Assembly (NCBI GenBank): GCA_024516035.1
Contig: CM044955.1
Span: forward strand, 57,077,655 to 57,141,654
Origin: Bactericera cockerelli
Lineage: Eukaryota > Arthropoda > Insecta > Hemiptera > Triozidae
Direction: 5' to 3'
DNA length: 64,000 nucleotides
Shown here: piece after piece, positions 1-64,000 of the stretch
Layout: each line of letters opens with the position of its first letter
Position numbering within the stretch: the first letter of the stretch is position 1
The notes under the pieces: generated by a model
The model's database searches: none
What the model saw: only the letters and a program-made list of their open reading frames with translations
What the model was told of the DNA's origin: nothing
Made by a program: the position numbers and the translations under genes

Positions 1-801
1 GAGAGTCAGGTTCTTACATGAGTTGCCTGCCAGGATCATACATGAGTCGCCTGCCAGGTTCATACATGAGTTGGCTGCCAGGTTCATACATGAGAGTGAG
101 GTTCATACATGAGTTGCCTGCCAGGTTCATACATGAGAGTGAGGTTCATACATGAGTTGCCTGCCAGGTTCATACATGAGAGTGAGGTTCATACATGAGT
201 TGCCTGCCAGGTTCTTACATGAGTTGCCTGCCAGGATCATACATGAGTCGCCTGCCAGGTTCATACATGAGTCGCCTGCCAGGTTCATACATGAGAGTCA
301 GGTTCTTACATGAGTCGCCTGCCAGGTTCATACATGAGAGTCAGGTTCTTACATGAGTCGCCTGCCAGGTTCATACATGAGAGTCAGGTTCATACATGAG
401 TTGCCTGCCAGGTTCATACATGAGTTGCCTGCCAGGTTCATACATGAGTTGCCTGCCAGGTTCATACATGAGAGTCAGGTTCATACATGAGTTGGCTGCC
501 AGGTTCATACATGAGAGTGAGGTTCATACATGAGTTGCCTGCCAGGTTCATACATGAGAGTGAGGTTCATACATGAGTTGCCTGCCAGGTTCATACATGA
601 GAGTCAGGTTCATACATGAGTTGCCTGCCAAGTTCATACATGAGAGTCAGGTTCATACATGAGTTGGCTGCCAGGTTCATACATGAGAGTGAGGTTCATA
701 CATGAGTTGCCTGCCAGGTTCATACATGAGAGTGAGGTTCATACATGAGTTGCCTGCCAGGTTCATACATGAGAGTCAGGTTCATACATGAGTTGCCTGC
801 C
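1..801. repeat. Minisatellite of mixed 24- and 19-bp units
   Basis: Two interleaved unit types fill the first 801 bases: a 24-bp unit (ATGAGTTGCCTGCCAGGTTC plus ATAC) and a 19-bp unit (ATGAGAGTCAGGTTCATAC). They share the segment AGGTTCATACATGAG. Units differ by single bases (gtGAGG/gtCAGG, TTGCC/TCGCC/TTGGC). The array runs off the left edge. Its last unit breaks at CCTGCCAG and non-repeated sequence follows. The 24-bp unit contains CAG|GTTCAT, which could be a donor, as in the arrays further on, but no exon is visible here. Confidence 0.95.
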
Positions 802-1159
802 AGAGCTCCGCTACAGCTCACCCGAGCACCTGTGTTATTTATGTGCAATGTGTTTCTCGCTACATATGAGAGTTCAGGGGATGACATGAAGTTGTTGGCC
901 CCACATATGGGAATTACACCAAGTATACCTACCTGTGGTCTGAGAGCGAACAACGGCCTTATTGCATTCTGTTAGTCTTAAGTCAGTGGTGATGGTGTTT
1001 TGTGTGACTGCGGTGCATTGCAGTGCATTTGGTTGGTATACTGGGTGGCTTGGAAGAAAGAAACAGCAGAAAACTTTCGTGAGAAAAATGCATTATAATC
1101 GTAGCTTAAGAAGCAATTTAAGTCTGTGTGACTGGCACAACAAAAGTTTTGATATAAAA
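802..1159. other. Intronic or intergenic sequence, nothing recognised
   Basis: Open frames here are short and carry no recognisable domain. No repeat family from elsewhere in the window was seen. Confidence 0.5.
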
Positions 1160-1310
1160 AACATTATCATATTTTTTGTGTTAATCACTTTCGTGATATC
1201 ACAACTACTCAAACTCGCTTTACTAAATCTATGCTGAAACCGGGACTTGAACCACCGACCTCCAGGGTACAAGTCCTCCGCTTTACCGATTAAACTACTG
1301 TGATCGGTAA
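1160..1310 (-). mobile_element. tRNA-derived SINE, family A
   Basis: In the sense orientation family A opens with a tRNA-like head: an A-box-like TAGCTTGATCGATAAGG and a B box GGTTCAAGTCC. The body ends GTTTGAGTAGTTGTGATATC, then ACGAAAGTGATTAACAC and an AT-rich tail. Nine copies occur in the window in both orientations. This copy has a mutated A box. Confidence 0.85.
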
Positions 1311-1623
1311 GTTTTGATATAAGAACTCGAAGAAACACATTTCGAAATTTCACTATAGTTAAAGTGCTTTGACTGACTTGAGATACACCCTTTATTATGT
1401 CTTCAAATTGGCGTGCAACTTGGTTGCAACAAGTAATGCAAATGCTTGACCATATTAAGAAGAGTACCACAATGTTAGCGGTGAAGTTATGATAGCCATA
1501 TGCAGAGACCTAGCAACCAGTTGTAACATTGGCCCATCAGCTGCTGAGCATGGCAGGAGTCAGAACTTTTACTTCTTCAGGTGGGACTTTGCTTAGAGCT
1601 TATGGTAATCCTCGGGTGAAAAC

Positions 1624-1775
1624 CGACCTCAGTAGCTTGATCGATAAGGCGGCGGACTGGTATCCTGGAGGTCGGTGGTTCAAGTCCCGGTTTCAAAGTC
1701 GATTTTTAATAAAGCTAGTTTTGTGAGAAGTTGTGATATCACTAAAGTGATTAACACAAAAATGATAACATTTTA
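1624..1775 (+). mobile_element. SINE family A copy
   Basis: The head (CCTCAGTAGCTTGATCGATA) and B box are intact. The body is slightly diverged and ends at GATTAACACAAAAATGATAA. Confidence 0.85.
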
Positions 1776-2033
1776 AGTGATAACCTTATGTTAAAACTTC
1801 TGAGAATCTTACTCATAGCCGTCCGTGGTGGCTCTATCTGAAAAGTGGTTCCAAGAAATTAATAAAACACGAATTAAATTTTTGAAAGAGATGGAATTTT
1901 TTTCTGCAAGTGGTTTGAAGAAGTACAACATGAATTTAAATTTTGAAGAAAAAAGAAAAGAAAACAAAAGACAGCGTTGGTGACATGTGGAATAAACCCA
2001 AACTCGTATGATCGCTGAAGTTAAATGATTTCT

Positions 2034-2160
2034 AGCGTGGTGAAGACTTGATGCGTGACCACCAGGTTCGAACCCTCTTGATGGCTATTCCACACCAAAT
2101 CCAAGCCAGGTGATGTCAATGTGGATTGTAAGTTTACTGCGAATAGATAGTCGAACACAG
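2034..2160 (+). mobile_element. Diverged 5S-SINE fragment
   Basis: The stretch GAAGACTTGATGCGTGACC followed by TTCGAACCCTCTTGATGGC matches the middle of the 5S-derived SINE described at 11162. The head is missing. Confidence 0.45.
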
Positions 2161-2342
2161 GATACGTCTCAAAACCGTCGAATGACTTAAATGTCAAAAA
2201 AAAAATACAAATCCAATCTGCCATTTACATACAATGATGTAAAACTCCGCAGCAACATTAGTTTAATGAAAACTATTGTCCTATTGTATGTATTAATGAA
2301 ACCTATATTTACATTTATGCTAGTATTGTTACATTTAATTCC

Positions 2343-4009
2343 TTTACGGCCATTCCATATGTCGCGGACACTACATTTTTACTCTTCAAAACAAATTTGT
2401 GGAACAATAAAAAGAGATAGAATTTTTTTTTGTTGCTCATATGATTTCTTTATTTTTATAGTTTATAAACTAGTTGTAGGTTTTTTCTCAAAGATTCCTG
2501 GATTAGCTGTTATTCCACTTTTTGTTGCCGTTGCGGACACTACCTTACTATTTGATTTTTTTGAGAACCTTATAATTAAATGTAAAGTTCAGTCCCTATG
2601 GAAAAAATACCTTCAAAGTGCCGTATTTTTTTTAAAGAGGAAAATATTTACTTTAAAATAATGTATTGTTCATTTTTTTATGTAGAGTAATTTTTGAGTT
2701 TTGCATTTCCAAAAATTATGTGTCATGTTGCGGACACTACATCGCGGACTCTACAAAAAGTTCTATAGTAATTATCTTCACTCTTATGCAGTTATTTGAT
2801 GGAAACACATGAACTAGAGGTACTCTAAAGTAATAAAAACAAAATGAGAAATGTTAGTAACTTAGTACAAAAAATATTTATTACTTTATTAGAAAAAATG
2901 AAAACTTTGAGATCAATTAGGTACGTACTAAGTACTTGTATAAAAAAAAAACTTTGGGATAGGAGTCGTAATTAAAATAAAATAAATTTTCTCACTTGAA
3001 TCTTTTAAAATGAAACATGAAAAGTAACAAAATTAAACATGAATACCTAATTACGGGTAAAGAATGTTAACCAGACAGGTATACCTACTTGTGAATTGTG
3101 ACATATAGGTAGTTATGCCTAGTACATATTGCTTAGAATTTGTAGAATATTCTACCCCCCTTCTTAATCATGTCAGGAGCAGGAATACTCTTATCACTTA
3201 ACTTAATCAAATGAGACATACTTCTCATCTGTGGCATCGGCAATGTAGAGATTATTAGCTTTCTTTAAAAACATAACTTTAAGTTCGCCTTCTGACAAAT
3301 TGCATGAAATTCTTCAATTCTAGTTTTAGATTGTTGATTGATGAATAGATCGTACTGAATAATAAAACAACATATCTACTACATATTTAGTAGTAGGTTG
3401 ACTTATTATACTCTTCAAACTGGCAAATACAGGATGTATGGACACTACATATACTATAGTAGTGTCCGTAACAGTAGTGTCCGCAACACTAAAAAAAACC
3501 TATGAAGAGAATAATGAAAAAAACAAGAAAATGTATTTCACTCACCTGAAACCTTTGGTTTTACTTTAGCCGAAATGGTTTATCAAAATTTATTTCACTG
3601 CTTTTTTAACCTAAAAAAAACTATAAATTTTGTAACGGACACTACATTAACTTTTCAAATTTTCATCCTTCAATTTCATGAAAACAGTTTACTTCTAAGA
3701 AAAAAATCTGAAAAGGATAATAAATTGAATGCATGTTTATTTTGAAGTTATAACAGCTGTTTATGTCCCATCCATAAAAACAGCTCATTTGACTTCTCTA
3801 AATTAGCTCCAGAATGCCAACCAAAAATTTTATTTTCCGACCTCTCAAAAAGTTACTGAATTTTTGTTAAAAAAATAAAAAAAATCGAAAAATCAAAACG
3901 GATTTATTAATTATAAAATATTTACTATCTTCTGACAGCAATTAGGATACACAGTCATAACATTTATTTTTCACTTTTGAATTCCTCTTTTTCGTGGAAT
4001 GGCCGTTTA
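2343..4009. mobile_element. Non-autonomous DNA transposon with GGACACTAC repeats
   Basis: Terminal inverted repeats CGGCCATTCCA (start 2347) and TGGAATGGCCG (end 4005) are flanked by TTTA on both sides, giving a 1659-bp element with a 4-bp target duplication. Inside, the motif GGACACTAC occurs near 2364, 2534, 2732, 3439 and 3637, and its reverse (GTAGTGTCCG) near 3461 and 3475. One 156-codon open frame at 2191-2661 crosses the left end and looks random. The superfamily was not identified. Confidence 0.75.
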
Positions 4010-5081
4010 TTATTTGTAATTTTGCATATCTTAATAAAAAAAAATATTCCTAGTATGAAAAATACATTGCACTATTCAGTACTCAGAATCTGACAAATTC
4101 CATGATAATTTTATTCACGACACACGTGTGAATGTAATTTATAATTGTTTCAACAGAGCTCCGTCATGGTTTTAATTAATGTTGGGTTTCATGTGTAGGT
4201 ATGAGGATTATATTATGATGAGATTTTACTATTACGAAGCGTGGGTGGCACACTTTAACTGTTGATACTCAACAATAGAGGTATTTTTATAGCGGTGTTT
4301 TTTAATACTCACAATACATGAGATATTTTATAACTTGACGTGTATGTTGAAATGTGCGGTATTGCATAAAATAATAATAATAGTAATAAATAAATCATTT
4401 GTTTTATTTTTCATATTTTTTTTGTGTACAGAGGAACTTCTAAGATATAATTATTTAGCTTCTAAGATATAATTATAATATTATGTATGGAAATAGAAAT
4501 GGAAACGGTATTGGACAAATCTCCCTTAAAGATGATTCAATGTTAGCAGCGACCAGTGGCGGAATCATAGGCAAAAAAAAAAGATCTTGGGATATTAAAA
4601 ATACGGAAAAGTGCTATAAATTTGCGATACCCACTAAAATTGTGATATCATAACACAAAGAAACACATTCATTTATTTTATTAATTTAAACTACTGGGGT
4701 AAAGATAAGGGCGGAGAAAATATTGTTCATAAAAGCTTTTCGTGTTTTGAAAAAGGACTTGTTTATAAAGTTGAAGCAGAGAGCAGACTAGTTGGATAAT
4801 TAATGTGCAAGAACCACGCCATGGAAAACAATGCAGTACGCTGTGCGTGCTAATTAAAAGAAAAAAAAGATTCACCAGAGGAAAGTGAATTCTTTGAGCC
4901 CATCTTCAATCTAAATAATGAGCTAGTAATATACATGGTTAAAGATAATATTAATGTAGCTAGTAATATACATGGAGATAATTAATGTTCAGCAAAATTA
5001 GAAAAAGTCGAAGTCTTTGTGTACATTGATGAAAGTGAGGCTGTTGTAGAAAAATAAATTCACAGGATCTTGATCTCGAAA
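4010..5081. other. AT-rich sequence without genes
   Basis: A stretch at 4553-4650 (AGTGGCGGAATCATAGGC... AAGTGCTATAAATTTG) recurs diverged at 28799-28845 and 30340-30450, so it is an unnamed dispersed repeat. The rest is simple AT-rich sequence. Confidence 0.5.
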
Positions 5082-5196
5082 GTTATCATATTTGTGTAGT
5101 AATCACTTTCGTGATGTCACAACTACTCAAACTTGCTTTACTGAAACCACGCTGAAACAGGGACTTGAACCACCGACCTCCAGGTCGGTAGTTCAT
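5082..5196 (-). mobile_element. SINE family A copy, head truncated
   Basis: Body and B box are present (GGGACTTGAACCACCGACCT on the plus strand); the copy stops before the A box. Confidence 0.8.
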
Positions 5197-5616
5197 TCCC
5201 CCCACTATAGATAACCCAGTAACTGCAACTGCCCCTAATATCGTTCGCAGCTCTCTCACCACACAGTAAACTCCTTCCTCAAGGTCACCTCTCCAATCTT
5301 ATAGAAGCCAGGACTCCCCACAGCTTTGCACTATCAGCCAATTCCAAGGTCACGCATCAGCCAATCCCAAGGTCACGCGAGGGTAATTAGTTCATACTGT
5401 GGTGGAAGGCATCTCTCTTATCCTCCTAGGATCTTAATGAGAACAATTAACACCAGGACAAAAGGAAGTTCGTTGGAAAATTCCGGCCTTGAAGGCACCA
5501 CGTCTTGGCTGTATCAGATTAAGATTAAGAAATTTCTGAGAAGTGTTATCCAGGAAGTAGACTGAAAAAACGTGCGGTTCATTAAAAGAAAATTTCGTGA
5601 AAATCTAGAGATAAGT

Positions 5617-5763
5617 CAAAAGTTAGTTATCATATTTGTGGTAATCACTTTCGTGATATCACAACTACTCAAACTCACTTTACAAAATCTACGCTGAAAC
5701 CGGGACTTGAACCACACCGACCTCCAGGTTACAAGTCCGCTGCCTTAACGATCAAGCTACTGA
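5617..5763 (-). mobile_element. SINE family A copy
   Basis: Full-length, with the head ending CAAGCTACTGAGGTC on the plus strand. It forms an inverted pair with the copy at 5855, about 90 bp away. Confidence 0.85.
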
Positions 5764-5854
5764 GGTCTAGAGATAAGTAATATGAACTGAATATTTAAAC
5801 ATTAATATTCCATTTTGATACGAACAGAAATATTATTAGAAGATAATTTTCTGA

Positions 5855-6008
5855 CACCGACCTCAGTAGCTTGATCGATACGGTGGCAGCGGACTTGTAA
5901 CATGGAGGTCGGTGGTTCAAGTCCCGGTTTCAGCGTTTAATTAGTAAAGCGAGTTTGAGTAGTTGTGATATTATCACGAAAGTGATTAACACAAATATGA
6001 TAACTTTT
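5855..6008 (+). mobile_element. SINE family A copy
   Basis: Full-length: A box at about 5867, B box GGTTCAAGTCC at about 5914, tail GATTAACACAAATATGATAA. Confidence 0.85.
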
Positions 6009-6237
6009 TTTAAAAGATAATTTGCTACAGGTTTGTGTGCTATAGGTGCTAGAGCGGAGATGTCAGAATGATTTTTGTATCGTTCTTATATCTCTGCTCT
6101 GTCTGCTCCTGAGATATTTGCGCATGCGCATTCTTCCTTTCTATGTGTACAGGTGAGGTGAAAATTTGCACAGACCACCCAGGATATTGTGCAAGGAGTT
6201 GTACATTGCAAAATGTCTTTTTCTAATTTATTATCTA

Positions 6238-7872
6238 CACTTGAGAGCAAGAAAAGCGAATCAAACTTTTTCCTCCACCAAATCTGCGATATCTTCGAAA
6301 TTACTATTTCTATCGAGTCGTATGATATCTCAAAATGTTGTAAATTTTGTTTTCTACAATTTCATAATTTAATTCTTAAAAAAAACCTACGAGAAGCCGT
6401 CAAAATTAAATATTACTACAGGATGTCAAAAAAGAAGAAAAACATGATTTTTTTATTTTTAACAAACGACGTTATAACCTGAGAAATCAACAAGATTCAT
6501 TCATAACAATGGTGAATCAGTATTTTGTGTTGCCTCCCCGAGCTTTGATCACAGCATTCATTCGATTTGGTATTGAGTGGATCAAAAAAACCACAATTTC
6601 TTGGGGCAACCTCTCCCTTCTTCGGTGAGGACGATCTTGAGCTCTGCTACAGTCTGGGGAGCCGGTATTCTGCCTCAAACACTTCGTTTGAGTAGGTCAC
6701 ACAGAATTTCAATCGTATTGAGGTCGGCACTAAGAGAGGGCTAGTCCAAAGTGTCAATATTCTCCTCACCCAAGAACTCCCAAACACAGTTTGCCACATG
6801 TGGGCGGACATTGTCGTGGATGAGGAGGAATTGGTCGCCCATAATTTGATCGAGAAGAACCACATGGGTCTGCAGGACTTCAAGAAGCTAGAATTCAACC
6901 AAAGAGAACTTCAACTGGACCCAAACTCTCCAGAGAGCACAGGGAAAGGAGACTCAGATTCGCCATAGAGCACGTGGATTGGACACCCGAGCAATGGCGC
7001 TCTGTTCTCTTTACTGATGAATGCCGGGTGTGTTTGTCTGGTAATGACAGAAGGAAAAGAGTCTATCGAAGAGCGGGAGAAAGGTATGCTGAGTATTGCA
7101 TCACAGAAACTGTCAGTTTCGGCGGTGGTTCCTGTATGGTGTGGGGTGGGATTTCAACTGAAAGAAAGACTGAATGGGTTTTCATCACATGCGATGCGGG
7201 AGGTGGCCTGAACATTGATACATTGATAACATCCTGCAGACCCATGTGGTTCTTCTCGATCAAATTATGGGCGACCAGTTCCTCCTCATGCACGACAATG
7301 CCCGCCCACATGTGGCAAACTGTGTTTGGGAGTTCTTGGGTGAGGAGAATATTGACACTTTGGACTAGCCCTCTCTTAGTGCCGACCTCAATCCGATTGA
7401 AAATCTGTGGGACCCACTCAAACGAAGTGTTTGAGGCAGAATACCGGCTCCCCAGACTGTAGCAGAGCTCAAGATCGCCCTCACCGAAGAAGGGAGAGGT
7501 TGCCCCAAGAAATTGTGGTTTTTTTGATCCACACAATACCAAATCGAATGAATGCTGTGATCAAAGCTCGGGGAGGCAACACAAAATACTGATTCACCAT
7601 TGTTATGAATGAATCTTGTTGATTTCTCAGGTTATAACGTCGTTTGTTAAAAATAAAAAAATCATGTTTTTCTTCTTTTTTGACATCCTGTAGTAAAATT
7701 TAATTTTGACGGCTTCTCGTAGGTTTTTTTTTAACAATCAAATTATGAAATTGTAGAAAACAAAATTTACAACATTTTGAGATATCATACGACTCGATAG
7801 AAATAGTAATTTCGAAGATATCGCAGATTTGGTGGAGGAAAAAGTTTGATTCGCTTTTCTTGCTCTCAAGTG
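6238..7872. mobile_element. Palindromic Tc1-like element
   Basis: The ends are CACTTGAGAGC and its complement, both next to TA, the Tc1/mariner target. The two outer parts (about 6238-6896 and 7215-7872) are inverted copies of each other. The centre (about 6897-7214) is present once. The right arm and centre encode broken transposase on the plus strand. The left arm is an inverted copy of the 3' half, so the original 5' end has been replaced. A shorter relative lies at 11522. Confidence 0.88.
6904..7592 (+). pseudogene. Broken Tc1-like (DD34E) transposase
   Basis: The frame through the unique centre reads a Tc1 transposase middle part with the first catalytic Asp in LFTDEC and the GGGSCMVWGGIS block. 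In the right arm another frame carries the second Asp in HDNARPH and the Glu in ADLNPIENLWD, 34 residues apart. TAG and TGA stops lie just before and just after the Glu block, and a frameshift separates the parts. The N-terminal helix-turn-helix region is absent. It cannot make an active enzyme. Confidence 0.85.
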
Positions 7873-8129
7873 TACTTTACCTGACAAATATAAATAACAC
7901 CAAGAATAAGAGTAATTTATGACTAGGAACTTGAAAATATCTTCATTTTTTTTTTCTTCAAAAAGACACTGCAAATTCTGCCATTATTTGAACTATTTTC
8001 AAGCAACAATTTCATGAGATATACTTCAAGATTTTGATATTTGTGCAGATTAGTTACATCCTTCGCACTTTACCATAATTGTAAATGTAGAACTGATGTA
8101 ACCTACTGTATTTTTAATCAACCGAACAT

Positions 8130-8460
8130 AGTGAGGTTCTGTTTTAACTTGCATACTGGACGATTTGTCTGTCTGTGTGTCTGTCTGTCTGTTCCGCGAT
8201 AACTCTCGAACGGATTCTCCAAAATTGATGAAATTTTGTCCTAGAACTTTACCTCTACTTTTTGAGACGAATTAAGCCGCTCGGGGCTAAATGGTGGCCG
8301 TTTTGGTGAAAATTGACGATTTTTCTATTTTTATTGAATAAAGCAAAGCTCTTGAAATTTTGTAGAGTCGTTGAGAAAATATATTTAAGTTCGCTAGTAA
8401 AATTGGTGATCATAAGGGGGCCGCACTGTGGTAAAAAAAAAAAATCGAAAAAGTGCCAAA
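8130..8460. repeat. Dispersed repeat with CTGT microsatellite
   Basis: A run of TCTGTCTGTC-type repeats near 8168 is followed by CGATAACTCTCGAACGGATT and AAATTGATGAAATTTTG. This is the kind of sequence seen at the 3' ends of RTE-like retroposons. No coding sequence is seen. Confidence 0.5.
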
Positions 8461-8477
8461 AAAAGGGCCGGTTGATA

Positions 8478-9620
8478 TTTTACTTTCCTTATCCTATAAT
8501 AAGGAAAGTATTGTATTCGTCGAAATTTTGACCTACCCAGTTTTTCACATTTCTGGACGAATCATAGCCTCAGGATACCAAAAAAGTTGTTTTCAGCCAT
8601 TGGTCCGTGCGTCTGTCTGTCTGTCTGTCTGTGTGTGTGTGTGTGTAAACAGGATATCTCGAGAACGGTAAGAGCTAGAGACTTGAAATTTGGTATGTTA
8701 ATTAATTTTATATACCAAACGAACCACGAAACTTTTGGTTGAAATCGGCCGCATGCCACGGCCGCAGGGCCGCAAATATTAGCCGCAAGCGCCGCTTCTT
8801 TGAATTGGTTAAAGATACAAAAAAAATTGGAGAACAACATTTTCTTAGACTAAAAAAATAATAGGGGTCTATTCTGATCATTTTTTTGATATCTTGAACT
8901 TTTTGAACCTCGGCTCCAATTTACCGGTATTTTGGGGAGTCCCGCTTTGACTAACTTTTTTACTCTTCATCTTAGATGGGGGTTGTGACATATCAAATTA
9001 AATGATTTTGAAGTGCTGATTACGAATTTGGCATTGGTTTTTAGTTATCTGTTACCGTTGAGTCACCAGTGGCGGAATTTGACTCCTTTTTGGGGGATAA
9101 GGAAAGTCGTGTGATGTTAACACCAGATTTTTTTAATTAAATCCTATCGAGTGTGGTATTGAATGAAAGGTATCGATGTCCTCATGCTTGATTGGTATAT
9201 TTCTAATGCGATAGTTGAATCTGTGTGAGGTTTACAGTTCACAGAACCACTAGTTTTATTATTACATGTATAAATTAACTGTCTTAAATGCACCACCTCT
9301 ATATTACATGTCTAGCATTACTTGTCAGGCAAAAACCAATTCCGCCTGCCACCGTGTGTGGTGCTGTCGGGTTACGTGGCTGCCCTCAGATGACAAGCAG
9401 TAAAACCCACGTCCTATCAGTCGTCTGAAGGCATGCCGAGATTCAAGCTGTTCCAATCTAATTGATTTCTCTGGAGCATGCGGTATTTACTCATGTTAAG
9501 CAAATAAATACCATACATACATATTAGTACATACGAAGCGTTTCGCAAAGTTCTTTTAAAAATATTTAAAAAAATTGGGTGATTCCATTACTTTCCTTTA
9601 TATAGGATAAGGAAAGTAAA
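8478..9620. repeat. Long dispersed repeat bounded by ACTTTCCTTAT
   Basis: The stretch begins TACTTTCCTTATCC (itself followed by its complement) and ends GGATAAGGAAAGTA near 9619. It contains a CTGT/GTGT microsatellite near 8612. Its middle part (about 8900-9115) is found again in reverse at 14040-14260. This suggests a transposable element, but the class is unclear and no transposase frame is visible. Confidence 0.55.
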
Positions 9621-10032
9621 AATTCTCATTTTATTTTTTTTTTTTAATAAAAATAAGGTCGAATGCGACTTACTGAAACATTGTTGCAACACTTCCTATT
9701 CAAAAAATCTGAAACAAAATCTCAGAAACTATACTGAAGGGATTTTTACGAAATTTTGTACACATATATAGGAGAAGTTCTGTAGATGGTCCGGAATTCA
9801 TCACCTTCGCAATAGCGGTTCTTGGAGATAGAGACCATGCGATACAGAATTTTTGTAGAATATAGAATGTAGAAAAAAACGGCTTTCTAACATATTGGAC
9901 AAATTTAAAGAGAATCAGTTGAGAACTTATGTAACTACAAGCGATTCAGTAAAAAATCTCTGACTCTAGCGATAATTTTGAAAAAATTAATAACCATTCA
10001 CGAGGAAGTATTGTGTCCATAATTGGCAGTGT
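9621..10032. other. No gene seen; contains a dispersed motif
   Basis: Near 9988-10032 the sequence (TTCACGAGGAAGTATTGTGT, then CCATAATTGGCAGTG) is the reverse complement of the block duplicated at 16800-16985. Otherwise nothing was recognised. Confidence 0.5.
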
Positions 10033-10172
10033 ATTTTTGTTAATCACTTTCGTGATGTCACAGTTACTCGAACTCACACCGCTATCTACATCTTCACCGA
10101 ACTTGGGGCTTGAACCCCCGGCTTCCAGGTTACAAGTCCGCCGCCTTATCGATTAAGCTACTGAGGTCGGTT
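10033..10172 (-). mobile_element. SINE family A copy
   Basis: Diverged, with CGGGGGTTCAAG in place of the usual B-box context; the tail is short. Confidence 0.8.
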
Positions 10173-10735
10173 CGAACAAATTATCTATTGATGTAGGTAC
10201 TAAATAATATGCAAAGAAGATTCAATCAAACCACAGTCATTATGAAATGCGATCATAGCAATCAGAACTTGACCGCACCCGACGTTAGTGTACTCAACCT
10301 ACAGACATATATGCTGTCCGGAAGAGAGCTGTCTCAGACTTCAATCCTGGATTTTAATATTATGCTTACTTTGCGAATCATAAAGGTATGCTTATATTGC
10401 TTATGTTTAAGGAAACTGCTTGTTTAGAGGATCAGGATGTTAACAAATGCCAATGTTCATCAGAATGTACAAGCCATGCATTTTAGTTTAATTATTTTGT
10501 TAGGAAGGACAAATTAATGTCAATTCACAACCAGACTCGCCCATTAAGTTTGATCTTTATGTTTGCTGGGTTTATGTTAATCTGTTCATTGCAATTGAAG
10601 AAGAAAAAGAAATGATATATTTCTAAGTATTATTCATTGGAATGAAGGGGCTCTAACTGCCGAATTATGGAACAGGATTAGTTAATCAATCACCTTGACA
10701 ACAACTACTGTAGAGGTCATAATTATATCTAAGCC
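10173..10735. other. No gene or repeat recognised
   Basis: Unique-looking AT-rich sequence; the 72-codon frame at 10209 has no recognisable features. Confidence 0.4.
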
Positions 10736-10739
10736 GGGC

Positions 10740-10975
10740 TTTTTTTTTTTTTTTTTTTTTTGGTTTTTAACGTCGCTTTCAACTGCATGGTCATATCACG
10801 ACGGGGGTGTCACCCTCCATTCGCAGGAAACTCACAAACCTGCTACCCACATTAACCTCACCCAGCCTGGGTTGGGCCGGAATGCCAGCATCACGCTGGA
10901 CGTTGCTTAACTTCAGTGATCCAACGAGAACCGGTGCATTCAACGCGCCATCGACGCTGGCTAAGCCGGGCTTTG
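10740..10975 (-). mobile_element. 5S-rRNA-derived SINE
   Basis: In the minus direction it starts GCCAGCGTCGATGGCGCG and continues GGTTCTCGTTGGATCA and AAGTTAAGCAACGTCC. These resemble 5S rRNA, including the internal promoter region. The tail (GGGTGAGGTTAATGTGGG ... GGAGGGTGACACCCCCGTC) is shared with the tRNA-headed SINE at 28058. A T-run at 10739-10760 on the plus strand is the A-tail in the sense direction. Confidence 0.8.
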
Positions 10976-11161
10976 TAGCTGTATATTAGCTCTGTGGCGT
11001 AACGGAGCTGTGGCCAACATTCATGGCGGAATATCTTGTTTGAAAATACGTATTATCGGTCAGTTGATGAAATCTAAGGGTTGGCTTAGATGTACTAATC
11101 CTGTTTCATAATGCGGCCCTAAAAGAACTTGTTAGTCCATTTTTTATGTTGGTTTTTATCG

Positions 11162-11420
11162 TTCATTTTCTTTAACGTCACTGTCAACTGCATGGTCATA
11201 TAACAAGGCCCTCATCAGTACCCTCCATTCCCTGGGCACTCACAAACAAGCTACTCAAATTAACCTCACCAGCCTGAGTGGGTCCCGGAATAGCCTAGAA
11301 TCACGAGGGTTCGAATTTGAATGGTCACCCATCCAAGTCTTAAACTCGCTGGACGTTGCTTAGTTTTAGTGACAGAACGAGAACTCGTGTATTCAACGTG
11401 CCATCGACGCGACGCTGCGG
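11162..11420 (-). mobile_element. 5S-rRNA-derived SINE, longest 5S part
   Basis: On the minus strand this copy keeps AAGACTTGGATGGGTGACC, close to the conserved 5S rRNA segment, followed by TTCGAACCCTCGTGAT and the shared tail. It best shows that the head is 5S rRNA and not tRNA. Confidence 0.85.
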
Positions 11421-11521
11421 TTTGATCAACCTTTATTATAATTTTTTTGGGTATTGGGTCCAATACTTTTGGTAACTATCACTTACTTGTATTATAATTT
11501 CCTATTATTATTTGTAAACTA

Positions 11522-12547
11522 CACTTGAGAGCAGCAAAAGCGAATCAAACTTTTTCCTCCACCAAATCTGCGACATCTTCGAAATTACTTCTTCTATCGA
11601 GTCGTGAGATATCTTAAAATGTTGTAAATTTTGTTTTCTACAATTTCATAAATTGATTGTTTAAAAAAAACCTACCAGAAGCCGTCAAAATTAAATTTTA
11701 CTACAGGATGTCCAAAAAAAAGAAAAACATGATTTTTTTATTTTTAACAAAAGATGTTCTAACCTGAGAAATCAACAAGATTCATTCATAACAATGGTAA
11801 ATCAGTATTCTGTGTTGCCTCCCCGAGCTTTGATCACAGCATTCATTCGATTTGGTATTGACTGGATCAAAGTAACCACAATTTCTTGGGGTAACCTCTC
11901 CCATTCTTCGGTGAGGGCGATCTTGAGCTCTGCTACAGTCTGGGGAGCCGGTATTCTGCCTCGAACACTTCGTTTGAGTTGGTCCCACAGATTTTCAATC
12001 AGATTGAGGTCGGCACTAAGAGAGGGCTAGTCCAAAGTGTCAATATTCTCCTCAACCAAGAACTCCCGTACACAGATACCCGCATGTGGGCGGGCATTGT
12101 CGTGCATGAGGAGGAACTGGTGGCCTATAATTTGAGCGAGAGCTCAAGATCGCCCTCACCGAAGAATGGGAGAGGTTGCCCCAAGAAATTGTGGTTACTT
12201 TGATCCAGTCAATACCAAATCGAATGAATGCTGTGATCAAAGCTCGAGGAGGCAACACAGAATACTGATTGTCCATTGTTATGAATGAATCTTGTTGATT
12301 TCTCAGGTTAGAACGTCTTTTGTTAAAAATAAAAAAATCATGTTTTTCTTCTTTTTGGACATCCTGTAGTAAAATTTAATTTTGACGGCTTCTGGTAGGT
12401 TTTTTTAAACAATCAAATTATGAAATTTTAGAAAACAAAATTTACAACATTTTGAGATATCTCACGACTCGATAGAAGTAGTAATTTCGAAGATATCGCA
12501 GATTTGGTGGAGGAAAAGGTTTGATTCGCTTTTGCTGCTCTCAAGTG
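11522..12547. mobile_element. Short palindromic Tc1-like derivative
   Basis: The ends CACTTGAGAGC are flanked by TA (11520-11521 and 12548-12549), total 1026 bp. The arms match the arms of the element at 6238 with small changes. The unique centre is shorter, and only C-terminal transposase remnants remain in both directions, so it is non-autonomous. Confidence 0.88.
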
Positions 12548-13060
12548 TATATATTTGTAAAAGATACTGTTATATCTTTTCTTAGAAGCTTTTATCATTA
12601 GCTTAGGAAAAGAACCTTTGTAAAAATCCAAAATTGTTGATTAAAAAAACACGCATGATGGGAAGTATTGCATGATATCCTACACCAGCAGAAGGACAGA
12701 AGAAGACGTGGGCAGAATAGCGATTAGCGCAAATTGAATCTCTGGCGGGCAACACCCTGAGTGGGGTTTATAGCAAAAAACCGAACCAGGGAATTCCTTC
12801 AGAATGATTGCAAAGTCTGGTGTTGGAACAGTCAGACCCAGGGAGAATACATAATCCCTATGGTCGTGTTCAAGTGTAGGTGGTATTTATGGTTTATTGC
12901 AAAGTTCAAATCTTTCTTGTAAACCAATAAAATTCTGAGAACATACAAGTTTTGATATTGAATTATTTTTAACGCATCTTCAAATTTATGTGTATCGCAC
13001 AAACACAAGCTGAAATGTATTTTTTGTTTGTTTTTTTTTTGAGAAGATGTTTATTTATTT
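12548..13060. other. No gene or repeat recognised
   Basis: AT-rich sequence with no coding signal. Confidence 0.4.
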
Positions 13061-13245
13061 ATTTTATTTGACTGAACCAAAAAAAAAACTTAGTTTTTCC
13101 AACAGTTTTATTTTGGGTTTTTGAACTCAGCTTCACTTGTGACTCCCTACGAATTTTTGTTGACTGACCCAAAAAAAAACTTAGTATTTCCAACAGTTTT
13201 ATTTTGGGTTTTTGAACTCGCATCTTCACTAGACTCCCCATGAAT
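13061..13245. repeat. Two direct copies of a block of about 90 bp
   Basis: TTGACTGAACCAAAAAAAAA at about 13067 and TTGACTGACCCAAAAAAAAA at about 13158 both continue with CTTAG, TTTCCAACAGTTTTATTTTG and GGTTTTTGAACTC. This is a local tandem duplication. Confidence 0.8.
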
Positions 13246-14039
13246 GGCCCCGTACTGCACAATCCGTCACTACCCAACTCAGGCGTCCAGCTACAACAAA
13301 ACAGCGTGTGAATCAACTGAATGACATCTCTGGACTACAGTTATGAGACAGTGAGGCGAGCCCGTGAATACGAGGGGCAGAGACATAATCCATTTAGCCG
13401 TAGAACCACCGCCATGACTCCAGCATGGATGACTGACAAGAACAAAAACAACAATAACAACAGTGTTAACATGATTTATATTGTCCTAGCCATCACGCAG
13501 TCGGACAGAGGGATTTCGGGTTGACTAATTCCGTTTGTTTGGAAGTCAGCTTGAGTAGTAGACTTGCGATGATTGGTCAATCTGGCATGCTGGGAATCAG
13601 TTGACATCATCCGTAGTGGGTATGGTCTCGAATTCTAAAGACAGGTCGAAAAATCGGAATGGTATTGAATCATTCGACTCCAGACGAATCATTCGACTGG
13701 GGAAAAGTATTTTTCTATTGTATTTCTCAATAAATTACAATCTTTAATGTTTTATCTGCACTTATGGAATCATCTTACATGTTTATCAAAATAATAATAG
13801 ACCTTACTTAGATTCGGATTCTAGTAAGTGTTAACTCTCACTTTTGGTAAGTTGCTACTCGAGTTGAGAACTACAGAAATGTAATGTGGATTGTGATGAC
13901 TCAATCCCATTTCCTTTCGTACATGTAACTAGTGTAAGATGATTTTTACTAGTGTATATGTTCTTGTATTGTCTATTGTTCAATCAAGCAAATTGAGCAG
14001 TTTTATTGATTCTACTATGAAAATAATCTGGTGTAAACA
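13246..14039. other. No gene recognised
   Basis: The short frame at 13321 lacks splice or domain support. Confidence 0.4.
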
Positions 14040-14260
14040 TCACACGACTTCCCTTATCCCCCCAAAATAAGTCGAATTTCGCCACTGGTGACTCAACGTT
14101 AACAGATAGCTAAAAATTAGTGCCAGATTCGTAATCAGCACTTCAAAATCATTGAATTTGATATGTCACGATTCCCCCACTAGGATGAAAAATAAAAAAG
14201 TTAGTCAAAGCGGGTCCCCTCAAAATGGCGGTGAATTGGGGCCGAGCCGAGCCTAAATTT
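14040..14260 (-). repeat. Partial reverse copy of the repeat at 8478
   Basis: CGCCACTGGTGACTCAACGT, the run through CAGCACTTCAAAATCATT and AGTTAGTCAAAGCGGG match about 8900-9115 in reverse complement. Confidence 0.7.
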
Positions 14261-14510
14261 TTGTAGTATTCGTATGAAAATGAAATATGATAATAAAACG
14301 CTTTTCAACATTTACAATAATCTAGACTATCTTGGATATCCGATCATGACCTACAATTATTAGGTACTGTTTGTGATTTTCTCGTACTATAATGAAAGAT
14401 ATACATAATTGATTTATATTTTATTTGTTTTAAACCGCTATCGCTTCCTCAGCATGACTAATTAGAGTGAACCATGTGCTGACCGTTGCCTGTTGCTTCC
14501 TCTGTTTCAG

Positions 14511-14597
14511 GAGCGAGTTCAGGCCAAGGACCCCCCCGCCTACTACCTGAGTAAGCTGAGGACGTACCTGGACCCTAAGGCCTCGAGGAGCTCTAGG
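14511..14597 (+). CDS. Frl: Formin-like exon 1 of the visible set
   Basis: Encodes [20 protein letters not shown] and nine more residues of the GTPase-binding domain. Acceptor CTGTTTCAG ends at 14510, donor GTAAGG at 14598. Phase 0 in and out. The reading matches the FMNL segment between the armadillo-like N-terminus and ISLRTNHIE. Confidence 0.9.
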
Positions 14598-17056
14598 GTA
14601 AGGCAAAGTTTTTAAAAACATTCATATTTATGCCTTGTACCTACCCATGTAACTAAGATTTATAATTCACTACATTACTAATTGTTATTTATATTTTTCT
14701 AGTTATAATTTCTAGTTATTATGTTTTTCTAGTTATAATATCCTGTATAAAATATACAATAAATAAAGAGGTGCTATATTAAACTGTTAGCGTAATGGGA
14801 CTCCCTGTCTCGAGCCGACAGTCTAAATAAAGCACTACTGTACTATACTACTATACTATGATTTCTATGTAAAAATAAATAAATAAAGCTACAACTTAAG
14901 TTATGAATATGTTTAAAAAAAAAGTTTTCAAGTTCTTGAATACACGCATCATTCAACGTTTTTTTTGTATTTTTTGTATTTTATTTTAAAGCCCCAATTC
15001 CACTCAAATCAATGAGCAAAAGCCTCCTTTAAAAGGGTATCAATTGAGTGTGAATTAAATTTACAAGGAAAAATATTTTTTCAAATAACTTAAATAATAC
15101 AATAATACATTTTATTATAATAATAAGTAACTAATAATAATATTGCCTTATTTATACTGACCGATTAGGACTATTAAAGTCCAATTGATCCAGCAGAAAG
15201 CCCAACTTGTTTTACTCATAAATAAAAAATATAGTAATACGGGTGAATAATTTGTCATGTGCCCGGCTGGGTTTTGAACTCGCGACCTCTGGAATCCCTG
15301 GATTCACAGAGTGCCGCCTTTACCACTGAGCTACCTACCGGAACAGACAACTAAATGGTGTTCTCCCCAAGTGATCAATGAGTGTAGAATATGAATTAGC
15401 AGTTTTGTTTTCCAAGAATCCCAAGTCCCAACCGGCCTTTAATTAAAATCCAGACTGATGTTTTTCCTAGGAATCGGTGGAAAACAATTCCCTACTATAC
15501 ATTTTTCCCCCTTATAATATTTGATAAAAACAAGTTAACAGAATTCGTTGACCAAAGATGAAACCTTAACAAACATTGGTATATATTTCCTTGCCTTTAT
15601 CCCATATTAGCTTATGTTACTGTTGGGGTCTGCATTGTTCAAACTGATGGTTGAGGTTGGTATTAGGGTGGAGCACGTTTTTCTACGGCTGGATGCCCTT
15701 CCTTACGCCAACGATTTTATTTGGTTTTATTGTCCTGATCAGGACGGGGGTGTTAACCTCCGTTTACTGGAAATGTGTTCATTTCCAGTGAATTACAAAA
15801 ATTGGTGTTTAAAGTTAATCACAGTTGGACCATACGATAAATAACTTGGAGAAGATAAATAACTCACATTACTCACCTCTCTTAGAGCAGTATAAATCCG
15901 GTCTACTCAAAACAAGGTTCATTGCAGAATTTCCAAGCAGACTTGGCTTGATAAACAAGGCCAAACTATACTCTTCCTTGCAACCCAGTGGTTATCCATT
16001 TATCCAGTGACTTACCTCTGTACTTACTACACGAGTGAGTGGGTATTATTACTCCTGCCCGCGTCGCGTCGTAAATTACACAATTAGACCGGCAAAGTGC
16101 AGGCAGCGTGAAATCCACCTCGGTGATTCAGAAACCATGAAAGTCATCCGGTGTTGCCTATGCTAGCCGACTAACCATGTTTATGAAGGCGCATTTTTAA
16201 AAATTTAAAACCGTCGCTTTATACTACATGGTCATATCATGACGGGGGTTTTAGCCTCCATTTGCTGGAAACTCACAAACCAGCTACTCAAATTAACCTC
16301 ACCCAGCCTGAATGGGACCGGGAATAGCCATCAGCATCACGAAGGTTCGAATTTGAACCTCGCTGGACGTTGCTTAACTTCAGTAACAGAACGAGAGCTG
16401 ACACAATTCTATAGAGAAAGTTGAAGCCTTTGTCATGTGTCAAATATTGTTATGTTATGTGGTCAAATTCTCAAATTACGAGTAAAAATGCGTGTTCTGA
16501 GTGGGATCTGAACCAACGGATCACCATGCTACCTGGAATACCAGACTTGCGCCTTAACTGTTCGTCGACTCGACCAATAATGAACTGTAGTAAAAAAAAA
16601 GTTGAGGAAGAAATTTCAAAATACCTAAACATAATGAGATTCTTAGAATCTATGCTTTTACTGGTTCTATGAGCTCCGAACACCCCGGCACAGAAATTGC
16701 AGAAAATAAAAGTATGTCTTATTTAATTAATATATCTATGCCTTTCAATGCCTTAACGGTATGTATTCTTCCATGAGCCCGGGAACCCCAAGACATCAGT
16801 ATTAAATACACTGCCAATTATTATGGACACAATACTTCCTCGTGATTGGTTCACACTTGGCAATTTTGAGATTTTATACTATATCAAATACACTGCCAAT
16901 TATTATGGACACAATACTTCCTCGTGATTGGTTCACACTTGGCAATTTTGAGATTTTATACTATATTACTTGTATCTAGTATCTCCAAAACAGCTCCAAA
17001 CCAAAACTATATGGTAGAACTACGTCCAGAAATATGGAAAAAAATTCAAATCGGAG

Positions 17057-17093
<37 letters not shown>

Positions 17094-20000
17094 CAAAAAC
17101 GAGCACAACAATACCTACTTACCGATTTATACTATTAGAAATTTCTCCGAAGTAAAGTTTTCAGGTATGTATGTCTTATTCTCATAGAACTCGAGATAGT
17201 ATATAGTGAGAAGTGCTTATGGTCAACCGCTATTAGCATTTCTTCAATATGTCAGAATAGATTTCAATCTTCTTTCGTATTTTTCAATCCCCCCAAAAAC
17301 ACCACTTCGTGGTTAAAAAAAGAAGAACGCCTCACTCAAAAGAATGATTATAATTAGCTAAAAATAAATGATATCAAATTGAGAACACCTTACCACCTTT
17401 CTTTCTATATCTCTGCACTCCTCTCTGAATTTATTCCTCTTATGTTTATCTTTCTTTATCCTTTCTAGGGGTCATCCCAAACTTGATTTCTCTTTAAATT
17501 TACTTGTTGCACGGCAATAAAAAATGGCGGTCGCGGTGTAATTTTCTCGATTCAAATAAAATAAGTTCAGAAAAATCATACTCCGACCGCCATTTTTTAT
17601 TGCCGTGCAACAAGTAAATTTAAAGAGAAATCAAGTTTGGGATGACCCCTAGAAAGGATAAAGAAAGATAAACATAAGAGGAATAAATTCAGAGAGGAGT
17701 GCAGAGATATAGAAAGAAAGGTGGTAAGGTGTTCTCAATTTGATATCATTTATTTTTAGCTAATTATAATCATTCTTTTGAGTGAGGCGTTCTTCTTTTT
17801 TTAACCACGAAGTGGTGTTTTTGGGGGGATATCAGGTTCTTTTTGTACGAAAATATAGGTTCATAACTACTGAAAAATTATGAATAACAAAAGTAAATAA
17901 GCTGGGAAAATGTGAATGTACGAAGTTGTCTTTTTTTTAAGATATAGTTTTAGCAGTACGTATTTAATTTTTCTAAGGTCAATATGTATTTGGATCACAG
18001 ATTTGGCCCCCTGAGTCCCTTAAGTGAGTAAATAATATATAAATTTGCAATGCAAGACCTTTTGATTCTATACTCAACATGATTAGGTTTATCTTTCAAT
18101 GCTAAATAGACCTCGGAGCCTCCTATGAGGGACACTAAAACACCTGGATTTACAAATGCCAAAGAAATTAATTTGTAATCACCTTATCAAGGTGAGGTAA
18201 TGAGTTCTCTCCCGTTGACCTTTTCTTACCCGAATTCTCTCCGGCTTGTTGCAGGGGTCACCACGAGTATCTCTCCCGGAAATAAGACCATGCTTTTTTA
18301 CATTAGGTATTTAAGAAAATGAAAACTATAAAATTATCATTTTTATACTAGAATCGGCCTTTTATAAGGAAATCTTTTAAATCTCTAACTAATGAAAGGC
18401 AATGCCTCGGGTTTATAGTAGGTTTAGGTAAATATATAGGCCATGCCTTGGGTTTATCATAGGGTTAGGAAAAATAGATTCCTAGGTGTTTCGATTATAA
18501 TTTTTATGCTAGGCCTAAACTATGTAGGTGTAAAATCAGGTAAAAATGCAAGCGACGCGACGGGATACAATTTGGTGTTGATAAAACCATGAGCGGGAGA
18601 GAACTCGGTGGTGACGTCCCTTATCAATAATTCACGAGGTATGAGTGTACCCCGGACATAATGGACAGAAAAAAAAACTTCCCTGATGGGGATCATCATG
18701 CGTGCAAGCCTAGTATGCAGAGTATGCTACCCACTTGGCCAAAGTCACTACTTTGTCACAACTTTTAGTGAGTAGCATCGACATTATGAGAGCTAATTCA
18801 TCATATTTTATCTCCATCCAACCATGATTGTCAAAAATCAATCTCGTAATGCCGCCACAAGTCATTGCCCAATTCTGCAACTACTAAAATTTTCCTCGCG
18901 AGGGTAATGGGATCGTCATGAAGATCAAATATAAAGATCGGAAAAACAAAACAACGTTAAGCCCAAATTGAAAATATAGAGCTAAAATTTTTTGTCCCCG
19001 CCAGGATTCGAACCCATGCTGACTGGGTGGCAGGTCGAGCATGCTACCAATAGACAAAGTTATCTTCTAAAGAAACGGACGCAAAATGAACTAAATTAAT
19101 ACTTGGAAACTTAAACATTAAAATTTTGCAGAGAGAGAGCGAGGTCATCTCGAAAAATACATACTGGCCAAGATCTAACGACTAAGCTAAGGATTCGAAG
19201 GTACCTACCCGCCAAAGAAAATGATAAGGCCACCAGGTGCCACCCAGTGGACGGGATGAAGGAATAAAATCAATAAATTTGGTATCTGCTCATCAAGATC
19301 TTTCATTTGATACCACTTAAGATTAGTATTATCCTTCTATTCCCGATTTGGGCTCCCAAAACCCGAGGCCGCCCAAATGGGCCGCCCGCTTATAATTTAG
19401 AATTTTTTTTTGGTCCGGGCTCATCTCCATTATACCTTGATCACTTTAGACACCTCACTTAATCTTCAGTGCCAAGTTAAAGACACGAAGTCGGGTCTCA
19501 AAGGATCCGTATGAAAAAAAAAACAGAAAAAAAAAAAAATTATGAATCTTTTCATGTCTTTCACGATTGTTGGGGGGTCTCGAAAATAGGGTTCCCGGTG
19601 GCCTAGGAAGTCAAACAAAGAGTCAAATCAACTTATTTTTCAACGTAGAGCCCATTTCTGCAATAAAAATTACGATTTTGGAAATTCATGTTGCACTTTT
19701 CGCTGGCTGAAAGTACATGAAATGCATGGGAACTATGTTTTCCGTAACCTTACACTCTGCCGGGCTGTCTCTTTCTTTGTATAGGCGTTCTTCACACCTC
19801 GGCCGAGGTGTTTGATACATCAGAACCTATTTACTGGTATTTCCGATTTCTTCCCAAGCTTCATGATCGGATCAGGGTCATCAGTTGACACTTCATGATC
19901 GGATCAGGGTCATCAGTTGACACTTCATGATCGTATCAGGGTCATCAGTTGACACGTCAGGTAAAGGTTCATCTTGTAATTGGCACCTGAGTTGTGATCC

Positions 20001-23000
20001 TTTGCGTGATAGCCTTCCAGATGTTAGGTCCTAGCTTGAGAAGCCCGTGTTGGGCCGTATTCGTAAGGAGAAGCAAAGATTTTACTTGTGAAATTCGAAG
20101 GAAATGGTTCAGTCGGTATTTCTAAAGTTTGGAGAGCAATTTTAATAATAATATCGCCTTATTTATACTGGGACTATTAAGTCCCATTATTCCAGCAGTA
20201 AGCCCAAGACGTATTATTATGTGGTAAAAATCCCAAATGGAAGAAAAACTTGTCATGTCCCGGCTGGTTTCAAACAAGAGGACACGGAAAATAATAATAA
20301 TATCGCCTTATTTATACTGCCCGATTAGTCAAGTCCCATTATTCCAGCAGTAAGCCCAAGACATATTAATATGTGGTAAAAATCACTAATGGGAGGATAT
20401 CTTGTCATGTCCGGAAGTATTATGTCTGGAAGTATTATATCTGGTGCCCAGACGCTTTGAGTTAGAGCGCAGACGTCGTGAGGGAAAGGGGGTTTTTAGA
20501 GTTTGGCCGTACGGTGTAGGAAAGGTGAGGGAACCTCGAGTCCATGACAAGAGGAATGCCTGCGGCGTTCTCAGTATCGGAGGTCTGAGCTGTTGTCTTA
20601 AAACTCTCGAGGCAGCATATCAGTCCTCCCTTCTCAGCTCAGCTGATTTTCCTCCGTTTTCTCCCGACGTCTGTCCTTATCCCCAAAAAAAAAAAAAAAA
20701 AAAAAAAAAACTTGTCATGTCCCGGCTGGGTTTCGAACCCACGACCGCTACAGGCGCTACAATCTCCAGATGCCGCCTTTACCACTGAGCTACCGGGACA
20801 AATAAATAAATTCCTTTTGTTTATATTTCTTGCTTTTGTTCTCGAGAAATTGCTTCTCTCTTGTGAATACGGCCCAACAATGCAAGTCCTAGCCATGAGC
20901 ATAAAGTTAATAAACCCGAAGCTCAACAACTTTCAGGACTGAGTCGTGTGTGGATCATTGTTCCTACCAACAGGTTTCCGATGGAGGAGAAATGTGTGGG
21001 TGTCCTCTCCAGGGGAGATGCATGTGGACCATTAGGTCGCTGGGTACAGGGTGTGGCCGAAGATGGTTCATATACAGGGCGTAGATTACATTGGTGCATT
21101 ATTACATCAAGCATTGCTAGTCGGTCTGGTTTTGGCGCCAGACTTATTGCGGGATTAATAGACGTTAAAGCCGACCTCCGTGACTCAGTGATTAAGAGCA
21201 TTGGTTGCTGACCCGGAGGTTGCGGGTTCGAATCCCGTCCGGAGCGGAAAATTCTAACCGAGTTTTCCGTTTCCGGAATGGCATGGATGCAAAGGTAAAG
21301 TGACCTGAAGTAATGCGAAAGCGGTTCCGGGGCACAGTTACCTTTTTTTTAAATAAAAAATAGACGTTTTTACCTCTGTGGCGCTAAGTCACGGATTGCG
21401 TACTGTGTAAGATAGCGAAAACCTACACTTATCAGTGGTAAAGGCGGTAGTCTGTGAATCCAGAGATTCTAGAGTTCGTGGGTTCGAAACCCAGCCGGGA
21501 CATGACAAGTTATCCTGCCATTTGGGAATTTCACCAGATAATAATACGTCTTGGACTTACTGCTGGAAAAATGGGATTTAATAGTTCTATCGGGCACGAT
21601 GCGTAGCGTCGTGGGTTCTAATCCGGGCGAGTTTTTTCTTCCTTACACAAATGCACATGTCTAATGGTGCCTTCATGTCTGTTCTGTTTCAGAAACGTAA
21701 GATGGTAGGAGACGCCACGTCTACCCAAGTGTTACGAGACCTGGAGATCTCCCTGAGGACAAACCACATTGAGTAAGTCCAGCCTAAGTTCGACTCCCAG
21801 GTGGACAAAAAATTCTACTCTGTACTTTGGCTATTATTTATTTACTTTCTTTTTTACAAAACAATCAACAATAAATTAATCAGTAAATTAAAAAAAAAAG
21901 AAAAAGCATAAAAATATGTACAAAAAAAACTTCCGATTTCTAATATCAGAAATTTATCGGAAGTAATATAGAAGAACATAAATAATATTTACGATTGTTT
22001 TGTTTTTTGGTGAAGTTAATGCCTTAGGCATTCTCTGCCACTTCACCCCGGCTGTTGAGAGTCCACTCATACCTCGCCGCGTAACAATGAGCTGTTACTT
22101 GTTAAATAATAGAAACTCTTTATTAGTAGGTAGAACATATATACAGACAAATAATGGTAAATATAAAAATAGACAATATTAATAATATAAACAAGGAAAA
22201 AAAAAAACAAAAAACAAAATATATACATATGTCCTAACTAAAGGGCGGGGTTATTGCCTATGGCAATCTCTTCCACCCAACCCTTGTTTTAGTTACGAGA
22301 AGGGGTGTCCGTGATGGTTGTGTCATGGTGATGGAAGGTTTGATCGTGGTATTAAACCCTGGTGACGCCCAGAAGCAATTTTCTGGGCTCCTTCCGTGTC
22401 CTGTGTGTGGTGTTCATGTAAATAAATTTCACTTGTAAAAACATTCTTAAATTTTGGGAAACTTTGAAGCTTTATATTTTTCGAATAAGGGTAAGGGGTG
22501 AAGTTCGACAAGGACAGAAGAATTCTTTCGAGTAATCGGGATTTTTGACCTATCAGGGTTTCGAGTTAGCCAGGCTCTACTGTAAACTTGTCTCCCTGAT
22601 AGCTAATTATTAATTAATAATAATAATATCGCCTTATTTATACTACCCGATTAAGACTGTTAAAGTCCTATTATTCCAGCAGTAAACCCAAGACATATTA
22701 TTATGTGGTTAAAATCCCAAATGGGAGGATAACTTGTCATGTCCCGGCTGGGTTTCGAACCCACGACCTCTGGAATCTCTGGATTCACAGAGTGCCGCCT
22801 TTACCACTGAGCTACCGGGACAGACTAATTGACCCCCCTCTCCTCTCCCCACCCCCCCTCAGATGGGTGAAAGAGTTCCTGAACGACGACAACCACGGCC
22901 TCGACTCCCTCATAGAGTACCTCAGCTTCCGCCTCGTCATGATGAGACACGAGCACCGGCTAGCCGAGGCCAAGACTCTGTCCCAGGAGACTCTCAATAC

Positions 23001-26000
23001 CAGCTCAGGTAACAATCAGACTCTCAATACCAGCTCAGGTAACAATCAGACTCTCAATACCAGCTCAGGTAACAATAAGACTCTCAATACCAGCTCAGGT
23101 AACAATAAGACTCTCAATACCAGCTCAGGTAACAATAAGACTCTCAATATCAGCTCAGGTAACAATAAGACGCTCAATACCAGCTCAGGTAACAATAAGA
23201 CGCTCAATATCAGCTCAGGTAACAATAAGACTCTCAATACCAGCTCAGGTAACAATAAGACTCTCAACAACAGCTCAGGTAACAATACAACCAAGACTCT
23301 GTCCCAGGAGACTCTCAATACCAGCTCAGGTAACAATAAGACTCTCAATACCAGCTCAGGTAACAATACAACCAAGACTCTGTCCCAGGAGACTCTCAAT
23401 ACCAGCTCAGGTAACAATCAGACTCTCAATACCAGCTCAGGTAACAATCAGACTCTCAATACCAGCTCAGGTAACAATAAGACTCTCAATACCAGCTCAG
23501 GTAACAATACAACCAAAACTCTGTCCCAGGAGACTCTCAATACCAGCTCAGGTAACACTAAGACTCTCAATACCAGCTCAGGTAACAATACAACCAAGAC
23601 TCTGTCCCAGGAGACTCTCAATACCAGCTCAGGTAACAATAAGACTCTCAATACCAGCTCAGGTAACAATACAACCAAGACTCTGTCCCAGGAGACTCTC
23701 AATACCAGCTCAGGTAACAATAAGGCTCTCAATACCAGCTCAGGTAACAATACAACCAAGACTCTGTCCCAGGAGACTCTCAATACCAGCTCAGGTAACA
23801 CTAAGACTCTCAATACCAGCTGAGGTAACAATACAACCAAGACTCTGTCCCAGGAGACTCTCAATACCAGCTCAGGTAACAATAAGACTCTCAATACCAG
23901 CTCAGGTAACAATAAGACTCTCAATACCAGCTCAGGTAACAATAAGACTCTCAAAACCAGCTCAGGTAATAACAAGACTCTCAATACCAGCTCAGGTAAC
24001 AACAAGACTTTCAATACCAGCTCAGGTAACAATAAGACTCTCAACAACAGCTCAGGTAACTATAAGACTCTCAATACCAGCTCAGGTAACAATAAGACTC
24101 TCAATACCAGCTCAGGTAACAATAAGACTCTCAATACCAGCTCAGGTAACAATACAACCGAGACTCTGTCCCAGGAGACTCTCAATACCAGCTCAGGTAA
24201 CAATAAGACTCTCAATACCAGCTCAGGTAACAATACAACCAAGACTCTGTCCCAGGAGACTCTCAATACCAGCTCAGGTAACAATCAGACTTTCAATACC
24301 AGCTCAGGTAACAATAAGACTCTCAATACCAGCTCAGGTAACAATAAGACTCTCAATACCAGCTCAGGTAACAACAAGACTCTCAATACCAGCTCAGGTA
24401 ACAATAAGACTCTCAATACCAGCTCAGGTAACGTACAATACAACACCGTAATAATAATAATAACACTCTATAGTGGAAGGTAACCAACCGCCAAGTGAGA
24501 CTAATGCTCAAAGCATTTTCTACTACTCTCAGCAAAAATAAACCTGAAATTTTTTGGAAGAGTGATCACTCGAATGCGATAACTCGTAATGCCAGCTATT
24601 CCCGACCCAAATCAGGCTGGATGAGGTTAATTTAAGTAAAGAAAAAGTAAATCCCAAAATATGAGTCGAAAAAATTAAACTTGCAAGTTTTTCCTCTCCA
24701 TTATCTAAAACGTACGAATAACACTATATCATATACCATATACGAATAACACTATACCCCCTAAAAGTACAAAAGATATTGTACTTCAAGGAGATTGTAA
24801 TGAAAAAACTGTAGAATGAAATTAAATCAACTCATTATTATTATTATTATTATTGCCCCTCTCCCCTTCTGCTTCAGGGTTACCAGCCAACGGCTCCGGG
24901 AGTGGCGGAACCGGGCCCCCCGCCTCTGTGATATGCCCCCCCGGGGGCCGCGATACGCCCACGCCCCACCCCCTGCGCCCCTCCCTGGACCTGGCCGCGT
25001 CGCCCAGTGTGAAGAAGCGCTCGCGACATGCGGCCCGGCTGAACATGGGCGACCCCAAGGACGACATTCACGTGTGCATCCTGTGTCTGCGGGCCATCAT
25101 GAACAACAAGTACGGGCTCAACATGGTCATCAAGCACACCGAAGCCATCAACAGTATAGCGCTGAGTCTGATGCACAAGAGTCTCAGGTGAGTCTTGAGT
25201 AGGAACTTAAGTACGGGCTCAACATGGTCATCAAGCACACCGAAGCCATCAACAGTATAGCGCTGAGTCTGATGCACAAGAGTCTCAGGTGAGTACTTAA
25301 GTACGGGCTCAACATGGTCGAGTTGGGTGGAAGAGCTCATTGGAAGAGATCATTCTAGTGAGAATCCTGCCATAAAAAAGCCTATTAAAAAAAAAAAAAA
25401 AAATGGTTATCAAGCACACCGAAGCCATCTCAACAGTATAGCGCTGAGTCTGATGCACAAGAGTCTCAGGTGAGTCTTGAGTGTGAACTTAAGTACGGGC
25501 TCAACATGGTCATCAAGCACACCGAAGCCATCAACAGTATAGCGCTGAGTCTGATGCACAAGAGTCTCAGGTGAGTACTTAAGTACGGGCTCAACATGGT
25601 CATCAAGCACACCGAAGCCATCAACAGTATAGAACTGAGTCTGATGCACAAGAGTCTCAGGTGAGTACTTAAGTACGGGCTCAACATGGTCATCAAGCAC
25701 ACCGAAGCCATCAACAGTATAGCGCTGAGTCTGATGCACAAGAGTCTCAGGTGAGTACTTAAGTACGGGCTCAACATGGTCATCAAGCACACCGAAGCCA
25801 TCAACAGTATAGCGCTGAGTCTGATGCACAAGAGTCTCAGGTGAGTATTTATTTATTTACACTTAATTTTTTATACAATACAAACAACAATAAATTATTA
25901 ATAAAGATACAAAAAAAATTAACAATATTTACAAAATAAAATATAAATTTAAGAAAATACTTCAATTTAAATGTTCAATGTATTGTAATCCGGGGCGAAG

Positions 26001-29000
26001 TTAATGCCTTAGGCATTCTCTGCCACTTAACCCCGAGTAATAACTTAAGTACAAAATAAAAAAAAACATGGTCATCAAGCACACCGAAGCCATCAACAGT
26101 ATAGCGCTGAGTCTGATGCACAAGAGTCTCAGGTGAGTCTTGAGTAAGAACTTAGGTACGGGCTCAACATGGTTGAGTTGGGTGGAAGAGCTTCAGTGAG
26201 AATCCTGCCATAAAAAAAGAAAGCCTATATAAAAAAAAACATTGTCATCAAGCACACCGAAGCCATCAACAGTATAGCTCTGAGTCTGATGCACAAGAGT
26301 CTCAGGTGAGTCTTGAGTAAGAACTTAAGTACTGGCTCAACATGGTCATCAAGCACACCGAAGCTATCAACAGTATAGCGCTCAGTCTGATGCACAAGAG
26401 TCTCAGGTGAGTCTTGAGTGTGAACTTAAGTACGGGCTCAACATGGTCATCAAGCACACCGAAGCCATCAACAGTATAGCGCTGAGTCTGATGCACAAGA
26501 GTCTCAGGTGAGTCTTGAGTAAGAACTTAAGTACGGGCTCAACATGGTCATCAAGTACACCGAAGCCATCAACAGTATAGCGCTGAGTCTGATGCACAAG
26601 AGTCTCAGGTGAGTCTTGAGTAAGAACTTAAGTACGCGCTCAACATGGTTATCAAGCACACCGAAGCTATCAACAGTATAGCGCTGAGTCTGATGCACAA
26701 GAGTCTCAGGTGAGTCTTGAGTAAGAACTTAAGTACGGGCTCAACATGGTCATCAAGTACACCGAAGCCATCAATAGTATAGCGCTGAGTCTGATGCACA
26801 AGAGTCTCAGGTGAGTCTTGAGTAAGAACTTAAGTGCGGGCTCAACATGGTTGAGTTGGGTGGAAGAGCTCACCCCAGTGAGAATCCTGCCATAAAAAAG
26901 AAAGTCTATAAAAAAATTTAAAAAAATATGGTCATGAAGCACACCGAAGCCATCAACAGTATAGCGCTGAGTCTGATGCACAAGAGTCTCAGGTGAGTCT
27001 TGAGTAAGAACTTAAGTACTGGCTCAACATGAGCATCAAGTACATGTCTTGAATGAATCTTTCAATCCGACTTTATATTATTGAATACTAGCGGGCCGAG
27101 GCATGGCCGTGAAAGCAAAAAATCCTTTTTCGCCAATGGTAGGTGTTATAGTGGGAATTTCGAAAAATCCCGTCATATTGCACATCTAGACTATAAGACA
27201 AAGCTACCTACCAAATTTCAGCTCGCTAGGTATTACGGTTTGGGCTGTAGAGCGATGATCAGTCAGTCAGTGACTTTGACATTTATATATTAAGATGGTT
27301 GGTTGGTTTCAATTGCAAGTTGCGAACAACCTTTTCAACACAGCATTATAAAGATTAAAGTGAATGAAAAGTCGACGATAAGGAGCCTTTTCTGGTACTG
27401 ATCTCAAACTGGATTGATAATAAGTTGCAGAACTCAGGTTCAAATTGGTTCAACAAAGTTTATGTAAATTAATAAACACCATAACTATGAATATAAACAC
27501 CACAACTATGATAACTAATTTAAGATTTTGACGAGGCTTTTGTACTATGATCGTAGAAATATACATACCGTATATAATAAGTCATATTTAAGATTTTTTT
27601 TAGTTTTTTATTTCAGTAGATTTATTTTTTTTCACTTAAATTATTTCAGTAGATATATGATTTTGATTAAATTTATCCGTACGATAAAAAAATTAAGATT
27701 TAGCTGAACCATTCTATTTTCTTGAACTAGAAAGTTTTCACCCCCCCCCCCCCAGGACGAAAGCGCTGGTGCTGGAGCTGTTGGCGGCCATCTGTCTGGT
27801 GACTGGCGGCCACGAGATCATCCTGGCGGCCTTCGACAACTTCAAGGAGGTGGGCCAGGAGACCCGCAGGTTCGAGACCCTGATGGACTACTTCATCAAC
27901 TACGAGGTCTTTCACATAGAGTTTATGGTGAGTATAATAATAATTCCGTGTCCGTGAGATAGGTATTGATACCTAAATACCTAAATCACCGTGGTGAGAG
28001 GATTATATGGACGCCCAAATCCATTGTCTAGGGCTCCTTTCATGTCCATTGATTCTATTTGTTTTTAACGTCCTGACTTGAGGTAGACAGGACGGGGGTT
28101 TTACCCTCCATTCGCTGGGAATCGTAGCAGCTACCCACATTAACCTCACCCAGCCTGGGTAGGACCGGAATTGCCAGCCTCACATGTTCGGAGGGAACAG
28201 AATTTTCTGTGCGAAAAGTCTGCTCCAACCGGGAATCGAACTCAGGATCTCTGGACTAGGGGCAGTAATCACAACCGTTACGCCACGGAGGCTGGCGTAA
28301 CGGTGAGTGACTTACCGTTCATAAATTGGTTTTAGTGCTGGGCCAGGTGAAAGTGGATTATAAAAGAGTCGCTGTTGGGATATGAATAGGGAAATAAGAT
28401 CCGGGTTGAGCTTTACAAAAATATATTGATATGCTTTTTACAAATCATTATTAATAACATTTGGCCGCGTTGAGACTCGACTGCTGGGTCCCAGCTCATG
28501 TAAATTTAGCGTCACGTGATCAATTTGGAACTCTGTGATTGGTGGAAATCGATCACGTGACCCCAAATCTACATGAGCTGGGACCCAGCAGTCGAGTCTC
28601 AACCCGGCCACATGTATGTTATTACTGAATGATTTTTAAAAAGCATGTTACTGTGCCCAAGTGTATAGCGCGCTAGTCTTGCACGCACAGTGACCTGGGT
28701 TCCAATCCCAGCGGATTTTTCGGACTCTGGACTTTGTATGTTATGGGGTCCTCGCGAGGAAAAATATGTTATTCCTTCAATGCGAGTCAGCTGCAACCAG
28801 TGGTAGAAATATGAGCAAAAATAAGATATTGGGACATTCTAGGAAAAGGAAACCTCAGTAGCTTGATCGATAAGGCGGCGGACATGTAACCTGGAGGTCA
28901 GTTGTTCAAGTCCGTTTCAGCATAGATTTAGTAAAACGAGTATGAGTAGTTGTGATATCTATCACGAAAATGATTAACACAAATATGATAACTAAATTTT

Positions 29001-32000
29001 TTTTTCTCACCATATCTAATTTATTGCACTTTCAGGTGGCGTGTATGCAGTTCATCAACATCGTGGTGCATTCAGTCGAGGACATGAACTTTCGGGTGCA
29101 TCTCCAGTACGAGTTCTCAAGGCTGGGACTGGATAGCTACCTGGACAAGCTCAGGCACACTGAGAGTGAAGAGCTTCAGGTAACTTTAGGCCTGGATAGC
29201 TACCTGGACAAGCTCAGGCATACTGAGAGTGAAGAGCTTCAGGTAACTTTAGGACTGGATAGCTACCTGGACAAGCTCAGGCATACTGAGAGTGAAGAGC
29301 TTCAGGTAACTTTAATGTTGGATAGCTACCTGGACAAGCTCAGGCATACTGAGAGTGAAGAGCTTCAGGTAACTTTAATGTTGGATAGCTACCTGGACAA
29401 GCTCAGGCATACTGAGAGTGAAGAGCTTCAGGTAACTCTAGGACTGGATAGCTACCTGGACAAGCTCAGGCATACTGAGAGTGAAGAGCTTCAGGTAACT
29501 CTAGGACTGGATAGCTACCTGGACAAGCTCAGGCATACTGAGAGTGAAGAGCTTCAGGTAACTCTAGGGCTGGATAGCTACCTGGACAAGCTCAGGCATA
29601 CTGAGAGTGAAGAGCTTCAGGTAACTCTAGGACTGGATAGCTACCTGGACAAGCTCAGGCATACTGAGAGTGAAGAAGAGCTTCAGGTAACTTTAGGACT
29701 GGATAGCTACCTGGACAAGCTCAGGCATACTGAAAGTGAAGAGCTTCAGGTAACTCTAGGACTGGATAGCTACCTGGACAAGCTCAGGCATACTGAGAGT
29801 GAAGAGCTTCAGGTAACTCTAGGGCTGGATAGCTACCTGGACAAGCTCAGGCATACTGAGAGTGAAGAGCTTCAGGTAACTCTAGGACTGGATAGCTACC
29901 TGGACAAGCTCAGGCATACTGAGAGTGAAGAAGAGCTTCAGGTAACTTTAGGACTGGATAGCTACCTGGACAAGCTCAGGCATACTGAAAGTGAAGAGCT
30001 TCAGGTAACTCTAGGACTGGATAGCTACCTGGACAAGCTCAGGCATACTGAGAGTGAAGAGCTTCAGGTAACTCTAGGACTGGATAGCTACCTGGACAAG
30101 CTCAGGCATACTGAGAGTGAAGAGCTTCAGGTAACTCTAGGACTGGATAGCTACCTGGACAAGCTCAGGCATACTGAGAGTGAAGAGCTTCAGGTAACTT
30201 TAGGACTGGATAGCTACCTGGACAAGCTCAGGCATACTGAGAGTGAAGAGCTTCAGGTAACTTCAGTAGGGCATGATTTTTTCTGGTTTGTACTTGGATG
30301 TCTGTGGTTCACTCATACCTCGTGAGGAAAGATGAGTGACCAGTGGCGTAATTATGGCAAAAATAAGATATTGGGATACTTAAGGGAAAGCAAAAGTGCT
30401 ATAATTCTGCCCTACCCACTAAATTAACACAAAGACACATTTTTTTTTATATCAGGATTCTTAATTTTTTTAGTCATAGATTTCAACTTGTAATCCTGAC
30501 TTATGTCAAATATTTCAGGTTCAAATCTCGGCTTACCTGGACATAGAAATAGAATTCCTTACTTCATGTCCGATATTTCAGGTTTAAATCTACACAATCT
30601 CTAGAGAGACATGGATTTCCTTACTTATATGTGTGTCGGAAATTTCAGGTCCAAATCTCGGCGTACCTAGACAACGTGTTTGATGTTGCCGCCCTGATGG
30701 AGGACAGTGAGACCAAGACTGCAGCCCTGGAGAAAGTAGCCGAGCTGGAAGATGAGCTGGGACATGTGAGTATAGAACAGCTTGTAGGTAGTCCTGTTGT
30801 ATGGACAGATATAGTCCCAATATAGAATAGCTTGTAGCTAGTCCCGTCGTATGAACAGTTAGTCTCATTATATGAACAGCTAGTCCCATTATATTAACAG
30901 CTAGTCCCGTTGTATGAACAGCTAGTCCCATTATATGGACAGCTAGTCCCATTATATGGACAGCTAGTCCCATTATATGAACAGCTAGTCCCATTATATG
31001 AACAGCTAGTCCCATTATATGGACAGCTAGTCCCATTGTATGAACAGCTAGTCCCATTATATGGACAGCTAGCAATTTAGCCCTATACTGTTATAGATTA
31101 TTTTATTGAAATGTTTATTGTACAACAAATGTAATCGTTCTTCTCCCGACACATGGTACCTACGAGGCTCGAGGCGTTTCCAAGCTAGACTGCCAATGAC
31201 AGTTGTTGGCGTAAAAATGCCCCGGCCCCGGTATCACCACATTATCTACTTCTTTGTATAATACTCTTATGAAACTAAATCTACAATTAACTACTTATAT
31301 AATACTCTTTTGTAACTAAATTTTGTTTGAAACACGTAGTGTTAAAGTAGAAGCCCTTCAAAGCTCAGGAGAAGTACCTTTGTATAAATGTTTCTTTATA
31401 AAGAAAATAAATAAATAAACTAAAAAAAAAAAAAATGCAAAAAAGAAAAAAGAAAGGGGCTATTTTTAATTATGTCTCATTCTTGCAGGATGAACATGAT
31501 TGATTGATGAACAAAGAGATTGCCAAAGGCAATAACCACGCCCTTTAGTTAGGACATATATTATGTATAATTGTATATATTATTATATATAATTTTTTTT
31601 CTTCTATTATATCGCACCCTCAGAATTAGATGGTGATATGTCAAAAACACCAACTTTTGGGAAATCGCAAAAGAAAGTTTGACTTATCGCTGTATTAATA
31701 CAATAAAAGCTACTGTTTTGATTTATATGTTCTTAAGTTGAGCATGTTCTTTTCTATAGTTCTATGTAAAAAAAATGTATTTTTCTTCAAAAGAACTTAC
31801 CTTTGTAACCGTTCGAAAAAAAGGCATTTTGACTTAAAACTTCATTCTATGATTTTGCCTTTTTTCGAGAAAAAATCAATTTTTAATAAGGTGATATCGT
31901 ATTATATTACCTTTTCTTCCATGAGAAGTGAACAAAAGTGGGTATTATCTCGAAAAAAATTCGAGATAGCACCATCTATTTACAATTTTGAAATGATAGT

Positions 32001-35000
32001 ACCTTGATAATTTAGTTTTATAACACTATATTACCATATGAATCGAAGAATAAAAGACAATTTGAAACTGGAGGTACATTAAAATCTATGCTTTTGGTAT
32101 TAAGTCAGAAAAAAAAGAAAACTCATTCAGTTTAAAAAAGTGAAATGTAAAATACCCAATAAATTGTTTTATTGCTAAGCAGTAAAAGGTAGAAAACAAG
32201 ACAATGTGAGTATAAACTTTATTGTTTCTTGAGACTTAATCTCAAAGTTTCTAAAAAGAAATAACTAAAAACAAATAATTATGAATTTCAAAAAATTGCT
32301 TGAGAGCAATAAATTCGGGACAGTAACTTTCTCAAAGTTTTTGATTTTTATAATTTTTATTTTACATTGGATTTTCAAGTGTGAAGTATCCCAAGAAAGG
32401 AAATTTTGTTGGTTTTAAGACGGTGTATATTTTTTTTCATTGTGAGCATGTTTTTTAATATAATAATTCAAATAACAAAAAAGAGGTCTAAAGAGCATGA
32501 AAACACTGCAAATGATATCGGTGTTTTTTGTGTTATTTCTTCGAAGTCTTCATGGAAATTTGGCTGTTACTTACCTCTTAGTATCTGGTATTACCCCCTT
32601 CGAGCTTGTATGACAGCCTGCAATCGATTTCTCATGGACTTGATTAGGTTGGCAGCCGTTTCTTGATCGATAGTCTCCCACTCCTCATAAAGCGCCTGTT
32701 TCAGGTCCCTGTGGTTCATTGGGGGCGGGTTTCGAGCATGGACACGTCTTTTAAGCTCGTCCCAGAGGTGTTCAATAAGATTAAGATCAGGACTGTTGGC
32801 TGGCCAGTTGAGGGTTCGAATACCGGCCTCTTGGAGAAAGTCACTTACAATACGTGCTGTACGAGGTCGGGCATTGTCTTGCATTAACACGAATCCATCA
32901 CCCACAAAACCTGCATAAGGGACAACATGATCTTCAATGATGTCAGTGACATACCTCTCTGCAGTTAGGTTACCTCCTTGTCCTCCACAATTGATGATAA
33001 CGAGCTCTGTTTTAGTTTCCATAGAGATTCCACCCCAGAAGATACAAGATCCTAAACCAAAACTCACAGTTTCTTGAATATAACATTGATTATACCGTTC
33101 ACCTGGTCTTCTATACACCCTTTTACGTCTGTCATTGAAAAACAAGCAGGGTCGGCTCTCATCCGTGGACAGAACGTGCCCCCATTCCCCATTTCCTCAA
33201 TCAGCGTGTTCAAGGGCAAATTGTAAATGACGTTGTCGGTGTTGTCTGTTGAGTTTGGGTCCCGTAGCTTTTCTTCTTGGTATGAGACCTTTCTTTTTCA
33301 AGCGTCTCCTTACTGTCCAAGGGCTGACATCAACACCAGTGGCCATAACAAGCTGCTGTTGGACCTCAACACCAGACATGTCTCGATTTCTTAAGCTTGT
33401 CATGACAGCAAATCGGTCCTCCTGGGCAGTTGTCTTCTTTGGTCTGGCAGATCCTGGTCTCTGATCATAGCTACCTGTCTGCCGATACCTTTGGTAAATT
33501 CTGTTCACCTTAGACTTCGACAAATTTAGTTCCTTAGCAACATTTCTTTGCTTAACACCTTGACTCACAAGTAAAACCACTTTCACAGCTATGGAGTGCG
33601 ATGTCTCCATGATGAAAAGAAAAATTCAACTGAATTTCCTTCCTCATAGTGTTGCATTTAAGGAAATTCAATAATTTACTGGCCAAAAAAGCGTTATCAC
33701 AACAAAAAATCAAATTTAGAATACCCTCGGTGCACGTGTTTTCATCAACAAAATGAGGTGTTTCTGGAAAGTGGCCATTATCATTGTTGCATAGTACATA
33801 ACCCGGACACATTGTGTATTTTCTGAAAGGTATGAGTACAAGCTTTTCAAATATATGCATACTTTAACAACTTCATGCCACACAAATTGACCAGGACCAA
33901 CTGAAACGGTGAAATGTCCTGTCCCGAATTTATTGCTCTCAAGTGTATATCGAAAATACCGGGCCAGATTATTTTTAAGTCAAAAAAAAAAAAATAATAA
34001 TTTATAAAAGAAAGTAATATAACATAATCTTATGTATTAGTAATTTCTACCTTGACAAAACACAAAAAAAATATTCGACAAAGAGAGTGATATTTCAAAA
34101 AAATCATGCACAATTCAGTTTTTATGTCAATTACTGAAAATAAAATTTAATAAAGAGAGTGATAAATCAAAATTTACGCAAATATCACTATATTCCAAGA
34201 ACTGTACGTCTCGATCCAATGAGCTCTTGGTAACAACTGATCGTAATACCATCTTGTTCCAACCTCCCTCCACTTTTTCGACATAATCAATAAACAACAC
34301 TAGTGCTATCTCGGGAACGGTAAGGGCTAGAATTATAATTCTTATACCAAACGAAAGGTCTCGTTTCGCTTATTTCGATAGAGTAATAAAAAAAAATTCA
34401 TGATTTTTGACATATCACCATCTAATTCTGAGGGTGCGATATTGTATTTTAATTTGTAATTTTTCGTGTTGTATATAATACGGAGTGCTAGGGGCTTGCT
34501 CCACCTCTCTCGCGGGTTGACCCGGTATTGCAGTTGTATATAATACTACCCGTTTTTCCGTGCTTTGCAACGGGACTAAATTTCAAATTTACTAAGGCAT
34601 GGCCGTACTGCTGGACAGCAATGCCTTTTTCAACTTTTTATAATTTTTCTGGATAAAGCGATAATGGCTTTGGGGGGGTCAATTCTGAGACATTTTTCGC
34701 TATCTCTTACCGTTTTGGCTAAACAACTCCGGACAAACAAACATAGGTAGGTAGGTAGTCCTTTTTTCTGTTTTATATACATATAGAGATGTCCTATTAA
34801 TAAAATGTAAATAAATAAAATAAAAAATAAATAAAAAGATGAACAGAGCATTGCATTGTGTGTATAACATTCCCCTCCTCTAACTCTCCCTAATCCCCGC
34901 CCACAGGAGAGTATTGCATTGTGTGTCTAACATTCCCCTCCACTAACTTTCCTCTAATCCCCGCCCACAGGAGAGTATTGCATTGTGTGTCTAACACAAC

Positions 35001-38000
35001 CTCCTCTAACAACTCTCCTCTAATCCCCGCCCACAGGAGAGTATTGCATTGTGTGTATAACATGACCTCCTCTAACTCTCCCTAATCCCCGCCCACAGGA
35101 GAGTATTGCATTGTGTGTATAACATATTCTCCTCTAACAACTCTCCTCTAATCCCCGCCCCACAGGAGAGTATTGCATTGTGTGTATAACACAACCTCCT
35201 CTAACAACTCTCCTCTAATCCCACAACCTCCTCTAACAACTCTCCTCTAATCCCCGCCCACAGGCGCACGAGCGTCTAGCGGAACTGGAGCGCGAGTCCC
35301 TGGCGCAGCTCACAGCTCTGGAGGGCGCGCTCGGGTCGGCGCGCGCCGAGCGGGACGAAGCGACGCAGTGTAAGCGCGCCTTCGAGGAGGAAGTGGCCAC
35401 ACTGCGGCGCGTTGTGAACGAAACCCAGGCGCAGAGTCTGTCCCGCCAGTCCATGCTCGAGGATAAGATACAGGAGCTGATCACCACCAGGACACTGCCG
35501 CGGGACTCCAGTGAGTAGCCGAAGTTAGGTTGGGTGGAAGAGATTGCCGTAGGCCAGGGCTGCCCAACCAGTCGATCGCGGAGTGATTTTGGGTCGATCA
35601 CGTCCAGAGAGGTGAGATGACGTTCTAAAAGTCTAGATCTCGAGAGAACAAAATGATTGTGAACGAGGTGTTCTGGCACCTCACACAAGTGAAAATCCGA
35701 GATCTCTTTGTAACTCAGGGGGGGGTTCGATCGCGTTGATTATCTGAGACTTTATAGTAGATCTTCTTCTGTAAAAGTTGGGCGCCCCTGCTCAATAACC
35801 CTGCCCTTTAGTTAGGACATATGTATATATTTTGTTTATATTTTTATCTTACCTAAATTATTAATATTGTCAATTTTATATTTAATTTTTACCATTATTT
35901 GTCTGTATATATGTTCTACTAATAAAGAGTTTCTAAATAAATAAAAAAGTTATAACTTAATGGAGTAGTTCGTATTTCTTACATATTTTTATTATTTTTA
36001 TTTGGTGCGTTTATCAATGCATTTAAAAGCTTAGTGCCTCTTAGGACCAAATTATGAAACAAGATCACAGCCACTGTGTCTTTTTTACCTGTGTTAGATG
36101 ATTGCAATACGGTAAGTCGTCGATGGCACGTTCAACACACCAGTTCTCATTTTGTCACTGAAGTTTAGCAACTACTAGCGAGATTAGGACTTGTATGAGT
36201 GACCATTCAATTTTTTTTTTTTTTAATAGAGTTTTTCTATAAAAAATTAATAAATAAAAAAATGACTTGGATGGGTGACCGTTCAAATTAATTTTTCTTT
36301 GGAAAGAGTTTCTATAGAAAATTAATAAAAAAAATCTATGCCCCCCTTCAGGTTCGAGCACCAGCAGCGGAGTCTCCAGCTGTTCCTCCTCCTCCTCCTC
36401 TTCCTCCGCCTCCGTGTCTCCCCCTCCTCCCCCCGCCCCCCCGCGCCCCCCGCCCCCCCCCCTCCCCACCTCCTCCTCCTCCTCGGTGCCCCCACCCCCG
36501 CCTCCCCCTCTAGTCCCGGGCGCCCCTCCCCCCCTCGCCGGCATGATGAGCGCCCCCGACGGCGCGATGACCATCAAGCGGAAAGTTCAGACCAAGTACA
36601 AGCTGCCCACGCTCAACTGGATAGCTCTCAAACCAAACCAAGTGAGTGGTTTCCTTCGCTTTATATAAACTGCAGGATACCATATGCACTGGTAGTCAAG
36701 TGGTCTGGTAATACATACTTGGAATTTACTGTATGAGACCACATCATGTTGAGCAACGTCGAGCTAGGCTAAGAAATGGCCGAAAATTTATTGAGATGGC
36801 CACCAGTTGGGGACATTTTGTTCTATTTTTTTTTTTTTTAATCTGATCCTGTAATCCAGGTAGCGTAGGGATCCGTTGGTTCGAATCACATCCAGTGCAT
36901 GAATTTTTCCTCATTAATTTGAGTTTGTGACCATAATAATAAGACTCTAAGGTTTAGGTGGTAGAAAATGCTTTGAGCATTAACCTCGCTTGATGGTTAC
37001 GTTCCACTAAAGAGTATTGTTATTATCATTATAGATCTTACTGGGTCGCAGTGTTGATTATATGGAGTTTCATCTGAAACCCTGCAACCAGGTCACAGAA
37101 TAATAAAGGAAATTGGCAGGCTTTTCTCCTGATGGAGCTCTTCCATCCAACCACTCATACGGTAATAATGTTTGCTAGTGATGGTTACCCTAGCCGAGTG
37201 AGTTAGCGCGCTAGGCATTGCGCGCATCGTAACCAGGTTTCGAGCCCCACCCAGCAGCGCAGAATTTTTCCTGCCCGAAATATGGTCATGAACTCCCACT
37301 CCTCGGTTCTCATAACCTCCCACTCCTCGGTTCTCATGACCTCCCACTCCCCGGTTCTCATAACCTCCCACTCCCCGGTTCTCATAACCTCCCACTCCCC
37401 GGTTCTCATAACCTCCCACTCCCCGGTTCTCATGACCTCCCACTCCTCGGTTCTCATAACCTCCCACTCCTCGGTTCTCATGACCTCCCACTCCCCGGTT
37501 CTCATAACCTCCCACTCCCCGGTTCTCATAACCTCCCACTCCCCGGTTCTCATAACCTCCCACTCCCCGGTTCTCATGACCTCCCACTCCTCGGTTCTCA
37601 TGACCTCCCACTCCCCGGTTCTCATAACCTCCCACTCCCCGGTTCTCATAACCTCCCACTCCCCGGTTCTCATGACCTCCCACGCCTCAGTTCTCATAAC
37701 CTCCACTCCCGGTTCTCATAACCTCCCACTCCCCGGTTCTCATAACCTCCCACTCCCCGGTTCTCATGACCTCCCACGCCTCAGTTCTCATAACCTCCCA
37801 CTCCTCGGTTCTCATGACCTCCCACGCCTCAGTTCTCATAACCTCCCACTCCTCGGTTCTCATGACCTCCCACCCCGGTTCTCATAACCTCCCACTCCTC
37901 GGTTCTCATGACCTCCCACTCCCCGGTTCTCATAACCTCCCACTCCTCGGTTCTCATAACCTCCCACTCCTCGGTTCTCATAACCTCCCACTCCTCGGTT

Positions 38001-41000
38001 CTCATAACCTCCCACTCCTCGGTTCTCATAACCTCCCACTCCTCGGTTCTCATAACCTCCCACTCCTCGGTTCTCATAACCTCCCACTCCTCGGTTCTCA
38101 TAACCTCCCACTCCTCGGTTCTCATAACCTCCCACTCCTCGGTTCTCATAACCTCCCACTCCTCGGTTCTCATAACCTCCCACTCCTCGGTTCTCATAAC
38201 CTCCCACTCCTCGGTTCTCATGACCTCCCACTCCTCGGTTCTCATAACCTCCCACTCCTCGGTTCTCATAACCTCCCACTCCTCGGTTCTCATAACCTCC
38301 CACTCCTCGGTTCTCATGACCTCCCACTCCCGGTTCTCATGACCTCCCACTCCTCGGTTCTCATGACCTCCCACTCCTCGGTTCTCATGACCTCCCACTC
38401 CTCGGTTCTCATGACCTCCCACTCCTCGGTTCTCATGACCTCCCACTCCTCGGTTCTCATGACCTCCCACTCCTGGTTCTCATGACCTCCCACTCCTCGG
38501 TTCTCATGACCTCCCACTCCTCGGTTCTCATGACCTCCCACTCCTCGGTTCTCATAACCTCCCACGCCTCGGTTCTCATGACCTCCCACTCCTCGGTTCT
38601 CATGACCTCCCACGCCTCGGTTCTCATAACCTCCCACCCTCGGTTCTCATGACCTCCCACTCCTCGGTTCTCATAACCTCCCACGCCTCGGTTCTCATGA
38701 CCTCCCATCTCCCCTCGGTTCTCATGACCTCCCACTCCTCGGTTCTCATGACCTCCCACTCCTCGGTTCTCATGACCTCATCTCCCACCTCCCCGGTTCG
38801 CAGGTTCGAGGCACCATCTTCTCCGAGCTGGACGACGACCGCCTGTTCAGCGTGATAGACTTCGCCGACTTCGAGGAGAGGTTCAAGCTGGCCCCCCAGG
38901 GGGGCGGCAGGGGCGGCCCGGAGGTGGATGATGGGGACGGGCTCAGCACCTTCCCCAGCAAGAGGTTCAAGAAGCCCGAGGCCGTGTCCCTGCTCGAGCA
39001 CACGAGGCTCAGGAACATAGGTGAGCATTTATTTTTTATTTTATTTTTTATTTATTTATTTACACTTTATTGATAGGACATATTATATACAATACAAATA
39101 ATTACAAATTAAAATACAATATAATAGAAAAATAAATAAATACATTCAGCACAAGATTTTTTATCTTTTGAAGGTATTTGTTTTTGTTTGTTATATTTGT
39201 TATTTGTTGTTTGTTATATATTTGTTATATTTATTATTTGTTTTTTTTGTTTTTTTTTTTTTTGTTTGTTATATATCTCCCTTGCCTTTATCCCATATTA
39301 GCTTATGTTGCTTGAGAGGTCGGCATTGTTCAACCTCATGGTTGAGGTTGGTAGGGTGGAGCACGTTTTTTACGGCTGGATGCCCTTCCTAACGCCAACG
39401 ATTCTATTTGGTTTTAACGTCCTGATCTGGACGGGGGTATTACCCTCCACTCGCTGGGAATCGTACCAGCTACCCACTTTAAACTCACCCAGCCTGGGTA
39501 GGGCCGGAAATGCCAGCCTCACGTGTTTGGAGGGAACAGAATTTTCTTCGAAAAGTCTGCTCCAACCGGGGATCGAACTCGGAATCTCTGGACTACGGGC
39601 AGTAGTCACAACCATTACGTCACGGAGGCTGGCACCCTCATTATGGCTGGATGCCCCTCATTATTAATTTGTTGAAGATGTTTATTTGTGAATTATACAT
39701 ACATGGAAACTTAAAAAAAAAGATACTGTATAAAAACTTTTAGGTATGAAATACGAGAAAAAGAAGAGAATATCATGTAAAATTGTAAACATGTAACATT
39801 AAATATAAGAGTTGTCATTAAATAATTAAACAAAATATACGAACTCGAAGTAATCGTCGGCAGTGAAAAAAGCGACACAATTTTTTTCACATTTCTTAAG
39901 AATGCTAAGATTCTCTGCCACCGGGGTGAAGTGGCAGAGAATGCCTAAGGCATTAGCTTCGCCCCGGACTACAAGAATTGTAATGTTCTATATTTTTTTT
40001 ATATATATATTTTTAATTTTTTTCTTGTTATTAATTTAGTTTTGTATAACTTCGCCCCGGATCACAAAAATTGTAATGTTCTAAATTTTTTATATACGAG
40101 TAAATATATATATTTTTAATTTTTTTCTTATTCTTATTAATTTAGTTTTGTATAAAAAATAAAGTGTAAAAAAAATAATGTCTTGTGTCGGTGTTTCCAG
40201 CAATATCGAGGCGAAAGCTGGAGCTACCTGTAGATAGAATCATAGCGGCCGTCACCTCACTAGATCTCAAAACTATCCCGCTGGAGAGTGTGGAGATTCT
40301 GCAGCGGATGATCCCCACGGAGCAAGAAGTGAGTTCCAATCTCCGTATTGACCTAATAACAATGGGTTCCTATCCCTGTATTCACCTAATAACAATGGGT
40401 TCCTATCCCTGTATTCACCTAATAACAATGGGTTCCTATCCCTGTATTCACCTAATAACAATGGGTTCCTATCCCTGTATTCACCTAATAACAATGGGTT
40501 CCTATCCCTGTATTCACCTGATAACAATGGGTACTTTGGTGGAAACTAAACGCATTTCCAATAGCCGACAGGATTAGTAAATTAGCCATTCAAAGAGGAA
40601 ATGCGGCGGCAGTTGTGGGCTGTGTGCCTTAGGGAGATGATTTTGTTGACTTGTTTTATACGTAGTAAAATAAATATGTGTCTGATTTCAGTCCTAAAAA
40701 AAGCCGACCTTTAGATTTTATCAGCTAACCGATAGGTATTGTAGAAAAAGATTTTCCGCCACGAAGGCTGGCCACAGCTCCGTTACGGCACAGAAGTAAT
40801 AATACAGCTACAAAGCCCGGCTTTGATATGACCTCTACAGTTGTTGTCAAGGTGAAAGTTAAGGGATAGTGTTCACTAAGATTAACAAATCCTGTTTCAT
40901 AATTCGGGCCTAAGTCCTCTTGTTTTGTGGGCTGGTTTCATTTCTTAAATTAAATTTATTTTCTCTCTAAGTAGGCGGCCACAACGAGGACCCTGGCCTA

Positions 41001-44000
41001 CACCCTCCACCTACCTGGTACATACAGCTTGATATAGACGATTTTCGGGACTCCGTTGTCACCGCTTACATGAAATAACATGGTTAGATTATTTTACGTG
41101 CTACTGGCTCTACCTCAGGGTCCAGGGTATAGACCTCCGCCACCGTTGTGTTCGCGCACTAAAGTCTGTCCCGCCGGCGCCGGTAGCTCAGTGGTAAAGG
41201 CGGCACTCTGTGAATCCAGAGATTCCAGAGGTCGCGGGTTCGAAACCCAGCCAGGACATGACAAGTTATCCTCCCATTTGGGATTTTTACCACATAATAA
41301 TATGTCTTGGGCTTACTGCTGGAACAATGGGACTTTAATAGTCCTAATCGGGCAGTATAAATAAGGCGATATTATTACTTACTTACTCTAGGGTTGATAC
41401 AGGCCGGGGGGGGGGGGCCCAAAACCTCTATACACTCGATACACCATCCTTTTTAGGTATTCCCATTTCTACCATTGCATTGAATATAGCTTGCCTATGA
41501 AGGCAGTCAAAGGCGTTTTTAAAGTCTACAAACATTAGATGTGTCTTTTCTAAATTCAAATCTTCTTTCAAGGAGTTGTCGCAACGTGAAGGCGATATTA
41601 TTATTATTATAATTCTCTTTTTTTCCTTTTTAAACTCTAGTTTGTAAAAAATATCTTATTAATGATACCATGTCTCCCCCAGACCAAAGCATATCATTAT
41701 TACTATAATTCTCTTTTTTTTTTCTTTTTAAACTATAGTGGGTAAATATAATTTCTTATTAATCATACCATGTCTCCCCCAGACCAAAGCATATCATTAT
41801 TACTATTATTATCTTTTTTTTCCTTTTTAAACTATAGTGAGTAAAAAATATCTCCTTATTAACTATACCATGTCTCCCCCAGACCAAAGCCTACCGCGAG
41901 TACCTCGCTGAGAAGAAGGACGTGAATCTCCTCACCGAAGAGGACAAGTTCCTCCTCCAGCTCACCCGGGTGGAGCGGTTCTCCACCAAACTCTCCATCA
42001 TGAGCTACATCGCCAACTTCTCGGACAACGTGCAGCTCATCACACCGGTGAGTTCTCAAACTCTTTCTTCTTATCAATACTTAATCACACCGGTGAGTTC
42101 TCAAACTCTTTCTTCTTATCAATACTTAATCACATCGGTGAGTTCTCAAACTCTTTCTTCTTATCAATACTTAATCACATCGGTGAGTTCTCAAACTCTT
42201 TCTTCTTATCTATACTTAATCACACCGGTGAGTTCTCAAACTCTTTCTTCTTATCAATACTTAATCACACCGGTGAGTTCTCAAACTCTTTCTTCTTATC
42301 AATACTTAATCACACCGGTGAGTTCTCAAACTCTTTCTTCTTATCAATACTTAATCACACCGGTGAGTTCTCAAACTCTTTCTTCTTATCTATACTTAAT
42401 CACACCGGTGAGTTCTCAAACTCTTTCTTCTTATCAATACTTAATCACATCGGTGAGTTCTCAAACTCTTTCTTCTTATCAATACTTAATCACACCGGTG
42501 AGTTCTCAAACTCTTTCTTACTATCAATACTTAATCATACCGGTGAGTTCTCAAACTCTTTCTTCTTATCAATACTTAATCACACCGGTGAGTTCTCAAA
42601 CTTTTTCTTCTTATCAATACTTCATTACACCGGTGATTTCTCAAACTCTTTCTTCTCATCAATACTCAATCACACCGGTGAGTTCTCAAACTCTGTCTTA
42701 CTATCAATACTTAATCACACCGGTGAGTTCTAAAACTCTTTCTTACTATCAATACTTAATCACACCGGTGATTTCTCAAACTCTTTCTGTTTAGTTTCAT
42801 TTTTTTTTTTTTTTTTAAGATGAATGTTTCACAGCCATTTTTTTTTTTTCTTCGTACCAATGAAACAGAAGTTACTCTAGACAATAGAATACACATTTCT
42901 TGACGGCTCGGGGCTTCGAACCCTAGATCTAAGTGCGCTCAATGGTAAGATTTTATCTTGGTACATTTTATTCAAATCTGTAGAAACTTTGGTTTGAAGT
43001 TGACATTTTTGTTATTATTGTGAAAGTTTTTTTTTTTAATAGTAAAATTTAAATTAAAAAAAAATATTTTTTAAATAATGCAATCTATGTATATTTGCTT
43101 TTTATCATTATTTGTATAGTATAGTAAATAAATTATATAATTTGGATTCGTGCAATCGCCGAAGACGGACCCTTTTATTCCACATATCCAGGTGTTCCAC
43201 TTTGGACTTCCAGGGCTCGGGGTCGGCACTTCCGTTCCACATATCCAAGGTCGACTGCATAATACCCATACCCATGTCCACTATAATTATTATTATTATA
43301 CAATGCTTTATTAGGTGTAAATGGACATTATGTACAATTGTACATACAAATAAATATTTTAACAATTAAAAAAATGGAAACAATATATACAATAAAAATG
43401 AAAAAGAATAGAAAATATATAAAAACATAAGTCCTAACTAAAGGGCGGGGTTATTGCCTATGGCAATCTCTTCCATCCAACCTTTCTAATAATCCCCCCT
43501 CCTCCCCCCCACAGCAAGTCCGCTCCCTCCAGGCGGCGGCCGGCTCGACGCGCCGCTCCCGCAAGCTCCGTGCCCTCCTCGAGGTGGTCCTCGCGTTCGG
43601 CAACTACCTGAACAGCGGCCGCCGCGGCCCCGCCTACGGGTTCCGCCTGGCCAGCTTGGACGCGCTGCCAGACACGAAGACGCCCGACCGCAAGCTGTCT
43701 CTGCTCCACTTCATCGCCGGCACGGTGCGGGCCAAGCTGCCCGAGCTGCTGTCTTTCGACGGCGAGCTGACGGCGCTCGACAAGGCCGCGTCGGGTGAGT
43801 GTGCGCAGAACCACTTATTTATTTATTTAATTTATTATTTATTTAGAAACTCTTTATTATTATTATTATTATTATAAAGCCTGGTTGCAGGGTTGCGTCT
43901 GAAACACCATACAATTAACACTGCGACCTAGTAAGATCTATTGTGACCAAGGAGAAATTGTGACCAGGTCGCTAGAAACTCTTTATTAGCAGAACATATA

Positions 44001-47000
44001 TACAGACAAACAATGGTAAAAATTAAATATAAAATTGACAGTATTAATAATAATTATAAACAAGAAAAAAAAATAAAAAAAATATATACATATGTCCTAA
44101 CTAAAGGGTTATTATATACCACTCTGTGCTTGTAGTTCATGATTTTTTTGGTCTGTGCTTGTACTACATGACATTTTTTGGAGAGGATGTTATTTTATCC
44201 CACCAGTGTATGAATTTTTCTTCATGAATTTGGTTAAAACCCCACAAAACAAGAGGGCTGTAGCTGTAGCCCCTTAGTGTGGGGTAGTCGCATTAAATAT
44301 ATGTTACCTATTATATACAATTATTAATGCAAATAAATTACAAATTATTAGACCACATAATAATAAGACTCAGAGGTTAGGTGGTAGACAATGCTTTGAG
44401 CATTAACCTCGCCAAGTGGTTCCTTTTCCACTAAAGAGTATTAATATCATTTTAGTCGTAGAACGACCAATATTAAACTGTTTTTTTTTTTCTCTTAATA
44501 TGTATATTTTAGATTTTTGGCAACGTTGTAATTTTCTATGGCGGGTCGCTTTTAACTGTCCGAACACATAATAATGAGACTCTGCTGGGGGTGGTAGAAA
44601 ATGATTTAAACTCATAGTAAGGAAATTTTTAAATCAGGATTAGTACTATCAAAACAATCACCCAGACATGTCCTTGTGTTTGAAACACCGGGCTTGTGCC
44701 GTAATCCCAATCCAACCATTGGAGAAGAAAAGTAATCAGATATAAAACTATCAAATATAAAACGAACCAAAATAGTGGAGGTGATTGTACATGTTCTCAA
44801 CTTGATTCTGTAGCTTCAGTCTATTTTTCCGACGCATTTGAGGTTCTGTCAGGGTGTCCACAGGGTGGTCATTTGTCTGGACTCGCGTTTAATCTCTACA
44901 TAAACGACATCGAACAATACCTATCAACACCTTACTGGCTCTTTGCTGATGACAAGCGTACTGGCCTTGAAGTGCGCAATGCTCAAGATGCTCATGCTCT
45001 GCAAATGTCATTGGATGCTATTTATCAGTGGTGTCTTGTAAATAAAATGGAACTTAATATTAGTAAGTGCAAAATAATTTCATTTCATAAGAATAAAGAT
45101 CCTTTATGTTTTCAATACTCCCTTAATAATGTGCCACTTGAGAGAGAGATCGCCACAAAAGATCTTGGAGTGTCCATGAATAACGAACTTTGTTTTAATG
45201 AGCACTACAATCTTATCACTAAGAAAGCCTTTAAAATACTAGGTTTCATTAACAGAAATTCAAAAGAATTTAAAGACCCCACTACTTACAAAATCATGTA
45301 TTATACTTTCATTCGCTCCATTCTCGAATACGCCTCTCCTGTGTGGTCACCCTATTATAAAATTCACATCTCCTTAATTGAATCCGTTCAGCGTGCATTT
45401 TTAAGATCTCTAGCTTTCAAACAAAAAACAGCTATCCTGAATCACAATTACATAGATATTATGAAACTCAATAACATTGACACACTAGAACACAGGAGAT
45501 CCGTTAACGATATGGTATTATTATTCAAAATACTTAATAGCAAAACCCATCTACCAGACTTTTTAAACAATTTACATTTTAGAATTAATAATAAATCGAC
45601 TAGAAACAAAGCTCTATTCATGGAAAAAATTTGCACTAAAAACTATACATTCCATCAACCCATAAATAGACTCATGAGACTCTATAATATAGCCTGTGAT
45701 CTGGACCCATCCCTCGACATATTTTGTGATAGCATGAGCAACTTCAAGAGCAAGATCCTCCAGTTGAAAAATCTATCCTCCCTTTAACCTCTGTAAACAT
45801 CATGGACCTTTCCACTCCACTCCAGTCCACAACAGCTTTTGACTAGAAAAGAGGGAAAATGGAAGAAATACAATGTACATTTTTTATTAACATTTTTACC
45901 TTAAGCAGTTGCCAAAGGATATTTCCTTAGTTTCTGCGAATGGGGTTGGACCCCGTAAATTCGTAAAAATAAAAAAAAATAAAATAAAAAAAATCAGAAT
46001 AATAATAATAAATATAATAACAATAAAAATGACATATCATTTTATTTATTTATTTACACTTTATTAGATAATAGGACATATACAATACAAATAATTACAA
46101 ACGAAAATACAAAATACAATATAACAAAACAAAAAAATAATAATAAATAAAGAAAAAATAAATAAATATATACATAATATATGTCCTAACTAAAGGGCGG
46201 GGTTATTGCCTTAGACAATCTCTTCCACCCAACCCTTTGACTAAAGCCTATCATATGACTAAAGCCCTGTTCACACGCCCCCCTGTTTCACAGTCTGCAT
46301 CGAGAACATTCTGGCCGACATCTCCGAGCTGGAGAAGGGCATGGAGCTGGTGCGACGGGAGCTCGCCTCCTCCTCCTCCTCCTCCTCGCACCCGCTGCGG
46401 GACTTCCTCGCCTCCACGGAGGACCAGCTGAGGCGACTGCGCGCGGAGGCGACGCAGGCGGTGGAGGTGTTCCGGGACTGTGTCGAGGCGTTCGGCGAGC
46501 CCGCCCGCGGCACCGACGCCAACGCGTTCTTCCCGCTGCTGGTGAGTGGGCGACACACTTTGGTGTACGCTAAGATTTAGAACTTTTGTGAGGTTTTGTA
46601 ATGAAATATTGTTTATTGTTGTATTAGAGTTTAACGTCGTTTTTCAACTGCATGGTCATACACGACGGGGGTTTTACCCTCCATTCGCAGGAAACTTACA
46701 AACCTGCTACCCACATTAACCTCACCCAGCCTGAGGTGGGCCCGAATGCCAGCATCACGAAGTCTTCACCTCGCTGGACGTTGCTTAACTTCGGTGATCC
46801 TACGAGAACCGGTGCATTCAACGCGCCATCGACGCTGGCAATATAATATTGTAATTAAATTTAGAACATTCATTAATTTATATTGTATTTATATTTATGA
46901 GTGTCTATTTAAACGTAATGTATTGACTGAAGAAATTTTCAAAATTTCAAATTAACTGTACCAAAAAATGCAAGGCTAAGTTACTCCATTGTCTGTAATC

Positions 47001-49305
47001 GCTTGAAGTTTATTCTATTTCCGGAGTTACACAGAATAAGGTTTAACCTTTTGCACTCCAGTGAAAAAAAATTGGAATTGCCGATACGGTCCAGTGCATG
47101 TCCCACATGCAACCATAGAAACGCCGCTACACTCCAGTATAAAATTCACAAGAACTGTCCTTAAGGTCCAGTGCATGTCCCACATGCAACTATTAATAAC
47201 GCTCTTACGGTCCAGTGCATGTCCCACATGCAAGATTTCCCTCCACTTTATTCGATTTCATTTTATATTTTCCTTTAATTATCAGCCTATCAGATTTATT
47301 CTAGTCGATTCGTGATATTCCGTAGAATATTTACGAACAAGTCAAAAGTGTCTAAAATGTAAGCCGGATGTGTAAACAAACATTATTATCAGTGCAACCT
47401 GCGGAAGGTTGGTTCAGTGTAGTACCTGTTCTATCGTCTTTATTTCTGTGATAAAAATGTCTAAAAGAAAACTGTATAGTTTTATAGGTAAAGAAGAAGC
47501 CAAGAAAATTCGAAATTTACTTTGTGGTAAGTAATTTTTTTTTTATATATGTTTATTTGAGGGTCAAAGATACCTCTGCAAAGTATATCTCTGTCTCTTT
47601 CTAGCACACTTGATGACATGAGTTAGACAAAGAAAGATGATGTGTGATACAGGGTGGCGTTGTTAGCATTGATTTCACGACCCTCTTCAACCCATTGTCT
47701 TTTTGTACTTCCACTCCCTACCTTTTTTTAACAGTGTTTTATACCTAATTATTTACCCATTTTTAGCTCCAATATCGCTAATTGGGAATCTATTGTTCTT
47801 TTTACAAAGTCAAAAGTTTGGGTCGTCTACAAACACCCTGTATACGAGGTCTGTAATTTGAAAGAAAAAATCTACTGGACCGTAGCGCTTCGTTTCTTTC
47901 CGAAACAACTCGACCTGATGAACAAACAAAACAATGCATGTGGGACATGCACTGGACCTTAAGGACTGTTCTAGTGAATTTTATACTGAAGTGTAGCGGC
48001 GTTTCTATGGTTGCATGTGGGACATGCACTGGACCGTAAAAGGTTAATGGACATTTTTGTTTTACCTTTGTGGATTTGAGTCTAAAAACAATATTCTATA
48101 ACACTTTACGAGCTCCTCTGTAGTAATAATAATATCGCCTTATTTATACTGCCCTACCAGGACTAATGAGTCCCATTATTCCAGCGGTAAGCCCAAGACA
48201 TATTTTTATGTGATCAAAAATCAAATGGGAGGTGGTAGAACATGATTTAAGAGTAGTATTATTATTATTAAAAGTTAGTATAGTATGTAGATTGTAGAAG
48301 TTAATTGCATCAAATTTATTCCTCATATATGTTAATGTTATTTGCTAAATTTTTGTTCCATTTCTTGAATTCTGAATTAGCTTTAAGTGAGTACCAATGT
48401 AATTGGTTAAAGTCGATACTTGTAACGGCTTAGACTGTTTTGTTTATTCACTAAAATAAAATAAAATTTAATTTTTGAAAAGAAAAAAAAAAATGTATTA
48501 TATCTTGTCATGTCCCGGCTGGGTCTCGAAACTGCGACCTCTGGACTACCAGCCTGCCGCCTTGACCACCACTGAGCTACCGGGTCAGCCTCTAACAACT
48601 CTTTTCTTGGTCGCAGGTGCGGTTCATCAAGGCATTCCGGCTAGCGGACCAAGAGAACGAAACCCGCAGACGAGTGGAGGCCGCAGCCAGGGAGGCCGCA
48701 AGCAACGGGAACTCGCCGCAGCAACAGCAGCAGGTTGCGGCTAAGAACAAGCTCAACCAGAAGAAGCAGCAGGTGAGCCTCGTTCATTTATTTATTTTAT
48801 TTATTTAGAAACTCTTTATTAGTAGAACATAAATATACAGACAAATAATGGTAAAAATTAAATATAAAAATTGACAATATTAATAATATAAACAAGAAAA
48901 AAAATAAAGAAAAAATATACATATGTCCTAACTAAAGGGCGGGGTTATTGCCTATGGCAATATCTTCCACCCTTTAGTTTTCTGAACAGTTGCTTTTTTA
49001 TGAAAGCCCTGAAATTGACATCGGAGACGTGTATTTTTTTTTTTTTTTTTTTTTTTCTAATTTGGGTTTAACGTCGTTTTCTATTCATATCACGACGAGG
49101 GTGTTACCCTCTATTCGCAGGTGAAGAGAAAAAATATTGGAAACAATGCTTCAGAATTGTATTTTCAATGCCAATCATACTTTTTAATCTCAATAGGAAA
49201 TGGTCAGCAAGTATATGTTGCCAAAAAAAGCCACAGGATTTAATCTCGCCGTTTGGTTCAATGCCTTATTCAATATATTAAATTGAGTTTGTAGGTAATC
49301 ATCTA

Positions 49306-49336
<31 letters not shown>

Positions 49337-52123
49337 ATAATAATAAATCATTTGTTTTATTTTTCATATTTTTTGTATACAGAGGACCCATCCTAAGCCA
49401 TTTTTATTGGCTTCTAAGACTTCTAATTAACCAATAAAACAATTATTTCTGTTCAGGAGTACGACTCTCCTGCATTCGTAATCGAGTATTCTGAAAGCTA
49501 GCTAGTCTTACACAGCTTGCGCGGGTATTCTTCTAATTTATTATTCTAACAAAAAACAAAAAATAGATTCTGATGAATAGCACCCAAAACAGTTGCTAGA
49601 TTTAAAGGACTTGAAATTTTTATTAGTCAGGATAGATTAATTAAGAAACAAAATATGTAGTTCTAGTTGGTTTGGATCTAGTTTACATTCAACGGTGTCC
49701 TATCCGTCCTAATCATAGCAGAAGTGGTCTTCTACATATTTGGGCGCTGTATTTTCATTTCTAGATCTTTCGCCGTTTGCTGCCCTCTGCCTCTTCGGTT
49801 CTCTGACGGTGTAACAGAGCCCCCTCTTCAATCCCCGAGGGCCAGAGTCCCTACCCAGAGGTAGTACACACACTTATCCATTCGCCCGTACTTAGTCAAC
49901 TTCTTCATTTCTCGTCTCAATCGCATGTTTTTCTGTATTGTTTGAGTTTGTTTTTCTTTTCATCTTTTAGAGTTTCCAATTCCTTAAGAGTCATAACAAA
50001 GAGGTACTGACGTGGTTCTAAATATGCAAGATTGTTGTTCATACATAGTTCTTTCTATTGATATGTGTGTCTATTAAACTATAATGTATTCTGTCTTCTT
50101 TTGACCTTTTAGATATTTTAGAGTATTTCTTTTAGAGTTTCCAAGTTCTTAAAGTCACAAATCGGCAAAATTAAGATACTGACTGAACTTTAGCGTGGTT
50201 CTTTAAGAATTGTTCATAGTTCTTTGCATTGATTTGTGTGTCTCATGAACTATAATGTATTCTGTCTTCTTTTGACCTTTTAGATTTTCCGAGTATTTCC
50301 AATCTTGTGTTTCTTTTCATCTTTTAATTTTCCAATACGTTAAGAATAATAAAGATACTGAACTTTAGCTTGGTTCTAAGAATTGTTCATAATTCTTTGA
50401 ATTCATTTGTGTATCTTATATATTATAATGATCTGTCTTCTTTTGTCCTTTTAGACTTTTTAGAGTACCTCCAATCTTGTTTCTTTTTATTTTAGAGTTT
50501 CCAATACGTTAAGAGACATAATAAATATACTGAACTTTATATCGGTTCCAAGTATACAAGATTGTTCCAAGATCTTTCAATTGATCTGTGTGTCTCATGA
50601 ACTATATTCCGTCTTCTTTTGACATTTTAGACTTTTAAGAGTACATCCAATCTTATTGCAAATAGATTTTCATAACTTTACATTTTTCTACCAAATGATT
50701 TAATTGTGCGTTTTAATTTGTTCCATTAACGATCAGCGGTGCTATGGTGTGCTCATTCAACGTCTGGGTTTTTGATTTTTGACTTTCCCAAATGTAATCT
50801 TTTTCAATGAATATTCTTTATCAAGTTCTAATCTCTTACATCCGTTAACAACTTTCCTATGCTTGGATTACCATACTACGTTTCCCTGTTCATCATGTAT
50901 TTGGTTGCATTGTTACAATGTCATACTCAATTAGAATTTAATCGTTAAAAAAAACTTAATGTCTCTGGATTATGTCTCCTAATTAGTAATGGCTATACAT
51001 ATGCTTTCTATGTCCTCCATTTAACTAAGCGTTCTCCCTTTGCTAGCTGATATAATGGAATTACCAACTATGTTTACCACATACTCTCCTCTTTTACCCA
51101 TGTTAAATTCTCTTTATCAATGTTTAAACATGAACTTTCCTATTTAAAATCGTTTAAACTCTCTCTCTTTGCATCTCGTGTTTACAACCTTCCCCACATA
51201 GAAAACTCGGCTAGTAAACCATGATTATGCAGTAAAATTGGACAATTAGTAAAGAATTCCGAAAATAAACTCTTAGTAATGGCGTACCAACAAATTTGAA
51301 GAGTTTCAACACAAATAAACATACATACTCTCTCACTTTTCACTCCATGTTATTACATACTCTCTCCCTTTTCACTCCATGTTTTACATACTCTCTCTCC
51401 TTTCACTACACTCTTTACTACTCTTTCTTCTTTTCCACTCCATGTTTACATACTCTCTCTCCTTTTCACTCAAATTGTATCTCATTATTTTTTTTAATTT
51501 TATTACTTTACACTTTTATTGACATATATTACAACACAGATAATTACAAATTTATACAATACAATGTTAAAAATAAAAAATACAATATATCATACTATAT
51601 TCCCTAACTAAGGTGGTAAATCCCTTTGCAATCTCTTCCCACCAACCTCTCTCCTTCACTCCATATTTACATACTCTTTCTCTCCTTTTCACTCCATGTT
51701 TACATACATACTCTCTCTCCTTTTCACTACATGTTTTTTTTTTAAGGTATTGTGCCCGAACCGCTTTCGCATTACTTCGGGCACTTTTACCTTTACATCC
51801 ATGCCATTCTGGAACGAAAACTCGGTTAAAATTTTCCGCTCAGGTCGGGATTCGAACCGGCAACCTCCGGGTCAGCAACCAATTTTACATTCATAGTTCT
51901 CTCCTTCCAGGAGGCGGTGATCAACGAGCTGAAGAACAAGACTCGCCAGGTCCAGGAGAAGAAGCTGCTTCACCAGGACGAGGTGTACAATGGCGCCCTG
52001 GAGGACATCCTGCTGGGCCTCAAGAGTGAGCCCTACCGGCGGGCCGACGCCGTACGCCGGAGCCAGCGGCGGCGGATAGACTCGAACCGCCTGTCCCGCA
52101 CCATGGAGGAGCTGGAGTTCTGA
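14511..52123 (+). CDS. Frl: Formin-like protein (FMNL/Frl family), 16 exons, 5' end outside
   Basis: Diaphanous-related formin: nucleates and elongates unbranched actin filaments at the cell cortex and is released from autoinhibition by a Rho-family GTPase. Joining the 16 exons gives 3000 nt in one frame ending in TGA (999 visible residues). In order: GTPase-binding domain (about 1-150, [17 protein letters not shown]), FH3 (about 150-345, [13 protein letters not shown]), a coiled-coil stretch (about 345-430), short FH1 with three proline runs (about 458-500), FH2 (about 515-910, with [10 protein letters not shown] and [18 protein letters not shown]), and a DAD tail ([10 protein letters not shown] about 957-966, then a basic RRxxxxxRR cluster). 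FMNL proteins are usually about 1,100 residues, so roughly 100 N-terminal residues lie upstream. All introns are GT-AG and phases agree at each junction. Exons are GC-rich in AT-rich introns. Symbol by family resemblance. Confidence 0.95.
14598..15127. other. Intron sequence with a small dispersed repeat
   Basis: About 14735-14850 (AAATAAAGAGGTGCTATATT, GACTCCCTGTCTCGAGCC, CTAAATAAAGCACTACT) recurs at 53740-53840 and in reverse at 61130-61230. The rest is AT-rich and featureless. Confidence 0.6.
15128..15344 (-). mobile_element. tRNA-derived SINE, family B
   Basis: Sense layout of the family: TAGCTCAGTGGTAAAGGCGG (A box), GGTTCGAAACCC (B box), GACATGACAAGTTATCC, then AAGCCCAGTAATGACGACC-like diverged body and a 3' end GGCGATATTATTATT. 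This copy is complete but diverged (loss of the CCGGGACA start). Confidence 0.85.
15345..16204. other. Intron sequence; partial SINE tail near 15605-15775
   Basis: At 15605-15775 AACTGATGGTTGAGGTTGGT, CACGTTTTTCTACGGCTGGA and ACGGGGGTGTTAACCTCCG match the outer part of the repeat at 39290. The remainder is unrecognised. Confidence 0.55.
16205..16400 (-). mobile_element. 5S-rRNA-derived SINE copy
   Basis: Plus-strand reading TGGTCATATCATGACGGGG through CGCTGGACGTTGCTTAACTT; the 5' end is truncated after the 5S-like TGTTACTGAAG. Confidence 0.75.
16800..16985. repeat. Perfect tandem pair of about 82 bp
   Basis: Two adjacent, apparently identical copies contain CACTGCCAATTATTATGGAC, ACAATACTTCCTCGTGATTG and GTTCACACTTGGCAATTTTG. 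A partial relative lies in reverse at about 9988-10032. Confidence 0.85.
17060..17090. repeat. Poly-T run
   Basis: About 28 consecutive T bases, perhaps an antisense retroposon A-tail; no element body was recognised next to it. Confidence 0.8.
17289..17828. mobile_element. Long hairpin with 245-bp arms
   Basis: Bases 17289-17533 and 17584-17828 are near-perfect inverted copies separated by a 50-bp loop. The outer ends read CCCCCCAAAAACACCACTTC and its complement, and the inner ends AATGGCGGTCG. A one-armed relative at about 59640-59890 shares TCAATTTGATGTCACTTATT and AACCACGAAGTGGTGTTTTT. The relative's similarity continues past 17828 to about 17930, so the hairpin formed inside a larger repeat. 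Confidence 0.9.
17829..20146. other. Intron with no gene; small repeats only
   Basis: Contains three direct copies of a 32-bp block (CTTCATGATCGGATCAGGGT...) at 19858-19955. Also tRNA-like minus-strand B-box fragments near 18683 and 18999 (GGATTCGAACCC) and a 13-bp inverted pair GAGTTCTCTCCCG (18202) / CGGGAGAGAACTC (18594). No coding frame of note. Confidence 0.55.
20147..20406 (-). mobile_element. Two partial SINE family B copies in tandem
   Basis: The 3' parts (ATCGCCTTATTTATACTG, CCAGCAGTAAGCCCAAGAC, CTTGTCATGTCC on the plus strand) occur at 20149-20266 and again at 20303-20411. Both lack the tRNA-like head. Confidence 0.8.
20711..20801 (-). mobile_element. SINE family B head after a poly-A run
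   Basis: Only the tRNA-like head is present (GGGTTTCGAACCCACGACC to CACTGAGCTACCGGGACA on the plus strand). It is preceded by about 26 A bases at 20685-20710. Confidence 0.8.
21172..21345 (+). mobile_element. tRNA-derived SINE, family C
   Basis: Head CGTGACTCAGTGATTAAGAG (A box) and GCGGGTTCGAATCCCGTCCG (B box) is followed by GGAGCGGAAAATTCT and the body CTGAAGTAATGCGAAAGCGG to GGGGCACAG. Other copies are at 51735 and 56875. Confidence 0.85.
21430..21605 (+). mobile_element. SINE family B copy
   Basis: Starts inside the A box (CAGTGGTAAAGGCGG), then GGGTTCGAAACCCAGCCGGG and the body to ATCGGGCAC; the start is truncated. Confidence 0.8.
21693..21772 (+). CDS. Frl: Formin-like exon 2
   Basis: Encodes [20 protein letters not shown] and LRTNHIE, the most conserved FMNL stretch of the GTPase-binding domain. 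Acceptor CTGTTTCAG ends at 21692; donor GTAAGT at 21773 splits the final Glu codon (phase 2), which exon 3 completes. Confidence 0.95.
21830..22085 (-). mobile_element. Short A-tailed retroposon G, variant 2
   Basis: Variant carrying the palindrome ATGCCTTAGGCAT and GCCACTTCACCCCGG at its 5' side (plus strand right end). The AT-rich tail lies left. It starts about 60 bp after the exon 2 donor. Confidence 0.6.
22103..22293 (-). mobile_element. Short A-tailed retroposon G
   Basis: In the minus direction: GGGTTGGGTGGAAGAGATTG, CCATAGGCAATAACCCCGCC, CTTTAGTTAGGACATATG, then AT-rich body, ACTAATAAAGAGTTTC and an (AAAT) tail. AATAAAG resembles a poly-A signal. There are no coding parts, so it is a SINE or a 5'-truncated LINE end. 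About ten copies are in the window, nearly all antisense to the formin gene. Confidence 0.7.
22616..22822 (-). mobile_element. SINE family B, full copy 40 bp before exon 3
   Basis: The cleanest copy of the family, from GGCGATATTATTATT at the left to the head start TGTCCCGGTAGCTCAGTGGT at the right (minus strand). It ends 40 bp before the exon 3 acceptor at 22862. Confidence 0.9.
22863..23008 (+). CDS. Frl: Formin-like exon 3 (first donor chosen)
   Basis: Encodes [20 protein letters not shown] and [20 protein letters not shown], then QETLNTSS. Acceptor CCCCCCCTCAG ends at 22862. The first donor CAG|GTAACA is at 23009 (phase 1), and exon 4 completes the Gly. About 41 further copies of this donor follow, and the frame stays open to a TGA at 23821, so the real 3' end is uncertain. 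Confidence 0.85.
22976..24432 (+). repeat. Exon 3 donor array, 30- and 51-bp units
   Basis: About 42 copies of AATACCAGCTCAG|GTAACA. Short units of 30 bp begin GACTCTC. Long units of 51 bp also carry ACTCTGTCCCAGGAGACTCT, taken from the exon 3 end. Both lengths divide by three and read as repeats of [10 protein letters not shown]. The first in-frame stop (CTCAG changed to CTGAG) is at 23821. The last donor copy is at 24428. Confidence 0.95.
24433..24877. other. Intron 3 remainder with SINE tail pieces
   Basis: 24452-24532 is a reverse SINE D tail (ACTCTATAGTGGAAGG, GCTCAAAGCATTTTCTAC). 24575-24630 holds a reverse piece of the 5S-SINE (CCCAAATCAGGCTGGATGAG). The rest is AT-rich up to the exon 4 acceptor. 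Confidence 0.6.
24878..25187 (+). CDS. Frl: Formin-like exon 4
   Basis: Encodes a Gly/Pro-rich linker, then [40 protein letters not shown] and [20 protein letters not shown]: the end of the GTPase-binding domain and start of FH3. Acceptor CTGCTTCAG ends at 24877; donor CAG|GTGAGT at 25188 (phase 2). Exon 5 completes the Arg codon. Reading past the donor gives an immediate TGA. Confidence 0.93.
25098..27030 (+). repeat. Exon 4 donor array, 15 copies
   Basis: The last 78 or so exon bases plus donor and early intron (AAGTACGGGCTCAACATGGT ... AGTCTCAGGTGAGT) recur 14 more times. Spacing is about 87-101 bp in runs, with interruptions by other sequence at 25310-25400, 25841-26065, 26160-26240 and 26840-26930. 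Copies keep both the exon part and GTGAGT with few changes. In frame the unit stops at once (TGA), so extension of the protein is not expected, but pseudo-exon use is possible. Confidence 0.95.
25841..26040 (-). mobile_element. Retroposon G, variant 2, inside the exon 4 array
   Basis: The plus strand begins TATTTATTTATTTACACTT and ends GCGAAGTTAATGCCTTAGGC with CACTTAACCCCG. It splits two array units, so it inserted during or after the expansion. Confidence 0.65.
27085..27295. mobile_element. RTE-like retroposon 3' fragment
   Basis: GCGGGCCGAGGCATGGCCGT, then ACCAAATTTCAGCTCGCTAG, GGCTGTAGAGCGATGATCAG and a short repeat TCAGTCAGTGA, ending TTTATATATTAAGAT. This layout is typical of the 3' ends of insect RTE-type elements. 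A related piece is near 34590 (AAGGCATGGCCGTACTGC). Confidence 0.5.
27296..27755. other. Intron 4 end, nothing recognised
   Basis: AT-rich; ends in an unusual acceptor tract of 14 C bases before AG at 27754-27755. Confidence 0.5.
27756..27927 (+). CDS. Frl: Formin-like exon 5
   Basis: Encodes [20 protein letters not shown] and [20 protein letters not shown], then [17 protein letters not shown]: central FH3 armadillo-like helices. The acceptor tract is almost pure C. Donor ATG|GTGAGT at 27928, phase 0. Confidence 0.95.
28058..28305 (-). mobile_element. tRNA-headed SINE E sharing the 5S-SINE tail
   Basis: On the minus strand: head GCCTCCGTGGCGTAACGGTT (A box), GAGTTCGATTCCCGGTTGG (B box), GAGCAGACTTTTCGCAC, then the tail GGGTGAGGTTAATGTGGG and GGAGGGTAAAACCCCCGTCC also found in the 5S-headed copies. 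Other full copies are at 39290 and 58820. Confidence 0.85.
28306..28461. other. Intron 5 spacer
   Basis: Nothing recognised. Confidence 0.4.
28462..28610. mobile_element. 149-bp palindromic MITE
   Basis: TGGCCGCGTTGAGACTCGAC at the left end is matched by its near complement ending GAGTCTCAACCCGGCCA at 28610. The arms (about 60 bp) include GCTGGGTCCCAGCTCATGTA and a CACGTGATC. The loop is about 28 bp. No coding capacity. Confidence 0.8.
28645..28725 (+). mobile_element. tRNA-like SINE head, family D type, diverged
   Basis: AAGTGTATAGCGCGCTAGTC (A-box region) and GACCTGGGTTCCAATCCCAG (B box) resemble the family D head at 61295. No matching tail was seen. Confidence 0.5.
28851..28992 (+). mobile_element. 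SINE family A copy 43 bp before exon 6
   Basis: Complete; B box mutated to GTTGTTCAAGTCC. It ends GATTAACACAAATATGATAA just before the exon 6 polypyrimidine tract. Confidence 0.85.
29036..29179 (+). CDS. Frl: Formin-like exon 6 (first donor chosen)
   Basis: Encodes [20 protein letters not shown] and [20 protein letters not shown], then HTESEELQ of FH3, close to vertebrate FMNL. Acceptor CACTTTCAG ends at 29035. First donor CAG|GTAACT at 29180, phase 0. Seventeen more copies of the end of this exon plus donor follow in an open frame to 30325. Confidence 0.93.
29124..30265 (+). repeat. Exon 6 donor array, 18 copies of 63 bp
   Basis: Each unit holds 54 exon bases (GGACTGGATAGCTACCTGG ... GAAGAGCTTCAG), then GTAACTTTA or GTAACTCTA. 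Two units have an extra GAA. Four-unit blocks (29445-29695 and 29696-29947) repeat the same variants in the same order, a higher-order structure showing stepwise growth. The frame reads [19 protein letters not shown] plus VT per unit, 21 residues, with no stop. Confidence 0.96.
30326..30516. other. Intron 6 spacer
   Basis: Holds a diverged copy of the dispersed repeat at 4553 (AGTGGCGTAATTATGGC, AAGTGCTATAATTCTG). Confidence 0.5.
30503..30660 (+). repeat. Exon 7 acceptor, three degenerate copies
   Basis: TATTTCAGGTTCAAATCTCGGC (acceptor ends 30518), ATTTCAGGTTTAAATCT (30581) and the true ATTTCAGGTCCAAATCTC (30648) lie 63 and 67 bp apart. Each pairs an acceptor with the first exon 7 bases, and the first copy also keeps GGCTTACCTGGACATAG. 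Confidence 0.8.
30649..30765 (+). CDS. Frl: Formin-like exon 7
   Basis: Encodes [20 protein letters not shown] and [19 protein letters not shown]: end of FH3 and start of the coiled-coil linker. Phase 0 at both ends. Donor CAT|GTGAGT at 30766. Confidence 0.95.
30766..31078 (+). repeat. 21-bp minisatellite right after the exon 7 donor
   Basis: About 13 copies of CTAGTCCCATTATATGAACAG, degenerate at the donor end (GAACAGCTTGTAGGTAGTCC) and regular further right. Unlike its neighbours, the unit does not carry a full donor copy. Confidence 0.9.
31079..31611. other. Intron 7 with a plus-oriented retroposon G fragment
   Basis: 31522-31565 reads GAGATTGCCAAAGGCAATAA and CCCTTTAGTTAGGACATAT, the sense form of family G. 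It is one of the few copies parallel to the gene. Confidence 0.6.
32297..33945 (-). mobile_element. Near-complete Tc1-like transposon
   Basis: The right end CACTTGAGAGCAATAAATTC is followed by TA. The left end is slightly mutated (TGCTTGAGAGC). Length 1649 bp, as expected for Tc1. The end motif CACTTGAGAGC is shared with the palindromic elements at 6238 and 11522, but the internal sequence differs. Confidence 0.9.
32591..33610 (-). pseudogene. Tc1-like DD34E transposase with one in-frame stop
   Basis: Reads from [20 protein letters not shown], a helix-turn-helix DNA-binding region, to QAVIQARRG. The catalytic residues are Asp in LSTDESR, Asp in QDNARP and Glu in NLIEHLWDE, with 34 residues between the last two. 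The two open parts (33197-33610 and 32591-33145) are in the same frame and are separated only by a TGA at 33197-33199 after EHAD. Apart from this it is about 340 residues, normal for Tc1, and appears to be a young, recently broken copy. Confidence 0.92.
34441..34843. other. Intron 7, repeat fragments
   Basis: Includes a B-box-like CGGGTTGACCCGG near 34513 and an RTE-like piece near 34590. No gene. Confidence 0.45.
34840..35263 (+). repeat. Exon 8 acceptor array, six acceptors
   Basis: Units of about 61-67 bp each end in TCTAATCCCCGCCCACAG. AG ends at 34906, 34970, 35036, 35098 and 35165 are decoys followed by GAGAGTATTGCATTGTGTGT. The true one is at 35263. One unit (near 35220) lost its acceptor. 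Confidence 0.93.
35264..35510 (+). CDS. Frl: Formin-like exon 8
   Basis: Encodes [20 protein letters not shown] through [20 protein letters not shown], a heptad-rich coiled coil between FH3 and FH1. GC-rich. Phase 0 in, phase 1 out; donor CCA|GTGAGT at 35511. Confidence 0.92.
35511..36351. other. Intron 8 with retroposon G and 5S-SINE pieces
   Basis: 35795-35948 is a plus-oriented retroposon G (CCCTTTAGTTAGGACATATG to AATAAAGAGTTTCTAAATAA). 36122-36220 is a plus-strand 5S-SINE head (GTCGATGGCACGTTCAACAC, GTCACTGAAGTTTAGCAAC). A second GACTTGGATGGGTGACCGTT at 36263 marks a duplicated segment. Confidence 0.7.
36352..36641 (+). CDS. Frl: Formin-like exon 9: FH1 and start of FH2
   Basis: Begins with a Ser-rich run, then proline runs [16 protein letters not shown] and [18 protein letters not shown], where profilin-actin is expected to bind. 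It ends with [20 protein letters not shown], the FH2 lasso with its conserved Trp. The FH1 is short. Phase 1 in, phase 0 out; donor CAA|GTGAGT at 36642. Confidence 0.95.
36680..37025 (+). mobile_element. tRNA-derived SINE family D, interrupted
   Basis: The head start CACTGGTAGTCAAGTGG (36689) is separated from its B box GGTTCGAATCAC (36878) by about 150 bp of other sequence. The tail CATTAATTTGAGTTTGTGAC to TTCCACTAAAGAGTATT is complete. Confidence 0.7.
37283..38803 (+). repeat. Exon 10 acceptor array, about 62 copies of 24 bp
   Basis: Unit CTCCCACTCCTCGGTTCTCA plus TRAC. Variants (TCC/CCC/GCC and TAAC/TGAC) form blocks. The array ends in CACCTCCCCGGTTCGCAG, the true acceptor of exon 10, which is itself a diverged unit. 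Units rich in C and T form a polypyrimidine tract 1.5 kb long. Some variants (GCCTCAG|TTCTC) create decoy AGs. Long frames in both directions are a by-product of the 24-bp period. Confidence 0.96.
38804..39020 (+). CDS. Frl: Formin-like exon 10 (FH2)
   Basis: Encodes [38 protein letters not shown] and [20 protein letters not shown] of the FH2 linker/knob. Phase 0 in, phase 1 out; donor TAG|GTGAGC at 39021. Confidence 0.95.
39028..39150 (-). mobile_element. Retroposon G tail starting 8 bp after exon 10 donor
   Basis: TATTTATTTATTTACACTTT, TGATAGGACATATTATATAC and AATACAAATAATTACAAATT; the 5' part is missing. Confidence 0.6.
39290..39640 (-). mobile_element. SINE E, full copy
   Basis: Head on the minus strand (GCCTCCGTGACGTAATGGTT, GAGTTCGATCCCCGGTTGG), tail to GGTTGAGGTTGGTAGGG-type sequence at the left. 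It preserves the longest 3' part of the family. Confidence 0.85.
39641..40200. other. Intron 10 with two retroposon G variant-2 fragments
   Basis: 39912-39966 (GGGGTGAAGTGGCAGAGAAT, GCCTAAGGCATTAGCTTCGC) and 40049-40165 are plus-oriented; nothing else was found. Confidence 0.6.
40201..40328 (+). CDS. Frl: Formin-like exon 11 (FH2)
   Basis: Encodes [20 protein letters not shown] and [20 protein letters not shown], then EQE: FH2 knob and start of coiled coil. Acceptor TGTTTCCAG ends at 40200; donor GAA|GTGAGT at 40329, phase 0. Confidence 0.95.
40329..40540 (+). repeat. Exon 11 donor-proximal array, 33-bp units
   Basis: Begins exactly at the donor: the first degenerate unit is GTGAGTTCCAATCTCCGTAT. 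Five regular units GGTTCCTATCCCTGTATTCA follow, spaced by CCTAATAACAATG, and a partial one. 33 bp divides by three, and the exon frame stays open to 40577 ([11 protein letters not shown] repeats). Only the first unit carries GTGAGT. Confidence 0.92.
40541..41173. other. Intron 11, no gene
   Basis: Contains a diverged copy (40770-40930) of a sequence also at 10660-11120 in reverse (GTAATAATACAGCTACAAAGCC, CCTGTTTCATAATTCGGGC). Confidence 0.5.
41174..41375 (+). mobile_element. SINE family B, full copy
   Basis: GCCGGTAGCTCAGTGGTAAA to GGCGATATTATTACTT; parallel to the gene. Confidence 0.88.
41600..41890 (+). repeat. Exon 12 acceptor array, three copies spaced 100 bp
   Basis: CATGTCTCCCCCAG|ACCAAAGC occurs with AG ending at 41682, 41782 and 41882 (true). 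Upstream TTCTCTTTTTTTCCTTTTTA and AACTATAGTGAGTAAA are repeated as well. The first eight exon bases are included in each copy; then the decoys read ATATCATT and the exon reads CTACCGCG. Confidence 0.92.
41883..42047 (+). CDS. Frl: Formin-like exon 12 (FH2)
   Basis: Encodes [40 protein letters not shown] and [15 protein letters not shown], the central FH2 helices. Phase 0; first donor CCG|GTGAGT at 42048 followed by 16 copies. Confidence 0.94.
42034..42790 (+). repeat. Exon 12 donor array, 17 copies of 45 bp
   Basis: Unit ATCACACCG|GTGAGTTCTC, AAACTCTTTCTTCTTATC, AATACTTA. Nine exon bases (ATCACACCG) are in each unit. The frame remains open to 42794 ([15 protein letters not shown] per unit). 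Late units change GTGAG to GTGAT or ACACCG to ATACCG, so array ends are more diverged. Confidence 0.96.
42791..43289. other. Intron 12, no gene
   Basis: T-rich; a small inverted pair around TTCCACATATCCAGGTGTTC and TTCCACATATCCAAGGTCG (43180 and 43233) is a direct repeat. Confidence 0.5.
43290..43485 (-). mobile_element. Retroposon G ending 29 bp before exon 13
   Basis: TTATTAGGTGTAAATGGACA at the tail side to AAAGGGCGGGGTTATTGCCT and ATCTCTTCCATCCAACC at the head side. Confidence 0.7.
43515..43794 (+). CDS. Frl: Formin-like exon 13 (FH2 core)
   Basis: Encodes [40 protein letters not shown] and [20 protein letters not shown], then [26 protein letters not shown]...G..R....A.GF.L is the FH2 signature. 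Very GC-rich (C and G at third positions) in an AT-rich setting. Phase 0 in, phase 1 out; donor TCGG|GTGAGT at 43795. Confidence 0.96.
43812..44112 (-). mobile_element. Two nested or tandem retroposon G tails
   Basis: The first begins 18 bp after the exon 13 donor (ATTTATTTATTTAATTTATT, AGAAACTCTTTATTATT) and is cut by GCCTGGTTGCAGGGTTGCG. The second runs from AGAAACTCTTTATTAGCAGA (43974) to ACATATGTCCTAACTAAAGG. Confidence 0.65.
44335..44615 (+). mobile_element. SINE D tail pieces
   Basis: CACATAATAATAAGACTCAG, GGTAGACAATGCTTTGAGCA and TTCCACTAAAGAGTATT; a second short tail piece starts near 44569. No heads. Confidence 0.6.
44770..46030 (+). mobile_element. 5'-truncated Jockey-type non-LTR retrotransposon
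   Basis: Contains the last third of a reverse transcriptase gene, then about 210 bp of 3' UTR and an A-rich end (TAAAAATAAAAAAAAATAAA) near 45965-46020. Truncation at the 5' side is typical of target-primed reverse transcription. Confidence 0.8.
44806..45787 (+). pseudogene. Reverse transcriptase C-terminal part, open
   Basis: Reads [21 protein letters not shown] (RT motif 4), LFADDK (catalytic YxDD-type box, here FADD) and the thumb-like region through [20 protein letters not shown] and the C-terminus QLKNLSSL. The 5' part of the gene (endonuclease and RT motifs 0-3) is missing, so it is a dead fragment although the frame is still open for over 300 codons, which suggests recent insertion. 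Confidence 0.85.
46040..46240 (-). mobile_element. Retroposon G about 55 bp before exon 14
   Basis: TTTATTTATTTACACTTTAT to TGTCCTAACTAAAGGGCGGG and ATCTCTTCCACCCAACCC. Full-looking. Confidence 0.7.
46294..46541 (+). CDS. Frl: Formin-like exon 14 (FH2)
   Basis: Encodes [20 protein letters not shown], a Ser run, and [20 protein letters not shown], then FFPLL: FH2 coiled-coil and post region. Phase 1 in, phase 0 out; donor CTG|GTGAGT at 46542. Confidence 0.94.
46628..46845 (-). mobile_element. 5S-rRNA-derived SINE copy
   Basis: Minus strand: GCCAGCGTCGATGGCGCG, CCGGTTCTCGTAGGATCACC, GAAGTTAAGCAACGTCCAGC, then GTGAAGACTTCGTGATGC and the shared tail. Confidence 0.85.
47047..48043. mobile_element. 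piggyBac-like non-autonomous element
   Basis: Flanked by TTAA on both sides (47043-47046 and 48044-48047), with ends CCTTTT...AAAAGG. Subterminal hairpin motif TGCATGTCCCACATGCA occurs three times at the left and twice, reversed, at the right. A short frame at 47458 begins [20 protein letters not shown] and ends at a donor-like G|GTAAGT, perhaps the first exon of a lost transposase. Confidence 0.82.
48127..48230 (-). mobile_element. SINE family B 3' part
   Basis: ATATCGCCTTATTTATACTG and CCAGCGGTAAGCCCAAGAC; head missing. Confidence 0.75.
48506..48588 (-). mobile_element. SINE family B head 28 bp before exon 15 acceptor
   Basis: CATGTCCCGGCTGGGTCTCG to CCACTGAGCTACCGGGTCAG on the plus strand. 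Confidence 0.8.
48617..48772 (+). CDS. Frl: Formin-like exon 15 (FH2 end)
   Basis: Encodes [40 protein letters not shown] and [12 protein letters not shown]: last FH2 helix and a Gln-rich coiled coil. Phase 0; donor CAG|GTGAGC at 48773. Confidence 0.94.
48786..48980 (-). mobile_element. Retroposon G starting 14 bp after exon 15
   Basis: ATTTATTTATTTTATTTATT, AGAAACTCTTTATTAGTAGA to GGGCGGGGTTATTGCCTATG. Confidence 0.7.
48981..49949. other. Intron 15, poly-T runs and a 5S-SINE tail piece
   Basis: T-runs at 49034-49057 and 49305-49331; 49064-49122 is a 5S-SINE tail (TTTAACGTCGTTTTCTATTC, ATTCGCAGG). No gene. Confidence 0.5.
49950..50660. repeat. Four degenerate units of about 175 bp
   Basis: Each contains TAGAGTTTCCAA, ACTGAACTTTAGC, TGTGTCTCATGAACTATAAT and TGTCTTCTTTTGACCTTTTAGA. 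The last is acceptor-like, but no exon follows and the copies are old. Confidence 0.7.
50661..51295. other. Intron 15, nothing recognised
   Basis: AT-rich. Confidence 0.4.
51310..51735 (+). repeat. Pyrimidine-rich repeat before exon 16
   Basis: About ten irregular copies of ACTCTCTCTCCTTTTCACTC plus CATGTTTACAT, split by a retroposon G at 51485-51650. The unit resembles the true tract TTCTCTCCTTCCAG before exon 16, but no copy carries the AG. Confidence 0.75.
51485..51650 (-). mobile_element. Retroposon G inside the pyrimidine array
   Basis: TTATTACTTTACACTTTTAT to CCTAACTAAGGTGG and CAATCTCTTCCCACCAACC; diverged. Confidence 0.6.
51735..51882 (-). mobile_element. SINE family C, 28 bp before exon 16 acceptor
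   Basis: Plus-strand reading TATTGTGCCCGAACCGCTTT to GGGATTCGAACCGGCAACCT; the head is cut before the A box. Confidence 0.8.
51911..52123 (+). CDS. Frl: Formin-like exon 16: DAD tail and stop
   Basis: Encodes [58 protein letters not shown] and the end SRTMEELEF, then TGA at 52121. [10 protein letters not shown] followed by arginine clusters fits the diaphanous autoregulatory domain that binds back to FH3. Acceptor CTCCTTCCAG ends at 51910. Confidence 0.95.
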
Positions 52124-52134
52124 TGCGGCCGCCG

Positions 52135-52700
52135 CTCTCGGCCCTCCTAGGTGGCGGCCATTGTGAGTTCCTGACCCTTGGCTCTAGAGGGAGGTCCATT
52201 GTGAATTCCTGACCCTGGCCTACTAGAGTGAGGGCCATTGTGAATTCCTGACCCCTGGCTCTAGAGTGAGGGCCATTGTGAATTCCTGACCCTGGCCTAC
52301 TAGAGTGAGGGCATTGTGAATTCCTAAACTTGGCCCTGTCATAGTGGGGCGATTTTGTGAATCCTATCTCTCGGCCCTACAGTAGTTAGGGCCTTTGTGA
52401 ATCCCTAACCCTGGCCCTATTATAGTGAGGGCCATTATGAATCCTAGGTCCTAGCTCTAGTGTAGTGAGGGTCGTTATAAATTCCAGGTGTCACAAAGGG
52501 AAAGGATGACTTTTAAACCATCGCTTAGGACGATAGAAGAACTAGAATCCCTCGCTATCCTATAGTGTAGTAAGGGCCATTATAAATCCCTTGCTATTAC
52601 GTTGTGTAGTAAGGGCCATTATTAATCTCTCGCTCCTGGCCCTAGCATAGTGAGGACCATTCTGAATCCCTCGCTATTCAGACAGTACTGTAGGTAAAGT
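52135..52700 (+). repeat. 3' UTR tandem repeat after the stop codon
   Basis: About 12 units of 35-45 bp with GTGAGGGCCATTGTGAATTC, CTGACCCTGGCCTACTAGA. Regular near the stop codon and more diverged to the right (AGTAAGGGCCATTATAAATC). The first unit lies 15 bp after the TGA. Confidence 0.9.
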
Positions 52701-53562
52701 GTCATAATGATGAACTCCTGTGTCCCATCCTCCCGTATGAACTGTTCTTGATATCCCGCGTACATTCGTTAAATCAGAGATCTGTCTGTATGATAGACTG
52801 TCTCCATGGTAACGTCACACTAACTTTAACATTAGCACGTTGAACACCGAGGCTTTTTTTCTAGTTTTTTTCCCAGGTACATGGGACAAAATTGGGATTC
52901 TTAATTACATTATGTCCCCTTTATGTCACCGGTTGGTTTCATGACTGAGTATCATTGTGTGCTCTGAAAAATCTGGATGATACCCATCGGTGGGTTTCAT
53001 CGTGTTCAACGTGTTAAGACTTAAACTCGTTTGAATGAGATAATTAATCCTTGTATGACCGTAGAAAAATAGAAGATTTCTTTCTCGAGAAAAATTAAAA
53101 AAATAAAAAATCATAGTGTATTTGTTTGGGCAGTGCCGTAGCGACATAATTAGGACTTTTTTCCACTCACACCAAGCTTTCTAGTATTTTTAGCTTCGAG
53201 GAAGTAAATGAAATCTCAGTTGGTGCTACTTTCACTCGCACAACGCACTCTTCTTGTTCACTCAAAACTTCGAAACTTTTGGTGCTTACTCGATTTGAAT
53301 CTCGAAAAACGAATCCTCACGAAGTATGTGCTCGCCATTAATGTCCTTTTTGCTGCCCATATTTATGCATGGCAAATCTGAATCCTGCTTATGTTGTATA
53401 CCTTGTAATCTCATAATATTTTAACATCTCCTAGTAATCTCATAATATCTCTGATATTTATTAAAATCTCGACTCACTCTCACTAACGCACGCAGGCCCG
53501 ACTTAATTAACTCTGCTGTAGTGGACACTGTCTAAATTATATGATTTAAGCTATGTGATTAT
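52701..53562. other. Probable 3' UTR and intergenic sequence
   Basis: Several AATAAA hexamers (for example near 53103) could end the formin mRNA, but none can be chosen from sequence alone. Confidence 0.4.
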
Positions 53563-53840
53563 CTGTACCTAAGTGGTCGTCTGACTGGCAATCCAGAGGT
53601 CGCGGGTTCAAAATCCAGCCGGGACATGACAAGTTATCTTTCCCACTTGGAATTTTGACTACATAACAATGTGTCCTTGGGCTTACTGCTGGAATAATAT
53701 GACTCATTCGTCCTAATCGGGCAGCATAATAATTGTATCTATACTCAAATAAATAAAGAGGTGCTTTGTTAAATCATGGCATAATGGGACTACCTGTCTT
53801 GCGCGGACAATCTAAATAAAACACTTCTTATACTTATAAA
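53563..53840 (+). mobile_element. SINE family B followed by the AATAAAGAGGTGC repeat
   Basis: B box GCGGGTTCAAAATCCAGCCG, body to CTAATCGGGCAGCATAAT, then AAATAAATAAAGAGGTGCTT as at 14755. Confidence 0.75.
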
Positions 53841-54390
53841 TAAGGTGATAATATTATTACTGGAGAAATCACAACACTAAAATGACAGTCTCCACTTTAG
53901 CGTCGTTCATTAATTCAGGCCCAATTTCTTATGAAATCTCTCTACACAATAGTTACTCCACTAAAACACTCGTATCAATACAATACAATACCTTGCAATA
54001 CTAAAACGTTTAATACTCCCCATTTTCCCATACCAAGTCTAAACCTACCATTTTGTTATACATACTATTTTTTAAATGATTTTTTTGTATAGTGTTCTCC
54101 TCTTGAATCATTGTCATAATACTAATGTATTTTGTTACTTTTTTTATTTGCCTATTATAATGTTCATTATTTATTATTTCTATTTGACAGCTATTTTATT
54201 TTTTTTATTTTAAAATAGTACCTTGAAATTTATATTCAAATTATGCTTGTAAGAATATCAGAGAATAGTTTCCTACAGTTTTCGAACAACGTTAAAATGA
54301 ACGCGTTTTAAACTAGGACCTACTTTATATCATTCACATGTCATGTCATGCACTGAAGTTAAATAAAACTCGTTCATTTTATCTTTATTG
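53841..54390. other. Intergenic, nothing recognised
   Basis: AT-rich sequence. Confidence 0.4.
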
Positions 54391-54498
54391 CCGACCTCAT
54401 TAGCTTGGTCGATAAGGCGGCGGACTTGTAACTTGGAGGTCGGTGGTTCAAGTCCCGGTTTCAGCGTAGATTTAGTAAAGTGGGTTTGAGTAGTTGTC
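54391..54498 (+). mobile_element. SINE family A copy, tail truncated
   Basis: GACCTCATTAGCTTGGTCGA to GGGTTTGAGTAGTTGT. Confidence 0.85.
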
Positions 54499-55542
54499 AA
54501 AATACGCATTAAGCATTTTTTTTTTAATAGGTATATTCACAATTATTTTTTTCCAGTATAATCTCAATTTAAAATTGACATATTAGTAGACCTCTCCTAC
54601 TGTAGTATTTATTTAGCTTTGTTTTAAATCAATAGCTCCTAGTGTAAATTCAAAGGAACCCACTGTAGAAGAGTGGAATTTATTTTATTTTTCTTAGAGG
54701 ATATCAAAAAATTGAAATTATTTAGAGCGGAATTCATAAACGCTTTTGTAATACCTCTGTGGCGCTAAGTCTCGGATTGTCTAAGAGAGGGGAAAACCGA
54801 TGCTAAGCATTGACTTAAGTTATGGATTTTGTCTATTCATTTCGCCCTTAATCATTTAACAATGCATAAAGGCAGTTCATAAAATTGTATTTTTTCATTC
54901 TGACATTCCCAGTGAAGTTCTATGGGCATTTATTTTAGTAATTTTATAATCATTAACTCTAACTCTAAGTAAGGTAGAGAGGTGTAATGATTTCATATTT
55001 GCCAAGGATGCAAAATCAACAGCAAAAAAATTCCTGGTTATTTTTTTTATCGGTTTACTCTTACAATTTTTACGAGTAACTTTTTTATGTGTTAGTTTAT
55101 TCAAGTGAAAATTGTGAATTTTTAGTTCGAAATAGTTATCATTCTATTGCCATATTGAGATGTCCCGGACAGAGCTTCCTCATGTTTAGAATACCTCACT
55201 TCTTGTTTTTAGTTTTGTCAGTGGTGTAGTCTGGAGGTCTTCATAGTTTTGAATAATTTTCTTTTCTTTGTCCTTTTCAACTAATTTGATTTTTAATTTT
55301 ACTACTGCCTCCCACGACACACTTCATAGGTGTGGCCCTTAGTGTGGGATGACGACAGCCAAAAGAAACTAGCATAAGTTCAGTTAAAAATATTATGAAT
55401 TATGTAAACTGTCATTGTTATTTATATTTGAACCATTTACTTGTCATGTATTAAATGAAAAAATAAACTAACCGTGCAGTACAGGAGAAAGATTGACTGC
55501 AGAATTAAAAGTAACTTTTCAGTCAGAATTAAAAGTGGTTAG
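54499..55542. other. Intergenic, nothing recognised
   Basis: AT-rich; the short frames lack support. Confidence 0.4.
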
Positions 55543-55735
55543 CGCGCTAGGAAGCCAGGTAGCGCAGGGATCCGTTGCTTCGAATCCCACACAGTGCTTG
55601 AATTTCTTCTCATTAATTTGAGTTTGTGACATAATAATAAGACTCTGAGGGTTAGGAGGTAGAAAATGCTTTGAGCATTAACCTCGCCTGGTGGTTACCT
55701 TCCACTAAAAAGTGTTATTATTATTGTTATTATGA
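55543..55735 (+). mobile_element. SINE family D copy
   Basis: Truncated head with B box GCTTCGAATCCCACACAGTG, complete tail to TTCCACTAAAAAGTGTTATT. Confidence 0.8.
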
Positions 55736-56874
55736 ACACGTTCCATTCTGTTTTATTCTAAAATGGTCTCTCCAGATTTTAAAATTTTGATTTATAATAA
55801 AAAAATGACAGTTAAATACAAATACATATACTTAGTGTCCCAAGTTTTTTTTTTTTTAAATAATTTGAGGTGATTTTTCGAAATCAATTGAAAAAAAAAA
55901 CTTGAAAAAATTTTTACACCTAAAATATAAACTTAAGCTTGGTGAAGAAAAGTAAAAGTGGCTCTCATGTCTTTGTGCATTATGAACACCTAACATTTTT
56001 TACCGATTTGCTTTCAAAACTGACTTATTATTTGTTCGTAACTGCGTTCGACGTCATTTTCAGAAAAATAATCCGCGATCATTTTAGTCTTAGAGTTTGT
56101 CCCCTAAAATTGATTCTGAAATTTTAAACAAAAAAAAATCATACATTAATTCTCTTTACTCTATCTTTGACCAGAATTCAGAAAAAACTCGACTTGTGTC
56201 TATTTGGAAAACATCACCTTCTGTTTATTTGAGTCCCTTGTGAAAAAAAGAAGAAGAAAATAGGTCAAATTTTCGACGAATACAATACTTTCCTTATTAT
56301 AGGATTGAAAAACTAAAACTAAATCTTGAAAATATTTTCATAAAGACAGAGTTGGTTTATTTCAATGTGTCCCAAGGTCGGGCCTTCGCCATATCTTCCA
56401 CCCTTTAGCTACACCACTGCACTGATTAATTAGTTTTGTACAAATGCAACAAGCGCACCTTTTATAAAAATTGTATACTGTCAATTACATATGTATCTGC
56501 TTTTCTTAGTTATCTTGTCTACATAAACCATGTACATATATTATTACCACATTAATTTTTTTATACATACATGAATAAAAAAAAAACTGAATAGAATTTG
56601 TAAATAACAACACACACGCAGGTGCTTTATACTATAAATATAATATATTTACGTAATGATGATTATTATTATATGATTCCAAGTTGAAAAATGAATAAAA
56701 AATGTTTGAATAAATTATTTCCTTGTATGATTTTATTATTTTCCATTGGTGGTATTTCAGCACGAATAAAAATTTGTCTCTTTAGCAGAAGGTGGTTCCT
56801 AACTAAAGGTAAGGAAATTAAGTGGTCAAAATGTTTTTGCCTCCCGACCTAGAGAGCAAATAAATTATTATAAG
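55736..56874. other. Intergenic, nothing recognised
   Basis: AT-rich sequence with short A and T runs. Confidence 0.4.
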
Positions 56875-57045
56875 CCGACCTCCATGGCTCAGTGGTTAAG
56901 AGCATTGGTTACTGATCCGGAGGTTGCGGGTTCGAATCCCGGCCGGAGCGGAAAATTCTGACCGAAATTTTTCGTTTCCGGAATGGCATGGATGTAAAGG
57001 TAATGTGCCCTGAAGTAATGCGAAAGCGCTTCCGGGGCACCTTTG
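56875..57045 (+). mobile_element. SINE family C, best copy
   Basis: CCATGGCTCAGTGGTTAAGA (A box), GCGGGTTCGAATCCCGGCCG (B box), body to GCTTCCGGGGCACCTTTG. A 5S-SINE starts about 10 bp later. Confidence 0.9.
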
Positions 57046-57054
57046 AAAAAATCA

Positions 57055-57230
57055 GGTGTCGATGGCACGTTGAATGAACCAGTTCTCGTTCTGTCACTAA
57101 AGTTAAGCAACGTCCAGCAATTTTAGGAATTTAATGGGAGACCATTCATATTCGAACTCTCGTGATGCTGGCTATTCCTGGCCCCACTCGGGCTGGATGA
57201 GGTTAATTTGAGTAGCAGGTTTGTGAGTTT
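57055..57230 (+). mobile_element. 5S-rRNA-derived SINE, sense orientation
   Basis: GTGTCGATGGCACGTTGAAT, CCAGTTCTCGTTCTGTCACT, AAAGTTAAGCAACGTCCAGC, GGGAGACCATTCATATTCGA, then the shared tail GGCTGGATGAGGTTAATTTG. Confidence 0.88.
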
Positions 57231-58251
57231 TTTTCTTAACAAGTCAACAGAAAACTAATGCTACAAGTCATGAGCATGAGTCATGACTTAAGATCTCGAT
57301 ATTGTCTATTAATTTCGCCCTTAATCCCAGAGAAAGATCCCGGAAAAAGTACACACTACACAGCCATATCTGTTTCTCAATCGCTTGCAATGGGTAATTA
57401 CTCTTTCTTATGAAGCCGTTATGAATGGCCGCTAGGTATTTGACTTATGGCCTCTGACTATAAACCTTGTTAGCACTCTACAATCATCCTCACCCACGGT
57501 CGAAAAAAACTCGCTAAATATTCACAAGTACCTGTAATCAAGTCGTTCCTTGGAGATATTTCGATAACGGGTTGATGGGAGTCGTTCTCGAGTTATGGAT
57601 TACAGGGCAGGTTCAGTAATTGATTGGTGAGAATGGTTTAAGATCCCAATCTTGTACTAGTCTTAGTATGGATAGATAATTGCTATGTATAAGATTGAAT
57701 TGACGCCGGGGCTAAATGAATTGCAGTTTGCCTCTTCGGAGCTAAGTATGTATATTTTATCATAATATTGTAGATATACCCTGTCATACACGTAAATGCA
57801 TTTTTATTGCGTGTGTAAAACTGTGTATGCATAAAAATAAATAAAATAAAAATAAGTAAATCAACAAGTTTACCTGACTTACCTATCTATTACTGTTGGT
57901 GGACAAAATATAAACTTGGTTTTGTTGTTAGATATAAATATTTGGTGCGCCTATTTATTGGTTTTTGTAGGGACCTTATTTTTTTACATTTCTTTTTTAG
58001 AAGTTTGAACTGGGAAACCTAAGAGGACTGGCTATATGAATAGAAAACATAGGTTTTATAGTTTGGTTCTAAAACGTCTGGCTGAGGGACTATAAACAGT
58101 TAGTAGACCAGCATTGGCTTGGTTCTGGGGGCCCTTGTCCATTATTAGCCTCCTTGTAAAGTCAGTGGTAGAAGTGCTGACTCATTCCTCCACTGTCTGG
58201 CTACCATCGTTCACGATGACGCCACCCTATGATGAAAACGTCTGGTGCATT
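57231..58251. other. Intergenic, nothing recognised
   Basis: No coding or repeat signal that could be supported. Confidence 0.4.
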
Positions 58252-58413
58252 TTAATAGCTTCTCTCACGGATTCCCGTGATTGTAACAGATAAATTCTTC
58301 ATGTTCGAAAGAAAAGTATTGTCTCGGGCAATATACTCTGCTTTTTCTAGCATCCTATCCAGATCAGCATGGTTTATCGTCTGCATGACCTGGTTGTAAT
58401 ATTGCAGCATGGT
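58252..58413 (-). CDS. Minus gene, last exon
   Basis: Encodes TMLQYYNQVMQTINHADLDR through MKNLSVTITGIRERSY and TAA. Acceptor CGTGTTTCAG just right of 58413; phase 0. Confidence 0.65.
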   Translation of the reverse strand, partial: TMLQYYNQVMQTINHADLDRMLEKAEYIARDNTFLSNMKNLSVTITGIRERSY

Positions 58414-61400
58414 CTGAAACACGAAAGCAAAAGTTTTGTTCCGAACAAGCGTCATTATTATTTTACACTTTATTAAATAAGGTCATATATACAAACAGTT
58501 AATTAAAAATTAATATACAATATATTATTATGAAGAAGTAAAAACCGAAAAAATAGAGAAAAAATAAAAGTTCGTTCAGACTTTACGAGAAAAAAACCTT
58601 CTAGAAAATAACCTTAAATTTAAGATTCTTGAATATTCAGTATTCAGATTTCTTCCTCAAAAAAGGGTTAAAGAGATATTCATTTATTTATTTTTCAACA
58701 AAATTATAATATATAATGGAGACTTGAAAGTGTTTTGCTTCTTATAACCATCCTTTATTTTCTTACTTCATCCTATCACCAAAATATCATTATTCTTCTT
58801 TTTACTCTGTCTTATCCGTCGTCGACGTTGTTCAACCTCATGGTTGAGGTTGGTTGGTTTTGGTACATTTTTTACGGCTGGATGCCCTTGCTAACGTCAT
58901 CAACGATTCTATTTGATTTTAACGTCCTGGATTAGGACGGGGGTTTTACCCTCCATTCGCTGGGAATCGTACTAGCTACCCACATTAACCTCACCCAGCC
59001 TGGGTAGGGCTGGAAATGCCAGCCTCACATGTACGGAGGGAACAGAATTTTCTGTGTGAAAAATCTGCTTCGACCGGAGATTGTACTCGGGATCTCTGGA
59101 CTGCGGGCAGTAGTCACAACCATTACGCCACGGAGGCTGGCATTATCATTTATGTTAATGATAGTATTGTCAGTACAATATTGTGCCTGTGAATTACAAA
59201 TGCTTAAGCATCATAATTTTCATTACCTCGCGTCTTTCCCGGTAGCTCAGTGGTCAAGGCGTCGGTCTGGTAACCTAGAGGTCGCGGGTTCGAAACCTAG
59301 CTGGGACATGACAAGTTATTTTCCCATTAGGGATTTTAACTTACTGGGTTACTGCTGGAATAATAGGACTCAATAGTGCTATAAATAGGGAAGAATAAAA
59401 AAGGTGATATTATTTTTACCTCATTTAACTGATGGCGGGTTCCAAACTTGATTTTGTATCTCTGAATATTGCTCCCTTCTTTTAACCCCATTGTGAACAT
59501 GGGATCATTTTTTGTAACGTCAAATGAAATCCAAGCAAGCATACGAGCTGGTAATCAGAACATAATAGAATAGCATAAATCAATTCGGGTCACTCGCAGG
59601 TTAAAATAGAAAAGTGTTTCCTTTTGGAAGTTTGAATCAAGAAAATTAGACTACGACCGTGCTAGTTTGCCGTTCAACAAGTGACACTTAAAGAGATATC
59701 TAGATTGGGATGACAGCTAGCAAGGAGAAAGAAAAATATCATAAGATGAGTAAATGCACATATTAGTGCAAAGAAATAGAAAGAGAGAGCGTAAAGTTAT
59801 TCTCAATTTGATGTCACTTATTTTTAGCTTTTTAAACTCATTTTTTTAGTGGGGCGTTCTTTCTTTTCTAACCACGAAGTGGTGTTTTTGGGGGATATCA
59901 GTATTTTTTGTACAAAACTGTGGGTTCATCCATTAAAACAGTAATGTGAATAACAAAAATCAATACGCTGAAAAAATATGCAACTATAAAGTTGGTGTTT
60001 TTGGGGAATTAAATACTATCAATAATTTTGATTTCAACGTACCTTCAGTGTCGCGGCGGAGGATATTCCTGAACGATCCCACCAAATGCGCCTTGGTTGT
60101 CGTTATCTCAAAAGAGCAGTAAGGTTTGCCGATGTAGTACAGATGTGTCTTCTTGTAATTCTGTGAATTTTGATCAACATTCTTGGCCAATATGTAGTTC
60201 TTTAGGGCGGAGAATTCCATGATTCCCCTCAGTGACGCTGAATAAATATGTCATGATAATGATTATTTCATATATACCATCGTGAGTGCTTGAACTCGCT
60301 TTACTAAATATTTGCTGAACTTGAGACACGAACTACCGACCTCCGTTTATGAGTCCGCCGCCCACCGTATCGATACGATTAATTGAGCTACTGATCTCGG
60401 TAGGAGTAGGGAATTGAAATAATCTCTAAAACTGCATTGTTAGTAGACCTCAATTTCAGGTAGACAAGTTAACTTTTTTCTGCATATTTGTAGTCATGTC
60501 AAATTTTTCATGGAAAAATTGAGAATGAAAAAAATACCATATAAAACGATTTTTTTTTGTTATTAAAAAAAATCGATATCACGATATACAGTATGTTTCT
60601 GAAAATGTAGCCACCCCCTCGTAACATGAACGCAATGGATTTTTCCAATTTCAATTTTAGTCCTGTGGTCATAATCATTGTCCTTTAGGCCATATTTTTC
60701 TCTTGAATTTTAAATGGAATGAAAATTGTCAAAACAACTGATTCGTACCTGATAAAATTTAAAGAAAAAGTCAATTATTCTCAGCCTAATTTAAGCTTTA
60801 ATTACAATTGAACATACAATTATTGGGAAGCCCTCCATCTTGCATCACGACAACACCTTTATTCAGACCTAGGCCAGGGTCCATCAGCACGTATCCCAGC
60901 CTTCCTGTTATGTTCATACGTAGGAGCGCTGTGAATATGACACGAAATAGAATTTGAAATCGCAAGTTCACGTTCAACCAACACCAACACACACCAATGA
61001 CGCGACGACGACGCGCGACGGCGCGTTGAATGTAACACTTCTCGTAGGATCACCGAAGTTAATCATCGTTCAGCGAGGTGAAGACTTCGTGATGCTTGCA
61101 TTCCGGCCCAACCGAGGCCCTGATAGGTATAGTATAGTAAAGTAGTGCTTTATTTAGACTGTCGGCTCGAGACAAGAAGTCCCATTACGCTAACAGTTTA
61201 ATATAGCACTTTTTTATTTATTGTATATTTTTACATGATTTTACATTATTAAAAATAGACAAATATAGCACAAGTTACGATATCAGAGCAACAATTGCAC
61301 TGGTAGTCAAGTGGTTAACGCGCTAGTCTCATGATCCAGGTAGCGGAGGGATCCGTTGGTTCGAATCCCACCCAGTGCATGAATTCTTCCTCATTAATCT

Positions 61401-62003
61401 GAGTTTGTGACCACATAATAATAAGACTCTGAGGGTTAGGTGGTAGAAAAAGCTTAGTGCATTACTGCATTAAATGTCATTTTGTGGAAGAATTAGGGAA
61501 ACAATTAAAAGATCAAAGTGGAGAACAGAAACCGAAGACTCTACCTCTACCCATCCCTGTCCTTTGCGATCCAGAGAAAGAATGCATCGAGTATTCTTGG
61601 GACTTTTCCTCCCAATCCCTTTCTGGACTAAATCTACCAACTTTAATACGATTTCGTTCGTAAATAAAGCTATAATTTCGCCTTTTTTTATAATAAAGAC
61701 TCACCCGCAACGTGGTTGTGTTTAAATTTCAGCGTGTTCGGCTCCTGACTGAAAGAAGTCCTTTTTCTTGCATTAACTCTCAACTTTTTCAGCAAAATCT
61801 TCGGATTGTACAAACTAGCTGTGATCAAGTAAACGCTGTCTCGCACCCCCGCAATCTGTCGAGTCAGTCGGTCGAGCAACTCAATAGCCAAAGACGTGCA
61901 AACCTTGGCAGGGAAGAACGTTGGGACGAAGGTTTGGAAAAAGGAGTCGAAATTGAATGCTTCCCCAAATCGCACCGCGGCTTTTTTATACTCGTCGTAA
62001 AAG
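58252..62003 (-). CDS. Unrecognised minus-strand gene, 5 exons, 5' end outside
   Basis: Five minus-strand exons join in frame: 62003-61705, 60928-60818, 60237-60043, 59547-59420 and 58413-58252, ending in TAA. All four junctions are GT-AG and their phases match (1/1, 1/1, 1/1, 0/0), which chance would rarely give. The 298 visible residues show no membrane segment. Cys in PAKVCTSLAIELL, His in FKHNHVA (62 residues later) and Asp in GYVLMDPG (19 after the His) recall the Cys-His-Asp order of arylamine N-acetyltransferase and transglutaminase-like folds. That is an inference from spacing and local pattern; no family name is claimed. The 5' exons should lie right of 64000 or in the unassigned 62004-63150 stretch. 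Confidence 0.65.
58455..58560 (-). mobile_element. Retroposon G tail in the last intron
   Basis: TTATTTTACACTTTATTAAA, then AAGGTCATATATACAAACAG; parallel to the minus gene. Confidence 0.5.
58820..59143 (-). mobile_element. SINE E, full copy in the minus gene's last intron
   Basis: Head GCCTCCGTGGCGTAATGGTT on the minus strand, tail through GGAGGGTAAAACCCCCGTCC to GGTTGAGGTTGGTTGG. Confidence 0.85.
59237..59412 (+). mobile_element. SINE family B copy next to minus exon 4
   Basis: TCCCGGTAGCTCAGTGGTCA, GCGGGTTCGAAACCTAGCTG, tail AAGGTGATATTATTTTTAC. Its 3' end touches the donor of the exon at 59420, so the donor's first intron bases lie in the SINE tail. Confidence 0.85.
59420..59547 (-). 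CDS. Minus gene, exon 4 of the visible set
   Basis: Encodes ARMLAWISFDVTKNDPMFTM and GLKEGSNIQRYKIKFGTRHQ, then LNE. Acceptor TGATTACCAG, donor GAG|GTAAAA. Its first two bases complete the codon left open by the exon at 60043. Confidence 0.65.
59640..59990. repeat. One-armed relative of the 17289 hairpin
   Basis: Shares CAACAAGTGACACTTAAAGA, TTGGGATGACAGCTAGCAAG, TCTCAATTTGATGTCACTTA and AACCACGAAGTGGTGTTTTT, plus the segment beyond the hairpin. Confidence 0.75.
60043..60237 (-). CDS. Minus gene, exon 3 of the visible set
   Basis: Encodes SLRGIMEFSALKNYILAKNV, DQNSQNYKKTHLYYIGKPYC and SFEITTTKAHLVGSFRNILR, then RDTEG. Acceptor TTTATTCAG, donor AAG|GTACGT. Confidence 0.68.
60270..60403 (-). 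mobile_element. SINE family A, diverged copy
   Basis: GAACTCGCTTTACTAAATAT to GATTAATTGAGCTACTGATC, with a short duplication (CGTATCGATACGATTAA). Confidence 0.75.
60404..60817. other. Intron of the minus gene, nothing recognised
   Basis: AT-rich sequence. Confidence 0.4.
60818..60928 (-). CDS. Minus gene, exon 2 of the visible set
   Basis: Encodes LLRMNITGRLGYVLMDPGLG and LNKGVVVMQDGGLPNN. Acceptor CATATTCACAG, donor T|GTATGT. It fits phase 1 on both sides, and skipping it also keeps the frame (111 bp). Confidence 0.62.
60985..61115 (+). mobile_element. 5S-rRNA-derived SINE head
   Basis: ACGGCGCGTTGAATGTAACA, GTAGGATCACCGAAGTTAAT, GTTCAGCGAGGTGAAGACTT, then truncated after CATTCCGGCCCAACCGAGG. 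Confidence 0.75.
61130..61230 (-). repeat. Reverse copy of the repeat at 14735
   Basis: AGTAGTGCTTTATTTAGACT, GTCGGCTCGAGACAAGAAGT and TAACAGTTTAATATAGCACT. Confidence 0.75.
61295..61475 (+). mobile_element. SINE family D, best copy
   Basis: CACTGGTAGTCAAGTGGTTA (A box), GGTTCGAATCCCACCCAGTG (B box), GAGTTTGTGACCACATAATA, tail GGTAGAAAAAGCTTAGTGCA. Confidence 0.85.
61705..62003 (-). CDS. Minus gene, exon 1 of the visible set
   Basis: Encodes FYDEYKKAAVRFGEAFNFDS, FFQTFVPTFFPAKVCTSLAI and ELLDRLTRQIAGVRDSVYLI, then a basic stretch to KFKHNHVA. Acceptor TTTGTTTCAG right of 62003, donor GCGG|GTGAGT. The first base completes a codon begun in an unseen exon. Confidence 0.68.
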
Positions 62004-62119
62004 CTGAAACAAATAGGTACTTGGTAAGAAAATAATTCCCAAAAAATACCACTTCGTGGTAGAAAAAATCCCCGCCAAGACTGCAACCCAAAAAATGTCT
62101 GAAATAATTTTTGGGCCAC

Positions 62120-62415
62120 ACTCTATCATCAAATGAGAGCAATTTAAACCAAGGAACATTATTGTTAATCAGAGCAATTTGAACCAAGGAACATTAGTGC
62201 TAATTAGACCAATTTGAACCAAGGACCATTAGTGTTAATTATAGCAATTTGAACCAAGGAATATTAGAGTTGAATCGAGCAATTTGAACCAAGGAACATT
62301 ATTGTTAATTAGAACAATTTGAACCAAGGAATATTAGTGTTAATTAGAGCAATTTGAACCAAGGAACATTAGTGTTAATTAGAGCAATTTGAACCAAGGA
62401 ACAGTCTTACTTAGA
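62120..62415. repeat. Minisatellite of about 35 bp, eight units
   Basis: Unit TTAGAGCAATTTGAACCAAG followed by GAACATTAGTGTTAA, with small variants. It lies about 115 bp upstream (in the minus direction) of the acceptor of the exon at 62003. Confidence 0.92.
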
Positions 62416-62439
62416 GCAACTTGAATTTAAAATGGCCTT

Positions 62440-62620
62440 GGAAAATCAGCCGGGAAAAAATGACTTCAGACATTTCGTGGGTCGAAGACTTGGCGGGAAT
62501 TTTTATACCACAAGGAGGTATTTCTTGGGGGATTTCACTAGTTTTTGTAAAATATATATGTGTATCCGTCAATCCGTTTGTTCGTTGGTACTCCTCATCA
62601 GAGAGAGGGGAGGCATACTA
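62440..62620. repeat. Relative of the 62040 and 17800 repeat
   Basis: GACTTGGCGGGAATTTTTAT, ACCACAAGGAGGTATTTCTT and GTGTATCCGTCAATCCGTTT. 62040-62115 holds a diverged reverse relative (ACCACTTCGTGGTAGAAAAA, CCCCGCCAAGACTG). Confidence 0.5.
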
Positions 62621-63150
62621 CGGGATGTGCAGGCTACAACACAGACCACGAGCGTCTACAGTAGCTGTTGTTTCATGGCTTCAAAAAAATGGAGGTCCCT
62701 TCTAATTTATTGATGATGACAGTGAACAGTATGTTGATGTTTTTGTTGATAATAATGGTGAAAATATTAAATATGTTGGTGATAGAACCAAACAACCTCA
62801 ACCATGAGGAAGAGGTTGACCAGTGTCGACCCCAAGTTTGGTTTGGGAAAATGCAAAGTGAAAGAAGAAAAGTGCTGATTTATAAAACAGGATTAAATCA
62901 GCTGTGATTGACTTAAGAGACCCTGACTTATCTTAAAATTAACCCTGTTTGATAATTCGGCCCTTTTAATTTTGTAAAATATCAAAGACCATCTTACTCA
63001 TAATACACAGGAATGTTAGAGAAGACAAGTTCTGCTATCAAGGTGGAATACTGTTAATTTATTACCCGGATAATATTATTAAACTGTGAAATACTTTGGA
63101 ATCTTTGGATGTTCATAGGTGGCACTTCTGGACCATATACAGGGTTGAAT
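62621..63150. other. Intergenic or intronic, nothing recognised
   Basis: No exon of the minus gene could be identified here. Confidence 0.4.
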
Positions 63151-63154
63151 ATAG

Positions 63155-64000
63155 AAGTTAGATTTATTTTATTTTTATTGCATATAATGCCCAAGGGCTT
63201 CATACAACGTCAATGGTATAAAAGTAAAAGTATACAATTTACAATACATATAGGTAAGATAAATAATAAGTTATTAAAAATTATCATCTAAATATTCTTC
63301 AAATGAATAGTAAGCCTTATTCAATAGAAAACTTTTAATATTCCTTTGAAATTCTCTTTCTGATGACAATTTTATTTTTAGGGGCAGCTTGTTGTAAAAT
63401 TTGAATGTCCAAAAATTTGGGCCATTTTGGTTTTTCTGTAGCCGAATGAAAGGCGATCTGTAGTCGTTTTTATGTCTTGTATCATATGAATGTATATCAG
63501 CGCTTGTTTCAAAATGTTGTAAGTTTTTTCTGGCAAACCTTAAGCACTCATAAATATACATACATGGAAGGGTAAGAATTTCAAGTGATATAAAAGCTTC
63601 TTTACAAGGTGCCCTATAAGATAAGTAATTTAACACTCGTATGGCCTTTCTCTGTAGTCCAAATGCTCTATTTTTAGCAGATGAGTGACCCCAAGCTAGA
63701 AGAGCATAACTTAATTGGGAATGCACTAGTCCATAATATGCCACCTTTAGGGTTTCTTGAGAAACAATGGGAGCAAGATTTCGTAGTAAAAAAACACTCT
63801 TATTTATTTTATTTGCTACATGCTCAACATGATCATCCCAACATAAATTAGGCTGTAATCTGGCCCCTAATAAAGTTACAGATTCAGGATTATTGAATGA
63901 GCTCATGTCTCTAAGGGAAAATAGTATTTTTTCAGTCTTATTTTTATTTAGATAAAGTTTATTGCATGTGAACCAATTTTCTGCTTTCTTTTCCATGTTA
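63155..64000 (-). mobile_element. Jockey-type retrotransposon 3' end, runs off the window
   Basis: Coding part on the minus strand followed by a 3' UTR of about 120 bp and an A-rich end near 63158 (TTTATTTTATTTTTATTGCA on the plus strand). It continues beyond 64000. Confidence 0.8.
63274..63996 (-). pseudogene. Reverse transcriptase C-terminal part, 5' end not visible
   Basis: Encodes WFTCNKLYLNKNKTEKILFS (after the catalytic box), LLGARLQPNLCWDDHVEHVA and KVAYYGLVHSQLSYALLAWG, typical of the connection region after the YADD box in Jockey/CR1-like elements, ending FEEYLDDNF. The open frame is intact as far as visible, so full function cannot be judged. A different family from the copy at 44806. 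Confidence 0.85.

Follow-up and report, generated by a model that had tools for sequence, protein, structure and literature searches.

Results

The window (the whole 64,000-nt stretch of Bactericera cockerelli DNA that was analyzed) contains a formin gene of the FMNL/Frl type at 21693..52123 on the forward strand, with Pfam FH2, Drf_FH3, and Drf_GBD domains, formin-like protein 2 as its best PDB match, and its closest named relative in Diaphorina citri. Fifteen exons, numbered 2-16, join into a single frame of 970 codons (Table 1); exon 1 was not located. All introns are GT-AG with compatible phases, and comparison with a related psyllid protein (P0001) is gap-free at 13 of the 14 joins, the remaining one being off by one residue. 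The model provides 29 internal exon ends (15 acceptors and 14 donors), and GC content is 63% in exons and 38% in introns.

Table 1. Exons of the formin gene and arrays at its splice junctions. A slash marks the junction; TRF marks arrays given as called.
Feature	Position	Strand	Description
Exon 2	21693-21772	+	
Exon 3	22863-23008	+	
Exon 3 donor array	22988..24432	+	30-bp unit, 51-bp variants; CTCAG/GTAAC in every unit (TRF)
Exon 4	24878-25187	+	
Exon 4 donor array	25108..27030	+	90/101-bp units: 80 exon bases plus CTCAG/GTGAGT, spacers between
Exon 5	27756-27927	+	
Exon 6	29036-29179	+	
Exon 6 donor array	29126..30262	+	63-bp unit x18: ~55 exon bases plus CTTCAG/GTAAC (TRF)
Exon 7 acceptor copies	30510..30680	+	Three, imperfect, TTTCAG/GTYYAAATC; no TRF call, read by sequence
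Exon 7	30649-30765	+	
Intron 7 array (exon 7 donor side)	30771..31072	+	21-bp unit, begins at base +6 (TRF)
Exon 8 acceptor array	34845..35263	+	66-bp unit, end CCCGCCCACAG/G
Exon 8	35264-35510	+	
Exon 9	36352-36641	+	
Exon 10 acceptor array	37286..38799	+	24-bp pyrimidine-rich unit x62
Exon 10	38804-39020	+	
Exon 11	40201-40328	+	
Intron 11 array (exon 11 donor)	40333..40532	+	33-bp unit x6, begins at base +5 (TRF)
Exon 12 acceptor array	41595..41890	+	100-bp unit x3 with CCCCCAG/ACCAAAGC (TRF)
Exon 12	41883-42047	+	
Exon 12 donor array	42039..42788	+	45-bp unit x16.7 (TRF)
Exon 13	43515-43794	+	
Exon 14	46294-46541	+	
Exon 15	48617-48772	+	
Exon 16	51911-52123	+	Ends in stop

At nine of the 29 junctions, a tandem array called by TRF either contains the junction or ends no more than 24 bp away, and imperfect copies lie at a tenth, the exon 7 acceptor. 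The initial annotation had listed nine exon ends whose splice site is included in or touched by an array, and all nine hold, in three grades: the junction lies inside a TRF array at five (the donors of exons 3, 4, 6, and 12 and the acceptor of exon 12), a TRF array adjoins it at three (the exon 11 donor and the acceptors of exons 8 and 10), and the exon 7 acceptor has imperfect copies only. A tenth arrayed end, missing from that list, is the exon 7 donor with the 21-bp array of intron 7. The splice site itself is outside the array units at the exon 7 donor, the exon 10 acceptor, and the exon 11 donor.

The donor words of exons 3, 6, and 12 have 40, 17, and 16 further copies, respectively. Word counts give 42 copies for the exon 3 donor array, at spacings of 30 or 51, and 15 for the exon 4 donor array, whose TRF segments lie at 25108-25303, 25487-25851, and 26238-26851. 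At the exon 7 acceptor, one copy has at most 2 mismatches in 16, with 25 matching exon bases. The TRF span of the exon 8 acceptor array (34845-35254) ends 9 bp from the junction. For the exon 10 acceptor array (37286-38779) this distance is 24 bp, and its final, degenerate unit stops 4 bases before the exon. The exon 12 donor unit consists of a 30-bp seed, ATCACACCG/GTGAGT..., plus 15 bp missing from the single-copy allele; as a candidate template for this insert we found one match with no more than two mismatches, on the opposite strand of the second formin copy. At the ten junctions, each consensus unit is local to its junction and unrelated to the others, and within arrays the units vary by substitutions and by whole-unit variants. 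With a TRF score of at least 100 and a period of at least 10, arrays in the window number 14 from exon 2 to exon 16 and 6 outside that span, including one at 52156 directly after the stop codon, so that arrays are rare outside the gene, as had been claimed, only in part.

Raw base coverage gave no excess at junctions: 27% of the gene's bases are locally repeated, and at three tolerances 6, 7, and 8 of the 29 junctions were covered, versus 7.8, 9.1, and 9.8 for random points. Because array bases cannot overlie an existing exon, what matters is the origin of the copied unit. Arrays grow from a local unit, and the coverage test was therefore set aside as the wrong null in favor of one that counts every array once, as one seed of unit length. 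Under this seed null, 8 of the 14 arrays are no more than 10 bp from a junction, versus 1.43 expected, and none of 20,000 simulations reached 8.

A second formin copy shares five array families with the window at the same junctions, in different copy numbers. The exon 4 donor array is common to both; the exon 3 donor array has fewer copies in the second gene, the exon 6 donor array has 13 units (versus 18 in the window), and the exon 8 acceptor array has 3.6 (versus 5.8), while the exon 12 acceptor has the window units plus 82-bp units (x5) carrying 36 exon bases. Four of the window arrays are missing from the second copy, which also has arrays that the window lacks. Neither the exon 7 acceptor copies nor the 21-bp array of intron 7 is found in it; the exon 10 acceptor has one unit only, the intron 11 site has one unit with GTTC repeats on both sides, and the exon 12 donor is single copy, without the 15 bp. 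Seeds are visible there as single-copy alleles. All four window-private families lie no more than 24 bp from a junction. Among the families private to the second copy, none of the six comes as close as 25 bp to a junction by distance; one includes the exon 13 junction, and another includes sequence that the window has after exon 8. Taken alone, the second copy has repeated words at 5 of 29 junctions, versus 2.56 expected (p 0.107), and 6 of 14 array families at a known junction (p 0.0013). Since the four missing arrays are absent from a gene in which the introns are present, at least those arrays are younger than the introns. What these four show is not the local duplication that creates or removes introns, which the initial annotation mentioned as known.

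Myosins and two CCT genes were chosen by protein family alone, not for arrays. Of 77 myosin matches, 43 fall within the stretches analyzed; locus A2 (5 matches) was omitted as the second copy of A1, and the remaining 38 gave 53 of 76 ends within the splice-score limits. Each CCT gene contributed 11 junctions, one donor per gene being omitted for an unclear end (that of CCT-b adjoins a 19-bp x2.5 repeat). In the myosin and CCT genes, exon-proximal copies were found for 10 of 74 junction words, versus 2.84 expected (p 0.00035); this test excludes, and the 16-mer profile includes, a myosin F donor that belongs to a pair of mutually exclusive exons. Over all non-redundant genes the count was 16 of 103, versus 4.42 expected, and was reached in 0 of 20,000 simulations. 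The matching rule for donor copies demands eight intron bases, so how far copies reach into the intron is unusable as evidence. Duplicated exon-proximal 16-mers amount to 15.6% within 10 bases of a junction; in the exon, 61-100 bases away, the figure is 2.4%, and more than 150 bases into the intron it is 3.6-4.1%.

By array family, in ten regions that do not include the second formin copy and with an adjacency rule applied, 19 of 53 lie at a known junction, versus 2.54 expected and a maximum of 12 in 10,000 simulations; this replaces a first count of 26/67, which included matches to arrays in other introns. Five of 12 regions (myosins A1, B, D, and G and CCT-b) have no known junction with an array family. 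Array periods divisible by three, considered as a sign of translated arrays, occur in 7 of 9 junction families of the formin window; over all regions they occur in 10 of 20 junction families versus 11 of 33 elsewhere (p 0.09; Fisher, 0.26), which does not support that idea. Donor scores in array units, sense versus antisense, run in the expected direction (8 versus 3 of 53 at score 5; 4 versus 0 at score 6) in numbers too small to use.

Across the 565-Mb assembly, three copies of the donor word CAGGTRAGT at gaps of 15-45 gave 3072 matches (1458 + 1614), versus 46 (22 + 24) for the pattern read backwards. Among the matches listed, seven places on contig C1 have five different units in the visible letters. 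Single occurrences in 333 kb, array sites included, numbered 36 versus 11 reversed. The duplication process looks donor-centered. A shared position at exon-intron borders is supported for donors by the whole-genome word test; acceptors alone were not significant in the gene sample (3/41, p 0.21; 5/56, p 0.072), and their word showed no genome-wide excess (210 versus 221).

Discussion

The initial observation of arrays at splice junctions is confirmed and extends beyond the formin gene: unrelated units with a common position at the exon-intron border occur there and in other genes. These arrays carry junction sequence, differ between gene copies, and turn up in unrelated genes as well; across the genome, the donor word is repeated. 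On balance, we think it somewhat more likely than not that in this psyllid tandem duplication affects the DNA at splice junctions, chiefly 5' splice sites, far more often than the rest of the intron and that the duplicates become minisatellites. The favored, though unproven, cause is a duplication bias at donors, with the spare copies spliced out. An initial short duplication may come from break repair or slippage, for which the 4-bp repeats around one seed and the 15-bp insert between the units of another would be clues. Splicing would keep the outermost site (the first donor or last acceptor), and spare copies would thereby end up harmlessly in the intron; the preference for donors may reflect transcribed DNA being locally prone to duplication at the exon-intron step, where GC falls from 63% to 38%.

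The initial interpretation, a duplicating process or selective tolerance, is partly supported overall. The direct evidence does not separate the two, and the excess over intron interiors, where arrays should be tolerated as well, favors a process or positive selection. Positive selection, by which duplications would arise anywhere and be kept at junctions because multiplied sites or polypyrimidine tracts make splicing robust or adjustable, fits the intact site repeated in most junction arrays, the excess at the junction rather than across the intron, and the strong genome-wide repetition of the donor word. We nevertheless consider it unlikely: what is multiplied in three arrays (exon 7 donor, exon 10 acceptor, and exon 11 donor) is the adjoining intron sequence and not the GT or AG, the true donor faces competition from identical donors, and arrays are unequal between two copies of one gene. 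Tolerance alone, with even duplication and survival of junction-spanning copies that splicing removes, is disfavored and distinctly improbable. Exon interiors are indeed depleted (2.4% versus 3.6-4.1% in deep introns), and the formin gene model has an intact outermost site, but arrays within introns should then survive at least equally, whereas the junction rate is about four times theirs, and the window-private families are at junctions (4/4).

The 27% of gene bases in local repeats, and random points covered as often as junctions, are what chance would give in a repeat-rich genome whose arrays are so extensive that some touch junctions. Unless the seed null is wrong, this is refuted by the 5- to 7-fold excess (window and ten-region set) seen once each array is one seed; the excess also appears in genes not selected for arrays, and the donor word has 3072 matches versus 46, leaving chance very improbable. 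Still less credible is an assembly artefact, in which draft repeats were collapsed or expanded: many genes do occur twice in the assembly, 0.1-1 Mb apart, suggesting unmerged haplotypes, but the units of an array are not identical, showing substitutions and whole variants, and five families sit at matching junctions in the two formin copies, in differing numbers. We give least credence to mobile elements with a splice-site preference (introner-like) as the array source. A tRNA-like element, recognized by eye, lies between the junction copies of one CCT array; the units, however, are the local exon and intron sequence of each junction, and no unit sequence is common across loci, which refutes an introner-like origin for the arrays read.

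The junction arrays have a known counterpart in kind. In excerpts of two reports, amphioxus mirages are minisatellites across exon-intron boundaries of Adh3, the globins, troponin C, and PGBD5, with copy number varying between haplotypes and both donor and acceptor boundaries affected (PMC3087553, PMC3902484); the earlier statement that this many arrays in one gene is undescribed missed them. Like the mirages of those excerpts, psyllid units combine the splice signal of their own junction with the adjoining edges of exon and intron; they span boundaries (five window junctions inside TRF arrays, and more in the myosin and CCT genes); many carry AG or GT signals, the flank arrays at the exon 7 donor and exons 10 and 11 excepted; and array length differs between the two formin copies, be they alleles or a segmental duplication. 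Unlike them as so described, the host is a psyllid, nine to ten junctions are affected in one gene, arrays extend to the myosin and CCT genes, and it is the donor word, not the acceptor word, that is repeated genome-wide. In amphioxus, donors and acceptors alike bear mirages, and both kinds of junction have arrays in the formin gene; outside it, psyllid acceptors are non-significant and their word has no genome-wide excess. The amphioxus excerpts concern single genes with RT-PCR evidence of normal splicing, whereas in the psyllid we infer use of the outermost site. Mirages also count somatic instability among their traits. Canestro 2002 is reportedly the founding paper. Our literature search found no report of genome-wide, donor-centered junction arrays in an insect.

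Two other systems bear on the origin of the arrays. In the Rogers model, as excerpted, introns are gained through tandem duplication of an AGGT-bearing segment, with cases in potato RdRp, ATP2A1, and fission yeast (PMC4974935). The psyllid arrays are likewise local tandem duplications with splice signals, and the potato case spans an intron-exon boundary (PMC4974935, excerpt); unlike that model, no new intron results, the second formin copy having the introns without the four private arrays. Small tandem duplications also arise by repair of breaks with protruding ends, according to an excerpt on cells with targeted nicks or breaks (PMC5730883). Repair as described there could supply the first duplicate, with the 4-bp flanking repeats of one psyllid seed and the 15-bp insert of one array as points of comparison. 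To our knowledge, no splice-site preference is known for such duplications.

Repeated exon edges call for caution in annotation, as they can mislead gene models, haplotype merging, and the recognition of "expanded" families. An old remark on amphioxus mirages can now be put to the test in an insect whose assembly is chromosome-scale. As a tentative extension, in which we have rather less confidence than in junction-centered duplication itself, splicing- or transcription-coupled mutagenesis might duplicate short DNA at 5' splice sites genome-wide, so that exon ends would be continually copied into the following introns, from which new exons, donors, and protein tails could arise unnoticed. If junction-centered duplication is a mutational bias, splice sites would be mutation hotspots outside the standard models, and ready-made donor arrays would make alternative exon ends and changes in introns directly accessible.

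Tandem arrays in the formin gene

The 15 exons of the window gene join into a single open frame of 970 codons, and its introns are all GT-AG. The predicted protein has FH2, Drf_FH3 and Drf_GBD domains, and its closest relative among solved structures is formin-like protein 2. The top two of the 120 protein matches listed are the formin of a psyllid relative (P0001; 87% over the whole alignment) and Diaphorina citri M8J75_005541, which makes the window psyllid DNA; a relative's protein supports the exon joins as predicted from sequence. In the D. citri protein P0002, a 28-residue stretch of exon 10 is repeated in frame and parts are missing beside the ends of exons 9 and 12, perhaps through similar duplications in D. 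citri or through gene-model errors.

Arrays, defined by a TRF score of at least 100 and a period of at least 10, number 14 from exon 2 to exon 16; at the exon 7 acceptor the copies are all imperfect. Each unit is its junction's own local sequence and is unrelated to the units of other junctions, in keeping with the initial annotation, which had held that the units share no sequence. The array that starts 33 bases past the stop codon is present in both formin copies and lies next to a coding-sequence edge at which there is no splice site.

Repeat units and positions of the features described (junction arrays as detected by TRF)
Feature	Position	Unit or size
Window	C1, 57.08-57.14 Mb	assembly total 565,017,811 bp
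Exon 3 donor array		30 bp
Exon 4 donor array		90/101 bp
Exon 6 donor array		63 bp
Exon 7 donor array	from intron base +6	21 bp
Exon 11 donor array	from intron base +5	33 bp
Exon 12 donor array		45 bp
Exon 8 acceptor array		66 bp
Exon 10 acceptor array		24 bp
Exon 12 acceptor array		100 bp
Array past stop codon	window 52156-52489	38-40 bp
Strong array outside formin	window 7-803	24/43 bp
Strong array outside formin	window 62132-62425	35 bp
Intron frame resembling, presumably, a Tc1/mariner-type transposase	window 32591-33625 (- strand)	
Intron frame resembling, presumably, a retrotransposon reverse transcriptase	window 44705-45787	
Second formin copy (L009-L013)	C1:56700001-56750000	
Myosin E array (L022-L023)	region 6825-8146	153 bp, over 1.3 kb
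CCT-d array (L035)	region 6308-6561	92 bp

Comparison of the two formin copies

About 0.39 Mb from the window copy there is a second, complete formin whose exons are 95-100% identical and whose flanks are similar; it represents an unmerged haplotype or, alternatively, a segmental duplication. Exon 9 of this copy is shorter by two bases, and from that exon onward the frame is lost, through either a base error or a real loss. Several myosin and CCT genes are, like formin, present twice in the assembly, roughly 0.1-1 Mb apart and some inverted, and the same two explanations apply to all of these pairs.

Five junction families are common to both formin copies in differing copy numbers (donors of exons 3, 4 and 6; acceptors of exons 8 and 12), the exon 12 family having an extra 82-bp block, repeated five times with 36 exon bases, in the second copy. 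All four families private to the window (donors of exons 7, 11 and 12; exon 10 acceptor) lie within 24 bp of a junction, and at exons 10, 11 and 12 a single unit stands in the second copy. The exon 11 seed is flanked by GTTC repeats and the exon 12 donor units are separated by a 15-bp insert, both ordinary marks of duplication. The second copy has six families of its own. Measured by distance, none of these comes within 25 bp of a junction; in one, the exon 13 acceptor and 11 bases of its exon are repeated 30 times, and another repeats sequence that lies after exon 8 in the window.

Enrichment at junctions

Local near-copies cover 27% of formin gene bases, and raw coverage showed no excess at 29 formin junctions (6, 7 and 8 covered versus 7.8, 9.1 and 9.8 random points). 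The uncollapsed profile of the formin, myosin and CCT genes stood at 18% at the junction versus 15-26% in the intron 10-300 bases from it. Because an array represents a single event that grew out of a single unit, we tested one seed per array. Of the 14 window seeds, five include a junction (1.1 expected, p 0.0025) and eight lie within 10 bp of one (1.43 expected; 0 of 20,000 simulations as high); the second copy has 18 seeds, of which five include a junction (1.6 expected, p 0.014) and five lie within 10 bp (p 0.039).

Comparison genes were picked by protein family, not by arrays, from myosin heads (77 matches) and CCT chaperonins (68 matches); 20 stretches from the myosin matches and two CCT genes were read. 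Arrays stand at known junctions in myosin C, E, F and H and CCT-d; by the same rule (score at least 100, known junction) none was found in myosin A1, B, D and G or CCT-b. A 129-bp array in myosin G ends ATG|GTGAGTG, at an exon end missed by splice scoring. With the window formin counted in, 19 of 53 array families are at known junctions versus 2.54 expected. An extra exon-proximal copy accompanies 10 of 74 junction words in myosin and CCT genes (2.84 expected, p 0.00035), 16 of 103 when the window formin is added (4.42 expected; 0 of 20,000 simulations), and 5 of 29 in the second formin alone (2.56 expected, p 0.107). Among the myosin and CCT genes, such copies occur at 8 of 34 donors (p 3.7e-5; the count takes in one mutually exclusive exon), with no significant excess at acceptors (3 of 41, p 0.21). 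In the collapsed profile the share is 2.4% in the exon, climbs to 15.6% at the junction and drops back to 3.6-4.1% past the first 150 bases of the intron.

Copies of the myosin E unit match a myosin exon at its donor edge and comprise a short exon-like piece with splice-like signals on both sides. The CCT-d unit joins an exon end and donor copy to an element that, by eye, is tRNA-like.

Across the whole genome, three CAGGTRAGT words at gaps of 15-45 bases gave 3072 matches versus 46 for the backward control, matches that overlap inside single arrays and do not count independent ones. The matches listed, which come from the part of C1 below 15.7 Mb, represent seven places, and the letters shown contain five different units. 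Single CAGGTRAGT words in 333 kb numbered 36 versus 11 backward, and the single-site ratio is therefore far below 67. The acceptor word TTTYCAGG showed no genome-wide excess at the spacing used (210 versus 221).

Origin of the arrays

Amphioxus mirages, described in PMC3087553 and PMC3902484, belong to the same class: they are tandem repeats that lie across intron-exon boundaries in the Adh3, globin, troponin C and PGBD5 genes, and they vary in length, with no aberrant mRNA where tested. Our search of mainly open-access literature found no report of junction arrays in psyllids or of a genome-wide, donor-centred form.

Junction-derived units, their recurrence and the differences between formin copies were observed directly. 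If junction-spanning copies merely survived where they arose, such tolerance alone would leave the junction excess over introns unaccounted for. Selection for spare splice sites is the less preferred reading, since three arrays multiply flanking sequence only, the site itself being absent; for this reason we favour a duplication bias at donors. Under such a bias, the first duplicate may arise by break repair or slippage, and PMC5730883 reports duplications of this type for breaks with protruding ends. The duplicate would then grow into a minisatellite, with splicing probably using the outermost site.
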